Of a stretch of 44,566 bases of DNA, positions 1-44,566 are shown piece after piece. Below the pieces are notes generated by a model. It searched no databases and was not told the origin of the DNA. It saw only the letters and a list, made by a program, of their open reading frames with translations. Every line of letters begins with the position of its first letter. Position 1 is the stretch's first letter. This DNA comes from Clostridia bacterium. GTDB lineage: Bacteria > Bacillota > Clostridia > Oscillospirales > CAG-272. Both the position numbers and the translations under genes were made by a program. The DNA lies in assembly GCA_017504605.1 (NCBI GenBank), contig JAFVQW010000025.1, positions 1-44,566 on the forward strand. The letters run 5' to 3'.

Positions 1-1056
1 AATGTCTTCATTCAAACTTTGTTGCATTGCTCCATCATTCACTATAACTCCTCCCGCCATAACCGTATCTCCGTCATAGAATACAGCCGACTGCCCGGGC
101 GTTACCGCGTGCTGAGGAAGAGATAGACGGACGAGCGCCCCGCCCTCGGTGTCGAAGCTGACGTGCGCCCTGACGGGTCTTGCCGCATACCTTACCTTTA
201 CCTCAAGCTCACGCTCGGTGGGGGCCTCCTCGGGGCTCATGCCCATATATACCACGTCTCGCACCGAGAAAGCATCGGTCGAGGCCGACTCGGGCGCGAG
301 GACTACCCTGTTGGCATCTATATCAATCTCATTGACGTAGAGGCGCGAGGAGTATGCCACGCCGAGGCCGCGCCGCTGACCGAGAGTATAACGTATTATT
401 CCCTCGTGTCTGCCGAGGACCCTTCCCTCGCGGTCGACGAAGTCGCCGCTCGGAAATTTACCAAGGCGCTCCTCAATATATCCCGCATAGTCTCCGCTCG
501 GGATAAAGCATATCTCCTGGCTCTCGCTCTGCTGCCGCGGGACGAGGCCGAGCCTGTCCGCGGCGAGGCGGATATCGCTCTTTTTCGCATCAGCGAGGGG
601 CAAAATAAGTCTTGAAAGAATTGCCTGCGGAAGTCGGTAGAGCATATAGGTCTGGTCCTTACTCAAATCGGCGGCGCGTGCCACGGCATAGCGCTCTCCG
701 ATGCGGCGGACGGTGGCGTAGTGCCCCGTCGCTATACCGTCGAAGCCGTTTCGCTCGGCAAGGCGCATAAGCGAGGCAAACTTAACCTCACTGTTGCATA
801 CTACGCATGGGTTAGGGGTGCGCGCGTGTGAATAGTCGTCGATGAAGCGCGATATTACGCTATCCGAAAACTCTGCTCTGCAATCTATTTTATGAAGCGG
901 TATACCGAGTGCCGCGGCAACGCGCTCGGCGCCCGCCGTATCGGTATAGTCGTGCATTATGCTGACGGCGCCCTCTACGGAGTGGCCCGCCGAAATAAGC
1001 GAGTATGCCGCATATGCACTGTCTACGCCGCCGCTCAGTCCGACGATAATCCTCAT
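1..1056 (-). CDS. mnmA: tRNA-specific 2-thiouridylase MnmA (3' end beyond window)
   Basis: MnmA activates U34 of Lys/Glu/Gln tRNAs with ATP and inserts sulfur delivered by a cysteine desulfurase. The frame is open from the ATG at 1056 to the left edge (352 codons, family usually 355-370), so only a few residues are missing. Seen: PP-loop GLSGGVDSA at residues 6-14, the NPCVVCN catalytic cysteine region (Cys84/Cys87), ATGHYA at 109-114, KDQTYMLY at 133-140, and the second catalytic cysteine in SQEICFIP (Cys183). The segment between the PP-loop and the NPC motif is a little shorter than usual. A ribosome site AGGAGG lies just upstream of the ATG. It is the last gene of a nifS-iscU-mnmA set, which fits the known need of MnmA for a dedicated sulfur donor in Firmicutes. 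Identification is secure. Confidence 0.95.
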   Translation of the reverse strand, partial: MRIIVGLSGGVDSAYAAYSLISAGHSVEGAVSIMHDYTDTAGAERVAAALGIPLHKIDCRAEFSDSVISRFIDDYSHARTPNPCVVCNSEVKFASLMRLAERNGFDGIATGHYATVRRIGERYAVARAADLSKDQTYMLYRLPQAILSRLILPLADAKKSDIRLAADRLGLVPRQQSESQEICFIPSGDYAGYIEERLGKFPSGDFVDREGRVLGRHEGIIRYTLGQRRGLGVAYSSRLYVNEIDIDANRVVLAPESASTDAFSVRDVVYMGMSPEEAPTERELEVKVRYAARPVRAHVSFDTEGGALVRLSLPQHAVTPGQSAVFYDGDTVMAGGVIVNDGAMQQSLNEDI

Positions 1057-1079
1057 TTCGCACCTCCTGTCTTAAAAGC

Positions 1080-1137
1080 AAAATGCCGTCCGATTTTGTA
1101 AAAAAACAAAGTTATTTACCAACCGACACGGCATTTT
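1080..1137 (-). repeat. intergenic hairpin between iscU and mnmA
   Basis: Two perfect 10-base arms (AAAATGCCGT at 1080-1089, its complement at 1128-1137) enclose a 38-base loop, which itself contains a weaker GTAAA/TTTAC stem. On the minus strand the distal arm ends in TTTT, then GCTTTT, so it could be a partial terminator or an mRNA processing structure that sets the ratio of iscU to mnmA. Confidence 0.45.
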
Positions 1138-1177
1138 TCTGTATTTTTCGTTCCTTCCCGAGCGACGTGCGGGAAAA

Positions 1178-1606
1178 TCAGTCCTCGACGCCCTCGTCGT
1201 GCTCCGCGTTCTCAATCTCGAAGTCAACGGGTCTGCCAATCTTCTTGTAATAGTCGGCAACGGCGGTCTTAACCGCCTCCTCGGCGAGCACCGAGCAGTG
1301 CACCTTCACGGGCGGAAGACCCTCGAGCGCCTCGACAACGGCACTGTTGGTGAGCTTAAGCGCCTCCTCAACAGAGTGTCCCTTTATAAGCTCGGTGGCC
1401 ATCGACGAGGTCGCGATTGCCGCGCCGCAGCCGAAGGTCTTAAACTTGCAGTCGGTTATAATATCATTCTCATCAATCTTGAGATATATCTTCATTATAT
1501 CTCCGCATTTCGCGTTACCAACCATTCCTACGCCGTCGGCATCCTCAATCTCTCCGACGTTACGGGGGTTGGTGAAGTGGTCCATTACCTTTTCGCTGTA
1601 TATCAT
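1178..1606 (-). CDS. iscU: Fe-S cluster assembly scaffold IscU/NifU
   Basis: A 142-residue IscU/NifU N-type scaffold protein, on which iron and desulfurase-derived sulfur are assembled into clusters before transfer to client enzymes. The three conserved ligand cysteines are present: Cys34 in AKCGD, Cys60 in FGCGAAIA and Cys104 in VHCSVLA. The Asp after Cys34 that tunes cluster release is also present. The length is typical for Gram-positive NifU-like scaffolds, and the C-terminal tail is acidic. It begins directly after the desulfurase gene (1-base gap), so the two are surely co-transcribed. No IscA, HscA/B or ferredoxin genes are nearby, so this is the minimal Firmicute form rather than a full ISC operon. 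Confidence 0.93.
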   Translation of the reverse strand: MIYSEKVMDHFTNPRNVGEIEDADGVGMVGNAKCGDIMKIYLKIDENDIITDCKFKTFGCGAAIATSSMATELIKGHSVEEALKLTNSAVVEALEGLPPVKVHCSVLAEEAVKTAVADYYKKIGRPVDFEIENAEHDEGVED

Positions 1607-1607
1607 C

Positions 1608-2785
1608 TTATTTTTCCTTCTTTACTATTTCTTCCCAAAGGGGGCTCATATTACGAAGCCTCTCAATTATCGGCGGGAGGGTCTCTATAATATAGTCGAC
1701 GTCCTCGTCGGTGGTCTCGTGCGATATAGAGAGGCGCAGAGAGCCGTGTGCCTTCTCGTGCGGCACTCCGCAGGCAAGAAGCACGTGCGATGCCTCGAGC
1801 GAGGCAGAGGAGCAGGCAGAGCCCGTCGATGCGGCAATACCCGCAATATCGAGCCAGAGAAGCATGCTCTCGCCCTCGATAAACTCAAAGCCGACATTCA
1901 CGTTGCCCGCAAGGCGCTCGGTTCTGTGTCCGTTGAGCTTGGAATAGGGGATCTTGGTCAGCGCCTCGATAAGCCTGTCGCGCTTCTCTCTCACCTTATC
2001 AAGCTCGGGTATCTTAGCGACGGCAAGCTCAAGCGCCGTGGCAAGACCGACGATATAAGGCAGGTTCTCGGTGCCCGCCCTCTTTCGGCGCTCCTGTCCG
2101 CCGCCGTCAATCAGATTCTGAATGACAACGCCGCGCCTTATAAATAACAGTCCTATGCCCTTCGGAGCGTGTATCTTGTGCCCCGAAAGCGCGAGCATAT
2201 CGACCTTAAGCTCCGAGAGATCAATATCAACGTTACCGACCGCCTGAACGGCATCGGTGAACATAAGCGCACCCGCCGCGTGTGCAATCTCGGTAGCCTC
2301 GGCAACAGGCTGGAGCGTGCCTATCTCGTTGTTCGCATCATAACGGCAACGAGCGCCGTCTTGTCGGTTACGGCCGCGCGAAGCTCGTCGAGCTTTACTA
2401 CGCCGTACTCGTCGACACCGACGTAGGTGACGGTGAAGCCCTCCTTCTCGAGCGCGAGGCAGGTATTAAGCACCGCGTGGTGCTCAATAGCCGTCGTGAC
2501 GATGTGTGTGCGGCCCTTCTTCTTCATACGGTAGGCCGCGCCCTTTATAGCCCAGTTATCGCTCTCGGTGCCGCAGGACGTAAAATATATTTCAGACGGG
2601 TCGCACCTAAAGACACGCGCAATTCTCTCGCGCGCACCGTCGAGGAGCAGCTTCGCCTCTCTGCCCTTCTTATGCATGCTCGAGGGGTTTCCCCACTCGG
2701 TCGAAAGCACGGGCAGCATAGCCTCTATTACCTCGGGCGAGACGGGTGTCGTCGCCGCGTTATCGGCATATACGTATCTTGACAT
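1608..2785 (-). CDS. cysteine desulfurase (NifS/IscS), interrupted by a frameshift
   Basis: PLP-dependent enzyme taking sulfur from cysteine for IscU and MnmA. The N-terminal part (2785 to about 2339) begins MSRYVYADNAATTPV and runs through SCGTESDNWAIKG and the PLP-stacking EHHAVLN. The C-terminal part carries the PLP lysine in ALSGHKIHAPKG and the persulfide cysteine in TGSACSSASLEASHV. The frame breaks near 2338-2341: the first frame ends VAVMMRTTR-stop, while the next frame reads ANNEIGTLQPVAEATEIAHAAGALMFTDAVQAVG, exactly the family sequence. One missing base (GTTATG-ATGCGAAC instead of a VMYANNE codon run) explains it. Everything else is intact, so this is a sequencing or assembly error or a very recent mutation, not an old pseudogene. 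No other desulfurase is visible in the window. Confidence 0.88.
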
Positions 2786-2834
2786 AATTCGGTTCCATCA
2801 TTATTTATTATTAGACATTTTTCTGTCCCGATAT

Positions 2835-2863
2835 ATTGTATACCATTTTCGTGGATATTTCAA
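2835..2863 (-). promoter_or_regulatory. sigma-A-type promoter for nifS-iscU-mnmA
   Basis: On the minus strand TTGAAA (2858-2863), a 17-base spacer and TACAAT (2835-2840). This is the only good promoter match in the gap upstream of the desulfurase start at 2785, giving a leader of about 45 bases. No IscR-like regulator gene is adjacent. Confidence 0.6.
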
Positions 2864-2933
2864 TAGCTTTAAAAAATTATTGCCTCCGAAAATGTTAACT
2901 TTGTGTGAACACGCCCACCGTGGCGCGCTTTTG

Positions 2934-2942
2934 TGCTATAAT
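2934..2942 (+). promoter_or_regulatory. extended -10 promoter for ROK kinase
   Basis: TGC followed by TATAAT at 2937-2942 forms an extended -10 element. No good -35 hexamer sits 16-18 bases upstream. A start of transcription near 2949 would leave a leader of about 45 bases. Confidence 0.5.
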
Positions 2943-2961
2943 ATACAAGGATACTTAATTA

Positions 2962-2978
2962 GCCCGAGAAGCTCGGGC
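2962..2978 (+). promoter_or_regulatory. 5'-UTR hairpin before ROK kinase ribosome site
   Basis: GCCCGAG (2962-2968), loop AAG, CTCGGGC (2972-2978): a perfect 7-bp GC-rich stem ending two bases before the AAGGAG ribosome site. It may stabilise the mRNA or modulate initiation. No T-run follows, so it is not a terminator. Confidence 0.5.
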
Positions 2979-2993
2979 GGCAAGGAGACTTTT

Positions 2994-3965
2994 ATGTATA
3001 CTGTTGGAATTGACCTCGGCGGAACGAATATCGCGATTGGAATTTGTGACGGCGAGCTTAATATTATTGATAAGGGCAGCGTGCCGACGCTCGCCGAGCG
3101 CGAGCCTATCGAGATTATTCGCGATATGGTGGGACTTACGAAGTGCTTGCTTGAGCGAAATTCGATTGCGCTTGACAGTGTGCGCGGTGTCGGAATCGCC
3201 ACACCCGGCTCGGTTGATGCCGAGGGTGAGACGGTGGAGTATGCAAACAATATTCCCTTTAACAATTTCCCCCTCGCTAAGATATTCAAGGAGCTCTTAC
3301 CCGTTCCCGAGGTTAAGCTCCTCAACGATGCCAACGCGGCAACGCTCGGCGAGGCTCTTGCCGGCGCGGCAAGGGGCGCGCGCTCTGCGGTTATGATAAC
3401 TCTCGGCACGGGTGTCGGCGGCGGTGTCGTATTCGACGGCAAGCTCTTCACCGGTCACGCCAACAGCGCGGGCGCTGAGCTCGGTCACACGGTTATCGCA
3501 CTCGGCGGCAGGCAGTGCACCTGCGGCAGGCGCGGCTGCTTCGAGGCGTATGCCTCCGCAACGGCGCTCACCGCGCTTACGCGCGAGAAGATGTACGAGC
3601 TTGAGCTCTTTGGTATTAAGACTCTTATGAGCGAGGAGTGCGGCCAGGACGGCAGACCTAACGCACGCACGGCCTTCAGCGCTATGAAGCGCGGCGATAA
3701 ATACGCCAAGGAGGTTGTGGACGAGTACATCGGCTATCTTGCCGAGGGCGTGACGAATATGGTTAACATCTTCCAGCCCGAGGTTCTGATTATCGGCGGC
3801 GGTATATGTAACGAGCGTGAAAATCTCACACGCCCCCTTATTTCCCTCGTTGATCGCCTTCAGTACACGCGAGACAACAAGAACAAGTCGCGTATAGTTA
3901 CCGCCACGCTCGGCAACGATGCGGGCATTATTGGCGCTGCCGGATTTATAATGCAGTGTAAATAA
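2994..3965 (+). CDS. ROK-family glucokinase-like sugar kinase
   Basis: Cytoplasmic ROK kinase, 323 residues, phosphorylating glucose or a related hexose/hexosamine with ATP at the entry of glycolysis. Seen: ATP-binding GIDLGGTNIAIG at residues 5-16, the sugar-binding LLNDANAATLGEA, GTGVGGGVV, the ExGH motif (AELGHTVI), and the ROK zinc signature CTCGRRGCFEAYAS. The ATG at 2994 was chosen because an AAGGAG site lies 7 bases upstream and translation begins at the first phosphate-binding strand; the open frame extends further upstream but without family similarity. It stands alone, divergent from nifS and followed by a MITE-like repeat. The exact substrate cannot be read from sequence; glucokinase is the most common role in Clostridia. 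Confidence 0.9.
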   Translation: MYTVGIDLGGTNIAIGICDGELNIIDKGSVPTLAEREPIEIIRDMVGLTKCLLERNSIALDSVRGVGIATPGSVDAEGETVEYANNIPFNNFPLAKIFKELLPVPEVKLLNDANAATLGEALAGAARGARSAVMITLGTGVGGGVVFDGKLFTGHANSAGAELGHTVIALGGRQCTCGRRGCFEAYASATALTALTREKMYELELFGIKTLMSEECGQDGRPNARTAFSAMKRGDKYAKEVVDEYIGYLAEGVTNMVNIFQPEVLIIGGGICNERENLTRPLISLVDRLQYTRDNKNKSRIVTATLGNDAGIIGAAGFIMQCK

Positions 3966-3982
3966 AGTTTTATATAAAAAGC

Positions 3983-4302
3983 GGGACTGTCGCATTTAGG
4001 CATAACCGAATAAAAAACGAGGGGTATTGTGAAAAATCACAGTACCTCTCTTAATATTGTTTTGAGGAAAACAAGGTTGAAAACCTACGGTTTTCCTCTT
4101 TTCTATTCGTTTTTTATTCTATCGCCGTTTTCGCCCTCTCGGCGTACCCTCGTACGACTTCGGGACGAAGAACGACGATTTCTGCTCTAAATCCGTTCGT
4201 CCCGAGGTTCTGTTCTCATCAAGAATTCACCGAATTTATATCTTTCGCCGAATTCTTCCGCATTTTGCTTCGATTTTATTGAATTCTTGATGAGACAGCC
4301 CC
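3983..4302 (+). repeat. MITE-like structured repeat, copy 1 (320 bp)
   Basis: The element starts GGGACTGTC (3983-3991) and ends GACAGCCCC (4294-4302), short terminal inverted repeats. Inside are nested perfect or near-perfect stems. A 13-bp outer pair (4008-4020 with 4107-4119) encloses a hairpin at 4020-4053 and another at 4064-4098 (GAGGAAAAC/GTTTTCCTC, with AGGTT/AACCT nested). Further stems lie at 4160-4169/4196-4205 (10 bp) and 4215-4229/4280-4294 (15 bp). No coding frame of note is present. It begins 18 bases after the ROK stop codon and fills the convergent gap before the fibre locus. The first ~110 bases recur at 44457. It is a non-autonomous mobile repeat or structured-RNA repeat, probably also acting as a terminator. 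Confidence 0.8.
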
Positions 4303-4330
4303 TTTTTTTGTGAGAGAATGAGAAAAAATA

Positions 4331-4831
4331 TTAATTCAAATTGAGAACACCGCCGTCGGCCACGTCGGGGTCGCCCGAGTAGATTCCCCAGCGGGGAGTG
4401 AAGGTGACCGTGCGAGTCTCGGTGAGACTAAGCGTGAAGCTAACCGTCTTACCCTCCGCCACGGAGTGGCGCACTATACAGTCGGAGTGATATTTCGTGC
4501 CGCCCGTGCTCATCAGAAGATATCCCGATGCGCTGTCATTCGGCAGGAAGAGCGTTACGGTATAGGTACCGGGGCCAAGTGTAAGTGTCCTCGGGTTATC
4601 TATATCGAGCTCTGCGAGAGTAGTCGTGCCGTCAGAGAGCGTAACCTTTATATCGGTAACGTCGGCGCTCTTAATTTCGTTATCTGCGCTCGAGGAATTC
4701 GCATTAAACCACGCGAAGGTGCCCGAGCACAGACAAACGATACAAGCGAGCACTCCCAAAATGGAGGTCCAGAGCAAGCGAGAAAACGCTTTTTCCGTCA
4801 GCTTGTCGTTAGTCTTATTTAATTTTTCCAA
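4331..4831 (-). CDS. small SipW-type secreted protein
   Basis: A 166-residue protein at the 3' end of the fibre locus. The N-terminus has a basic stretch, a hydrophobic helix (about residues 17-36) and the GTFAWF motif. This is the same SipW-type signal (Gly-Thr-aromatic-Ala-aromatic-Phe) as in the other locus proteins, so export and cleavage by one of the two SipW peptidases is inferred. The mature part is about 125 residues of predicted beta strand with no recognised catalytic motif. It is shorter than TasA/camelysin proteins and lacks the VGNEYQ motif, so it may be a minor subunit, cap or accessory. The start is TTG at 4831 with a strong AAAGGAGG site; no ATG competes. It lies 33 bases after the giant gene, in the same operon. 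Confidence 0.75.
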   Translation of the reverse strand: MEKLNKTNDKLTEKAFSRLLWTSILGVLACIVCLCSGTFAWFNANSSSADNEIKSADVTDIKVTLSDGTTTLAELDIDNPRTLTLGPGTYTVTLFLPNDSASGYLLMSTGGTKYHSDCIVRHSVAEGKTVSFTLSLTETRTVTFTPRWGIYSGDPDVADGGVLNLN

Positions 4832-4864
4832 AGCGTTTCCTCCTTTTGCTTTTATGATTTTCTT

Positions 4865-7800
4865 TTAGTCAAAGAATTTGCTGTAGCGGCTAATCATCTC
4901 AAAGAGCTCTTCCTCGGTAAGATTGCCCTTTCCGATAGAAATCTTAAGATATGCACCGCCTGCAGCGTTGAACATCTCCTCGGAAAGAGGACAAATAGCG
5001 TTCAACTCCTCATAGGTGTAAAGGCCGTAGGTCTCTATATCCCTCTGCATTGCCTCGTAGTCGTAGGTCATCGTCTCGGGGTCAACGTCAAAGATATTGA
5101 AGAGACCGCCGACACCGCCGGGCATGGAAAGCATACCGTTTACGAAGTAGCAAAGATGTCCTTCGGTAACAGGGCTCCAGGCGGTAGTAAGCTCGGTTTC
5201 TATAACTACGTTAACAAGCTGTACCCTCTCAAGAGTATCACCGTTCTGCTTTGCGAAGGTGTGACCGATGTAATCAGCCGCATTTCTGTCGAGGTAAACG
5301 TACTTGTTAAGGTCATAATCCCAGAAGCCGTGCTCGGAAATCACCTTAACCTCCGTACCGTCGGAGAAGTAAAGCTTAATTACCTCATACGCCGCCTCAG
5401 CCTCGCTGTCAACGAACATAATGGGCGCCTTATCAAGCTTACCCGTCTCCATATTCCAAACGAGAAGCTCCTCGTTGCCCTTGAGGGAGTCAACGCGAAC
5501 CTGAGTTCCGTCTGCAAGAGTAATAAGTGTGTCGGGGGTTATGCATTCAGTAATACCGCCGCTGCTCGCTTCAAGCTTCTTCAAGGTTCCGTTACAGAAA
5601 TCGGAATACTTGTATTGCTCGTCTTTGTTTTCTGATACCGACCAGGTATGACTGAATGTAAGAACATCACCATTGTTGTTATCCTTAAACGAATATGAAA
5701 CAGGGATTGTTCTTGCACTGTTACCGCTGTTTACAAGTCCTTTCGAGCTTGCTGCAACGAAATAGAGCTTATCGTCACACACAACAGGCATGGCGTTGAC
5801 GCTATTACCTGAATGCACCTGACCGCCGGTGAGCGTAAGCGTAAAGTCGCCGTTGTCGGGAGAATAGGTCCACGTGGTATCGGTTCCGTTCAGCTTGCCT
5901 GCGGTAGTGGGCGTATAATCCGAAAGAGTTATTGTCTTATATTGTCCTTCCGCAACGCTCCAATACTTAATCTGAATGCCCTCGAGTGCGGGTGCCGCGC
6001 CGTGCCAGGTTCCACCGTACGAGGAAGCAACGCAAAGTCCAGCCCCATAATTTGAAGCAACGAGCGAAGGAGATTCCTTGCTGGTCTCCGTACCTGTTAC
6101 CTTATAGGTCGCGGTATATTCCGTACCGTCGACCGTAGCAGTCAAGGTGTAGGTCGTACCGCCCGCTGTTACAGCGACAGGAGAAGTAGGCTTAGCATTT
6201 CCGTTCACCTTGAAATCGGTGATGGCTACGCCGTTTACCGACATCGAAAGCTTGCTGAAATCAAGAGCATAGCCCGAAAGCTTATCAAGGTCAACGTTGA
6301 GCTCGTATACCCAACCGTCTGTACCGAAGGATTTGTCCGTGGTAAGGCCGTCTGCCGTGTCGGAATAATTTACAGTAATAATGTCACTTTGCTTGTTGGG
6401 TTTATATTCCGATTCGGTCTTAAAGCTATCTGCGGTACCGTTTGAATTGTTGTAGGAGTAAACATAAACCGTGGTAGACAATATTGCAATCTGAATTTTA
6501 ACATCCTTCATCTCATAAGGAATTGTTGCCTTATCAGTTCTATTGTCAGTAATATTATCAGGAGCTGCCACAGTTTTTTGTGCGTCCTCGGGCATATATG
6601 CAAAACCAAGGTTTAAGGAATCTTTTCCGTTAATGTTATGAATAAATGCGGTTTCTTTCATAACACCGTCAACAATATCCTGACCGGCCGAAGGAACATA
6701 TTGCTTATCATCTGCATTGACCCATGCCTGCTGAACAAACGAGCCATTCAGGGTTGTAGGTGTTGCTTTTCCTTCGGAATCGCAGAGATAAAGCACGCTG
6801 AAGCCCATTAGCTTCTTGTTAGAATCATAGGTAGAAGCGGTAGGCTTCTGAATAAGGGTAACATCTTTCAATTTAAGGCTATTTGCCGAGCCTACAAGAA
6901 TAGATGCAACCGCGCCAAGCTCGATACGCGAGTTGTCAATTACGCAGTTACCGCCCGAAACGTTAACAGCTGCACGGCCGCCGGAGATGCGAGAGTTAAG
7001 TATCTGGCTGTTGCCGCTTACCATAACGCCGCTCTTGACGTTAAAGTAACGTGTTTTATCGGTTGTTTCCTTTCTATTACCACTTTCAGTCATGTTGCTC
7101 TTGTAGAGCACTGCATAATCGAAGTTAGGACAAACGATCTGTACGTTATCAAGCGTTCCGTTACTCAAGGTTACAAATGCATAACCCATATCAAGCGCCG
7201 CAGAATCGCCACTGCAGGTCATGGTAAATCCGTTACCGTAGAGGGTATAACCGCCCGAAACCTTAAGAGAACTGAAGCCCATGTCATTAAGAAGAACAAC
7301 ATTGTTCTTCGTAGCACTCGTTGCAGTCGTTGCGTTTACTGCATCAACTACCTCGAGATAAAGCTCGGTAGGAATACAATAGTCGTTATCGGTGACGGTC
7401 ACCTTAACAACACCTGTGCCGATAAACTGAATTGCATTGTTGGAATACTTACCACTTGCAGAGGTATTGTCGATTGCTTCAACAGTTACCGAAACGGTAC
7501 CTATCTCCACACCGTCCTTTGCCTTGAAGAGCCTATCAAGAGCGACGGTTCCGATATTACCTACGCGGTGAAGGAAGTCGCCGTTGTTCATCACAACATC
7601 GAACTTAACCTCGGGCTGACGCTCGGTAATATTTACCGTCAATTCCGTAGGAGTACAGAAGTAGTAGTCCTGAATTGTAAGCTTGATATTACCCGTGCCC
7701 GAGAACTTAATCGTGCTGTTTTCCCAGTTGTCACGGTCGTAATCAATATCTGCGGATACGTTTCCGTTTTCGTCAAGGTTCGCGATGCCTACAGTAAGGG

Positions 7801-10513
7801 CGCCGGGAACAAGCTTGACGCCACAATTCTCAAGGTAAGCAAAGATTGCACTAAGCTTATACACTCTATTATTTGTGAGTTCGGACTTAAGAACATCAAA
7901 CTTCTCGACGGATGCTTCCTGATCGCCGGAGGTAACATCCAAATTGGTAACGCCGTTCAAATTGGTGAGGCTTCTACTGGTCACACCCCAGCCGTAGCCG
8001 GTTACGAGGTTGTTGAATTCAAGGTACAGGTGCTGTTTGTCTTCTACGAGAACCTTAACGCCATCAACCATTTCTTCGCCTGCGTCGGAATGGTTCCAAA
8101 CCTTACCATCCTTAAAGTGATAGCAGGTTGCGTTGTCGGTGCCGTGTCCCTTGGTGTAGTCAACTATAACGTAGTTGGCTCTACCCGAAGCGGGGACGGT
8201 TCCCGTCGTGCCGTCAAGGTATGTGATGGTTGTGCCGTCGATCGCCTTGATCTCGGTCAAGCGGCTCATCTGATAGTCGTGCGTATAAGATGCGATTGTA
8301 TTGTCAATGATCTCGCAATAGTAGTAGTCGTTCCATGTGCCGAAATGAACCGTGCATCCGCTCGCAGTGATGCCGTCCATCTTAGGATAAACGTGTCCGT
8401 CAATCGTCTCATTCTCGCGAACCGAGCCGATCAGCATACCCGTGTAACGGTATGCGTAGTACTGATAGTTAGCACAAACATCGTTATAGACATCCATCTG
8501 CGCGGAAACGTGGCAGTTTACAAATTCAATGCCCGCATTCTTGGGAGTGCCCGCAGAGGTCTGACCGCTGGTCGGATAATACTGACCTGCGATGCCGCCG
8601 CAAGCAACGTCGTAAGAGCCCCAAAGTGCGCTTATCTTATTGGAATTGTCAACGGTAATGTTCGTAAAAGTGGTTTTAAGGTCTACTTCTTGAGCATACC
8701 ATCCAACGCAACCGACGATACCGCCATTGCCGATGTTATAAACACGGGGATTGCAGTCAGAGATTGCAATATTTTCAAAGGTTGCGCCATCAGCGTATGC
8801 TGCGATAACGCCCGTAGTGGTATACTCTCCGTCGGAAGAGAAATTCTTAACGGTGAGATTCTTTACAGTACCTTTGTAGATCTTACCGAAAAGTCCCATA
8901 CCATCGCGGTAGTACTGCTCGGATGCGGCATAATACTCGTTGTCGCCCTTCATTTCCCACGTATTGTGGTAGAAGTTCGAGATGGTATTTCCATTACCGT
9001 CGAAAATACCGGAGAATTTTCTGAGCCCGCTTGTGATAGCGGTGCCAGTCTTTTCGTAAGTACCTTCGCTGTTATAATAACCGATGGGGTAGAAAATAAG
9101 GTCGGGGTTGTTTTCGCTTTCCTTGTCGCCGAGGTTGATGTCTGCGATAAGCTTAATGTACTCGCCCTCAAAGGTCTTTCCGTTTTCATCACCCTTCATA
9201 CCGCCAACAACAGCGCCAAAATATGCAAGCTGGTCGGCGTTTGCGATAAGGTAGGGGTCGGTCTCGGTTCCCGAGCCGCCCGCGAAGGCGGTTGCAACCG
9301 TGCCGTTCCACGCGTTCACGGTGTTAGCGACAAGAGCAATCTCGGAGAAGGAGCAGAGCGCCATGGTGACGTCACCCGTCGCGGGGTCGTAGATAAACTC
9401 GTTATGAGCATCGAGGGCCGCGAGGTCATCCTCGTAGGTCATCTTAACCGTAACGCCGTCCTCTACGTGGTAGAGAGCGAAGTTACCCATATTGAGACCG
9501 GGGGCGAGGAGCTTCTTAACCGTTACGAGAATGGGGGTAGCGTTACCCTCCTTGATACCGCTGACGTGAACGTCAACAGAGTTCAAAATCTCGTTCTCGT
9601 AAAGCTCGACGTTGCTCTTTGTGCTATTGAGGGTCGTGACGTCGAGGGTGACGGTGGTAGTACCGTCAATCAGGGACGTGCCCGCGGGAATGATGGCCGT
9701 AATCTCCTCGTTGCCGCTCTTCAGCGTTACCTCGTCGACAAGAGCGCCGCTCGCATTGACGTTAACCGATGCAGAGGCACTGTAGTCTCCGCTGAAGGAG
9801 GGGAAGCCTGCGCCGCTGTCGTAGCCGTTACCGAGGCTGTCGTTCTCATAGTCGTACTGAGTTGCCTTGAGGTTTACGTATACGTCACCGACAGAGAGGT
9901 CCTGGTAGTCGTTCCCTGCCTTCTTATTCATATGAAGTGCGATTTTCAAGGTCTGTCTGCCAACCTCGGTGTGCGCGGGCGAGTTAGCCTCGGGCACACG
10001 TCCGTTAGGAAGGAGCTGACCGCTGATGAAGGAGTAGGGGTTGTCAAGGACCTCGGTAAGAGTTCCCTTCTTAACCCAAGCGCTACTTGCGGCTATCTCC
10101 TCGACGGTGCCGCCCGCTACGTCGCCGTATGCAACGTAGACGTCGATAACGTCACCGAGAAATTCACCGTTGTCGCCGAGGACGGCAGTGTTATCGGCCA
10201 CCTCGAGAGAAAGCCTGTACTTGAACGCGAGCGTGCCAAGGTTCATAACCTCGAGCGTCTCGATGCGTGTATATCCGGGCTCCCACTTGTCATAGTCGAA
10301 AATTTTATGCGTGCTCTTATCCTTGAGCGAGACGTCGCCGCTTGCCGTCTTATGTATAAGGTCAAGCTTCAGCGTTCCTGCCTCAATGATATTGCCCTCG
10401 CTCGTCTTCGTGTCGGTAAACCACGAGAAGGTGGTTCCGATAAGAGAGGTGATGAGCATTACCATAGCAAGCAGAGCGGAAATTAACCGCTGCTTTACGG
10501 TGCCTTTCTTCAT
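4865..10513 (-). CDS. giant SipW-type surface protein with beta-helix regions and C-terminal Hint domain
   Basis: 1,882 residues. Signal: helix at about 8-28, then GTTFSWFTDT, as in TasA/camelysin proteins. Residues ~30-240 form a TasA-like domain (WEPGYTRIETLEVMNLG). About 240-400 is a module shared with the 10646-12427 protein. GGSGTETDPYLIANADQLAYF (near 420) opens a repeat-rich GLUG/beta-helix-like region; a second right-handed-helix-like stretch lies near 1090-1300 (GRAAVNVSGGNCVIDNSRI). The C-terminus carries a Hint domain beginning at Cys1657 (CITPDTLITLADGTQVRVDSL), with SEHGFW (His1728) and GHLCYFVNGMLS near 1786-1795, then an 86-residue helical tail. No LPxTG or S-layer anchor is visible. 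The Hint domain probably self-cleaves at Cys1657. Role inferred: large cell-surface adhesin or fibre component. Confidence 0.85.
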   Translation of the reverse strand: MKKGTVKQRLISALLAMVMLITSLIGTTFSWFTDTKTSEGNIIEAGTLKLDLIHKTASGDVSLKDKSTHKIFDYDKWEPGYTRIETLEVMNLGTLAFKYRLSLEVADNTAVLGDNGEFLGDVIDVYVAYGDVAGGTVEEIAASSAWVKKGTLTEVLDNPYSFISGQLLPNGRVPEANSPAHTEVGRQTLKIALHMNKKAGNDYQDLSVGDVYVNLKATQYDYENDSLGNGYDSGAGFPSFSGDYSASASVNVNASGALVDEVTLKSGNEEITAIIPAGTSLIDGTTTVTLDVTTLNSTKSNVELYENEILNSVDVHVSGIKEGNATPILVTVKKLLAPGLNMGNFALYHVEDGVTVKMTYEDDLAALDAHNEFIYDPATGDVTMALCSFSEIALVANTVNAWNGTVATAFAGGSGTETDPYLIANADQLAYFGAVVGGMKGDENGKTFEGEYIKLIADINLGDKESENNPDLIFYPIGYYNSEGTYEKTGTAITSGLRKFSGIFDGNGNTISNFYHNTWEMKGDNEYYAASEQYYRDGMGLFGKIYKGTVKNLTVKNFSSDGEYTTTGVIAAYADGATFENIAISDCNPRVYNIGNGGIVGCVGWYAQEVDLKTTFTNITVDNSNKISALWGSYDVACGGIAGQYYPTSGQTSAGTPKNAGIEFVNCHVSAQMDVYNDVCANYQYYAYRYTGMLIGSVRENETIDGHVYPKMDGITASGCTVHFGTWNDYYYCEIIDNTIASYTHDYQMSRLTEIKAIDGTTITYLDGTTGTVPASGRANYVIVDYTKGHGTDNATCYHFKDGKVWNHSDAGEEMVDGVKVLVEDKQHLYLEFNNLVTGYGWGVTSRSLTNLNGVTNLDVTSGDQEASVEKFDVLKSELTNNRVYKLSAIFAYLENCGVKLVPGALTVGIANLDENGNVSADIDYDRDNWENSTIKFSGTGNIKLTIQDYYFCTPTELTVNITERQPEVKFDVVMNNGDFLHRVGNIGTVALDRLFKAKDGVEIGTVSVTVEAIDNTSASGKYSNNAIQFIGTGVVKVTVTDNDYCIPTELYLEVVDAVNATTATSATKNNVVLLNDMGFSSLKVSGGYTLYGNGFTMTCSGDSAALDMGYAFVTLSNGTLDNVQIVCPNFDYAVLYKSNMTESGNRKETTDKTRYFNVKSGVMVSGNSQILNSRISGGRAAVNVSGGNCVIDNSRIELGAVASILVGSANSLKLKDVTLIQKPTASTYDSNKKLMGFSVLYLCDSEGKATPTTLNGSFVQQAWVNADDKQYVPSAGQDIVDGVMKETAFIHNINGKDSLNLGFAYMPEDAQKTVAAPDNITDNRTDKATIPYEMKDVKIQIAILSTTVYVYSYNNSNGTADSFKTESEYKPNKQSDIITVNYSDTADGLTTDKSFGTDGWVYELNVDLDKLSGYALDFSKLSMSVNGVAITDFKVNGNAKPTSPVAVTAGGTTYTLTATVDGTEYTATYKVTGTETSKESPSLVASNYGAGLCVASSYGGTWHGAAPALEGIQIKYWSVAEGQYKTITLSDYTPTTAGKLNGTDTTWTYSPDNGDFTLTLTGGQVHSGNSVNAMPVVCDDKLYFVAASSKGLVNSGNSARTIPVSYSFKDNNNGDVLTFSHTWSVSENKDEQYKYSDFCNGTLKKLEASSGGITECITPDTLITLADGTQVRVDSLKGNEELLVWNMETGKLDKAPIMFVDSEAEAAYEVIKLYFSDGTEVKVISEHGFWDYDLNKYVYLDRNAADYIGHTFAKQNGDTLERVQLVNVVIETELTTAWSPVTEGHLCYFVNGMLSMPGGVGGLFNIFDVDPETMTYDYEAMQRDIETYGLYTYEELNAICPLSEEMFNAAGGAYLKISIGKGNLTEEELFEMISRYSKFFD

Positions 10514-10558
10514 TATCTTATATTTCCTTCCATTGAATTATTAATTTCAGTGCCTTTC

Positions 10559-10625
10559 GGCAATCGAAGAGCAGAAGCCGTCTTATGCCCTTCGATTGCC
10601 GCCTATCCCCCGTGCGGGGGATAGG
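10559..10625 (-). promoter_or_regulatory. two strong intergenic hairpins inside the fibre operon
   Basis: Stem 1: 10602-10611 with 10616-10625, perfect 10 bp, tetraloop GTGC. Stem 2: 10559-10569 with 10590-10600, perfect 11 bp, 20-base loop. No T-run follows either on the minus strand, so these are more likely mRNA 3'-end stabilisers or processing sites than terminators. They sit between the 593-residue protein and the giant protein. Confidence 0.6.
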
Positions 10626-10645
10626 ACGGACTTATAATATTAGCT

Positions 10646-12427
10646 TTAGGGGATTACAATACCGCCGTTGCCGAGATCAATGTCGCCGCCAAGGGAGATA
10701 TTGCCGTCACCGTTGTTGATAGCATCCTGTAAGCCTTCAGCGGTGGTAACAACGGTTACACCGTCAATAACGGAGTTGCCGCCGAAGGTGTGAGTTACGA
10801 CGTTTACATCGTAGGTCTCGGTCTCATCCTCGGGATTGGTGAGACGAAGCTTAACGGTAAAGGTGGCGCCATCAAGCTTATTCTGTGCATCACCTACGCC
10901 GCACGTAAATACCTCGACGAAATCAGCAACCATCTCGTACGTCCAGTTGCTCTTACCACCGGAAAGAGCCGTTCCAAGAAGGCCAATCTCGGTGTTTGCC
11001 TCAAGGGTCATGTCGCCGTTGTGGAATCCTACAAGCCAGGTGTCATACTGACCGCCAAGGAAGATTTCGTTTGCGCCAAGATCTCTGTCAAGAGATACGT
11101 AGAAATCGCAATACCAGTTCTTATATGCCTCATAAACCTCCTCAGAGAGCTCGGGACAGGTAAATACGAATGCAGCGTCAAGGGTTGCATCGAGGCCCTC
11201 GGTGGGTGCCCACTGACCGTAGTCGCCCCATTCGATCTCGGTGTTAACCCACTCGGGGTAATATACTACGGTTGCCTTGGGGGGCTCTAAACCATCGGTT
11301 TCGGGAGCCTCATACTCACCGTTAGCATCGTAAACGTAGGTAAAGGGAGAGAAGTTGGTGGTATTGATTTCAAGCTCACCGTTGTTGGGGTTGTAAGTAT
11401 AATCACCCTCGGGAAGAATGGAATTCTCGTGATAGAGAATGAGGTTGGTAAGGCCTTCCTCAATAGTCAACTGTACCTTTACGTTCTCGGCGTTGTCATC
11501 CCTAAGACCGTTCACTTTAATCTCAAGAGTAGTAGCCCCCTTGTTAGCGCCTACAGCAATTCTATCGTCAAGCGTGGTCTCAATTACGCTCGCGCTAACA
11601 CCAGTTGCTCCGTCGACGACAGCGCCCGCGGGAATAAGTACGCTACCATTATAACCGCCTGCGGGATTCTTAAGCTTAATCTCGTACGATGACTGACCGT
11701 CAACTACGGGAACGTAACCGGAAAGAACGACGGGATACTCTGCGCCTGCATCGTACTGGTTGCCGTTGCTGTCGCTCTCATACGCTGCCTGAGTTGCGAG
11801 AATGGTAATGTCAAACTTGCCGCCAAGGTCAAGTCCCTGATACTCGTTGCCGGCATCGGGGTCCATCTGAAGAACAAGGCCGAGGTAGGACTCCTGTCCC
11901 TCCTTAAGAGTGCCCTTAGTAAGAGCGGTGAAGTTCTCAACGAAGTCGCGAAGAGTGAACTTCGTGAACTCGCCCGCATCAGCAAGTGCATCAAGGTCGG
12001 AAGCCACGGTAAGAGTGTCGAGGTAGGGTCTGACGGTGTCAGAGGTATCGTCGCTCTTTACGTAAACGTAGATAACGTCAGCAAGTATGGAAAGGTTCTT
12101 CTCGGTGGTGATAGCAGCCTTCCAAGCGATTGCGAGGTTGCCGAGGTTAGTTACACGAAGATTTACTATCTGGGTGTAGCCGGGCTCCCACTTGTCATAG
12201 TTGAAGATAGCACTGTTGCCGTCTGCATCCTTAGCGGTTGCATCAACCCAAGCGGTGCCATCCCACTTGTCAAAGCCAATCTTGAGAGTACCCGTCTTGA
12301 TAACGTTGCCCTCGGACGATGCGGTGTCGGTAAACCAAGCAAAGGTGGTACCTACAAGCATCGTGAAGCACATGCAAAGTGCAAGAACGCTTGCAAGCAG
12401 TGCTCTCTTAGTAGAGTGCTTTTTCAT
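10646..12427 (-). CDS. TasA/camelysin-like SipW-type surface protein, C-terminal beta-helix cut short
   Basis: 593 residues. The signal helix (about 9-30) ends in GTTFAWFTDT, then the classical TasA-like opening ASSEGNVIKTGTLKIGF, the NYDKWEPGYTQIVNLRVTNLGNLAIAWKA strand region and DAGNEYQGLDLGGKFDITILATQ, the camelysin-type end of the domain (about residue 215). Residues ~240-385 match a module in the giant neighbour; 385-555 is a further beta-rich domain of unknown role. The last 33 residues (TTAEGLQDAINNGDGNISLG...) look like the first turn of a beta-helix repeat of the kind that usually continues for hundreds of residues, but a stop follows GGIVIP. Likely the main fibre-type subunit or an adhesin. 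The ATG at 12427 has an AAGGAG site. The SipW-like peptidase gene ends 18 bases upstream. Confidence 0.85.
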   Translation of the reverse strand: MKKHSTKRALLASVLALCMCFTMLVGTTFAWFTDTASSEGNVIKTGTLKIGFDKWDGTAWVDATAKDADGNSAIFNYDKWEPGYTQIVNLRVTNLGNLAIAWKAAITTEKNLSILADVIYVYVKSDDTSDTVRPYLDTLTVASDLDALADAGEFTKFTLRDFVENFTALTKGTLKEGQESYLGLVLQMDPDAGNEYQGLDLGGKFDITILATQAAYESDSNGNQYDAGAEYPVVLSGYVPVVDGQSSYEIKLKNPAGGYNGSVLIPAGAVVDGATGVSASVIETTLDDRIAVGANKGATTLEIKVNGLRDDNAENVKVQLTIEEGLTNLILYHENSILPEGDYTYNPNNGELEINTTNFSPFTYVYDANGEYEAPETDGLEPPKATVVYYPEWVNTEIEWGDYGQWAPTEGLDATLDAAFVFTCPELSEEVYEAYKNWYCDFYVSLDRDLGANEIFLGGQYDTWLVGFHNGDMTLEANTEIGLLGTALSGGKSNWTYEMVADFVEVFTCGVGDAQNKLDGATFTVKLRLTNPEDETETYDVNVVTHTFGGNSVIDGVTVVTTAEGLQDAINNGDGNISLGGDIDLGNGGIVIP

Positions 12428-12445
12428 TGTTTTCTCCTTATTTTT

Positions 12446-13201
12446 TTAGTTGTTGTTATTTTCGCCGCCGTCGGCGGTGTCAGACGGAGTGTTCCCCGCC
12501 TGTTTTGCGAGCTGCTCCTTAAGAGCCTGTAGCTCGCGAAGCATTTTCTCGGACTCCTCCCGCTGCTTAGCAAGCTCTCTGCGCTCTGCCTCAATGTCCG
12601 CAACCTGCTCCTGCTTATACTGCCTGAACAGCTTTACGGTGTTAACTCCCTGCCATATTATGAGAAGGAGAAAGGGCACGAGTATACAGACTATGTAGCC
12701 CGGGGTAGTCTTCAAAAAGTTAAAGAAATGTCCAACGAGGGGGATCTTACCCGCGTACGTGCCGAGCACGTACGCAGGTTCAACCGTTGCCTCGTCGTTC
12801 GTATCGGTGTTGGTACCGTAGGTGACGTAGCCGAGAAGCTCGCCCCTGCTGTTACGCTTCACCTCGCGAATTCTGTGCGTTACCGTCTTGCCAATGCTGT
12901 CCTTGTTCTGCGATACGAAGGCGATGATTTCTCCCGCCTCAAGAGTCGTAGGATCGTCTACGCTCTTGATTATAACGATATCGCCGGCGTTAAAGTGAAC
13001 CTTATCATCCTTGTTCTTATCGGATTTACTCATTGAATCGGACAGTACGACGTAAAAGCGTATGCCGAAGAGCTCGCGCTCGTTTTTATCAAATGTGAGG
13101 GTTGAGAAGAGAGTAAATACCATCATACATACGGTAAATACAATAAGAATACAGGATAGAATTTTCTTTATAACGTCAAGCGCCTTGTTGGTGTTTTCCA
13201 T
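12446..13201 (-). CDS. sipW: signal peptidase I, SipW (ER/archaeal type)
   Basis: 251-residue membrane protease that removes the unusual signal peptides of TasA-like proteins in this locus. Seen: N-terminal transmembrane helix (about 13-33), Ser nucleophile in VVLSDSM, GDIVI, His in VTHRIREV in place of the bacterial catalytic Lys (the Ser-His form of ER/archaeal peptidases and B. subtilis SipW), a second transmembrane helix (about 168-190) and a long charged C-terminal coiled coil (IEAERRELAKQREESEKMLRELQALKEQ) that would lie in the cytoplasm. That tail is also present in the second SipW of this locus and is not part of the catalytic fold. ATG at 13201; the previous gene stops 8 bases upstream, so translation is probably coupled. 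Confidence 0.92.
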   Translation of the reverse strand: MENTNKALDVIKKILSCILIVFTVCMMVFTLFSTLTFDKNERELFGIRFYVVLSDSMSKSDKNKDDKVHFNAGDIVIIKSVDDPTTLEAGEIIAFVSQNKDSIGKTVTHRIREVKRNSRGELLGYVTYGTNTDTNDEATVEPAYVLGTYAGKIPLVGHFFNFLKTTPGYIVCILVPFLLLIIWQGVNTVKLFRQYKQEQVADIEAERRELAKQREESEKMLRELQALKEQLAKQAGNTPSDTADGGENNNN

Positions 13202-13209
13202 TATGAAAA

Positions 13210-13806
13210 TTACTCCTTAACGTCTTTAACGTCGACATTTCCCTGCACTGCGTGAACGGTTATGCCAATACCCGAGTATTCCTTGCTCTGGAAGAAGTTG
13301 CCCGCGTCTTCCTTCATCTTAATTACTAAGTAGTAGACCTCGGTGCTCTTCGTCTCGGGGCCAAGGTGCCCCTCGAATTCGCTGAGATGCTCAGTAGTGG
13401 TTCCCTCCGAAGACTCCCTCACTATATAAATGTCAAACGCGCGCTCGAGCTCCCGAACATCAATATTCGGGTCCTCGCTGACGTAGACACGGTAGTTTAT
13501 CGGAATGTTTCCGTCGTTCTCTACCCTGAAGCCTCGGGTATAGTAGGTTGCTCCCGGCTCGAAGTAAATATCTTCCTGCTCCAAGTCGGACTTAAACGTC
13601 AACACCTTACCTATCAGTGAGGCGTCTGTCTCGGCATCAATGATGTCGACCTTTATACGTCCGGTCGTGGTTATAACGCCGATGGTGCCGTCGCCGGCGT
13701 CGCTCGTAAAGAGGGCGAGCGTTGCGCCGGTCAGACACACAAGGCAAAGCAGTATAACAATTACCGCTATAATGATTGTCTGAGTATTCGTTTTATAACG
13801 GGTCAT
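13210..13806 (-). CDS. TasA/camelysin-like SipW-type protein (minor subunit)
   Basis: 198 residues. After a short basic start, a helix (about 9-30) ends in GATLALFTSDAGDGTIGVITTTGRIKVDI, the signal and first strand of the TasA family. YFEPGATYYTRGFRVENDGNIPINYRVY matches the family core, and the end (DAGNFFQSKEYSGIGITVHAVQGNV) is a variant of the GNEYQ...ATQ motif. There are two adjacent ATG codons; the second (13806) lies 5 bases from GGAGG and is preferred. It stands directly upstream of sipW, the place tapA/yqxM holds relative to sipW in B. subtilis, so an assembly or anchoring role is possible, but this is inference from position only. Confidence 0.8.
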   Translation of the reverse strand: MTRYKTNTQTIIIAVIVILLCLVCLTGATLALFTSDAGDGTIGVITTTGRIKVDIIDAETDASLIGKVLTFKSDLEQEDIYFEPGATYYTRGFRVENDGNIPINYRVYVSEDPNIDVRELERAFDIYIVRESSEGTTTEHLSEFEGHLGPETKSTEVYYLVIKMKEDAGNFFQSKEYSGIGITVHAVQGNVDVKDVKE

Positions 13807-13863
13807 CATTACCTCCTTGCCGTTAAGATTTTTTGGGCTACGGCGGTTAAGCCGTGCTAAAGA

Positions 13864-16023
13864 TTAGCCAAATACTACACAATCAGCAAGAGTTCTGCCA
13901 GAGGGGAGCTCTATGGTGATGTAAGATGTGTAATTAGCAGCCGTGAGAACAACACCGTTGACGGTGCAATTCGTGAGCGTGACCGTGCAACCTGCATCGA
14001 GAGCGGAGAGGTCAACGTAGAAGCCCTCCTCGAACTCACAATCGGTAAACACAGTACTTACATAGGGCCTTACAAGACGGTCGTAGTCCTGGCCGTAGCC
14101 GTTATTCTGCCAATACTTTGCGCTGTTCTCGCCAAACTTACAATTATCGAAGCTTACAGAATCAAGTCCCGCAAGACTGGTCCAGCCGTTAATGGTGGAA
14201 TTGCTAATGTAGAGCTTCTTACCGTTATGCTCGGTGGTATTTACAGCGTAACCGGGACCGTCGATAACGACGCTATCGATGTAAACGTCCTCGGTGGGAG
14301 AGGAAATAACTATTCCGCGTCCAACGGCAGTATCAATTACGAGGTTCTTAATGGTTCCGCCGTAGGTCTCGATTGCATAACCATTGTACTGAGGATTTTC
14401 GATGTCGAGAGAGTTTCCGTTGCCGTCAAAAACGCCGCCCTCTACTTTTACAGCTACGGGAGTTCCGTAAATAGCGGAGTTTGCAAGAGGAGCTACGACA
14501 TCCTCGGTAAGAACGATGTAAGCATCTTCGAGCTTGCCGCCGTTAAAGCTGCTCGCATCATTGACTACAACGAGACCCATATCGGTAAGATTAGACATCT
14601 TGTAAAGGTTGTCATTGCCGTCAGCCACAGGCTCGGATGCGAAATCGAAAAGGCCGAAGTTTCCAACGTTGTTCTCATATCTAAGATTGAGATTATCCGC
14701 GGTGTAGCTGGTCTTAAGGTTGAGAACGTTGAACTCGTCAGCATTCGCGGTGTTAACGAAGGCGTTCTTCTTAACGGTGATGGTGTATACGCCATTACCC
14801 TGACGGCTCGAGCCGAACGCAGCCTTATCTGCCGCCCAGTTCGTGAAGGTGTTACCTACGATATACCAATCGGAGCTATTACCGGTAGCGTTAATCGCAT
14901 TGTGAACGGTGCCGCTCGCGGTGCTGCCGAAGGTGTTATAGGTAATCGTAGCGGTACCTGTAGCAAGGTAATTAAGACGAACGTAGTTAAGTGCTACGCA
15001 GTCGAAATTACAAGCGGTAACGGTGATGTCGGATGCACGCTCAGTAGCACGGCCCTGCTCCTCAAAGAAAATGGGAGCGTAATTTGCGGGGTCAGCCGCA
15101 GTTCCGGTGAAGGTGCAGTTCTTGATAAGAACGTTATCAGCAGATACAGCCTTCACGTCCGCTGTGCCCGAGCCGGTAATGCTGCAGGTATAAGCGGTTG
15201 CGCCGCTCTTAGCAGAGTAGGTGGTCTTCGCACCTGCGGCGTCAAAGGTGATGCCGTCAAGCGTAATGCCGTCCTTAGCATTGAGGTCGACAAAGTCAAC
15301 CACAGCGCTGTTGGTTACGAGCGTGAGATTGTTCTGAGTCATCTTGAGGCTACCGTACTTACCGGCAACAAGACCGATTACGGTGTCTTCCTCGACAGAC
15401 GCAAGCACGCCGTCGATGGTCTCGGGAGTTGCGAGAACGTCACACATAGGAACGTAGTCAGCAACGCCGTTACCCTGAACCGCGATTACGCCGAAGTCAA
15501 TCTCTGCGGTCTGCTCCTGATACTCGTTGCCAACGGTCTTAGGAAGATCGATGGTAACAGAGATGGTGCGAGTCTTCTCAGCCTCGCTCGCGGGAACGGC
15601 CCACTCGGTCCAAGCGGACGTGCCGCCCACAAGAGTCTCGCCGTCAGCGGTTGCTACGAGCGCCTCAGCAAGCTTTCCGTTTACAGCCCAGGTAAATCTG
15701 TACTGTACGGCAACGTTGCTATTATTGGTCATAACTACCTTAAAGGTCGCCTTGTCTCCGGGGGTAACGTTCTCGAATACCAGAGTGTTCGCATCGGTGA
15801 ACTCTGCCGTACCTCCGTTCTCAAAGGTGCCCGTCTGTGCTACGTCCATAGAGTAGAGCTCGAGAGAGGTGTCATCTATGGTAGCAATCATCTCAACCTT
15901 ACCGGACTTGATGGAAATGTCCGCATTGCTCTCACTCGTAAAGAGTGCGAAGGTCGAGCCCGCGATAAGACTAAGGCAAAGTGCGATAGTCAGTATCGAG
16001 GATACTAATACCTTTTTTTTCAT
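13864..16023 (-). CDS. TasA-like domain fused to parallel beta-helix, SipW-type surface protein
   Basis: 719 residues. Signal helix (about 5-24) followed by GSTFALFTSESNADISIKSGKV. The TasA-like domain (to about residue 190) contains FENVTPGDKATFKVVMTNNSNVAVQYRF and the closing IDLPKTVGNEYQEQTAEIDFGVIAVQG. Residues ~205-719 are a pectate-lyase-like right-handed beta-helix, read from regular short repeats such as VLIKNCTFTG, ITVTACNFDC, IYNSTINGW-like turns (LYISNSTINGWTSL) and SFDNCKFGENS. No polysaccharide-lyase catalytic motif was recognised, so a binding or structural role is more likely than an enzyme. ATG at 16023 with AAGGAG upstream. It follows the 204-residue subunit by 48 bases and precedes another TasA-like gene. 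Confidence 0.85.
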   Translation of the reverse strand: MKKKVLVSSILTIALCLSLIAGSTFALFTSESNADISIKSGKVEMIATIDDTSLELYSMDVAQTGTFENGGTAEFTDANTLVFENVTPGDKATFKVVMTNNSNVAVQYRFTWAVNGKLAEALVATADGETLVGGTSAWTEWAVPASEAEKTRTISVTIDLPKTVGNEYQEQTAEIDFGVIAVQGNGVADYVPMCDVLATPETIDGVLASVEEDTVIGLVAGKYGSLKMTQNNLTLVTNSAVVDFVDLNAKDGITLDGITFDAAGAKTTYSAKSGATAYTCSITGSGTADVKAVSADNVLIKNCTFTGTAADPANYAPIFFEEQGRATERASDITVTACNFDCVALNYVRLNYLATGTATITYNTFGSTASGTVHNAINATGNSSDWYIVGNTFTNWAADKAAFGSSRQGNGVYTITVKKNAFVNTANADEFNVLNLKTSYTADNLNLRYENNVGNFGLFDFASEPVADGNDNLYKMSNLTDMGLVVVNDASSFNGGKLEDAYIVLTEDVVAPLANSAIYGTPVAVKVEGGVFDGNGNSLDIENPQYNGYAIETYGGTIKNLVIDTAVGRGIVISSPTEDVYIDSVVIDGPGYAVNTTEHNGKKLYISNSTINGWTSLAGLDSVSFDNCKFGENSAKYWQNNGYGQDYDRLVRPYVSTVFTDCEFEEGFYVDLSALDAGCTVTLTNCTVNGVVLTAANYTSYITIELPSGRTLADCVVFG

Positions 16024-16071
16024 TTTTTTTATCTCCTTTTTAAATTGGGTATCAAATAAATTGACAGGATT

Positions 16072-16686
16072 TTATGCGGTTGCCTGTGTCGCAGTTACTA
16101 TGAGGTCGAATACTACTGCCAGATCCTTTGCATCATTATTGTCCGCCTGGTCCGGGAAATCAACTCTGACTCCAAAGGTCTGCACCGTGTCTCCGTTCTT
16201 CATAGTTCCGACGGTAATTTCAAGTCCCGCAATAAGCTGGTCAAGGCTTACCTCGGTCTTCGTGTTGTCGGGATGTGTGATGGTAACGTCAATCTGCTCT
16301 GCAAGGGCATTACTGCCGCTGATAAGCTTAATAGTCACCGTGTAGTTGAAGGCAACGTTTCCGCCGTTCGCGAGCTCCATCGTAGCATCAAAATAGCTGC
16401 CGGGGACAATCTTCATATCCGTCGCATCTATTCCGAACACGTTCTCCCCTGTCGCGCCCGTGAAGTCCTCGGTAGTGCCGACCGTCGTGGTCTTCAGCAT
16501 TCCGTATTCATCGAGCACGCGGTATTCGAGGTTGGTTCTCGTGAGGGTTACGTCGAGATTACCCGCCTTCAAGTGGTTTTTAACTGTCGCGCTATCTGTG
16601 AAAAGTGCGTAGGTCGAGCCGACGATTATACACATACAGAGCATAATAATCGAGCAGGACACCAGAAGCGCTCTCTTTTTACGCAT
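16072..16686 (-). CDS. TasA/camelysin-like SipW-type protein
   Basis: 204 residues from the ATG at 16686, chosen because a consensus AAAGGAGG lies 7 bases upstream; the frame is open 17 codons further but without a site. The signal is MRKKRALLVSCSIIMLCMC followed by GSTYALFTDSATVKNHLKAGNLDVTL, clearly TasA/camelysin. The domain continues with IVPGSYFDATMELANGGNVAFNYTVTI and ends DAKDLAVVFDLIVTATQATA, the usual ATQ-type C-terminus. There is no extra domain, so this is the single-domain subunit closest in size to a polymerising fibre protein. It lies between the uL15-like membrane protein and the beta-helix protein. Confidence 0.85.
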   Translation of the reverse strand: MRKKRALLVSCSIIMLCMCIIVGSTYALFTDSATVKNHLKAGNLDVTLTRTNLEYRVLDEYGMLKTTTVGTTEDFTGATGENVFGIDATDMKIVPGSYFDATMELANGGNVAFNYTVTIKLISGSNALAEQIDVTITHPDNTKTEVSLDQLIAGLEITVGTMKNGDTVQTFGVRVDFPDQADNNDAKDLAVVFDLIVTATQATA

Positions 16687-16738
16687 AATAAGTCCTCCTT
16701 TCTTAAAGCGTTTATTGAGTTTCTGCATAAGCAGCAAA

Positions 16739-17317
16739 TCAATTCAAAATTATAACCGTTCCGCCCGTGAGCTCTATCATCTTGATAGCGGCGAGCGAGA
16801 ACGCCTCGGCCCTGACGGTAAGCGGCTTATCAAGAATACCGTCGGCGAGAATCTTAAGGCTATCCGCCTTCTTAGGTATGAGACCTCTCTCGCGAAGGGC
16901 CTCTATATCAACCTCATCGCCCGCAGAGAACTCACCGGAAACTCTACCTATATTTATAAATACGCGCTTACCGCGCTTGCCACCCGCCTCGGTATGTACC
17001 GCATGCTCGGCTGTGAAGTCGTCAAGCAGGGCATCCACCTCCTCGGCGGAGACCGCCTCGACCTTCTCTATTATGGGCTCGGGCTCGGGAATAGGCTCGG
17101 GCTCAGGCTCGGGTATGGGCTCTATCTCGACTATAGGCTCGGGAATAGGCTCGGGGATAGGATCGTCGAGTATCATTTCCTCGTACAATTCGTTACCGTC
17201 CTTATTATCTCGGCGCCGAGGCAAGCGTTCTCTTATCACGTCTACGGCGACGTATACGAGATTCGCTATTGCCACCGTAGCAGAGAAAATAACGAATATT
17301 ATTACAAAAGTCTTCAT
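16739..17317 (-). CDS. membrane-anchored protein with Pro-Glu repeat and ribosomal-L15-like domain
   Basis: 192 residues: a transmembrane helix (about 5-27), a basic stretch RERLPRRR, a Pro-Glu/Ile repeat (about 52-82, PIPEPIPEPIVEIEPIPEPE), then residues ~116-192 that resemble the C-terminal half of ribosomal protein uL15. The key similarity is GLIPKKADSLKILADGILDKPLTVRAEAFSLAAIKMIELTGGTV against the L15 pattern GLIKK..D.VKILG.GEL.K.LTVKAH.FS..A...IE.AGG. The positively charged N-terminal half of L15 is absent, so it cannot replace ribosomal L15. The charge pattern suggests the L15-like part faces the cytoplasm or the membrane surface. The start codon overlaps the stop of the second SipW gene (ATGA), so the two are translationally coupled. 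Function unknown; tied to the fibre export locus by position. Confidence 0.8.
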   Translation of the reverse strand: MKTFVIIFVIFSATVAIANLVYVAVDVIRERLPRRRDNKDGNELYEEMILDDPIPEPIPEPIVEIEPIPEPEPEPIPEPEPIIEKVEAVSAEEVDALLDDFTAEHAVHTEAGGKRGKRVFINIGRVSGEFSAGDEVDIEALRERGLIPKKADSLKILADGILDKPLTVRAEAFSLAAIKMIELTGGTVIILN

Positions 17318-18081
17318 TTACTGTCATCCTCACCGTTATGCTCAGTCGGCTCTGCCGCGCGGCGCTCGAGCTGTTCGAGTCTCTGCCTGAGAAGCTCAAG
17401 CTCGTCATCCTTCTTCTTCATCTGCTCTTGCTCCCGTTTCTTTTTCTCCGCCGTAAGAACTCTTACGATTTTTAAGACCTCGAGCAAGATAATGATAAAA
17501 CACGGTACGATTACCAGAAGAGCGACTCCGAGAGGCTGCTTAAGCAGGCTCATCAAAAAGCCGAAAACACGCGCCTGCCCCGTCACCTTACCTATAACGT
17601 AGTTGGGGCTGTCGACGAGCGTAGTGTCTATTGTTTGGTAGAGCTGGTCGGTATCGGCATTCTTGTTGTCTCCCGCAAGCTCTATTACGTATCCCCCCGC
17701 CTTCTCGGTTATCGAGGTGATACGGTGGGTTATGGTTACCTGTGTCGTATAAACGTACTTAATGGTCAGAACGTCGCCGACACGAAGATTCGAGTACCAC
17801 TCAAGAGCCTCCCCCGCGTCACTCGGGACACACTCCACGAATACCATAGAGTAGAGGGGTATGCTCTTAATTTTAAAGTCCGAGACGTCGGTCTCGTCAC
17901 ACCTCGCCATTGAGTTGGAGACGACGATGCGCATCTGTCTGCCGAAAACGGTAGCCGTGCCGTCAGGATCGCGCTTAGCCGTCAGGGTGAATATAAGTGA
18001 AAGTACGCAGATAAGGAGAAAGAGGTATAAGAGAACGTCGCCTATAATCTTTAAGGCCTTCTTGCCTCCCGTCTTATTCAT
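17314..18081 (-). CDS. second SipW-type signal peptidase I
   Basis: 255 residues from the ATG at 18081, which has GGGAGG 6 bases upstream (the frame is open 5 codons further, without a site). Transmembrane helix at about 10-33, Ser nucleophile in RIVVSNSMARC, GDVLTIKY, catalytic His in VTITHRITSI, LAGDNKNADTD, second helix at about 175-200, and a C-terminal cytoplasmic coiled coil (KKKREQEQMKKKDDELELLRQRLEQLERR). It is only moderately similar to the other SipW in this locus, so they are not a recent duplication and may serve different subsets of substrates. It overlaps the upstream gene by 8 bases and the downstream uL15-like gene by 4. Confidence 0.9.
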   Translation of the reverse strand: MNKTGGKKALKIIGDVLLYLFLLICVLSLIFTLTAKRDPDGTATVFGRQMRIVVSNSMARCDETDVSDFKIKSIPLYSMVFVECVPSDAGEALEWYSNLRVGDVLTIKYVYTTQVTITHRITSITEKAGGYVIELAGDNKNADTDQLYQTIDTTLVDSPNYVIGKVTGQARVFGFLMSLLKQPLGVALLVIVPCFIIILLEVLKIVRVLTAEKKKREQEQMKKKDDELELLRQRLEQLERRAAEPTEHNGEDDSK

Positions 18082-18583
18082 AGAAGCCTCCCGCATTGCT
18101 TGTTTTAATAGTCAAGTCAAAGCTTGCCTCGGTATTTTGCGCTTCATTCCCGACCGACTCGGGTAGGTGGTATGTAATTTTAATCTCGTACGGCTCGCCC
18201 TCGGTAAGAGTGTCGTAGATAATTATGCTCTTGCCCGAAAGAAGCTCGGTGAGCTTCGCCGTCTTCCTGTTCGCCATTCCCTTACAGTCAATCTCGACGA
18301 CGAGATTCTCACACAGGCCGGCAGATGCCGTCCCATCGAATTCAAGGACTACCTCGTATTCGTCGGTAACCTCGGAATTAAGACGAACCGTGTAGCTGCT
18401 GCTCGCGCCCGGAATGAGAGCCAGGCTCTCAAACCTCACCTCCGAGCTCGTGCCGTCGGCTACGTCAACGTCTATGATATTGCTTCTGTTTGGATGGGTG
18501 ACGAAGTACACCGTCAGTCCTGCGCCGACAAGCAGCAGAACGCTGATAAGCGTCAGCATCGCGTATACGTATCCTCGCTTCAA
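18074..18583 (-). CDS. membrane-bound TasA-like protein
   Basis: 169 residues. N-terminal basic residues and one helix (about 8-28), then a beta-rich domain without the usual TFAxFT signal motif, so it may stay membrane-anchored instead of being released by SipW. The C-terminal IKITYHLPESVGNEAQNTEASFDLTIKTSNAGGFYE matches the closing motif of TasA/camelysin domains (LPxxVGNEYQ...FDLTV..TQ). The middle (SSSYTVRLNSEVTDEYEVVLEFDGTA) fits the family's SVxxxN core. As the first fibre-type gene after the small zinc-ribbon genes, and coupled to the second sipW, it could be an anchor or a nucleator. That role is inference. Confidence 0.65.
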   Translation of the reverse strand: MKRGYVYAMLTLISVLLLVGAGLTVYFVTHPNRSNIIDVDVADGTSSEVRFESLALIPGASSSYTVRLNSEVTDEYEVVLEFDGTASAGLCENLVVEIDCKGMANRKTAKLTELLSGKSIIIYDTLTEGEPYEIKITYHLPESVGNEAQNTEASFDLTIKTSNAGGFYE

Positions 18584-18601
18584 GCTCTCTCCTCTCCGAG
18601 T

Positions 18602-18802
18602 TCACTCCGACACGCCGCCACACTCGCACACGCGCGGTAAATAATTTGTCCCTTTCGGGACTACCGCGCCGCAAATGACACACAGGTCGGAGCTCACTGC
18701 TACAATTCCCCGATGCACGTACCTTTTCACGTCCTCGGGAGTGTCTTTATTTTTACTTCGCTTTTCCTGCGCGCTTGCTCCAAATATAGTGGAGGCGCGC
18801 AA
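18602..18802 (-). CDS. small zinc-ribbon-like protein, paralogue of 19075-19245
   Basis: Up to 66 residues from a TTG at 18802, or 42 from a GTG at 18730; no start has a convincing ribosome site. The conserved part GIVAVSSDLCVICGAVVPKGTNYLPRVCECGG carries CxxC and CxC pairs, a small treble-clef/zinc-ribbon pattern. It aligns with the neighbouring 56-residue protein (GIVVMNTDICVVCGAVVPEGRIICRMCECE), but one cysteine position of the second knuckle has changed (YLPRVCEC against ICRMCEC). Short proteins of this CxxCG..VPEG pattern are common in Firmicute accessory regions; their function is unknown. It may be a regulator or adaptor for the fibre locus, or a decaying copy. Confidence 0.55.
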   Translation of the reverse strand: MRASTIFGASAQEKRSKNKDTPEDVKRYVHRGIVAVSSDLCVICGAVVPKGTNYLPRVCECGGVSE

Positions 18803-18847
18803 TGAAGCTTACCGAAAAGGCAAGCCAAAGCGTTTTCGGTCAATTTA

Positions 18848-18876
18848 AATATATTATTTATAGGATTTAAAATTAA
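18848..18876 (-). promoter_or_regulatory. possible promoter before zinc-ribbon gene and fibre operon
   Basis: Minus strand: TTAATT (18871-18876), 17-base spacer, TATATT (18848-18853). The match is modest alone, but the surrounding ~100 bases align with the region around the promoter at 19608-19636 (shared ATGTRTAAAATYACGAAA upstream and ACCGAAAxCG downstream), which supports a duplicated promoter. It could transcribe the main fibre operon independently of the switch. Confidence 0.4.
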
Positions 18877-19074
18877 TAATTTAGTGATATTTTCGTGATT
18901 TTACACATAGATAAGAAGGGATGCCGTTCATTATTTTGTAAAATATAGCAGGCGTTTAGCTCTGCCGCACTCGGCACGAGGCTCAAGGCAAATGCAAAAT
19001 TAACAAAAAAGTAACAAAACCGCTCTGCATTTTGCCGCAACCGTTACGTATCGCCTTATCCGTCCTCTCCGAGC

Positions 19075-19245
19075 CTACTCCTCCTCTAACTCACACTCGC
19101 ACATACGGCAGATTATCCGTCCCTCGGGGACGACCGCGCCGCATACGACACAAATGTCGGTATTCATTACTACTATCCCCTCGGTACGGGTCTCTTCCCT
19201 CCCGTCCTCTCGGGGCGCCTTTACTATCTTATTGCGCTGCTTCAC
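19075..19245 (-). CDS. small zinc-ribbon protein
   Basis: 56 residues from a GTG at 19245 with an excellent GGAGG site 5 bases upstream: VKQRNKIVKAPREDG, then MNTDICVVCGAVVPEGRIICRMCECELEEE. The CxxC...CxxCxC arrangement should bind one zinc ion. It is preceded 18 bases upstream by the stop of the small membrane protein gene, so the two form a mini-operon directly downstream of the candidate invertible promoter. Function unknown; similar tiny CxxCG proteins are found in Firmicute mobile and surface loci. The paralogue at 18602-18802 has its own related upstream region. Confidence 0.6.
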   Translation of the reverse strand: MKQRNKIVKAPREDGREETRTEGIVVMNTDICVVCGAVVPEGRIICRMCECELEEE

Positions 19246-19263
19246 GTCGTCCTCCCGCAGTGC

Positions 19264-19410
19264 TTAAAGGGGCGGACGCTTTTTCTCGCCATTCGCACGG
19301 CTTTTACTAAGGCCGAAGAGCAGGCACATCACGCCCACCCCGACGGCAGCGCCGGTCCAAAGACCGATAAAAAACCACAAAAAATCCACTGTTCTCTCCA
19401 TTGAAGTCAT
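19264..19410 (-). CDS. small membrane protein (DUF3789-like)
   Basis: 48 residues from the ATG at 19410 (or 45 from the ATG at 19401): MTSMERTVDF, then a hydrophobic helix WFFIGLWTGAAVGVGVMCLLFG and a basic tail SKSRANGEKKRPPL. The Gly-rich helix followed by a short charged tail resembles DUF3789, a tiny membrane protein of unknown role often met in Clostridia accessory DNA. There is no clear ribosome site; a hairpin at 19411-19435 ends exactly at the start codon. It is the first gene reached by the promoter inside the candidate invertible segment. Confidence 0.55.
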   Translation of the reverse strand: MTSMERTVDFLWFFIGLWTGAAVGVGVMCLLFGLSKSRANGEKKRPPL

Positions 19411-19435
19411 CGCACGATTGGTTTTATTTCGTGCG
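19411..19435 (-). promoter_or_regulatory. hairpin abutting the start codon of the small membrane protein
   Basis: CGCACGA (19411-19417) and TCGTGCG (19429-19435) form a 7-bp stem with an 11-base loop. On the mRNA the 3' arm ends immediately before the ATG at 19410, where a ribosome site would be expected, so initiation may depend on melting of this stem or on coupling. Confidence 0.5.
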
Positions 19436-19509
19436 AAAGCGGTGCTTCTCCCGCTAAAGACGCGGGGCCGTTCTGTTTTAACAAAAAGGACCTAAAAATC
19501 AGAAAAGGC

Positions 19510-19559
19510 AACATAACGAGAGTTATGTCGCACCGAAAGCCACATAACGAGAGTTATGT
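19510..19559. repeat. left 50-bp inverted repeat of candidate invertible segment (IRL)
   Basis: A 50-base sequence that recurs as an exact reverse complement at 19782-19831. Each copy holds two 18-base dyads, ACATAACGAGAGTTATGT (7-base arms around an asymmetric GAGA), separated by about 14 bases. The arm-spacer-arm layout with an asymmetric centre is what tyrosine recombinase crossover sites look like. Confidence 0.9.
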
Positions 19560-19573
19560 GCTAAAAATTACCG

Positions 19574-19605
19574 AAAAAAATGAACTAAAACCGTTTCGGT
19601 TTAGT
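19574..19605 (-). promoter_or_regulatory. hairpin plus T-run at the presumed transcription start
   Basis: The arms ACTAAAACCG (19584-19593) and CGGTTTAGT (19597-19605) pair with one bulge; on the minus strand seven Ts follow (19574-19580). Because its 5' arm begins near the expected start of the 19608-19636 promoter, it could be an attenuator-like terminator, a 5'-end stabiliser or an operator. Confidence 0.45.
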
Positions 19606-19607
19606 CC

Positions 19608-19636
19608 ATTATATTACATTTATTTTGCAAAATCAA
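19608..19636 (-). promoter_or_regulatory. sigma-A promoter inside the invertible segment
   Basis: Minus strand: TTGATT (19631-19636), exactly 17 bases, then consensus TATAAT (19608-19613). Transcription would start near 19601 and run through the left inverted repeat into the genes at 19410 and 19245 and perhaps the whole fibre locus. Confidence 0.75.
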
Positions 19637-19678
19637 TAGTCTCGGCGAAATTTCGTAATTTTATACATAGCGAAAAAG

Positions 19679-19722
19679 CCTTTCGAAGAATTTTTTTGTA
19701 AAAATTAACGAAAGGTTTTTTT
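19679..19722 (+). terminator. asymmetric intrinsic terminator in the invertible segment
   Basis: CCTTTCG (19679-19685) pairs with CGAAAGG (19709-19715), with AATTTTT/AAAAATT nested inside. Seven Ts follow on the plus strand (19716-19722). On the minus strand the trailing sequence is only CTTTTT, so termination should be weaker in that direction. It may end the recombinase transcript at present and face the fibre locus after inversion. Confidence 0.7.
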
Positions 19723-19781
19723 GGTATGCAATTTTTCGGCAAGAAAATGGAAAATTAAGCCATTGAAAAAAGCAAAAGGCA

Positions 19782-19831
19782 ACATAACTCTCGTTATGTG
19801 GCTTTCGGTGCGACATAACTCTCGTTATGTT
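19782..19831. repeat. right 50-bp inverted repeat of candidate invertible segment (IRR)
   Basis: Exact reverse complement of 19510-19559, with the same two dyads (here reading ACATAACTCTCGTTATGT). It lies 40 bases from the 3' end of the recombinase gene. Confidence 0.9.
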
Positions 19832-19841
19832 TTCCTTTTTG

Positions 19842-19867
19842 CTCGGTGCTTCTCGCCGAGTTTTTTT
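19842..19867 (+). terminator. plus-strand terminator shielding the recombinase 3' end
   Basis: CTCGG (19842-19846), 9-base loop, CCGAG (19856-19860), then seven Ts. It reads only on the plus strand, so it would stop transcripts leaving the invertible segment in its flipped state before they run antisense into the recombinase gene. Confidence 0.6.
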
Positions 19868-19871
19868 ATTT

Positions 19872-20714
19872 TTATATTATAAGATGCATATTCTCCATCT
19901 TACGCCTGTGCTCCTCACCCGTGGTGACTATATAAATTCTCGTGGTGTTTATGCTCGCGTGTCCGAGTATATCTGCAAGCTTCGCTATATCCTTCTCTAT
20001 TCCGTAAAAGGTGCGGGCAAAAAGATGCCTTAAATTGTGGGGGAATACCTTCCCCTCTGCGACCCCCGCATCACGGCAGAGCGATTTCATCTGCCGCCAG
20101 ATGCTGTTCCGACTCACGGGCGCGCCGCTTCTCGTTACAAATACCGCTCCCGCGGCTATACCTTCCCTTTTACAGTACTGCCTCAGCTTGTCCCGAAGCC
20201 GAGTTAATATAAATATGCGGCGGCTCTTGCCCTTACAGCTCACGGTTGCCTCGCCTCTTTCGAGTGACTCCACCGTGATATACTTAAGCTCACTTACGCG
20301 TATGCCCGTCGAGCATATCGTTTGTATTATGAGATTCAGGCGCTCGTTGTTTTTCCTTTTTGCCGCCTCGGTAAGACGTATATACTCCTCGCGCGTGAGC
20401 TCACGCTCGGCAGAGCAATACGCCTCTCGCTGAACGCGAAGCTGTCGGACACAGAGCTCGTGCCTGCCGAGAAAGCGTAAAAAGCAGTTCAGTGCCGCGA
20501 GCATCGAATTGGTGCTGCGCGGAGCGTAGCTTGTGCACAGGCTGCTCTTATACTCCATAATTACCCCTCGGTCGAGCTCTGCCCCCTTTAAAAAGGCAAC
20601 GAAGCGCCTGACGTCGCGAAGGTATTTCTCGACCGTGGCGGCACTCCTCTCCTCGTTCTCAAGGTGGGACTTAAAGTCCAAAAGCTTAGTTTCGTTCAGT
20701 TTGGTTGTTTTCAT
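19872..20714 (-). CDS. tyrosine-type site-specific recombinase
   Basis: 280 residues, XerC/D-like phage-integrase family. It cuts and rejoins DNA through a 3'-phosphotyrosine at paired crossover sites. N-terminal SAM-like core-binding domain (about 8-90) and catalytic domain with all active-site residues: Arg139 (TGIRVSEL), Lys163 (CKGKSRR), His226 and Arg229 (PHNLRHLFA), His252 (LGHASINTT) and Tyr261 (TRIYIV). The length is that of simple XerC-like or inversion-type recombinases; there is no arm-binding domain as in phage integrases, and no excisionase or other mobile-element genes are nearby. The gene stands alone and ends 40 bases from the 50-bp inverted repeats, so it is the obvious candidate to invert the segment at 19560-19781. 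Ribosome site GGAG before the ATG at 20714. It could still be a housekeeping XerC-like enzyme or a relic integrase. Confidence 0.93.
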   Translation of the reverse strand: MKTTKLNETKLLDFKSHLENEERSAATVEKYLRDVRRFVAFLKGAELDRGVIMEYKSSLCTSYAPRSTNSMLAALNCFLRFLGRHELCVRQLRVQREAYCSAERELTREEYIRLTEAAKRKNNERLNLIIQTICSTGIRVSELKYITVESLERGEATVSCKGKSRRIFILTRLRDKLRQYCKREGIAAGAVFVTRSGAPVSRNSIWRQMKSLCRDAGVAEGKVFPHNLRHLFARTFYGIEKDIAKLADILGHASINTTRIYIVTTGEEHRRKMENMHLII

Positions 20715-20794
20715 ACCCGGTTTTCTCCGTTCTTTTTTTGTTTTCTTACCGAATATTTGCTAAATCCAAAAGTCTAAATGCCGAAATGCTTCCC

Positions 20795-20820
20795 GCAGAG
20801 AATTCTCTGCGATGATTATA
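20795..20820 (-). promoter_or_regulatory. recombinase promoter -10 with adjacent 16-bp palindrome
   Basis: Minus strand: consensus TATAAT at 20815-20820 with a poor -35 (TTTCAA, 17 bases upstream). Immediately downstream, at the expected start of transcription, is the perfect palindrome GCAGAGAATTCTCTGC (20795-20810). A dyad at this point suits a repressor operator or a 5' hairpin. The rest of 20715-20956 is AT-rich with nothing else recognised. Confidence 0.5.
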
Positions 20821-20956
20821 TTTTACCCTATTTTACCTTGAAATGCACGCCTGGTTCATTATTTTTTTGCAATTAATTTATGCTTTGTTATTGAAGAGTG
20901 GGGGAAAATAATATAAAATAGGCTTATAAAAAGTAAAATGAAAGGCAGCTTCCGTT

Positions 20957-22843
20957 TTGTTAAAGAAACTGATTTCACTTCTTCTCGCCATTTCCCTCCT
21001 GCTTTCGGCACTCGCCGTGCTCGTCGGGTGTAACGAGGGTCCCTCGGGGGACGAGGGCGGCACCACGCCGCCTCCCAGCACTCCCACGCCGCCGAAGGAC
21101 CCGCCCATCGGTACGGGCGGCGACCCGATGAAGCCTCTGCCGACGGTCGTCGTGCCGGCTGTGCGCGACTATGGTCGCGGGACGGTGGATTTTGACGAGC
21201 TTATATACGAAAGACCCGATTTTAATACCCTGATAGCCTCGATTGACGCTATCACCGCCTCGATTGACGGCGACACTATGCCCTTTGAGGAGCAGCTCGC
21301 GGCTATCGTCGCGCTCGACGGTGATTTTAAAAGCACGATGGCTATGTACACTCTCGCCGAAATTCTTTACTACCGCGATATGAATGACAAGGCGCTCGCC
21401 GCGGAGTACGAATACGTGAGCGAGGGCTATCCCCGCCTCATAAAGAGCACCGAGGAGCTTATGGTCGCGGCGGCGCGCTCGGAGAACGCCGAGCTCTTTG
21501 AGGAGCAGTACTTCGGCGACGGGCTTATTGAAAAGTACGAGGGCGGCGGCGTTTACACCGACGAGCTTATCACGCTGCTCGAGTGTGAGGCCTCGCTCGA
21601 GAACGATTATTCCTCGCTCTCCATTTACACCGTGGAGATAACCCATAACGGGAAAACGGCTACGGTGGACGTATTCCTCGACGAGGTTGCCGAGCGCTAC
21701 GCCACGAATAAGGATAAGCGCGAGCAGTGGCAGGCATACTATTTGCAGAAGTATTACTACGCGGCGCTTGCGCGCTCGCGAGACATCTTCACAGAGCTCG
21801 TTAGGACGAGAATTCTGATTGCCGACGAGATGGGGCTCGAGTCTTATGCGGAGCTTGCCTACTCCGACCTCGAGCACTCCTATTCGATAAGCGACACCGA
21901 GAAAATGCTCGGTGATATAAGAGCGTATATAACCGAGATGTACCCCGAGCTCGAGGCGTACGCCTTCGAGAGTCATTTCAGCACCATTGATACGGCCGTC
22001 GACCGCGTTACTCTCCTTAACACGATGTATGGAGCGCTCGAGGAGCAGGGCGGCGACATCTTCGATGCCTATTGCTATATGCTCCAGCACGGCCTCTACG
22101 ACGTAAAGAGCGGCAGCGAGCGCTTTAACGGCGCGTTTACCACCTATATCGAGACCAATTCCTCGCCCTTCCTCTTCGTCACCCTCTCGGGCTTCACGAG
22201 GGACTACCTCACGCTCTCTCACGAGTTCGGACATTTCTTCGAGGCCTACGTGAATAACGGTATGCACTCCACGCTCGACGTCGCTGAGATTTCCTCGCAG
22301 GCGCTCGAGCTGCTCTCTCTCACTCTCCTTGAGGATAGGCTCGAGCACGAGAGATACAGCTATCTTCGAATTGAGGCTATGTACGATGCCGTGAGCACGC
22401 TTTTAAGTCAGTCCTTCCTCGCCTCGGTTGAGCACAAAATTTATGCGCTCGATGCCGACGAGGTGACCGCAGAGCGCCTAAACGAGCTTACGAAGGAGGC
22501 CTCCCTCGCCGTCTACGGCACGGAGACCTACAACCGTATAGACTACGCAATCATAACGCACACCGTGCGCTATCCCTTCTACGTTCAGTCCTACGTCACC
22601 TCTCTTATCCCCGCGCTCGAGATTTTCTTCGCCGAGCTCGAGGAGGAGGGCGAGGGAATGAGAATATACAAGGAGCTGATTTCGCTCGCGGGCTCATCGG
22701 CCTCGCTCCCCGACGTTCTCGCATCTCTCGGCCTCTCTTCTCCCTTTGAAAGTGAGACGGTGCGGGAGATAGCGAACTCTATTTACACCTATCTTACGGG
22801 AAAGTCAGACAGATATAAGGCCCCTGTTCCCGAGGCGGCTTGA
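20957..22843 (+). CDS. M3-family (oligoendopeptidase-like) metallopeptidase lipoprotein
   Basis: 628 residues. Lipoprotein signal MLKKLISLLLAISLLLSALAVLVGC with the lipid-modified Cys25, then a Gly/Pro/Thr-rich linker (to about 55) and a helical peptidase domain. The zinc motif is HEFGH at 422-426 (LSHEFGHFFEAYV), with the third ligand probably Glu444 in AEISSQALELL. This resembles PepF/M3 peptidases, which cleave short peptides, but with an extracellular, membrane-tethered location. The distance from HExGH to the third ligand is shorter than in PepF, and the overall length matches the family. The start is TTG at 20957: no ATG fits before the signal peptide and the ribosome site is weak. Single-gene unit with a strong terminator. 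Role inferred: peptide scavenging at the cell surface. Confidence 0.82.
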   Translation: MLKKLISLLLAISLLLSALAVLVGCNEGPSGDEGGTTPPPSTPTPPKDPPIGTGGDPMKPLPTVVVPAVRDYGRGTVDFDELIYERPDFNTLIASIDAITASIDGDTMPFEEQLAAIVALDGDFKSTMAMYTLAEILYYRDMNDKALAAEYEYVSEGYPRLIKSTEELMVAAARSENAELFEEQYFGDGLIEKYEGGGVYTDELITLLECEASLENDYSSLSIYTVEITHNGKTATVDVFLDEVAERYATNKDKREQWQAYYLQKYYYAALARSRDIFTELVRTRILIADEMGLESYAELAYSDLEHSYSISDTEKMLGDIRAYITEMYPELEAYAFESHFSTIDTAVDRVTLLNTMYGALEEQGGDIFDAYCYMLQHGLYDVKSGSERFNGAFTTYIETNSSPFLFVTLSGFTRDYLTLSHEFGHFFEAYVNNGMHSTLDVAEISSQALELLSLTLLEDRLEHERYSYLRIEAMYDAVSTLLSQSFLASVEHKIYALDADEVTAERLNELTKEASLAVYGTETYNRIDYAIITHTVRYPFYVQSYVTSLIPALEIFFAELEEEGEGMRIYKELISLAGSSASLPDVLASLGLSSPFESETVREIANSIYTYLTGKSDRYKAPVPEAA

Positions 22844-22845
22844 AT

Positions 22846-22884
22846 AAAAAAATGCAAGGAGCACGTGGCTCCTTGCATTTTTTG
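22846..22884. terminator. bidirectional intrinsic terminator
   Basis: A perfect 12-bp stem (22851-22862 with 22868-22879) and loop ACGTG, flanked by A-rich and T-rich runs on both sides. It ends the peptidase gene on the plus strand and the ABC transporter gene on the minus strand. Confidence 0.9.
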
Positions 22885-22887
22885 TTG

Positions 22888-24819
22888 TTAGCTATTTGAG
22901 ATGTATCTGTTAGCCTGAGTTGTAAACAGTCTGTAATAGCTGCCGCCGAGGCGCATCAGCTCCTCGTGCGTGCCCTCCTCCGCCACTCTGCCGCCGTCGA
23001 TGACGACTATCTTCGAGGCGTTTACCGCACTCGAGAGACGGTGGGATACGAAAATCGTTATCCTGTTCTCAGAGAGAGCCGCAAACTGATTGAACACCTC
23101 GGCCTCGGCAAGCGGGTCGAGCGAGGCGGTAGGCTCGTCAAGTATGAGTACGTCGGCCCTCTTGTAGAATGCGCGGGCAACCGAGAGCTTCTGCCACTGT
23201 CCGCCCGAGAGCTCAATTCCGTCCTCCTCGAACATTCTCGTCAGGGGCGTATCGTAGCCCTTCGGCAGCTCGCCGATAAAGCCGTCGGCGCTGCCCTGTC
23301 TCGCGGCGTATTCCACCGTTTCCCTCTCGTGCGTGCGGTGGACGTCGCCGAACTCGATATTCTCGGCTACGCTCTCGGCGTAATGGCCGAAGTCCTGGAA
23401 TACTATACCGAACATATTGTAAAGGCTCTCAACGTCGTACTCGCGAACGTCGTGCCCGTCGAGATAAATCGCGCCCTCGGTCGGGTCGTAAAGACGGGTT
23501 ATAAGCTTTATAAGCGTTGTCTTGCCCGCGCCGTTGAGACCGACGAGAACGACCGATTCGGCGGGTCGCAGTGTGAGGTTTATATCGCGGAGGACGTAGC
23601 GGTCGGTGCCGGGATAGCGGAAGGAAACGCCGCGAAGCTCTATGGTGTGCGGCTTACCGAGCTCTACCCTTCTGGGCTCGTCGAGCGTAGGAACGACGGT
23701 GACCTCCTCCTTCATAAACTCTATCATATTATCTATAAAGAGCGTGCCCTCGTAAATCGTCGCGGTGGCGGTGAGGAGCGTGGTGATATAGCCCGCAATA
23801 GAGCCGAGCGCGCCCGAGAAGAGCGAATAGTCTCCTACCTCGCCCGTGCCGAAAACGACGGTGTAGGCAATATAGACGAAGAGCGCACTGTTTACCGCAG
23901 TCGAGAGAAGCGCAACCAAAATCTGCATAACTCCCTCTTTGATTATAAGGCTCTTAAGTCCCTTATAATAGCGGGCGAAAACGCTCTTATACTTCGAGAT
24001 GAAGGTGTCGGAGAGGCCGAGAATTTTAATCTCCTTAACCATATCCTTGTTCACCATAAGCCCGGAGTAATAATTCATCTGCCGCCGCTCCTTAGAATGA
24101 CGGCGGACGTAGCGGAAGTTGCGGTTACGGTAGGCATAGTTAACAAGCGCGCCGGGAATGGCGGCTATTATAATTATAAAGGGAGCGTAGGGGCTGAGCG
24201 CAAAGAGCACCGCAACGAAGGACACGGCGCTGATAAGCGCGCTCACAACGCTGAAGGTGGCGTTCAGTATCATTATCGGGCGCATGCCCGCCTCGCGATT
24301 GGCGTTCTCGAGCTTCTCGTAGAACTCGGGACGGTCGAAGGAGCGCAGGTCTACCTCCCTTGCCTTGCCTATAATCTTAAGCTTGATATGGTTTACGACA
24401 AGCTCGCCCGCGATGCCCGTAACCATATTGTTAAGCCTCTTAAGCACTCGGCTAAAGAAGAGGTATACCATATTCATTCCGAAGAGGAAGAATAGCGGCT
24501 TCAGCGTATTAAACACGTCCTCAAATTCCGCACCCATGCTGCGCTCGGTAATAAGCGCGGCAATCTCGTTAAGAAGGTCCTTCGAGATATATGCTCCGAC
24601 GACGGGCAAAACGCCGTCAAGAAGGCAAAGAAGCACCATAAACACGAGCATAAGCGGGGCGGACTCCCACACTAACGAGATTATGTAAAATAGGCGCTCG
24701 AAGAAGCCGCGTATACGCTTCGCCGCGTAGCGCGGATAGTCGCGAAGCCGCTTAGGGCGGGAAAGTCCGTCGCTCATCGGCTTGAAGGGGGGAGGCCCAC
24801 CCGGTCCGGGTCCTGTCAT
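22888..24819 (-). CDS. ABC transporter, fused permease and ATPase (exporter type)
   Basis: 643 residues from the ATG at 24819, chosen for the AAAGGAAA site upstream; the open frame extends 26 codons further without a site. The N-terminal stretch is Pro/Gly-rich (MTGPGPGGPPPF), followed by about six transmembrane helices (residues ~35-340) and an ATPase domain: Walker A VGLNGAGKTTLIKL, Q-loop VFQDFGHYAESVAENI, signature LSGGQWQKLSVARA, Walker B VLILDEPTASLDP and H-loop FVSHRLSS. All catalytic residues are canonical, so it could work as a homodimer. The substrate cannot be told; the family includes peptide, lipid and drug exporters. It is divergent from the small-protein trio at 24898 and convergent with the peptidase. 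Confidence 0.9.
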   Translation of the reverse strand: MTGPGPGGPPPFKPMSDGLSRPKRLRDYPRYAAKRIRGFFERLFYIISLVWESAPLMLVFMVLLCLLDGVLPVVGAYISKDLLNEIAALITERSMGAEFEDVFNTLKPLFFLFGMNMVYLFFSRVLKRLNNMVTGIAGELVVNHIKLKIIGKAREVDLRSFDRPEFYEKLENANREAGMRPIMILNATFSVVSALISAVSFVAVLFALSPYAPFIIIIAAIPGALVNYAYRNRNFRYVRRHSKERRQMNYYSGLMVNKDMVKEIKILGLSDTFISKYKSVFARYYKGLKSLIIKEGVMQILVALLSTAVNSALFVYIAYTVVFGTGEVGDYSLFSGALGSIAGYITTLLTATATIYEGTLFIDNMIEFMKEEVTVVPTLDEPRRVELGKPHTIELRGVSFRYPGTDRYVLRDINLTLRPAESVVLVGLNGAGKTTLIKLITRLYDPTEGAIYLDGHDVREYDVESLYNMFGIVFQDFGHYAESVAENIEFGDVHRTHERETVEYAARQGSADGFIGELPKGYDTPLTRMFEEDGIELSGGQWQKLSVARAFYKRADVLILDEPTASLDPLAEAEVFNQFAALSENRITIFVSHRLSSAVNASKIVVIDGGRVAEEGTHEELMRLGGSYYRLFTTQANRYISNS

Positions 24820-24897
24820 ATTTTTTCCTTTCTTTTGGGGTTTAACCTTTTTTCCTCTCTCGCATAGAATGTAACGAGAATGAAAGGAGGTAACCAA

Positions 24898-25122
24898 ATG
24901 AGAATTAATACCGAAAAATTAGCCGCTCTGACCGCTTTGCCCGATGAAAAAATGTGGGCACAAATCAGAGAGATTGCCTCGGGTCACGGAATTTCGCTAC
25001 CCGAGAAATGCCCCGACAGTAAAACGATGTCGGATATACGAAGCGCCGCCTCGGGCGGTGCGAAAATCAATCTCGCCGAGGCGATAAGAGTAATTAACAG
25101 ATACAAGAAGGGAGAGAGCTGA
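24898..25122 (+). CDS. small uncharacterised protein (first of a trio)
   Basis: 74 residues, beginning MRINTEKLAALTALPDEKMW. The ATG at 24898 has a near-perfect AAAGGAGGT 7 bases upstream; the frame is open 6 codons further but that start would overlap the site. All-helical, charged and soluble in appearance, ending INLAEAIRVINRYKKGES. Its stop codon shares one base with the next start (TGATG), so translation of the pair is coupled. I do not recognise a named family. Together with the next two genes it resembles small helical-protein clusters seen near Clostridia sporulation or envelope genes, but that is impression only. Confidence 0.75.
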   Translation: MRINTEKLAALTALPDEKMWAQIREIASGHGISLPEKCPDSKTMSDIRSAASGGAKINLAEAIRVINRYKKGES

Positions 25123-25415
25123 TGGCCGAAACTCCCGATCTTTCGAAAATAGTTAATCTTATAATGGAAAACCCCGCCCTGATTGAGCAGATATCCTCGC
25201 TCGCAAGGTCCTCGGGCGAGGAGGTCGACACCGAGGCGGTGGCGGTCGAGACAGAGGGTACGACCGAGGCCGCGCCCGTGGCGGCACTGCCGAAAAGGAG
25301 CGCACGCCGTCACGAGCTCATCGGTGCGATGAAGCCCTATCTCTCCGAGAAGCGGAGCAAGACGGTCGACTCGGTAATGGCAATTGCCGATATACTCGAC
25401 CTTATGAGGAGGTAG
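25122..25415 (+). CDS. small uncharacterised helical protein (second of a trio)
   Basis: 97 residues. An N-terminal helix (SKIVNLIMENPALIEQISSLARS), an acidic and Ala/Thr-rich linker (about 32-60), and a basic C-terminal helix pair RHELIGAMKPYLSEKRSKTVDSVMAIADILDLMRR. The pattern 'LLxAxKPYLSxxRxxKxDxxxxIxxxLxLM' occurs in small Clostridia proteins of unknown function. It overlaps the previous gene by one base and is followed after one base by the next ORF, which has an AGGAGG site inside its own 3' end. Role unknown. Confidence 0.75.
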   Translation: MAETPDLSKIVNLIMENPALIEQISSLARSSGEEVDTEAVAVETEGTTEAAPVAALPKRSARRHELIGAMKPYLSEKRSKTVDSVMAIADILDLMRR

Positions 25416-25416
25416 T

Positions 25417-25743
25417 ATGTATTCAAGAAACTATCCCACAAGACAGGGTATCCCCGAAAGCTACGGGGGAACGGCTCTGCGCGAGGAGGAGTGCTACGCA
25501 CCCGAGAGCGAGAGCGTGGCCGACGAGCACGAGGAGTGCGGCGCTATGCCGAGGGAAAGCACGCGTCTGCCCGATTTTTTATCGGGCTTTGGCGGATTTT
25601 TCGACGGCCTCGGACTTCATATGCCGAAGAAAATCGGCATGGAGGAAATCCTGATAGGAGCGATAGCGCTGTTCCTAATCTTCTCCGACGAGAAGGATAT
25701 AGTCCTCGGGGCGCTTCTCCTTCTTCTCATATTTATAGACTGA
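25417..25743 (+). CDS. small protein with hydrophobic C-terminal hairpin (third of a trio)
   Basis: 108 residues. The N-terminal 50 are acidic and polar with several Glu-Glu pairs; then LPDFLSGFGGFFDGLGLHMPKKIGMEEI and two short hydrophobic helices split by SDEKD (ILIGAIALFLIFSDEKDIVLGALLLLLIFID). The very short helices and the charged break suggest an amphipathic membrane-surface protein. The ending is of a kind seen in many small Clostridia proteins of unknown role. The start ATG follows AGGAGG by 5 bases. A clear terminator follows, so the three genes form one unit. Confidence 0.75.
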   Translation: MYSRNYPTRQGIPESYGGTALREEECYAPESESVADEHEECGAMPRESTRLPDFLSGFGGFFDGLGLHMPKKIGMEEILIGAIALFLIFSDEKDIVLGALLLLLIFID

Positions 25744-25749
25744 CTACAT

Positions 25750-25783
25750 AGGGGCGGCTCGGAAGAGCTATGCCCCTTTTTTT
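25750..25783 (+). terminator. intrinsic terminator of the small-protein trio
   Basis: AGGGGC (25750-25755) pairs with GCCCCT (25772-25777), with GCTC/GAGC nested inside; a run of seven Ts ends at 25783. It lies between the trio and the convergent polC gene. Confidence 0.85.
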
Positions 25784-25785
25784 AC

Positions 25786-28700
25786 TTAAAAGAAGGAGAA
25801 CTGATTGGTCTCGGTAAGATTATCGAGCACGTGGTTGCGACGCAAAATCTCAACGACGGTCTTGGATATTCCCGTGCGCAGACGAAGCTCCTCTACCGAA
25901 TAGAGGTCGTAGTGCTCGCGCGCCTCCACAATCTTCTCGGCCGCAGTGTCGCCGAGGCCGGGCAGAGAGTTGAAGGGCATTCGGATTTTACCGTCCTCGG
26001 GCAGGAAGGCCTTAGCATCAGACTTCTGTAAGTCTACCCCGAGGAATACGACTCCGCGTGCCATAGCCTCTCTTACAAGATAGAAGGTGGCGAGCTGCTC
26101 GTGGTCCTTCGCCGTGGCGTCGGGCTTTTCCTCAAGCTCCTTTATGATTTTATTAAGTCCCGAGTAGCCCTTACCTACCGCCTCTGCATCGAAGCCGCCG
26201 GGCGCGACGGTAAGAAAGGCCGCATAGAATTCCATAGGATAATAAATCTTATACCAGGCAAGGCGGATTGCCGACATAACGTATGCGGCGGCGTGCGCCT
26301 TCGGGAACATGTACTTGATTTTCTTACACGACGATATATACCATTCGGGCACGCCGTGGGCGAGCATTGCCTCCTCCCACTCGGGCTTAACGCCTTTACC
26401 CTTTCTGACCGCCTCCATTATATCGAAGGAGAGCTTGTTCTCCATTCCGTGAGCGATAAGGTAAAGCATAATTCCGTCACGCGTTCCGACAACCTCGGAT
26501 ATCGTGCAGGTTCCGTCCTTAATAAGCTCCTGCGCATTACCGAGCCACACGTCGGTTCCGTGGGTAAGTCCCGAAATCTGAACGAGGTCGGCGAAGTTTT
26601 TAGGCTTCGCATCGAGGAGCACCTGCTGAAGAAAGCTCGTGCCGAACTCGGGAATACCGAAGGTCGCAAGCTGGCTTCCACCTATATCCTCGGGTGTTAT
26701 TCCAAGGGGGCGTGTCGAGGAAAAGAGCTCGTATATCGTCTTGTCGTTCATCTTAACGTCGAGAACGCTCGTGTTCGTGTAGCGCTCGAGCATCTTATAC
26801 TTCGTCGGAATATCGTGTCCGAGCTCGTCAAGCTTCAAAATCGTGTCGTGAAGATACGAGAACTGGAAGTGCGTGGTGATGGTATCGGCGTGGGGGTCGT
26901 CGGCGGGGTGCTGAACGGGGGTGAAATCGTATATATCGTACTCGTTCGGAACGACTATAATACCGCCCGGGTGCTGTCCCGTCGTCTTCTTGATGCCCTT
27001 TATCCTCGTGGTCATATAGGACACCTGGGCCTTCGGAATTTTTATCTTCTTTTCCTCAAGGTACTTTGCAACGTAGCCCCACGCGGTCTTATCGGCAAGG
27101 CCCGTAATGGTTCCCGCGCGGAAGACGTGTCCCTCACCGAAGAGCTCCTCGGTGTATTTATGTACCCTGCCCTGAACGTCGCCCGAGAAGTTAAGGTCTA
27201 TATCGGGAGACTTGTCGCCGTAGAAGCCGAGGAAGGTCTCAAAGGGTATGTCGTGACCGTCCTGGTAGAGCCATTCTCCGCACACGGGGCACCTCTTGTC
27301 GGGCAAATCAAAGCCCGAGCCGACCGAGCCGTCGGTGAAAAACTCGGAATACCTACACGCAGGGCATCTGTAATGCGGGGGGAGCGGGTTAACCTCGGAG
27401 ATGCCCGACATCGTCGCGACGAAGGACGAGCCGACCGAGCCGCGCGAGCCGACCTGATAGCCGAGGCTCTCGGAATATGCAACAAGCTTTACCGCAATCA
27501 TATAAAGCACGGCAAAGCCGTTATTTATAATCGAGGTGAGCTCGCGGTTAAGCCTGTCCTCAACGACGGCGGGCAGCTTCTCGCCGTACCAATCGTGAGC
27601 ACGGCTCCAGCAGGAGGAGATAAGCTCCTCCTTGGCGCCCGGAAGGTCGGGCTCGTATCTGCCCTCGGGTATCGGGCGGATTTTCTCGCACATATCGGCT
27701 ATTTTTCCGGGGTTCTCAATAACGACCTCGCGTGCCGCCGCCTCGCCGAGATAGTCGAACTCGGCGAGCATCTCGTCGGTCGTGCGAAGATATATCGGCG
27801 TGGGTCTGTCGGCATCGGCAAACTTCATTCCCGCAAGGAGTATCCGTCTGTAGACCTCGTCCTCCTCGTTTATGAAGTGGGCGTCGCAGGTCGCGCACAC
27901 GGGCTTTCCGAGCTTCTTGCCGAGCTCGTAAATGCTGCGGTTCATATCGCGAAGCTGCTCCTCGTCCTTGACCCTCTCCTGCTCTATGAGGAAGCGGTTA
28001 TTGCCGAGCGGCTGAATTTCAAGATAGTCGTAAAACGAGGCGATTTCCTCAATATCCTGCGTGCTTCTGCCCTCGAGGATAGCCTTATAAAGCTCGCCCG
28101 CCTCGCAGGCAGAGCCGATAAGCAGTCCCTCTCTGTGCTCGGCAAGGAGCGACTTCGGTATTCTCGGAAATCTCCTATAATAATCGAGGTAGGATGCCGA
28201 AACGAGCTTATAAAGGTTCTTAAGGCCCTCCTTGTTCCTCGCGAAAATTATCATATGGTGCGTGGGCAGCTTCAGAGGGTCGGTCCTCTCGCTCATCGCA
28301 TCGAGCATACGCGGGAAGGTATCGACACCCTCACTGCGAAGGCGCGACAGCATAACGAAGAATATTCTCGCCAGCACCTCGGCATCGTCCGAGGCTCTGT
28401 GGTGGTGGAAGTCGCCGAGCTCGTAATGCTTAGCTATCGTATCGAGCTTATGATTTTTGAGCTCGGGGTTTACGTACTTCGACAGTCCTACGGTATCGAG
28501 GAAGGTATTGTTGAACTCGATGCCGTGGCGCTCCGCCGCCACGCGAATAAAGCCGACGTCGAAGTTCGCGTTATGCGCAATAAGGAGCGAGCCGCCCGCA
28601 AAGCGAAGGAAGGTCTCGACCGCCTCGCGCTCCTTAGGCGCGCCCTTTACCATATCGTCGGTGATAGAGGTAAGGCGGGTAATCTCCTCGGAAATAGGCT

Positions 28701-30195
28701 CCTCGGGGTCGACGAATATATCCATTCTGTCGATTATCTCGCCGCCCGCAATCTTAACCGCACCGATTTCTATAATCTTGCAGCTGCGGCTCGACAGTCC
28801 CGTCGTCTCTATATCGAACACGACCATCTCGCCGTCAAAGGCGGGATAATCGGTGCCGAAGACGCATCTCGCGGTATCGTTAACGAAGTAGGCCTCCATA
28901 CCGTAGAGCACCTTAAGCTCGGTGTTCTTGGATTTTTCAAGCGCGAGCATTACCTCGGGGAAGGCCTGGACGTTACCGTGGTCGGTGACCGCAATTGCCT
29001 TGTGCCCCCAGCGGATTGCCGTTTTTATCAGCTCGTCGGGGGTTATTATGGCGTCCATTGAGGACATATTCGTATGAAGGTGGAGCTCTACGCGCTTCTC
29101 TTCTGCATCGTCGGTGCGCTCCGCCCTCGATATTTTCATAATCGATTTCGGCTCTATGTAGAGCTCGTCGTCGAACTTATCTCTCTTTATCCGTCCGAAA
29201 ACGGCGAGATTATCTCCCATTTTCAAGGACTTGAACCAATCCGCACCGTCGATAGCATCTACTCGGCGCACGTAGCTGCCAGCCGCGCCATCGGATATGC
29301 CGACGGAGAGCGAGAGCCTGTCCCCCGAGCGGAGCTCCTTGCTCGAGAGCTCGAATACCGTGCCGAGAAAAACGCTGCTGCCGCGCACGCTGTCAAGCTC
29401 GGCTATCGGGGTGGGCTCGATAACATCGAAGGGCTCGCCGAAAACGGCGCTCGCGCCCTCGGTAAGAAATTTCATAGTGCCTATTTTATAAACACCGCCG
29501 CCGAGGCTCTCGGAAACTCCGAGCGAGGAGGAAATCCCCGCACGGCGCTCGAAATCGCTGTAGGGGTCGTTCTCGCGCGCCTCAAGCTCGGCCTGCTCGC
29601 GCATCGCCGTATGCTCTCTCGCTACGCGCTCGGCGTTCTCCCTCTCGACCGTGCGAAGATATTCCTCGCGCTGTCTTTGAAGCCTCTCTTCCTGCTCCCT
29701 CGCGCCGCCGTTCTCCTCGAGAATTATACGCCGCCGTACTCCGTAGCGGCTGAAAAGTATGTTCGAAAGTATATCCTCGGTGCCCGCCGACTTAACGAAG
29801 TCAATGCCGGTCTCGAAAAAGGGTATGCCTATTCTTATCACACTGCCGTCGTCGTGATAATCGGCGCCCGAAAGAAAGCCCTGGGTCAGGGCTCCGCAAA
29901 GAGAGGCCTCGTAGGCAATCTCGGGAAAGCGCTCGATTTTAAACTCCGAGGCGGGAAAATGCGGAAAAATCTTGAAGCTCTCCGCACTGTAAAGGGCGCG
30001 GCACTCGTCGGCAATCTCGTATATCGTAAGAGCGTCCTCGTGCGCGGGAAAATAAAGCTCAACCTCAACGCGCATCGGCTCTCTCTTATATCTGTAGCTC
30101 GCATCGGTGGCGCGCATCAGGAGCGCGCGCTTGGTCTCACTCGGGGTATACCTGGTGAAGACCTCAAGGAATTTCCTTTTATCCCTCTGTTCCAT
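25786..30195 (-). CDS. polC: DNA polymerase III alpha subunit, PolC type
   Basis: 1,469 residues, the Gram-positive replicative polymerase with built-in proofreading. Order seen: N-terminal domains and OB fold (to ~350); PHP domain starting near 370 (HLHTNMSSMDAIITPDELI), interrupted by a DnaQ-like exonuclease (about 457-625, VFDIETTGLSSRSCKIIEIG and the HNANFDVGFI and HRASDDAEV motifs); the rest of PHP (KLPTHHMIIFARN); a zinc site with two CPxC pairs near 945-985; the palm catalytic region near 995 (GDKSPDIDLNFSGD); fingers with TTGQHPGGIIVVP; and a helix-hairpin-helix C-terminus. Length and order are typical. ATG at 30195 with AAAGG upstream. It is the last gene of the pyrH-to-polC cluster. 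Confidence 0.97.
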   Translation of the reverse strand: MEQRDKRKFLEVFTRYTPSETKRALLMRATDASYRYKREPMRVEVELYFPAHEDALTIYEIADECRALYSAESFKIFPHFPASEFKIERFPEIAYEASLCGALTQGFLSGADYHDDGSVIRIGIPFFETGIDFVKSAGTEDILSNILFSRYGVRRRIILEENGGAREQEERLQRQREEYLRTVERENAERVAREHTAMREQAELEARENDPYSDFERRAGISSSLGVSESLGGGVYKIGTMKFLTEGASAVFGEPFDVIEPTPIAELDSVRGSSVFLGTVFELSSKELRSGDRLSLSVGISDGAAGSYVRRVDAIDGADWFKSLKMGDNLAVFGRIKRDKFDDELYIEPKSIMKISRAERTDDAEEKRVELHLHTNMSSMDAIITPDELIKTAIRWGHKAIAVTDHGNVQAFPEVMLALEKSKNTELKVLYGMEAYFVNDTARCVFGTDYPAFDGEMVVFDIETTGLSSRSCKIIEIGAVKIAGGEIIDRMDIFVDPEEPISEEITRLTSITDDMVKGAPKEREAVETFLRFAGGSLLIAHNANFDVGFIRVAAERHGIEFNNTFLDTVGLSKYVNPELKNHKLDTIAKHYELGDFHHHRASDDAEVLARIFFVMLSRLRSEGVDTFPRMLDAMSERTDPLKLPTHHMIIFARNKEGLKNLYKLVSASYLDYYRRFPRIPKSLLAEHREGLLIGSACEAGELYKAILEGRSTQDIEEIASFYDYLEIQPLGNNRFLIEQERVKDEEQLRDMNRSIYELGKKLGKPVCATCDAHFINEEDEVYRRILLAGMKFADADRPTPIYLRTTDEMLAEFDYLGEAAAREVVIENPGKIADMCEKIRPIPEGRYEPDLPGAKEELISSCWSRAHDWYGEKLPAVVEDRLNRELTSIINNGFAVLYMIAVKLVAYSESLGYQVGSRGSVGSSFVATMSGISEVNPLPPHYRCPACRYSEFFTDGSVGSGFDLPDKRCPVCGEWLYQDGHDIPFETFLGFYGDKSPDIDLNFSGDVQGRVHKYTEELFGEGHVFRAGTITGLADKTAWGYVAKYLEEKKIKIPKAQVSYMTTRIKGIKKTTGQHPGGIIVVPNEYDIYDFTPVQHPADDPHADTITTHFQFSYLHDTILKLDELGHDIPTKYKMLERYTNTSVLDVKMNDKTIYELFSSTRPLGITPEDIGGSQLATFGIPEFGTSFLQQVLLDAKPKNFADLVQISGLTHGTDVWLGNAQELIKDGTCTISEVVGTRDGIMLYLIAHGMENKLSFDIMEAVRKGKGVKPEWEEAMLAHGVPEWYISSCKKIKYMFPKAHAAAYVMSAIRLAWYKIYYPMEFYAAFLTVAPGGFDAEAVGKGYSGLNKIIKELEEKPDATAKDHEQLATFYLVREAMARGVVFLGVDLQKSDAKAFLPEDGKIRMPFNSLPGLGDTAAEKIVEAREHYDLYSVEELRLRTGISKTVVEILRRNHVLDNLTETNQFSFF

Positions 30196-30220
30196 AGCCT
30201 GTCCTTTCTCTCGGTGGTGT

Positions 30221-30240
30221 GCCCGCCGAGGTCGGCAGGC
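30221..30240. repeat. intergenic hairpin between ispG and polC
   Basis: A 9-bp stem with one mismatch (GCCCGCCGA / TCGGCAGGC, loop GG). No T-run follows on the minus strand, so it is more likely an mRNA processing or stability structure than a terminator. Confidence 0.45.
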
Positions 30241-30241
30241 G

Positions 30242-31318
30242 TTATTTTTTATCCGTCATCTCGCGGATTTGTTCGATAAGCGTATCGATAAGCTTATCCT
30301 CGGGTATTTTTCTGATTATCTCGCCCCGCTTGAAGAGAAGCCCCTCTCCGTCGCCGCCCGCGATGCCTATATCCGCCTCGCGTGCCTCGCCCGGGCCGTT
30401 AACCGCACAGCCCATAAGGGCTACCTTTATATTAAGACGGTCGAGCCCCTCGCGCTCGGCGCGTGCGGTAAACTCGCGCGAGAGCGAAATAAGGTCGATT
30501 TTCGTCCTGCCGCAGGTCGGGCAGGATATTATATCCATTCCGGGGTTATCGGTAAGGCCGAGGGCCTTCAGTATCTCTCGTGCCGCGCCGACCTCCTTTA
30601 CGGGGTCGTCGGTGAGTGATACGCGCACGGTATCGCCTATTCCCTCTGCAAGAAGCGTGCCTATACCTACGGCACTCTTGACGAGAGCGGAGCTACCGCC
30701 GCCCGCCTCGGTTACACCGAGATGCAAGGGGTACTCGGTCTTCCCCGCGAGAATTCGGTTAGCCTCAATCATCGTGCGGGTGTCAGATGCCTTGACCGAC
30801 AGTATAATATCGCGAAAGCCCTGCTCCTCGAGCAGTCCCGCGTGATAAAGCGCGCTCTCGGCGAGCGCCGCGGCGGTTGGTGCACCGTGCCTCGCGAGGA
30901 TTTCCCTCTCGAGCGAGCCCGAGTTAACGCCTATTCTTATCGGCACTCGGCAGTCAAGGCAGGCGCGCGTGACCAGCGCCGTCTTCTCGGCCGAGCCTAT
31001 ATTACCGGGGTTAATTCTGATTTTATCCGCCCCCGCATACGCCGAGGCGATAGCAAGCTCGTGATTGAAGTGAATGTCCGCGACTATCGGTCTCGGAAAG
31101 CCAAGCGCCCGAAGCCGCTCGACGGTGCGTACCGCCTCCATATCGGGCACGGTAAGCCTTACTATATCACAGCCCGCCTCGGCAAGCCGCATAGCCTCGG
31201 CGTAGGTAGCATCAAAATCATGGGTATCGGTGCTCGTCATCGACTGCACCGTCACGGCACTGCCGCCGCCGACGGTGATATTTCCGACCCGAACCGCCCT
31301 TGTCATTCTTCTTTCCAA
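30242..31318 (-). CDS. ispG: 4-hydroxy-3-methylbut-2-enyl diphosphate synthase (IspG/GcpE)
   Basis: 358 residues. Reduces cyclic MEcPP to HMBPP in the MEP isoprenoid pathway, using a 4Fe-4S cluster. The cluster cysteines are Cys266 and Cys269 (SCPTCGR) and Cys304 (LMGCAVNGPGEA). The N-terminal TIM barrel is evident from VQSMTSTDTHD, LTVPDMEAV, VADIHFNHELA, KIRINPGNIG and IRIGVNSGSLE. The start is a TTG at 31318, preferred to the internal ATG at 31306 because GGAGGG lies 6 bases upstream and the family normally begins with an RRxTRxVxVG stretch. It follows rseP by 17 bases in the same operon. Its electron donor and the IspH partner are not in the window. Confidence 0.96.
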   Translation of the reverse strand: MERRMTRAVRVGNITVGGGSAVTVQSMTSTDTHDFDATYAEAMRLAEAGCDIVRLTVPDMEAVRTVERLRALGFPRPIVADIHFNHELAIASAYAGADKIRINPGNIGSAEKTALVTRACLDCRVPIRIGVNSGSLEREILARHGAPTAAALAESALYHAGLLEEQGFRDIILSVKASDTRTMIEANRILAGKTEYPLHLGVTEAGGGSSALVKSAVGIGTLLAEGIGDTVRVSLTDDPVKEVGAAREILKALGLTDNPGMDIISCPTCGRTKIDLISLSREFTARAEREGLDRLNIKVALMGCAVNGPGEAREADIGIAGGDGEGLLFKRGEIIRKIPEDKLIDTLIEQIREMTDKK

Positions 31319-31335
31319 AGCGAGCCCTCCAAAAG

Positions 31336-32403
31336 CTAAAACAGTTGAATTACGTCCTTTATCATAATGAGAAGCGAGAACAAGAGCAGCACCGCAAGGC
31401 CCGCGCCGTTTACCACCCTCTCGAATTTCTCGGGAACATTTTTTCTCGTTATCATCTCGAAGAGTATGATTATAAGCCTTCCGCCGTCAAGCGCGGGTAT
31501 AGGCAGTAAATTCATAACTCCGAGGTTTATGCTGATTAGGACGACGATATTCATAAGCGAGGTAATTCCCGCGTTCGCCGCCTCACCGATTGCGCCCGAT
31601 ATGCCGACGGGTCCCGAGACCGCCGCGAGCGAATATCTTCCAGTTATAAGGTCGAAGAGCGACTCCCATACCGTTCTGACGGTAAGCGCGCACTTACGCA
31701 CCGAGTATTTCAAAACGTCGAGGACACCCTTATCCCCTATCGCGTAGACCCTCATATTCAAAAGTCCGAAGGTCTGTCCCTGCGAGGTCATTTGCGGGAA
31801 AACCACGCCCTCGAGGGTAACCTCGCGCCCCTCGCGGAGCACGGTAAGCGTCATCGGCTCGTTTCCGTGGCGCATAACCTCGTACGAGAGCTCGTCGAGT
31901 ATTACGACCCGTCTGCCGTTGACGGTTTTTATAACGTCGCCGGGGAGAATAAGCTCTGCGGAGTTCGAGCCGTCGTAGACTATTCCCTCGGTATCGGCGA
32001 ACTCCTCGCTCGCAATCTCGCCGTACACCGTAGTGCCGCCTATTTTCACGATTGCCGCAAGGATTATCATAACGATAAAGCCGACGATAATATTAACCGC
32101 GGCACCCGCGGCGGTGATGATAAAGCGCTGCCACGCGGGCTTTTTATTAAATGCGTTCGGGTCGTCCGAGGCCTCGTCCTCACCCACCATAGCCACGTAG
32201 CCGCCTATCGGAAGCATAGCGAGGCTGTATCTTATACCCGTCTTTTTGCTATCATACCAAAGAAGGCGCGGGCCCATTCCTATCGAAAACTCGGTTATGG
32301 AGACCTTAAAAAGTCTCGCGGTAATATAGTGTCCGAACTCGTGTATAAAAATCAAAAAGCCAAATACGAGGATTGCCGATATTACGGTAATTGCTATATT
32401 CAT
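31336..32403 (-). CDS. rseP: site-2 intramembrane metalloprotease RseP/RasP
   Basis: 355 residues, a polytopic zinc protease that cuts transmembrane segments of anti-sigma factors and signal-peptide remnants. The active site is HEFGH at 21-25 in the first helix, and the second zinc site is NLLPIPALDGG (Asp306) near the C-terminus. A PDZ domain lies about 130-215 (LILPGDVIKTVNGRRVVILDEL), and further helices are at about 95-115 and 335-353. Only one PDZ domain is present, as usual for Firmicutes. It sits between dxr and ispG, the standard position. No sigma/anti-sigma pair is nearby to name its target. Confidence 0.95.
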   Translation of the reverse strand: MNIAITVISAILVFGFLIFIHEFGHYITARLFKVSITEFSIGMGPRLLWYDSKKTGIRYSLAMLPIGGYVAMVGEDEASDDPNAFNKKPAWQRFIITAAGAAVNIIVGFIVMIILAAIVKIGGTTVYGEIASEEFADTEGIVYDGSNSAELILPGDVIKTVNGRRVVILDELSYEVMRHGNEPMTLTVLREGREVTLEGVVFPQMTSQGQTFGLLNMRVYAIGDKGVLDVLKYSVRKCALTVRTVWESLFDLITGRYSLAAVSGPVGISGAIGEAANAGITSLMNIVVLISINLGVMNLLPIPALDGGRLIIILFEMITRKNVPEKFERVVNGAGLAVLLLFSLLIMIKDVIQLF

Positions 32404-32427
32404 TCTTTTCCTTTCCTCTCGGCTCTG

Positions 32428-33582
32428 TTATTTTCTCTTTATCCTCTCGCCCGCGAGCGCGCGAGCGCGACGGTCTGCCGAAATTATATCGTCGAGGCTA
32501 TGCGCCGAGCGAGCGTCGCTCGTCTTTTCGTAGACCTCGGTAACGACGGGCATAATCTCGGAGAAGCCTATTTCCTCGCGCAGGAAGGCACCGACCGCCA
32601 CCTCATCGGCGGCGTTCAGCACGGCGGGCATAGCTCCGCCGTCAATTATAGCCCGCTTCGCAAGGGCGGGAGCGCCGAAAACGCTCTCGTCAAGTCGGTT
32701 GAAGGTAAGCCTGCCCACCTCAAAGAGGTCGAGCGGCTCGATAACGGGTGCCACACGCTCGGGATAGTCCACGGCGTACTGCACGCACATACGCATATCG
32801 GGCACCGACATCTGCCCGACGACGGCATTATCAATATATTCCACCGCCGAATGAAGTATACTCTCCCTATGAACGACGACCTCTATTTTTTCGCTCGGAA
32901 CGCCGAATAGGTGGTGCGCCTCGATAATCTCGAAGCCCTTATTCATAAGGGTCGCACTGTCGACGGTAATCTTCCGCCCCATTTTCCAGGTCGGGTGACG
33001 GAGCGTATCGGCGAGCGTTACACGGGATATCTCCTCCTCGGTATAGCCGAAGAAGGGGCCGCCCGAGGCGGTGAGAAGAAGCCGCTTCACCTCCCCCGCC
33101 CTGCCCGAGGCGAGCGACTGGAATATAGCCGAGTGCTCACTGTCAACGGGAATAATCTCTACCCCCGCCTCCCTTGCGCGCGACGTGACTATATCTCCCG
33201 CGATAACGAGGCTCTCCTTGTTCGCGAGGGCGAGCCTCTGCCCCGCCTCAATTACGGCGAGCGTAGGCATAAGACCCGCCTCGCCGAGCGTGGCGTTAAC
33301 CGTAGTCTCGGAGCGCGAGGCGAGTATTCCCTCGACAATGCCCTCACTACCCGAGAGAACGCGTATATCAGTATCGGAAAGCAAAAGAGAAAGCTCTCTC
33401 GCCGCCGCCTCGTCAGCCATAGCAACGGCAGTCGGCAAAAATTCACGCGCGGCGCGCTCGAGCCCTCTTACGTCCCTCGCCGCCGACATAAAGTCAACCG
33501 CATAGCCGCGACGGCGTGCAACGTCGAGCGCCTGCGTGCCGACGGAGCCGGTAGCACCGAGAACCGAAATAGTTTTTTTCAT
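32428..33582 (-). CDS. dxr: 1-deoxy-D-xylulose 5-phosphate reductoisomerase
   Basis: 384 residues from the ATG at 33582 (AAAGGC site upstream; the frame is open 11 codons further but with no similarity). It converts DXP to MEP with NADPH, the committed step of the MEP pathway. Seen: NADPH-binding LGATGSVGTQ, ANKESLV, metal and substrate residues in PVDSEHSAIFQ, GPFFGYT, HPTWKMGRKITVDSATLMNKGFE, and HRESILHSAVEY. Length is typical. It lies with ispG and uppS in one cluster, linking isoprenoid precursor supply to undecaprenyl synthesis for the cell wall. Confidence 0.97.
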   Translation of the reverse strand: MKKTISVLGATGSVGTQALDVARRRGYAVDFMSAARDVRGLERAAREFLPTAVAMADEAAARELSLLLSDTDIRVLSGSEGIVEGILASRSETTVNATLGEAGLMPTLAVIEAGQRLALANKESLVIAGDIVTSRAREAGVEIIPVDSEHSAIFQSLASGRAGEVKRLLLTASGGPFFGYTEEEISRVTLADTLRHPTWKMGRKITVDSATLMNKGFEIIEAHHLFGVPSEKIEVVVHRESILHSAVEYIDNAVVGQMSVPDMRMCVQYAVDYPERVAPVIEPLDLFEVGRLTFNRLDESVFGAPALAKRAIIDGGAMPAVLNAADEVAVGAFLREEIGFSEIMPVVTEVYEKTSDARSAHSLDDIISADRRARALAGERIKRK

Positions 33583-33603
33583 ATCAAATATGCCTTTCGG
33601 GCT

Positions 33604-33633
33604 GAAAACCGCCACAGCACTGCGGCGGTTTTC
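33604..33633 (-). terminator. hairpin between cdsA and dxr
   Basis: GAAAACCGCC (33604-33613) pairs with GGCGGTTTTC (33624-33633), a perfect 10-bp stem with a 10-base loop. Only a short T-run lies in the 3' arm itself on the minus strand, so at most a partial terminator inside the operon. Confidence 0.45.
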
Positions 33634-33639
33634 GGTATT

Positions 33640-34476
33640 TTAAGAAAACGGCGGGAAGACTATGCAAATAACCATAAGCACCGTGGAGACGGCGAGTATG
33701 GAATCAAATCTGTCGAGTATTCCCCCGTGACCGGGCAAAAGCCTGCTGTAATCCTTAATTCCGCGCTCGCGCTTAATGAGCGAGGCGAAAAGGTCGCCGA
33801 TTTGAGAAATTACGGAAAGAACGAGGCCGGATATCGCAAGAATGGCGTAATTTGCCGTAAGCGAGAGTGCCCTCTCCATAATGAAGCCGTAAAGCATAAA
33901 GGCAAGCACGGTAAAGACTATACCGCCGACCGAGCCCTCGACGGTCTTCTTCGGACTGAGGGTCGGCGCGAGCTTATGCTTACCGAAGAGCCGTCCCGTG
34001 AAATAGGCGAAGGTGTCACACACCCAAGCCGCAACAAACACGAGACCGAAAAGGCAGCCGCCCATATGCATATAACGGAGAAGCGAGAGCGAGGTGAAGG
34101 ACACGGTTATATAAGCGAGTCCCATAAACGCGCCCGCCGCATCGGCATATCCGAGCGCCCCACCCGAGAATACGAGCACGGCGGCAAGGTATAAAAGATA
34201 GGCAAAAAGCACGAGCGCCAAAATAACGATGTACCGCATATGCTCGCCCGTCGGAATGAAGAGCGAGTGCGAAAACAGCGGCAGCGCCGCCGAAATTATA
34301 AGCGCGGGTATCGAGAGCGCGTATTTTTTATTTACTCCGAGCGCACGAAGGAGCTCGAAGGTCGCCATAAGCGAGAGCGCACCGAGCGCTATCGAAAATA
34401 TGATATATTCCGAAAATATGAGGAGGGGTATGCCCACCGCGGCGATGCCGACGGCGGTCAGAATTCTTGTCTTCAT
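33640..34476 (-). CDS. cdsA: phosphatidate cytidylyltransferase
   Basis: 278 residues, integral membrane enzyme making CDP-diacylglycerol from phosphatidate and CTP, the entry point to bacterial phospholipids. About seven to eight hydrophobic segments are visible. The family signature is near the C-terminus: SLIKRERGIKDYSRLLPGHGGILDRFDS, with the metal-binding Asp residues. The middle carries the AWVCDTFAYFTGRLFGKHKLAPTLSPKKTVEGSVGG stretch, also diagnostic. It overlaps the end of uppS by 4 bases, so the two are translationally coupled. Confidence 0.96.
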   Translation of the reverse strand: MKTRILTAVGIAAVGIPLLIFSEYIIFSIALGALSLMATFELLRALGVNKKYALSIPALIISAALPLFSHSLFIPTGEHMRYIVILALVLFAYLLYLAAVLVFSGGALGYADAAGAFMGLAYITVSFTSLSLLRYMHMGGCLFGLVFVAAWVCDTFAYFTGRLFGKHKLAPTLSPKKTVEGSVGGIVFTVLAFMLYGFIMERALSLTANYAILAISGLVLSVISQIGDLFASLIKRERGIKDYSRLLPGHGGILDRFDSILAVSTVLMVICIVFPPFS

Positions 34477-35207
34477 TTGTCCTCCTCGTTAAGGCCGCCA
34501 AAGCGGCGGCGGCGAGAGAGGAAGGCCTCGGTCGCCTTAACGATATCCTCCCTGCCGAAATCGGGCCAGAGGGTATCGGTGATATAAAGCTCCGAATAGG
34601 CGCTCTGCCAGAGCATAAAGTTCGAGAGCCTGTATTCCCCGCCCGTCCGAATAATAAGGTCGGGGTCGGGAGAGGCAGAGGTATAGAGGTGGCGCTGAAT
34701 ATCCTCGCAGGTAATGCTCGTCTTACCCTCGGCAAGAGCCGAGTTGACGGCGGTGACAATCTCATCGCGGCCGCCGTAGTTTAAGGCGAGATTACATATA
34801 AAGGCGCGGTCCTTCGCCATATTCTCAACCTCTATGCACTTGCTTCGCAGCTTCTCCGAGAGCGCCGACTTATCACCGAGAAAGCGCATCGAAAAGTCCT
34901 TGTCGCTCTCAATCTTCGGGATAACGACCTCGTCAAGATACTTATAAATCAAGTCCATAAGTCCCTCGACCTCGTCGGCGGGACGGCGCCAATTCTCCGT
35001 AGAGAAGGCGTAGAGGGTCACGTGGTGAACACCCATTTCGCGCAGGTCCTCGAGAACCCTCTGTATAATCTTCGCTCCCGCGACGTGTCCCGCACTGCGG
35101 GGAAGATGCCTCTTCTTCGCCCAGCGGCCGTTTCCGTCCATTATGATACCGATAGAGTTAAGTCTGCCGTCGGTATTCGGAAGCTCTATGCTTTTGTTTT
35201 TATCCAA
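34473..35207 (-). CDS. uppS: isoprenyl transferase (undecaprenyl diphosphate synthase)
   Basis: 244 residues, cis-prenyltransferase that builds the C55 carrier lipid for peptidoglycan. The catalytic Asp24 and pyrophosphate loop are in IGIIMDGNGRWAKKRHLPRSAGH; further motifs are TLYAFSTENWRRP, LNYGGRDEIV, DPDLIIRTGGEYRLSNFMLWQSAYSELY and the final WPDFGREDI. The N-terminus is slightly long but the frame is the only one with a family match. It is between frr and cdsA, the usual place. Confidence 0.96.
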   Translation of the reverse strand: MDKNKSIELPNTDGRLNSIGIIMDGNGRWAKKRHLPRSAGHVAGAKIIQRVLEDLREMGVHHVTLYAFSTENWRRPADEVEGLMDLIYKYLDEVVIPKIESDKDFSMRFLGDKSALSEKLRSKCIEVENMAKDRAFICNLALNYGGRDEIVTAVNSALAEGKTSITCEDIQRHLYTSASPDPDLIIRTGGEYRLSNFMLWQSAYSELYITDTLWPDFGREDIVKATEAFLSRRRRFGGLNEEDK

Positions 35208-35229
35208 AGCGCCACTCCTTCGGGAGAAA

Positions 35230-35784
35230 TTAAATCTCCATTATCTCCTTGGTCTTCGCTGCGGTAACGCCATCAATCTCCTTGATGTATCTGTCGGTGA
35301 GGTCCTGTACGCTCTTGTCGCTCGACTTAGCCTCGTCCTCGGTCATCTCGCCGTCCTTCTTCATCGCCTTAACCTTATCGTTGGCATCACGGCGAATGTT
35401 ACGGATAGCAACCTTGGCCTCCTCGCCCATCTTTGCAATCTGCTTCGAAAGCTCGCGACGGCGCTCCTCGGTCGTCGGGGGGAAGGAAAGGCGGATAGAC
35501 GAGCCGTCGTTCTGGGGGTTAATACCGAGGTCGGAGGTGAGAATAGCCTTCTCAATTCCCTTCATCGCCGATTTATCCCAGGAGTTAATAACGATGGTGC
35601 GTGCATCGGTAACCTTGATTTCCGCAATAGCGGAGATGGGTGTGGGCGAGCCGTAGTAGTCAACGCTTATCTTCTTAAGAACGTCGGGATTTGCTCTGCC
35701 CGCTCTTATGGTGGAGAGGTTATCGCTGTATGCGGCAACGCTCTTTTTCATTTTTGCTTCAAAATCCTTGGTATCAAGCTTCAT
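35230..35784 (-). CDS. frr: ribosome recycling factor
   Basis: 184 residues. Splits the post-termination ribosome together with EF-G. The RRF three-helix bundle is evident: MKKSVAAYSDNLSTIRAGRANPDVL, YYGSPTPISAIAEI, WDKSAMKGIEKAILTSDLGINPQNDGSSIRLSFPPTTEERRRELSKQ and the long C-terminal helix with AIRNIRRDANDKVK. Full length. GGAGAAA upstream of the ATG at 35784. It stands 39 bases after pyrH. Confidence 0.97.
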   Translation of the reverse strand: MKLDTKDFEAKMKKSVAAYSDNLSTIRAGRANPDVLKKISVDYYGSPTPISAIAEIKVTDARTIVINSWDKSAMKGIEKAILTSDLGINPQNDGSSIRLSFPPTTEERRRELSKQIAKMGEEAKVAIRNIRRDANDKVKAMKKDGEMTEDEAKSSDKSVQDLTDRYIKEIDGVTAAKTKEIMEI

Positions 35785-35823
35785 AGGTTTTTCTCCTTTA
35801 TTTTGGATTGTTACACTCTGTTT

Positions 35824-36522
35824 TTATTCGGGAATTACTACGGTGCCGACGCTCTTGCCGCGAACGGCGTTAAGAATATCCGACGGCTCCTTAAGACCGA
35901 AAACGCGTATCTCCATCTTGTTTGCAAGGCAGAACGCGGTGGCGGTGGCATCAATGGCGGTAAGGTTCATCGCGAGCATACGCGAGGCGCCGATGCTCTC
36001 AATACGCTCGGCGGTCGGGTCCTTCCTCGGGTCGGCAGTGTATATGTAGTCTATGTTCTTTGCCATAAGCATAGCATCGGCGCCGATTTCTTTCGCACGC
36101 ACGGCACCCGCGGTGTCGGTGGAGAGGAAGGGTATACCGAGGCCGCCGCCGAGTATAACCACGCGGCCACACTCAAGATATTCAACCGCACGCTCGGCCG
36201 AGTAGCCCTCGGCAAAGGGTGACATAGGCACGGCGCTCATCACGACCGCCTCGGCACCCGCGCGCTCGAGCGCGTCCTTCAGGCAAATAGAATTAATCAC
36301 GGTTGCAAGCATACCCATTCTGTCGGCAAGGGTACGGTCCATCTCGCCGCCCTGTCTGCCGCGCCAGATGTTACCCGCACCGACGACCACGGCAACCTGA
36401 TAGCCCTCGTCGACACAGGCCTTAAGCGATGCCGCAACGCTGTCGACGAAGCCGTTGTCATATATTTCCCCGCTGCCGCGGGAGAGCGCCTCACCCGAGA
36501 GCTTCAAAAGAACTCTTTTCAT
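35824..36522 (-). CDS. pyrH: UMP kinase
   Basis: 232 residues from the ATG at 36522 (AGGGGAAAG site; the frame is open 15 codons further without similarity). Phosphorylates UMP to UDP; belongs to the amino acid kinase fold rather than the NMP kinases. Seen: LLKLSGEAL, VVVGAGNIWRG, ADRMGMLATVINSICL, GGGLGIPFLSTDTAGAVRAKEIGADAMLMAKNIDYIYTADP. Length is normal. First gene of the pyrH-polC cluster; rpsB and tsf, which often precede it, are absent here and a transketolase pair stands in their place. Confidence 0.97.
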   Translation of the reverse strand: MKRVLLKLSGEALSRGSGEIYDNGFVDSVAASLKACVDEGYQVAVVVGAGNIWRGRQGGEMDRTLADRMGMLATVINSICLKDALERAGAEAVVMSAVPMSPFAEGYSAERAVEYLECGRVVILGGGLGIPFLSTDTAGAVRAKEIGADAMLMAKNIDYIYTADPRKDPTAERIESIGASRMLAMNLTAIDATATAFCLANKMEIRVFGLKEPSDILNAVRGKSVGTVVIPE

Positions 36523-36547
36523 TTTCTTTCCCCTTATCTTTAGTTCC

Positions 36548-36580
36548 AAAAAAACAGAGATAGACATACCTCTGTTTTTT
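36548..36580 (-). terminator. intrinsic terminator downstream of the transketolase pair
   Basis: CAGAG (36555-36559), 10-base loop, CTCTG (36570-36574), flanked by A and T runs that extend the stem. On the minus strand seven Ts follow. It ends the transketolase operon before pyrH; a separate pyrH promoter was not found in the short remaining gap, so read-through may occur. Confidence 0.75.
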
Positions 36581-36588
36581 GGGGTTTG

Positions 36589-37533
36589 TTATTTCTTAAG
36601 CGCTATTGCCTCTTTTGCACGAGCGGCAATTCTCTCGGCGGTAAGGCCGTAGAGCTCGAGAAGCGCGGGCACCTTTCCGCTTCTTCCGTACTTATCCTCA
36701 ACGCCGACGCGAAGAACGGGAACGGGGCAGCTCTCTGCGAGCACCTCGCATACGGCAGAGCCGAGGCCGCCGACAACGGTATGCTCCTCTGCGGTAACTA
36801 CAGCACCGCATTTCTTAGCCGTCTCGGTGATGAGCTCCCTGTCGATAGGCTTAATGGTGTGAATGTTAACCACGGATGCGCTGATGCCCTCCTTAGCGAG
36901 CATATCGGCAGCCTCCACTGCAAGATGCACCATATATCCCGTCGCGATAAGCGCAACGTCGGTGCCCTCACGGTAGGTAATTCCGCGACCTATCTCGAAC
37001 TTGTAATCGGGAAGCTCGGCGGAGAGGTTCGGCACGGGAAATCTTCCGAAGCGAAGATATACGGGGCCGTAGGTGTTGATAGCCGCCTCAACCGCAGCGT
37101 AAGCCTCGGTAGCATCGGCGGGGTTGATAACGGTCATGCCGGGGATAGTACGCATAAGCGCGAGGTCCTCGCTGCACTGGTGGGTAGCGCCGTCCTCGCC
37201 GACGGTAATGCTGGCGTGAGTTGCGCCAATCTTAACGTTAAGGTGGGGGTAGCCTATGGAGTTGCGTATCTGCTCGTATGCACGGCCTGCCGCGAACATT
37301 GCAAAGGAGGATGCGAAAACCGTCTTACCGGTAGTTGCAATACCCGCCGCAACGCTCATCATATTTCCCTCTGCGATACCGCAGTCAAAAAATCTCTCGG
37401 GGAACTTCTTCTTGAACATTCCCGTCTTGGTAGCCGCCGCAAGGTCGGCATCAAGCACTAAAAAGTCATACTTTTCGCCAAGCTCGGCAAGCGCCGCGCC
37501 GTAGCTCTCTCTCGTAGCCTTCTTCTCAGTCAT
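36589..37533 (-). CDS. transketolase, C-terminal subunit
   Basis: 314 residues from the ATG at 37533 (GAGGTG site 7 bases upstream; the frame is open 16 codons further). Carries the pyrimidine-binding and C-terminal domains of a split transketolase that pairs with the next entry to move two-carbon units in the non-oxidative pentose phosphate pathway. Seen: ERFFDCGIAEGNMMSVAAGIATTGKTVFASSFAMFA with the catalytic Glu, GATHASITVGEDGATHQCSEDLALMRTIPGMTV, and VTAEEHTVVGGLGSAV of the last domain. Separated from its partner by 10 bases. The alternative of a 1-deoxyxylulose 5-phosphate synthase half is less likely because DXS is normally one chain. Confidence 0.93.
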   Translation of the reverse strand: MTEKKATRESYGAALAELGEKYDFLVLDADLAAATKTGMFKKKFPERFFDCGIAEGNMMSVAAGIATTGKTVFASSFAMFAAGRAYEQIRNSIGYPHLNVKIGATHASITVGEDGATHQCSEDLALMRTIPGMTVINPADATEAYAAVEAAINTYGPVYLRFGRFPVPNLSAELPDYKFEIGRGITYREGTDVALIATGYMVHLAVEAADMLAKEGISASVVNIHTIKPIDRELITETAKKCGAVVTAEEHTVVGGLGSAVCEVLAESCPVPVLRVGVEDKYGRSGKVPALLELYGLTAERIAARAKEAIALKK

Positions 37534-37543
37534 CGTATTCACC

Positions 37544-38383
37544 TCACTTAATCTCTTTCTCAATTGCAAGAAGGTCGGCAACCGCTACCTTATAAAGGTC
37601 TTCCTTCGGTGCCTGGCCGTGCCATGCGCACTCGTTCTCCATATAGGAAACGCCCTTGCCCTTAACCGAATTCGCAATAATTACGGTGGGCTTACCCTTA
37701 ACCGTACGAGCCTCGGCCAGAGCCGCCTCAATCTCGTCAAAATTATGTGCCGAAATGGTTATAACGTGCCAGCCGAACGCCGCGAACTTCTCATCGTGAG
37801 GAGTGGGGTTCATTACCTCGGTTATGGGGCCGTCAATCTGAAGGCCGTTGAGGTCGAGAATACATACGAGGTTATCAAGCTTGTAATGAGCCGCGAACAT
37901 GGAGGCCTCCCAGAACTGACCCTCCTCGCTCTCGCCGTCGCCGACAACGGTGTATACGCGGTAATCGTTACCGTAAACCTTTGCCGAGAGAGCCATTCCG
38001 CAGGCCGCTGAGAATCCGAGACCGAGCGAGCCCGTCGTCATATCGACACCGGGGGTGTTCTTCATCTCGGGGTGTCCCTGAAGATGAGAATCAATCTGAC
38101 GGAGCGTCTTAAGCTCCTCCTTCGGGAAATATCCGCGCTCAGCGAGGGTAGCATAAAGTGCGGGAGCGGTGTGTCCCTTCGAGAGCACGAAGCGGTCGCG
38201 AGCATCCCACTTAGGATTGCTCGGGTCAATGTTCATCTCCTCGAAGTAGAGATATGTAAGAATATCCGCAATCGAGAGAGAGCCGCCGGGATGTCCGCAT
38301 CCCGCGCTGTATACGCCCTCGATTATGCCGAGGCGGATGTTGTTTGCCGTACGCCTAAGCGCATTAAGCCGTGTCTGTTCCAT
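37544..38383 (-). CDS. transketolase, N-terminal (TPP-binding) subunit
   Basis: 279 residues from the ATG at 38383 (GGAGG 5 bases upstream; the frame is open 23 codons further without a site). Binds the diphosphate end of thiamine diphosphate: VVGDGESEEGQFWEA with LDLNGLQIDG forms the GDG...N motif. Other motifs: GHPGGSLSIADILTYLYF, RDRFVLSKGHTAPALYA, GSLGLGFSAACGMALSAK. The split into two chains is common in Clostridia and Archaea. The two genes form a short operon with a good promoter and a terminator. Confidence 0.94.
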   Translation of the reverse strand: MEQTRLNALRRTANNIRLGIIEGVYSAGCGHPGGSLSIADILTYLYFEEMNIDPSNPKWDARDRFVLSKGHTAPALYATLAERGYFPKEELKTLRQIDSHLQGHPEMKNTPGVDMTTGSLGLGFSAACGMALSAKVYGNDYRVYTVVGDGESEEGQFWEASMFAAHYKLDNLVCILDLNGLQIDGPITEVMNPTPHDEKFAAFGWHVITISAHNFDEIEAALAEARTVKGKPTVIIANSVKGKGVSYMENECAWHGQAPKEDLYKVAVADLLAIEKEIK

Positions 38384-38423
38384 AAAACCTCCATTACCTT
38401 TACGGTCATATTTTAGCAATAAT

Positions 38424-38452
38424 ATTCTACTACAATTCGGTATAAAAGTCAA
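38424..38452 (-). promoter_or_regulatory. sigma-A promoter of the transketolase operon
   Basis: Minus strand: TTGACT (38447-38452), 17 bases, TAGAAT (38424-38429), 41 bases from the start codon. The remaining gap to 38504 is AT-rich without other signals. Confidence 0.75.
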
Positions 38453-38504
38453 TATATTTTATTAAATAAAACCACCGCCCTCTGAAATTCGCCGCGGCGA
38501 GGTC

Positions 38505-38536
38505 AAAAAAGAGGCGGCGCCCTGCCGGACGCCGCC
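38505..38536 (-). terminator. intrinsic terminator after the SLOG-family gene
   Basis: GGCGGCG (38513-38519) pairs with CGCCGCC (38530-38536), 10-base loop; on the minus strand TCTTTTTT follows. It ends the operon of the two ABC exporter genes and the SLOG-family gene. Confidence 0.85.
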
Positions 38537-38574
38537 CAAAAGACGATGTTTTTTTGACTACTTATATTTACAAA

Positions 38575-39069
38575 TTAGGTCGTTGAATTAAGTCGCGGAT
38601 AGAGGTTATAGACCCGTTTTCCCGCACGGCGGGCCATACGGACGGTCTGTCCCGCACCGCTTCTCTCGCGCCCCATATACGCGATTATAATGTCGCCGAG
38701 GCGGACGAGCTCGGCATTACGTCGCTTCATACAGTCCGCGGTATATCCGTCCTCGAGCACCGATACGCTGTTCGCCTCACCGAGAAGGTAGTCGTACATT
38801 CTGCACTCCTCGGCACTCCACGCCGCGCTCTGTTCGGCGCACGGGACTATGATATGAAGCTCGGCGTCGGGGTGACGGAGGCGAAAAAGTATAACCGCCT
38901 TCGCCGCCACGGTATCGAAGCCGAGAGCCCCACCCGTGTAAAATTTACGGCAGCCCTCGCCGTACGCATACTCTATCGCACGCATAACGAGCGGCTCGAT
39001 TTTACCAAGGTGCGAGTCCTCTATTTTTCTGTGCCCCGTAAAAGCGCACCCAAGAGATAAATCACTCAT
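38575..39069 (-). CDS. SLOG-family (DUF1273/YpsA-like) protein
   Basis: 164 residues with the Rossmann-like SLOG fold shared by YpsA, LOG and DprA proteins. Seen: FTGHRKIEDSHL at the N-terminus, FYTGGALGFDTVAAKAVI (the GG-aGxD nucleotide-binding loop), HIIVPCAEQSAAWSAEECRMYDYLL, and DIIIAYMGRERSGAGQTVRMARRAGKRVYNLYP. SLOG proteins bind nucleotides or related ligands; YpsA of B. subtilis affects cell division by an unclear route. It begins 2 bases after the stop of the second ABC exporter subunit, so it is co-transcribed with the exporter. A direct functional link is not shown. Confidence 0.85.
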   Translation of the reverse strand: MSDLSLGCAFTGHRKIEDSHLGKIEPLVMRAIEYAYGEGCRKFYTGGALGFDTVAAKAVILFRLRHPDAELHIIVPCAEQSAAWSAEECRMYDYLLGEANSVSVLEDGYTADCMKRRNAELVRLGDIIIAYMGRERSGAGQTVRMARRAGKRVYNLYPRLNSTT

Positions 39070-39071
39070 AT

Positions 39072-40988
39072 TTAATCAAGCTCGAAGGCGCCCGTGTAAA
39101 GACTGTAATAGCGGCCGCCGCGTGCTATAAGCTCGTCGTGGCTTCCACGCTCTATTATCTCGCCCTTCTCAAGCACCATTATTACGTCGGAGTTTTTGAC
39201 GGTGGATAGGCGGTGCGCGATAACGAACACCGTGCGCCCCTTCATAAGAGCCTCCATACCGCGCTGAACTATCGCCTCGGTTCTGGTATCGATAGACGAG
39301 GTAGCCTCGTCAAGTATCATAACGGGCGGGTCGGCCACCGCCGCTCTCGCAATCGCGATAAGCTGGCGCTGTCCCTGCGAGAGGTTGGCGCCGTTGCCCG
39401 TCAGCATTGTGCCGTAGCCCTCGGGGAGGCGGGTAATGAAGTCGTCGGCCCCCGCAAGGCGTGCCGCCGCGATACACTCCTCGTCGGTTGCCTCAAGTCT
39501 GCCGTATCTTATGTTGTCCATTACGCTTCCCGTAAAGAGATTTGTGTCCTGAAGAACTATACCGAGAGAGCGGCGAAGCGCGTCCTTCTTTATCTTTCTT
39601 ATGTTAATTCCGTCGTAGCGGATTTTTCCGTCCTCTATGTCGTAGAAGCGGTTTATAAGGTTGGTAACAGTGGTCTTACCCGCACCGGTCGAGCCGACGA
39701 AGGCAACCTGCTGCCCGGGCTCGGCGTAAAGCGTTACGTTCTTAAGCACCGTCTTGCCCGGCACGTAGCTGAAATCGACCTCACTCATACGGACGTCGCC
39801 GCGAAGGCGGGTGTAGGTGACGGTGCCGTCAGCCTTATGCGGGTGCTTCCAGGCCCAGATGCCCGTGCGCTCGCGGCACTCGACGAGAACGCCGTCAATC
39901 TCCTTGGCGTTCACGAGGGTAACGTATCCGTCGTCCTCCTCGGCCTCCTCGTCCAAGAGCTCGAAAATACGCGATGCGCCCGCAAGGCCCATTACGACGG
40001 CGTTAATCTGGTGGGAGACCTGATTGACGTTGCCCGTAAACTGCTTCGTCATATTAAGGAAGGGTACGACGACGCTGACCGAGAAGGCAAGCCCCGAAAT
40101 CGAGAGGTTGGTCGCTCCGCCGAGGAGGAATATTCCGCCCGCGACGGCAACTATTACGTAAAGAATGTTTCCTATATTATTAAGGATAGGTCCGAGAGTA
40201 TTGGCGTAGGTGTTAGCGCGGGTGGCATCAGCACAGAGCGCGTCGTTAACCTCGTCGAAGCTCTCCTTTACGGCATCCTCGTGCGAGAAGACCTTGATAA
40301 CCTTCTGGCCGTTCATCATCTCCTCAATGAAGCTCTCGGTCTTACCCATCGCCCTCTGCTGACAGACGAAGTAGCGAGCCGAGCCGCCGCCGATTTTCTT
40401 GGTGACAATGAGCATAATCATAACGCCGACGATAACGACGAGGCCGAGCCATACCGAGAAGTACATCATTATTGAGAGCAGCACGATAACCGTAACCGCC
40501 GAAACGATAAGCTGCGGCAGGCTCTGCGAAACGAGCTGACGGAGCGTATCGATGTCGTTGGTGTAATAGCTCATTATGTCGCCGTGGCCGTGGGTATCGA
40601 AGAACTTAACGGGGAGCTCCTGCATCTTCGCGAACATCTTATCGCGGAACTTCTTCAGCGTTCCCTGCGTTATTACCGCCATAAGCTGGTGATATACCGT
40701 GTTAGCGGTAAGAGAGAGCACGTATAGCAGTGCAAGCATTATCACGTATTTGATAATATTGCCGCCAACGTCGCCCCAGCCGAGCGAATTCTTGAGAGCA
40801 AGCTCGATTTCGGCAATTACCTTCTGCATAAAAATCGTAGGCATCGATGCTACGGCAGAGGATATAACGATACAAATAAGCGTAAGAGGAAGAAGGCGCG
40901 GATAGAACGAGAACACGGTCTTTATAAGCCGCTTCATCGTCCCGCGCTTCGCCCTCGGGCGAGGCTTAACATTAGGTCTCATCTTCAT
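39072..40988 (-). CDS. heterodimeric ABC exporter, subunit with canonical ATPase residues
   Basis: 638 residues from the ATG at 40988 (AAGG site 6 bases upstream; GTG at 40991 or ATG at 40982 are alternatives). Basic N-terminus, six transmembrane helices (about 30-330), a linker insertion of about 50 residues with an acidic run EEEAEEDD, then the ATPase: Walker A GSTGAGKTTVTNL, signature LSQGQRQLIAIARA (third Gly position changed to Gln), Walker B VMILDEATSSIDT with the catalytic Glu, H-loop VIAHRLSTV. Its partner has the reverse pattern, as in LmrCD, BmrCD and TM287/288. Overlaps its partner's 3' end by 17 bases. Likely multidrug or lipid exporter; substrate unknown. Confidence 0.93.
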   Translation of the reverse strand: MKMRPNVKPRPRAKRGTMKRLIKTVFSFYPRLLPLTLICIVISSAVASMPTIFMQKVIAEIELALKNSLGWGDVGGNIIKYVIMLALLYVLSLTANTVYHQLMAVITQGTLKKFRDKMFAKMQELPVKFFDTHGHGDIMSYYTNDIDTLRQLVSQSLPQLIVSAVTVIVLLSIMMYFSVWLGLVVIVGVMIMLIVTKKIGGGSARYFVCQQRAMGKTESFIEEMMNGQKVIKVFSHEDAVKESFDEVNDALCADATRANTYANTLGPILNNIGNILYVIVAVAGGIFLLGGATNLSISGLAFSVSVVVPFLNMTKQFTGNVNQVSHQINAVVMGLAGASRIFELLDEEAEEDDGYVTLVNAKEIDGVLVECRERTGIWAWKHPHKADGTVTYTRLRGDVRMSEVDFSYVPGKTVLKNVTLYAEPGQQVAFVGSTGAGKTTVTNLINRFYDIEDGKIRYDGINIRKIKKDALRRSLGIVLQDTNLFTGSVMDNIRYGRLEATDEECIAAARLAGADDFITRLPEGYGTMLTGNGANLSQGQRQLIAIARAAVADPPVMILDEATSSIDTRTEAIVQRGMEALMKGRTVFVIAHRLSTVKNSDVIMVLEKGEIIERGSHDELIARGGRYYSLYTGAFELD

Positions 40989-42726
40989 CACCTGCCTTAT
41001 TCTGCGAGGTATAGATTTCTCTGTAAATCTCGCAATCCTCCATCAGGGATGCGTGAGTTCCCATCGCGTGAATTTTACCGCCGTCGAGGACGATGATTTT
41101 ATCTGCATCGCAAACCGATGCGATACGCTGTGCGATTATAATCTTCGTCGTCTCGGGAATGTACTCGCGCATTGCCGCGCGGATAAGCGCATCGGTACGG
41201 GTATCGACGGCGCTCGTCGAGTCATCGAGAATAAGTATCCTCGGCTTCTTAAGAAGCGCGCGTGCGATACAGAGCCTCTGCTTCTGTCCTCCCGAAACGT
41301 TTGCGCCTCCCTGCTCTATGTAGGTGTTGTAGCCGTCGGGAAAGCTGTCGATAAACTCGTCGGCAGCGGCAAGGTGCGCCGCGTGGCGCAGCTCCTCGTC
41401 GGTTGCCTCGGCATTACCCCAGCGCAAATTCTCGGCTATCGTGCCCGAGAAGAGCACGTTCTTTTGCAGCACCACGGCAACCTTGTCGCGGAGCGTCTTA
41501 AGGTCGTACTCGCGCACGTCGACGCCGCCCACCTTGACTACACCGAGGCTCGCATCGTAAAGACGGCAGATGAGCTGTATCAGGGTGGACTTCGACGAGC
41601 CCGTGCCGCCGATTATTCCGACGGTCTCACCCGAATTTATACTGAGGTTTATATCAGAAAGGGCGAAGCGACCCGCCGCCTCGGAATACTTGAAGCTGAC
41701 GTCCGAGAACTCAATCGAGCCGTCGCGAACCTCACACACGGGGTTCTCGGGGCTGACAATGGTGGGGCTCTCGCGGAGCACCTCGCATATTCTCCTGCCC
41801 GACTCGGTGGCCATCGTAATCATAACGAATATCATCGAGAGCATCATAAGGCTCGAGAGTATCATAAAGCCGTAGGTGAGAAGCGCCGAGAGATGTCCGA
41901 CGTTCAGCGCCTCGCCGCCCGAGGATATAATCATATTCGAGCCGACAGAGAGAACGAATATCATAACGATGTTAAGACAAATCTGCATTATGGGATTATT
42001 GAGAGCGAGTATACGCTCGGCGCGGGTGAAGTCGAGGCATACCTCCTCCGAGGCGGCGCCGAACTTCTTCTTCTCATAGTCCTCGCGCACGAAGGACTTA
42101 ACCACGCGCATACCCTTAACGTTCTCCTGAACCGAGGCATTCAGCTTATCGTACTTCTTGAAAACGCGCCTGAAAAGAGGCATAGTCCGCGAAATAACGA
42201 AGGCAAGGCCGATACCGAGAATCGGCACCACGCCGATAAATACCCAGGCCATTTTGCCGCCCATTATAAACGCCATAACGATAGCGAAAATGAGCATAAA
42301 GGGCGCACGGATTGCCGTGCGGATTATCATCATATAGGCATTCTGAACGTTGGCGACGTCGGTGGTAAGCCTCGTCACGAGCGACGAGGTCGAGAAGCGG
42401 TCGATATTCTCAAACGAGAAGCTCTGCACCGAATGAAACATATCGCGCCGCAAATTCCTCGCAAAGCCGCAGGAGGCCCTCGAGCAGGCAACGCCCGCCG
42501 CGGCGCCGAAGCCGAGCGAGAGAATAGCCAGAAGCGCAACGATAGCACCGTACCGATATACGCCGTCTATATCAAAGCCGCCCTCCGCGGTGCCGAAGCG
42601 GTTGACGAGCTCGGCGATTATCATAGGTATTATACACTCTATGACAACCTCGCAGGAGACGAGAAGGGGCGCGAGAATTGACGGTAGCTTATATTCTCTG
42701 ACGCTCTTCAGTAGAGTTCTAAACAT
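40972..42726 (-). CDS. heterodimeric ABC exporter, subunit with degenerate ATPase residues
   Basis: 584 residues from the ATG at 42726 (AAAGGAAA 6 bases upstream; the frame is open 20 codons further). Six transmembrane helices (to about 310) and an ATPase domain: Walker A GGTGSSKSTLIQLI, signature VSGGQKQRLCIARA, Walker B ILILDDSTSAVDT with Asp instead of the catalytic Glu, and IIIAQRIASV with Gln instead of the H-loop His. These two changes mark the non-hydrolysing site of heterodimeric exporters; the intact signature here completes the partner's active site. First gene of the operon behind a strong promoter. No regulator gene (MarR/PadR) is adjacent. Confidence 0.93.
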   Translation of the reverse strand: MFRTLLKSVREYKLPSILAPLLVSCEVVIECIIPMIIAELVNRFGTAEGGFDIDGVYRYGAIVALLAILSLGFGAAAGVACSRASCGFARNLRRDMFHSVQSFSFENIDRFSTSSLVTRLTTDVANVQNAYMMIIRTAIRAPFMLIFAIVMAFIMGGKMAWVFIGVVPILGIGLAFVISRTMPLFRRVFKKYDKLNASVQENVKGMRVVKSFVREDYEKKKFGAASEEVCLDFTRAERILALNNPIMQICLNIVMIFVLSVGSNMIISSGGEALNVGHLSALLTYGFMILSSLMMLSMIFVMITMATESGRRICEVLRESPTIVSPENPVCEVRDGSIEFSDVSFKYSEAAGRFALSDINLSINSGETVGIIGGTGSSKSTLIQLICRLYDASLGVVKVGGVDVREYDLKTLRDKVAVVLQKNVLFSGTIAENLRWGNAEATDEELRHAAHLAAADEFIDSFPDGYNTYIEQGGANVSGGQKQRLCIARALLKKPRILILDDSTSAVDTRTDALIRAAMREYIPETTKIIIAQRIASVCDADKIIVLDGGKIHAMGTHASLMEDCEIYREIYTSQNKAGDEDET

Positions 42727-42764
42727 CTTTTCTTTCCTTTTATTGAGCATATTTTTACCTGTAT

Positions 42765-42793
42765 ATTTTAGCACCGCGCGCGACAAATGTCAA
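42765..42793 (-). promoter_or_regulatory. strong sigma-A promoter of the ABC exporter operon
   Basis: Minus strand: consensus TTGACA (42788-42793), 17 bases, then extended -10 TGC-TAAAAT (42765-42770). It fires 39 bases upstream of the exporter start. It is divergent from the leader promoter at 42878; the ~85 AT-rich bases between the two promoters hold nothing else recognised. Confidence 0.8.
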
Positions 42794-42877
42794 TATTAAG
42801 TAAAAATTTAAAACTTAGGTAATAATTAGGCAAAAAAGAAAATCGTTCTCTTTTTTTCATAAAAGAAAAATAAGCAC

Positions 42878-42906
42878 TTGACTTTTCCCGTGCTTTATGG
42901 TATACT
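42878..42906 (+). promoter_or_regulatory. sigma-A promoter of the leader ORF and corC-like gene
   Basis: TTGACT (42878-42883), 17 bases, TATACT (42901-42906). Transcription would start near 42913, about 49 bases before the 27-codon leader ORF. A small hairpin (42923-42926 with 42938-42941, GGC/GCC nested) lies at the 5' end of the leader RNA. Confidence 0.75.
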
Positions 42907-42961
42907 ACCTCTTGTATCAATGCAGTGGGCATAGCCGACTGTAAATTTTTCGGAGGAATAG

Positions 42962-43045
42962 ATGGACGACGACGCGGACGCGGATAATTGTACCGTAATT
43001 ACCGCCCCCATATATGTCAATATCACAGGCTTAGCCACACTTTAG
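42962..43045 (+). CDS. 27-residue acidic leader peptide, candidate attenuator
   Basis: An ATG with a perfect GGAGG 6 bases upstream opens a 27-codon frame: MDDDADADN, then CTVITAPIYVNITGLATL and TAG at 43043-43045. Five of the first eight residues are Asp. Acidic N-terminal nascent chains are known to destabilise the translating ribosome when magnesium is low (shown for E. coli MgtL with its EPDP run). The last codons and the stop lie on the 5' arm and loop of an intrinsic terminator, the classical layout of translation-coupled attenuation. The gene beyond is a CNNM/CorC magnesium-efflux-type protein. That the ORF is translated is inferred from its ribosome site and promoter; no homologue could be checked. 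Confidence 0.6.
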   Translation: MDDDADADNCTVITAPIYVNITGLATL

Positions 43046-43066
43046 GGTATGGCTACGCCTTTTTTT
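43028..43066 (+). terminator. intrinsic terminator overlapping the end of the leader ORF
   Basis: GGCTTAGCCA (43028-43037) pairs with TGGCTACGCC (43050-43059), one mismatch, 12-base loop, then seven Ts (43060-43066). The leader stop codon lies in the loop, so a ribosome reaching it would cover the 5' arm and block the hairpin. The terminator stands about 95 bases before the corC-like start. No promoter was found between the two. Confidence 0.85.
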
Positions 43067-43160
43067 GCTTTTTTCAAAAAGGCGAAATTCCTCAAACAAA
43101 CACCGAATTTCAAAAAACACAATAAAAATTTTAACAAAAGAAAGGCTTTTATTTTCCATC

Positions 43161-44444
43161 ATGGACCCACAATTAGTTATGCTGTTCGTCATTATTTTCT
43201 GTGTGATTATGTCGGCGTATTTCTCGGCTACCGAGACCGCCTTCAACACCTTCAACAGAATAAGAGTTAAGAATATGGCGGAAAAGGGCAACAAAAAGGC
43301 GGCGCTCGTGCTTAAGCTCGCCGATAACTACGACTCCCTTATCTCCACTATTCTTATAGGAAACAACATAGTTAACATCTTGGCATCCTCGCTTGCGACG
43401 GTGCTCTTTGCACTTCTTATCGCTAATCAGGAGGCGAGCGTTACCGTATCAACTCTCGTCATGACGCTCGTTGTGCTCACCTTCGGCGAGATACTCCCGA
43501 AGACTCTGGCGAAGCAGTTTCCCGAGCGCTTCTCGATGTTCTCGGCGCCCCTCATTAACTTCCTTCTTATAGTGCTTACGCCTCTCAGCTTTATATTCAA
43601 CCTTCTTCAGCGCCTTATCTCCCGTATATTCAAGGCCGAGGAGGATAAGGGTATGACCGAGGAGGAGCTCATCTCTATTATCGAGGAGGCCGAGGAGGGC
43701 GGCGGTATAGACGAGGAGGAGAGCACGCTTATAAGAAGCGCCATCGAGTTCGGCGAGCTCGAGGTTGGCGACATTTTCACCCCCCGTATAGACATCACCG
43801 CGGTTCCCGAGGACGTCGATAAGGAGACGCTCGCGGAGGTCTTCTCCGAGTCGGGCTACTCGCGTATTCCCGTATACAGCGGCGACCTTGACAACATTAT
43901 CGGTATAGTTTATTATAAGGACTTCTTTACCCTTTCCTTTAAGGAAAGCACTCCGATATCGGAAATTATGAAGCCCGTAATCTACGTAACCAAAAAGATG
44001 CAGGTTAACGACCTCTTGAAGGACCTTCAGGAGAAGCAGCTTCATATGGCGGTTGTCTCCGACGAGTACGGCTCTACCGCGGGCATCGTCACTCTTGAGG
44101 ACGTCCTCGAGGAGATTGTCGGCGACATCTGGGATGAGCACGACGAAATCGTCGAGGAAATCAAGCAGACCTCCGAGCACGAGTACATAGTTTCGGGTAT
44201 GGCGAGCATCGAGAAGCTCTTTGAGGAGCTCGACATTGACGAGGAGCCCGAGGAGGACACCTCTACCGTCAACGGCTGGGCTATGGAGGTTCTCGGCAGA
44301 ATTCCCGAGGAGGGCGACAGCTTCGAGGCTCTCGGCCTTACCGTGCGCGTTCTTAAGATGGACGGTAGACGTATCGAGCATCTGCACGTTCTTGACAACC
44401 GCGAGAGCGCAGGTGACGGGGACGAGGAAAAAGAGGACGACTAA
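43161..44444 (+). CDS. CNNM/CorC (HlyC) family magnesium-efflux-type protein, MpfA-like
   Basis: 427 residues from the ATG at 43161; AAAGG lies 15 bases upstream, a weak spacing, and the frame extends 32 codons further only into the terminator's T-run. N-terminal DUF21/CNNM membrane domain (about 1-190, with SAYFSATETAFNTFNRIRVKNMAEKG and the GNNIVNI motif), two CBS domains (about 205-335, FTPRIDITAVPEDVD and YGSTAGIVTLEDVLEEIVGDIWDE), and a C-terminal CorC/HlyC domain (about 350-415, EEDTSTVNGWAMEVLGRIPEEGDSFE). B. subtilis MpfA (YhdP) of this family exports magnesium; a haemolysin role is a historical label. The acidic leader peptide and terminator upstream suggest control by ribosome stability. 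It is followed by a copy of the MITE-like repeat. Confidence 0.92.
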   Translation: MDPQLVMLFVIIFCVIMSAYFSATETAFNTFNRIRVKNMAEKGNKKAALVLKLADNYDSLISTILIGNNIVNILASSLATVLFALLIANQEASVTVSTLVMTLVVLTFGEILPKTLAKQFPERFSMFSAPLINFLLIVLTPLSFIFNLLQRLISRIFKAEEDKGMTEEELISIIEEAEEGGGIDEEESTLIRSAIEFGELEVGDIFTPRIDITAVPEDVDKETLAEVFSESGYSRIPVYSGDLDNIIGIVYYKDFFTLSFKESTPISEIMKPVIYVTKKMQVNDLLKDLQEKQLHMAVVSDEYGSTAGIVTLEDVLEEIVGDIWDEHDEIVEEIKQTSEHEYIVSGMASIEKLFEELDIDEEPEEDTSTVNGWAMEVLGRIPEEGDSFEALGLTVRVLKMDGRRIEHLHVLDNRESAGDGDEEKEDD

Positions 44445-44456
44445 AGTAAATTTTAA

Positions 44457-44566
44457 GGGGCTGTCGCATTTAGGCATAACCGAATAAAAAACGAGGGGTA
44501 TTGTGAAAAATCACAGTACCTCTCTTAATATTATGTGTGTTTTGAGGAAATCAAGGTTGAAAACCT
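44457..44566 (+). repeat. MITE-like structured repeat, copy 2 (cut by window edge)
   Basis: Starts GGGGCTGTC 12 bases after the corC-like stop codon and matches copy 1 (from 3983) over about 110 bases. It differs by a few substitutions and a six-base insertion near 44535, and runs off the window. Same orientation relative to the gene upstream as copy 1. Confidence 0.85.

Follow-up and report, generated by a model that had tools for sequence, protein, structure and literature searches.

The window analysed here (the whole stretch of 44,566 nt) contains a SipW/TasA-type secretion locus on the minus strand, preceded by a 222-bp segment with a predicted promoter between inverted repeats, as in an inverton, and by the gene of a tyrosine recombinase (Table 1). 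The type of the locus is indicated by a SipW-type peptidase standing beside proteins with SipW-type signals and by three proteins scoring above the cut-off of TIGR04088. It resembles the TasA/SipW operon of Bacillus subtilis in that SipW-type peptidases occur together with substrates carrying the SipW signal, among them a TasA/camelysin-like one, and differs from it in the number of SipW-type genes, of which there are two here, and in its additional, very large secreted proteins. The Bacillus operon is controlled by SinR/Spo0A-type regulators and is not known to be controlled by DNA inversion. The protein encoded at 16739-17317, which has an acidic linker and is conserved in two related loci (L085 and L179), places a ribosomal L15/L18e-type domain inside the operon.

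Table 1 Features of the SipW/TasA-type locus, the putative switch and the recombinase gene (window coordinates)
Feature	Position	Strand	Evidence or remark
1882-aa secreted protein, SipW-type signal	4865..10513	-	TIGR04088 6.3e-05; homologue in same locus of L179
593-aa secreted protein, SipW-type signal	10646..12427	-	PF12389 1.8e-05; TIGR04088 1.8e-05
SipW-type signal peptidase 2	12446..13201	-	NF046067 6.9e-26, below cut-off; TIGR02228 67.8 bits, above cut-off
199-aa protein, SipW-type signal motif	13210..13809	-	motif; no Pfam family
Secreted beta-helix protein, SipW-type signal motif	13864..16023	-	PF13229 1.6e-07
TasA/camelysin-like subunit, SipW-type signal	16072..16737	-	PF12389 7.4e-06, residues 31-68 only; TIGR04088 4e-05
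Protein with hydrophobic N-terminus and L15/L18e-like C-terminal domain	16739..17317	-	PF00828 8.8e-14; aligned with two relatives
SipW-type signal peptidase 1	17314..18096	-	NF046067 9e-18, below cut-off
169-aa protein, hydrophobic N-terminus, first long gene of the locus	18074..18583	-	same-place homologues in L025, L085, L179, L176
Locus-side arm	19510..19559	.	two recombination-site copies, 19511-19528 and 19542-19559
Putative invertible segment, predicted ON orientation here	19560..19781	.	homologous segments both ways among relatives
Predicted promoter TTGATT-17-TATAAT	19608..19636	-	reads towards SipW/TasA-type locus
Predicted bidirectional terminator within segment	19679..19722	.	stem CCTTTCG/CGAAAGG; T7 on plus, T5 on minus
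Recombinase-side arm	19782..19831	.	two recombination-site copies, 19782-19799 and 19813-19830
Predicted guard terminator	19841..19867	+	hairpin 19841-19861 plus T-run
Tyrosine recombinase, 280 aa, probable invertase	19872..20714	-	Pfam PF00589 6.7e-24

The leader of about 930 bp between the switch and the first long gene contains a duplicated stretch (18587-18716 and 19060-19180; 78% over 54 nt and 73% over 41 nt), each copy of which, as read by eye, could encode a small peptide with a cysteine pair. An attenuator in the leader after the promoter was considered and rejected: the leader of the window can be folded into a hairpin (z -0.9), the mean fold z over 61 loci is -0.65 with 14 of them below -1.5, and values as weak as these argue against a conserved attenuator. 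No Rfam element in the window reached its gathering score.

Arms, recombination sites, promoter and terminators

The initial annotation of this DNA had described perfect 50-bp inverted repeats around a promoter and a terminator. Direct reading confirmed that the two arms are exact reverse complements over 50 bp (repeat detection returned a 60-nt, 93% inverted pair that encloses them), but the arm as such proved not to be the repeated unit. Each arm carries the palindrome-like 18-bp sequence ACATAAC-GAGA-GTTATGT twice in direct orientation, at a spacing of 31 bp, and it is this site, with the family-level consensus ACATAAY-NNNN-RTTATGT, that forms the unit. Extra direct copies of the site give arms of the 2+2 kind in the window and in L142 and of the 2+1 or 1+2 kind in L085, L039, L066, L042, L083 and L090; in the sisters L085 and L039, which are in opposite states, the double arm lies on opposite sides.

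The promoter reading towards the SipW/TasA-type locus is present, by its likeness to the consensus, at 19636-19608 of the minus strand. With approximate score weights it reaches 13.1 bits, the best minus-strand site in 4000-19509 having 10.2 bits and the best one between the switch and the first genes (18500-19509) 7.9 bits; promoters and terminators are predictions throughout. The terminator within the segment, with its T7 face on the plus strand, was verified by its stem (19679-19685/19709-19715), and the additional plus-strand terminator postulated in front of the recombinase was found as well, in an arrangement that recurs across the family (see below).

The recombinase is XerA/XerC/XerD-like, with XerA, XerD and XerH among its relatives of solved structure, and stays under the cut-off of every NCBIfam model that it matched. 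Against PRK09870 and PRK09871, models of tyrosine-type DNA invertases which we take to be those of FimB and FimE, it obtains 25.1 and 28.7 bits where the cut-offs are 221 and 222, and so falls outside both. It is intact, in agreement with the initial annotation: its catalytic set R139, K161, H226, R229, H252 and Y261 shows no change in any of the 127 near-full-length rows (127 of 127), which include some loci fetched twice. A phage-borne origin was rejected after one scan of viral contigs had given a single distant match (29% over residues 128-262).

Recurrence of the cassette in Clostridia

The window represents a Clostridia-wide family in which a recombinase gene is followed by a putatively invertible segment. 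Among the first 40 genomes searched, the closest were G018 (same genus, 60% identity), G027 (54%) and G030, which has several copies, some of them truncated at contig ends. Alignment-based searches gave matches in 14 of 69 genomes of the genus (E ≤1e-40) and, in a sample of 394 genomes of the order, in 112 (E ≤1e-50). A scan of named genomes returned at least 574 relatives, the best 80 of which were analysed; these 80 are mostly gut MAGs from ruminants and other animals, together with a few isolates such as Clostridium transplantifaecale, Holdemania sp. and Lachnoclostridium sp. Of these best 80 of at least 574, 60 have enough sequence behind the recombinase, and in 56 of them inverted repeats (score ≥15) lie within the first 600 nt downstream of it, and repeats of the same score were found in none of the controls drawn from this set (upstream 0/79, farther upstream 0/63, inside the gene 0/80, shuffled 0/60).

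Sixty more loci came from multi-copy genomes. Repeats scoring ≥13 follow the recombinase in 49 of the 54 that have ≥500 nt downstream (recombinases 42-68% identical; shuffles 0, inside the gene 1/54), and the site letters have drifted in some of the divergent loci, e.g. to ACAAAAT/ATTTTGT. After matches of <150 aligned residues had been left out and recombinases identical at the nucleotide level merged (135 places to 121 rows), 87 of the 121 deduplicated loci had ≥500 nt downstream; some pair of sites with matching centres is present in 73 of these 87 and absent in 14. Among the 14 are L058, L062 and L065 of the G027 group, with recombinases 54-59% identical and no detectable sites. L026 (the place of L058), L062 and L065 belong to one genus (g4), and in L026 a fixed TTGACA-17-TATAAT, seen by eye, faces the next gene; these are perhaps locked or lost switches.

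Six or more recombinase copies were noted in G030 (L027-L035) and in G104 (L193-L198), many of them at contig ends. The arms of several G030 cassettes are near-identical, so that cross-recombination between loci seems possible.

Segments in both orientations

The comparison with related genomes suggested by the initial annotation, in search of both orientations, gave a positive answer. The segment of G018, where the locus is of this kind too and the recombinase is 60% identical, aligns with that of the window with a score of 72 when reversed and 41 when direct; the window switch is predicted to be ON and that of G018 OFF. The sisters L085 and L039 (the latter identical with L179), with nearly the same SipW/TasA operon, have opposite segments (141 reversed versus 52 direct), and in genome G042 the segment of L053 is opposite to those of L048 and L051, so that both orientations are found between related genomes as well as among the copies of one genome. 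Nearly the same gene order stands behind a predicted OFF switch in G059 (L179).

The better promoter points towards the recombinase (OFF) in 59 of 74 segments and away from it (ON) in 15; with a promoter margin of ≥3 bits these become 45 and 11 of the 74, and the median distance between the end of the -10 element and the nearer arm is 47 bp in either state. Promoter direction was compared with alignment in 45 well-aligned segment pairs, 34 of sure and 11 of unsure state, and the two agree in all 34 sure pairs (21 direct with the same state, 13 reversed-only with opposite states). ON and OFF rows show no clustering along the recombinase tree, as is expected of fast switching: 63 labelled rows (50 OFF and 13 ON, 11 left out) require 11 changes, the shuffled mean being 12.0 and 124 of 500 shuffles being as low. 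Among the best 80 of at least 574 named loci, 24 have a contig end less than 1 kb downstream of the recombinase, and 1 has one at such a distance upstream. Such breaks fit mixed orientations in the sampled populations, and repeated cassettes could contribute to them.

Site centres

The centres of the sites are matched within a locus and free between loci. First and last centres are reverse complementary in 71 of the 74 loci with ≥2 sites (≤1 mismatch each), a count made without choosing of pairs, the 73 of 87 given above taking any matching pair; the other three loci lie on contigs that break off within 200 nt and show two direct copies of one arm. These 74 loci have 46 different first centres, and the chance identity is about 0.04. 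In 142 aligned sites the centre positions hold only 0.01-0.30 bits each, and TTGTA is preferred as the inner flank. That the outer letters are nearly fixed is in part a product of picking sites by likeness to the consensus, which does not apply to centres and flanks. A centre that is free and yet locus-matched, between conserved arms, is the expected look of a site-specific recombination site.

Two readable and differing centres are found in 11 of 18 listed genomes (G401, G341, G265, G427, G088, G284, G232, G161, G322, G354 and G413; in G341, G265, G232 and G413 some were read from a single site), centres are shared within G116 and within G162, and 5 of the 18 have one readable copy. As to further genomes, G042 has three TTTC, G030 three TGGT and one TGAT, and G059 the differing GAGA and TATC. 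Selection for differing centres within one genome was considered and is unsupported, as chance alone would make most of them differ.

Terminators around the segment

Flipping had been proposed to remove the promoter from the locus and to set the terminator against read-through, and the recurring arrangement of predicted terminators supports this. In the gap between the recombinase stop codon and the first arm, long enough for counting in 65 of 74 loci, a guard hairpin facing the flipped promoter occurs in 45 of the 65 (shuffles 6) and a hairpin of the other orientation, pointing away from the recombinase, in 1 (shuffles 0). Within the segment, hairpins behind the promoter are found along its direction in 50 of 74 loci (shuffles 5) and against that direction in 60 of 74 (shuffles 4). 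Terminators placed in this way should stop transcription from the flipped promoter before the recombinase and should block read-through into the locus when the switch is OFF.

Helical phasing of the cassette

Inner site-to-site distances cluster near 219, 230, 240, 251, 262, 272, 284 and 295 bp. In 91 distances (those ≤310, 7 of 98 being dropped) the best period is 10.8-10.9 bp (R 0.62-0.66; periods 6-20 scanned), and it persists when the loci are thinned, on the basis of recombinase identity, to 81, 67, 41 and 30. A null in which each distance is jittered by ≤8 bases, and which includes no phylogenetic model, reached the observed signal 0, 0, 0, 0 and 1 times in 5000 for the 91, 81, 67, 41 and 30 loci, respectively, and 651, 1372, 3047, 4040 and 3273 times in 5000 for the control distance from the stop codon to the first site, which is unphased. 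Among the 81 loci, mutually <90% identical, 72 fall within 2.5 bp of a 10.5-bp phase where about 39 are expected, and 69 do so for 10.6-10.8. The period does not hang on the commonest peak (left out: n=66, period 10.7, null 0/5000), and the signal is weaker when only unique distance values are kept (null 55/5000 for the sites and 25/5000 for the promoter). A second set of 24 loci overlaps the first one, 5 of the 24 being ≥90% identical to a member, and replication therefore relies on 17 others with distances ≤310; these loci, <90% identical to the first set, give on their own a period of 10.8 (R 0.73, null 8/5000).

The -10 element is phased as well: in segments ≤292 with a promoter margin of ≥3 bits, its period is 11.1-11.2 relative to the near arm and 10.4-10.5 relative to the far arm (null ≤1/5000). 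No phasing is seen for the terminator hairpin of these segments (null 4434 to 5000 of 5000). We interpret the phasing as a trace of selection on a short synaptic loop that also holds the promoter, and one may speculate that transcription is coupled to synapsis.

Proposed mechanism and alternative explanations

It is highly probable that the 222-bp segment is an invertible promoter flipped by the adjacent recombinase, by which a SipW/TasA-type fibre locus is made phase-variable. This reading draws on what is legible in the DNA itself, i.e. the parts of the cassette, the finding of relatives in either orientation, the matching of centres, the recurrence of terminators and helical phasing. We infer from it that the adjacent recombinase is the invertase of the segment, that inversion occurs at present in this organism, that the product of the locus is a fibre and that expression of the locus follows the orientation of the segment. 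In the proposed mechanism the adjacent recombinase would bind the ACATAAY-NNNN-RTTATGT sites in the arms, two sites would be brought together on a short DNA loop, and strand exchange in the variable centre would reverse the segment. In the ON state, the present one, the promoter would drive the minus-strand SipW/TasA-type fibre locus; in the OFF state it would fire towards the recombinase, the guard terminator would stop the transcript and the segment terminator would block read-through into the locus. The outcome would be a reversible all-or-none (phase-variable) production of surface fibres.

A once-active switch that is now locked ON in this species is a very unlikely alternative in view of arms that are exactly identical over 50 bp, of intact catalytic residues and centres, and of inner, mixed and outer site distances in the window (240, 271 and 302) that all fall within 2.5 bp of the family phase. 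It would account for the single orientation seen in the assembly of this organism, and L058, L062 and L065 offer examples of a recombinase kept without detectable sites.

The segment may also invert through another recombinase, e.g. a housekeeping XerC/XerD-like one, the adjacent gene being a relic or a partner. The same genome does encode a second, distant tyrosine recombinase (G000:C28, 3.3e-10), and one recombinase of C. difficile serves several distant switches, as described in PMC5903667. We nevertheless regard this as very unlikely: of the 60 named relatives with enough sequence (among the best 80 of at least 574), 56 have the repeats right behind the gene, as do 49 of 54 further loci that include divergent ones with drifted letters, which points to a cognate pair of gene and sites, and the six catalytic positions of the adjacent recombinase are invariant.

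That the arms are terminal repeats of a MITE or paired transcription-factor operators beside an unrelated recombinase can practically be dismissed, for although the tandem palindromic 18-bp sites are readable as operators, the site has no other copy (≤1 mismatch) in the 1.74-Mb, 83% complete assembly and hence is not a dispersed element within the assembled part, its centres are matched between arms and free between loci, and homologous segments of opposite orientation occupy the same place beside the recombinase.

Relation to known inversion systems

An invertible promoter beside a recombinase gene, the preferred reading of the window, is a known kind of switch; set against open-licence PMC papers, the SipW/TasA target is new and the geometric rule unusual. 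In the fim switch of E. coli (FimB/FimE), according to PMC2784873 and PMC5903667, an invertible promoter is combined with tyrosine recombinase genes; the window shares with fim the short invertible promoter segment and a tyrosine recombinase in the same locus, the fim target being a surface fibre, as that of the window is predicted to be. It differs from fim in its one XerA/XerC-like recombinase, its sites, its SipW/TasA-type locus and its clostridial host.

RecV of C. difficile, a tyrosine recombinase of the XerC/D family, inverts segments of 154-230 bp, and its switches (cwpV, flagellar and others) resemble that of the window in the family of the enzyme, the clostridial host and the short segment. 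By the descriptions in the same papers (PMC2784873, PMC5903667), RecV acts on several distant sites, unlike what is proposed for the window enzyme, the repeats of most RecV switches are mutually unrelated, and the cwpV segment has no promoter inside, whereas the window segment has a predicted one.

The family of the window probably corresponds to hCom2 inverton group 139 and its linked invertase group 35 in a 2025 survey (PMC11892184). According to that survey, group 139 comprises 33 invertons, 32 of them from class Clostridia, is significantly linked to tyrosine recombinase invertase group 35 within 5 kb, and includes two examples that change orientation over culture passages. In contrast to the target found in the window, the terms 'signal peptidase', 'TasA' and 'camelysin' do not appear in its main text. 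Among open-licence PMC papers none was found that joins SipW and DNA inversion, in keeping with the earlier view that such a target was undescribed, and none that connects the helical turn with phase variation; helical phasing is mentioned for the serine invertase Hin in PMC3798978.

We put forward, as a tentative proposal that may well prove wrong, that these are Clostridia-wide self-contained cassettes in which sites and promoter are held on fixed helix faces so that arms and RNA polymerase share a compact loop, that an own four-base address would allow each cassette to flip independently within one cell, and that SipW/TasA-type fibres are phase-variable. If the switch acts as proposed, TasA/SipW-type matrix fibres, regulated biofilm components in Bacillus, would be subject to on/off phase variation in gut Clostridia. 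The readable site code and the pairing of gene and site would make the state of a switch callable from sequence and switches predictable in uncultured genomes, and helical phasing would provide a testable rule for short-loop tyrosine inversion in cells, with a hint of coupling between transcription and inversion.

Genes behind related cassettes

A SipW-like gene (E ≤1e-4 against the two of the window) lies within 9 kb downstream in 20 of the 81 loci with ≥600 nt, the window included. Some loci of this kind exist without the cassette too, since G002, G045, G021 and G067 have a SipW1-type gene and neither recombinase nor exact site in the fetched stretch. Among 77 proteins encoded by the first two genes downstream of the named loci (best 80 of at least 574), the most frequent Pfam families are camelysin-like (6) and TetR_N (5), followed by LRR, signal peptidase and zinc ribbon families (3 each) and, more rarely, by collagen-like, sortase, dockerin, SPFH and helicase families. 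As predicted from these annotations, related gut bacteria have the cassette in front of a wide variety of genes, surface genes being frequent among them. Prepilin-like genes with a GFTLVE motif were noticed behind the cassettes L030 and L034 of G030 and L057 of G162, the promoter facing the recombinase in L030, L034 (by eye) and L057; this suggests phase-variable type IV-like pili in this group.
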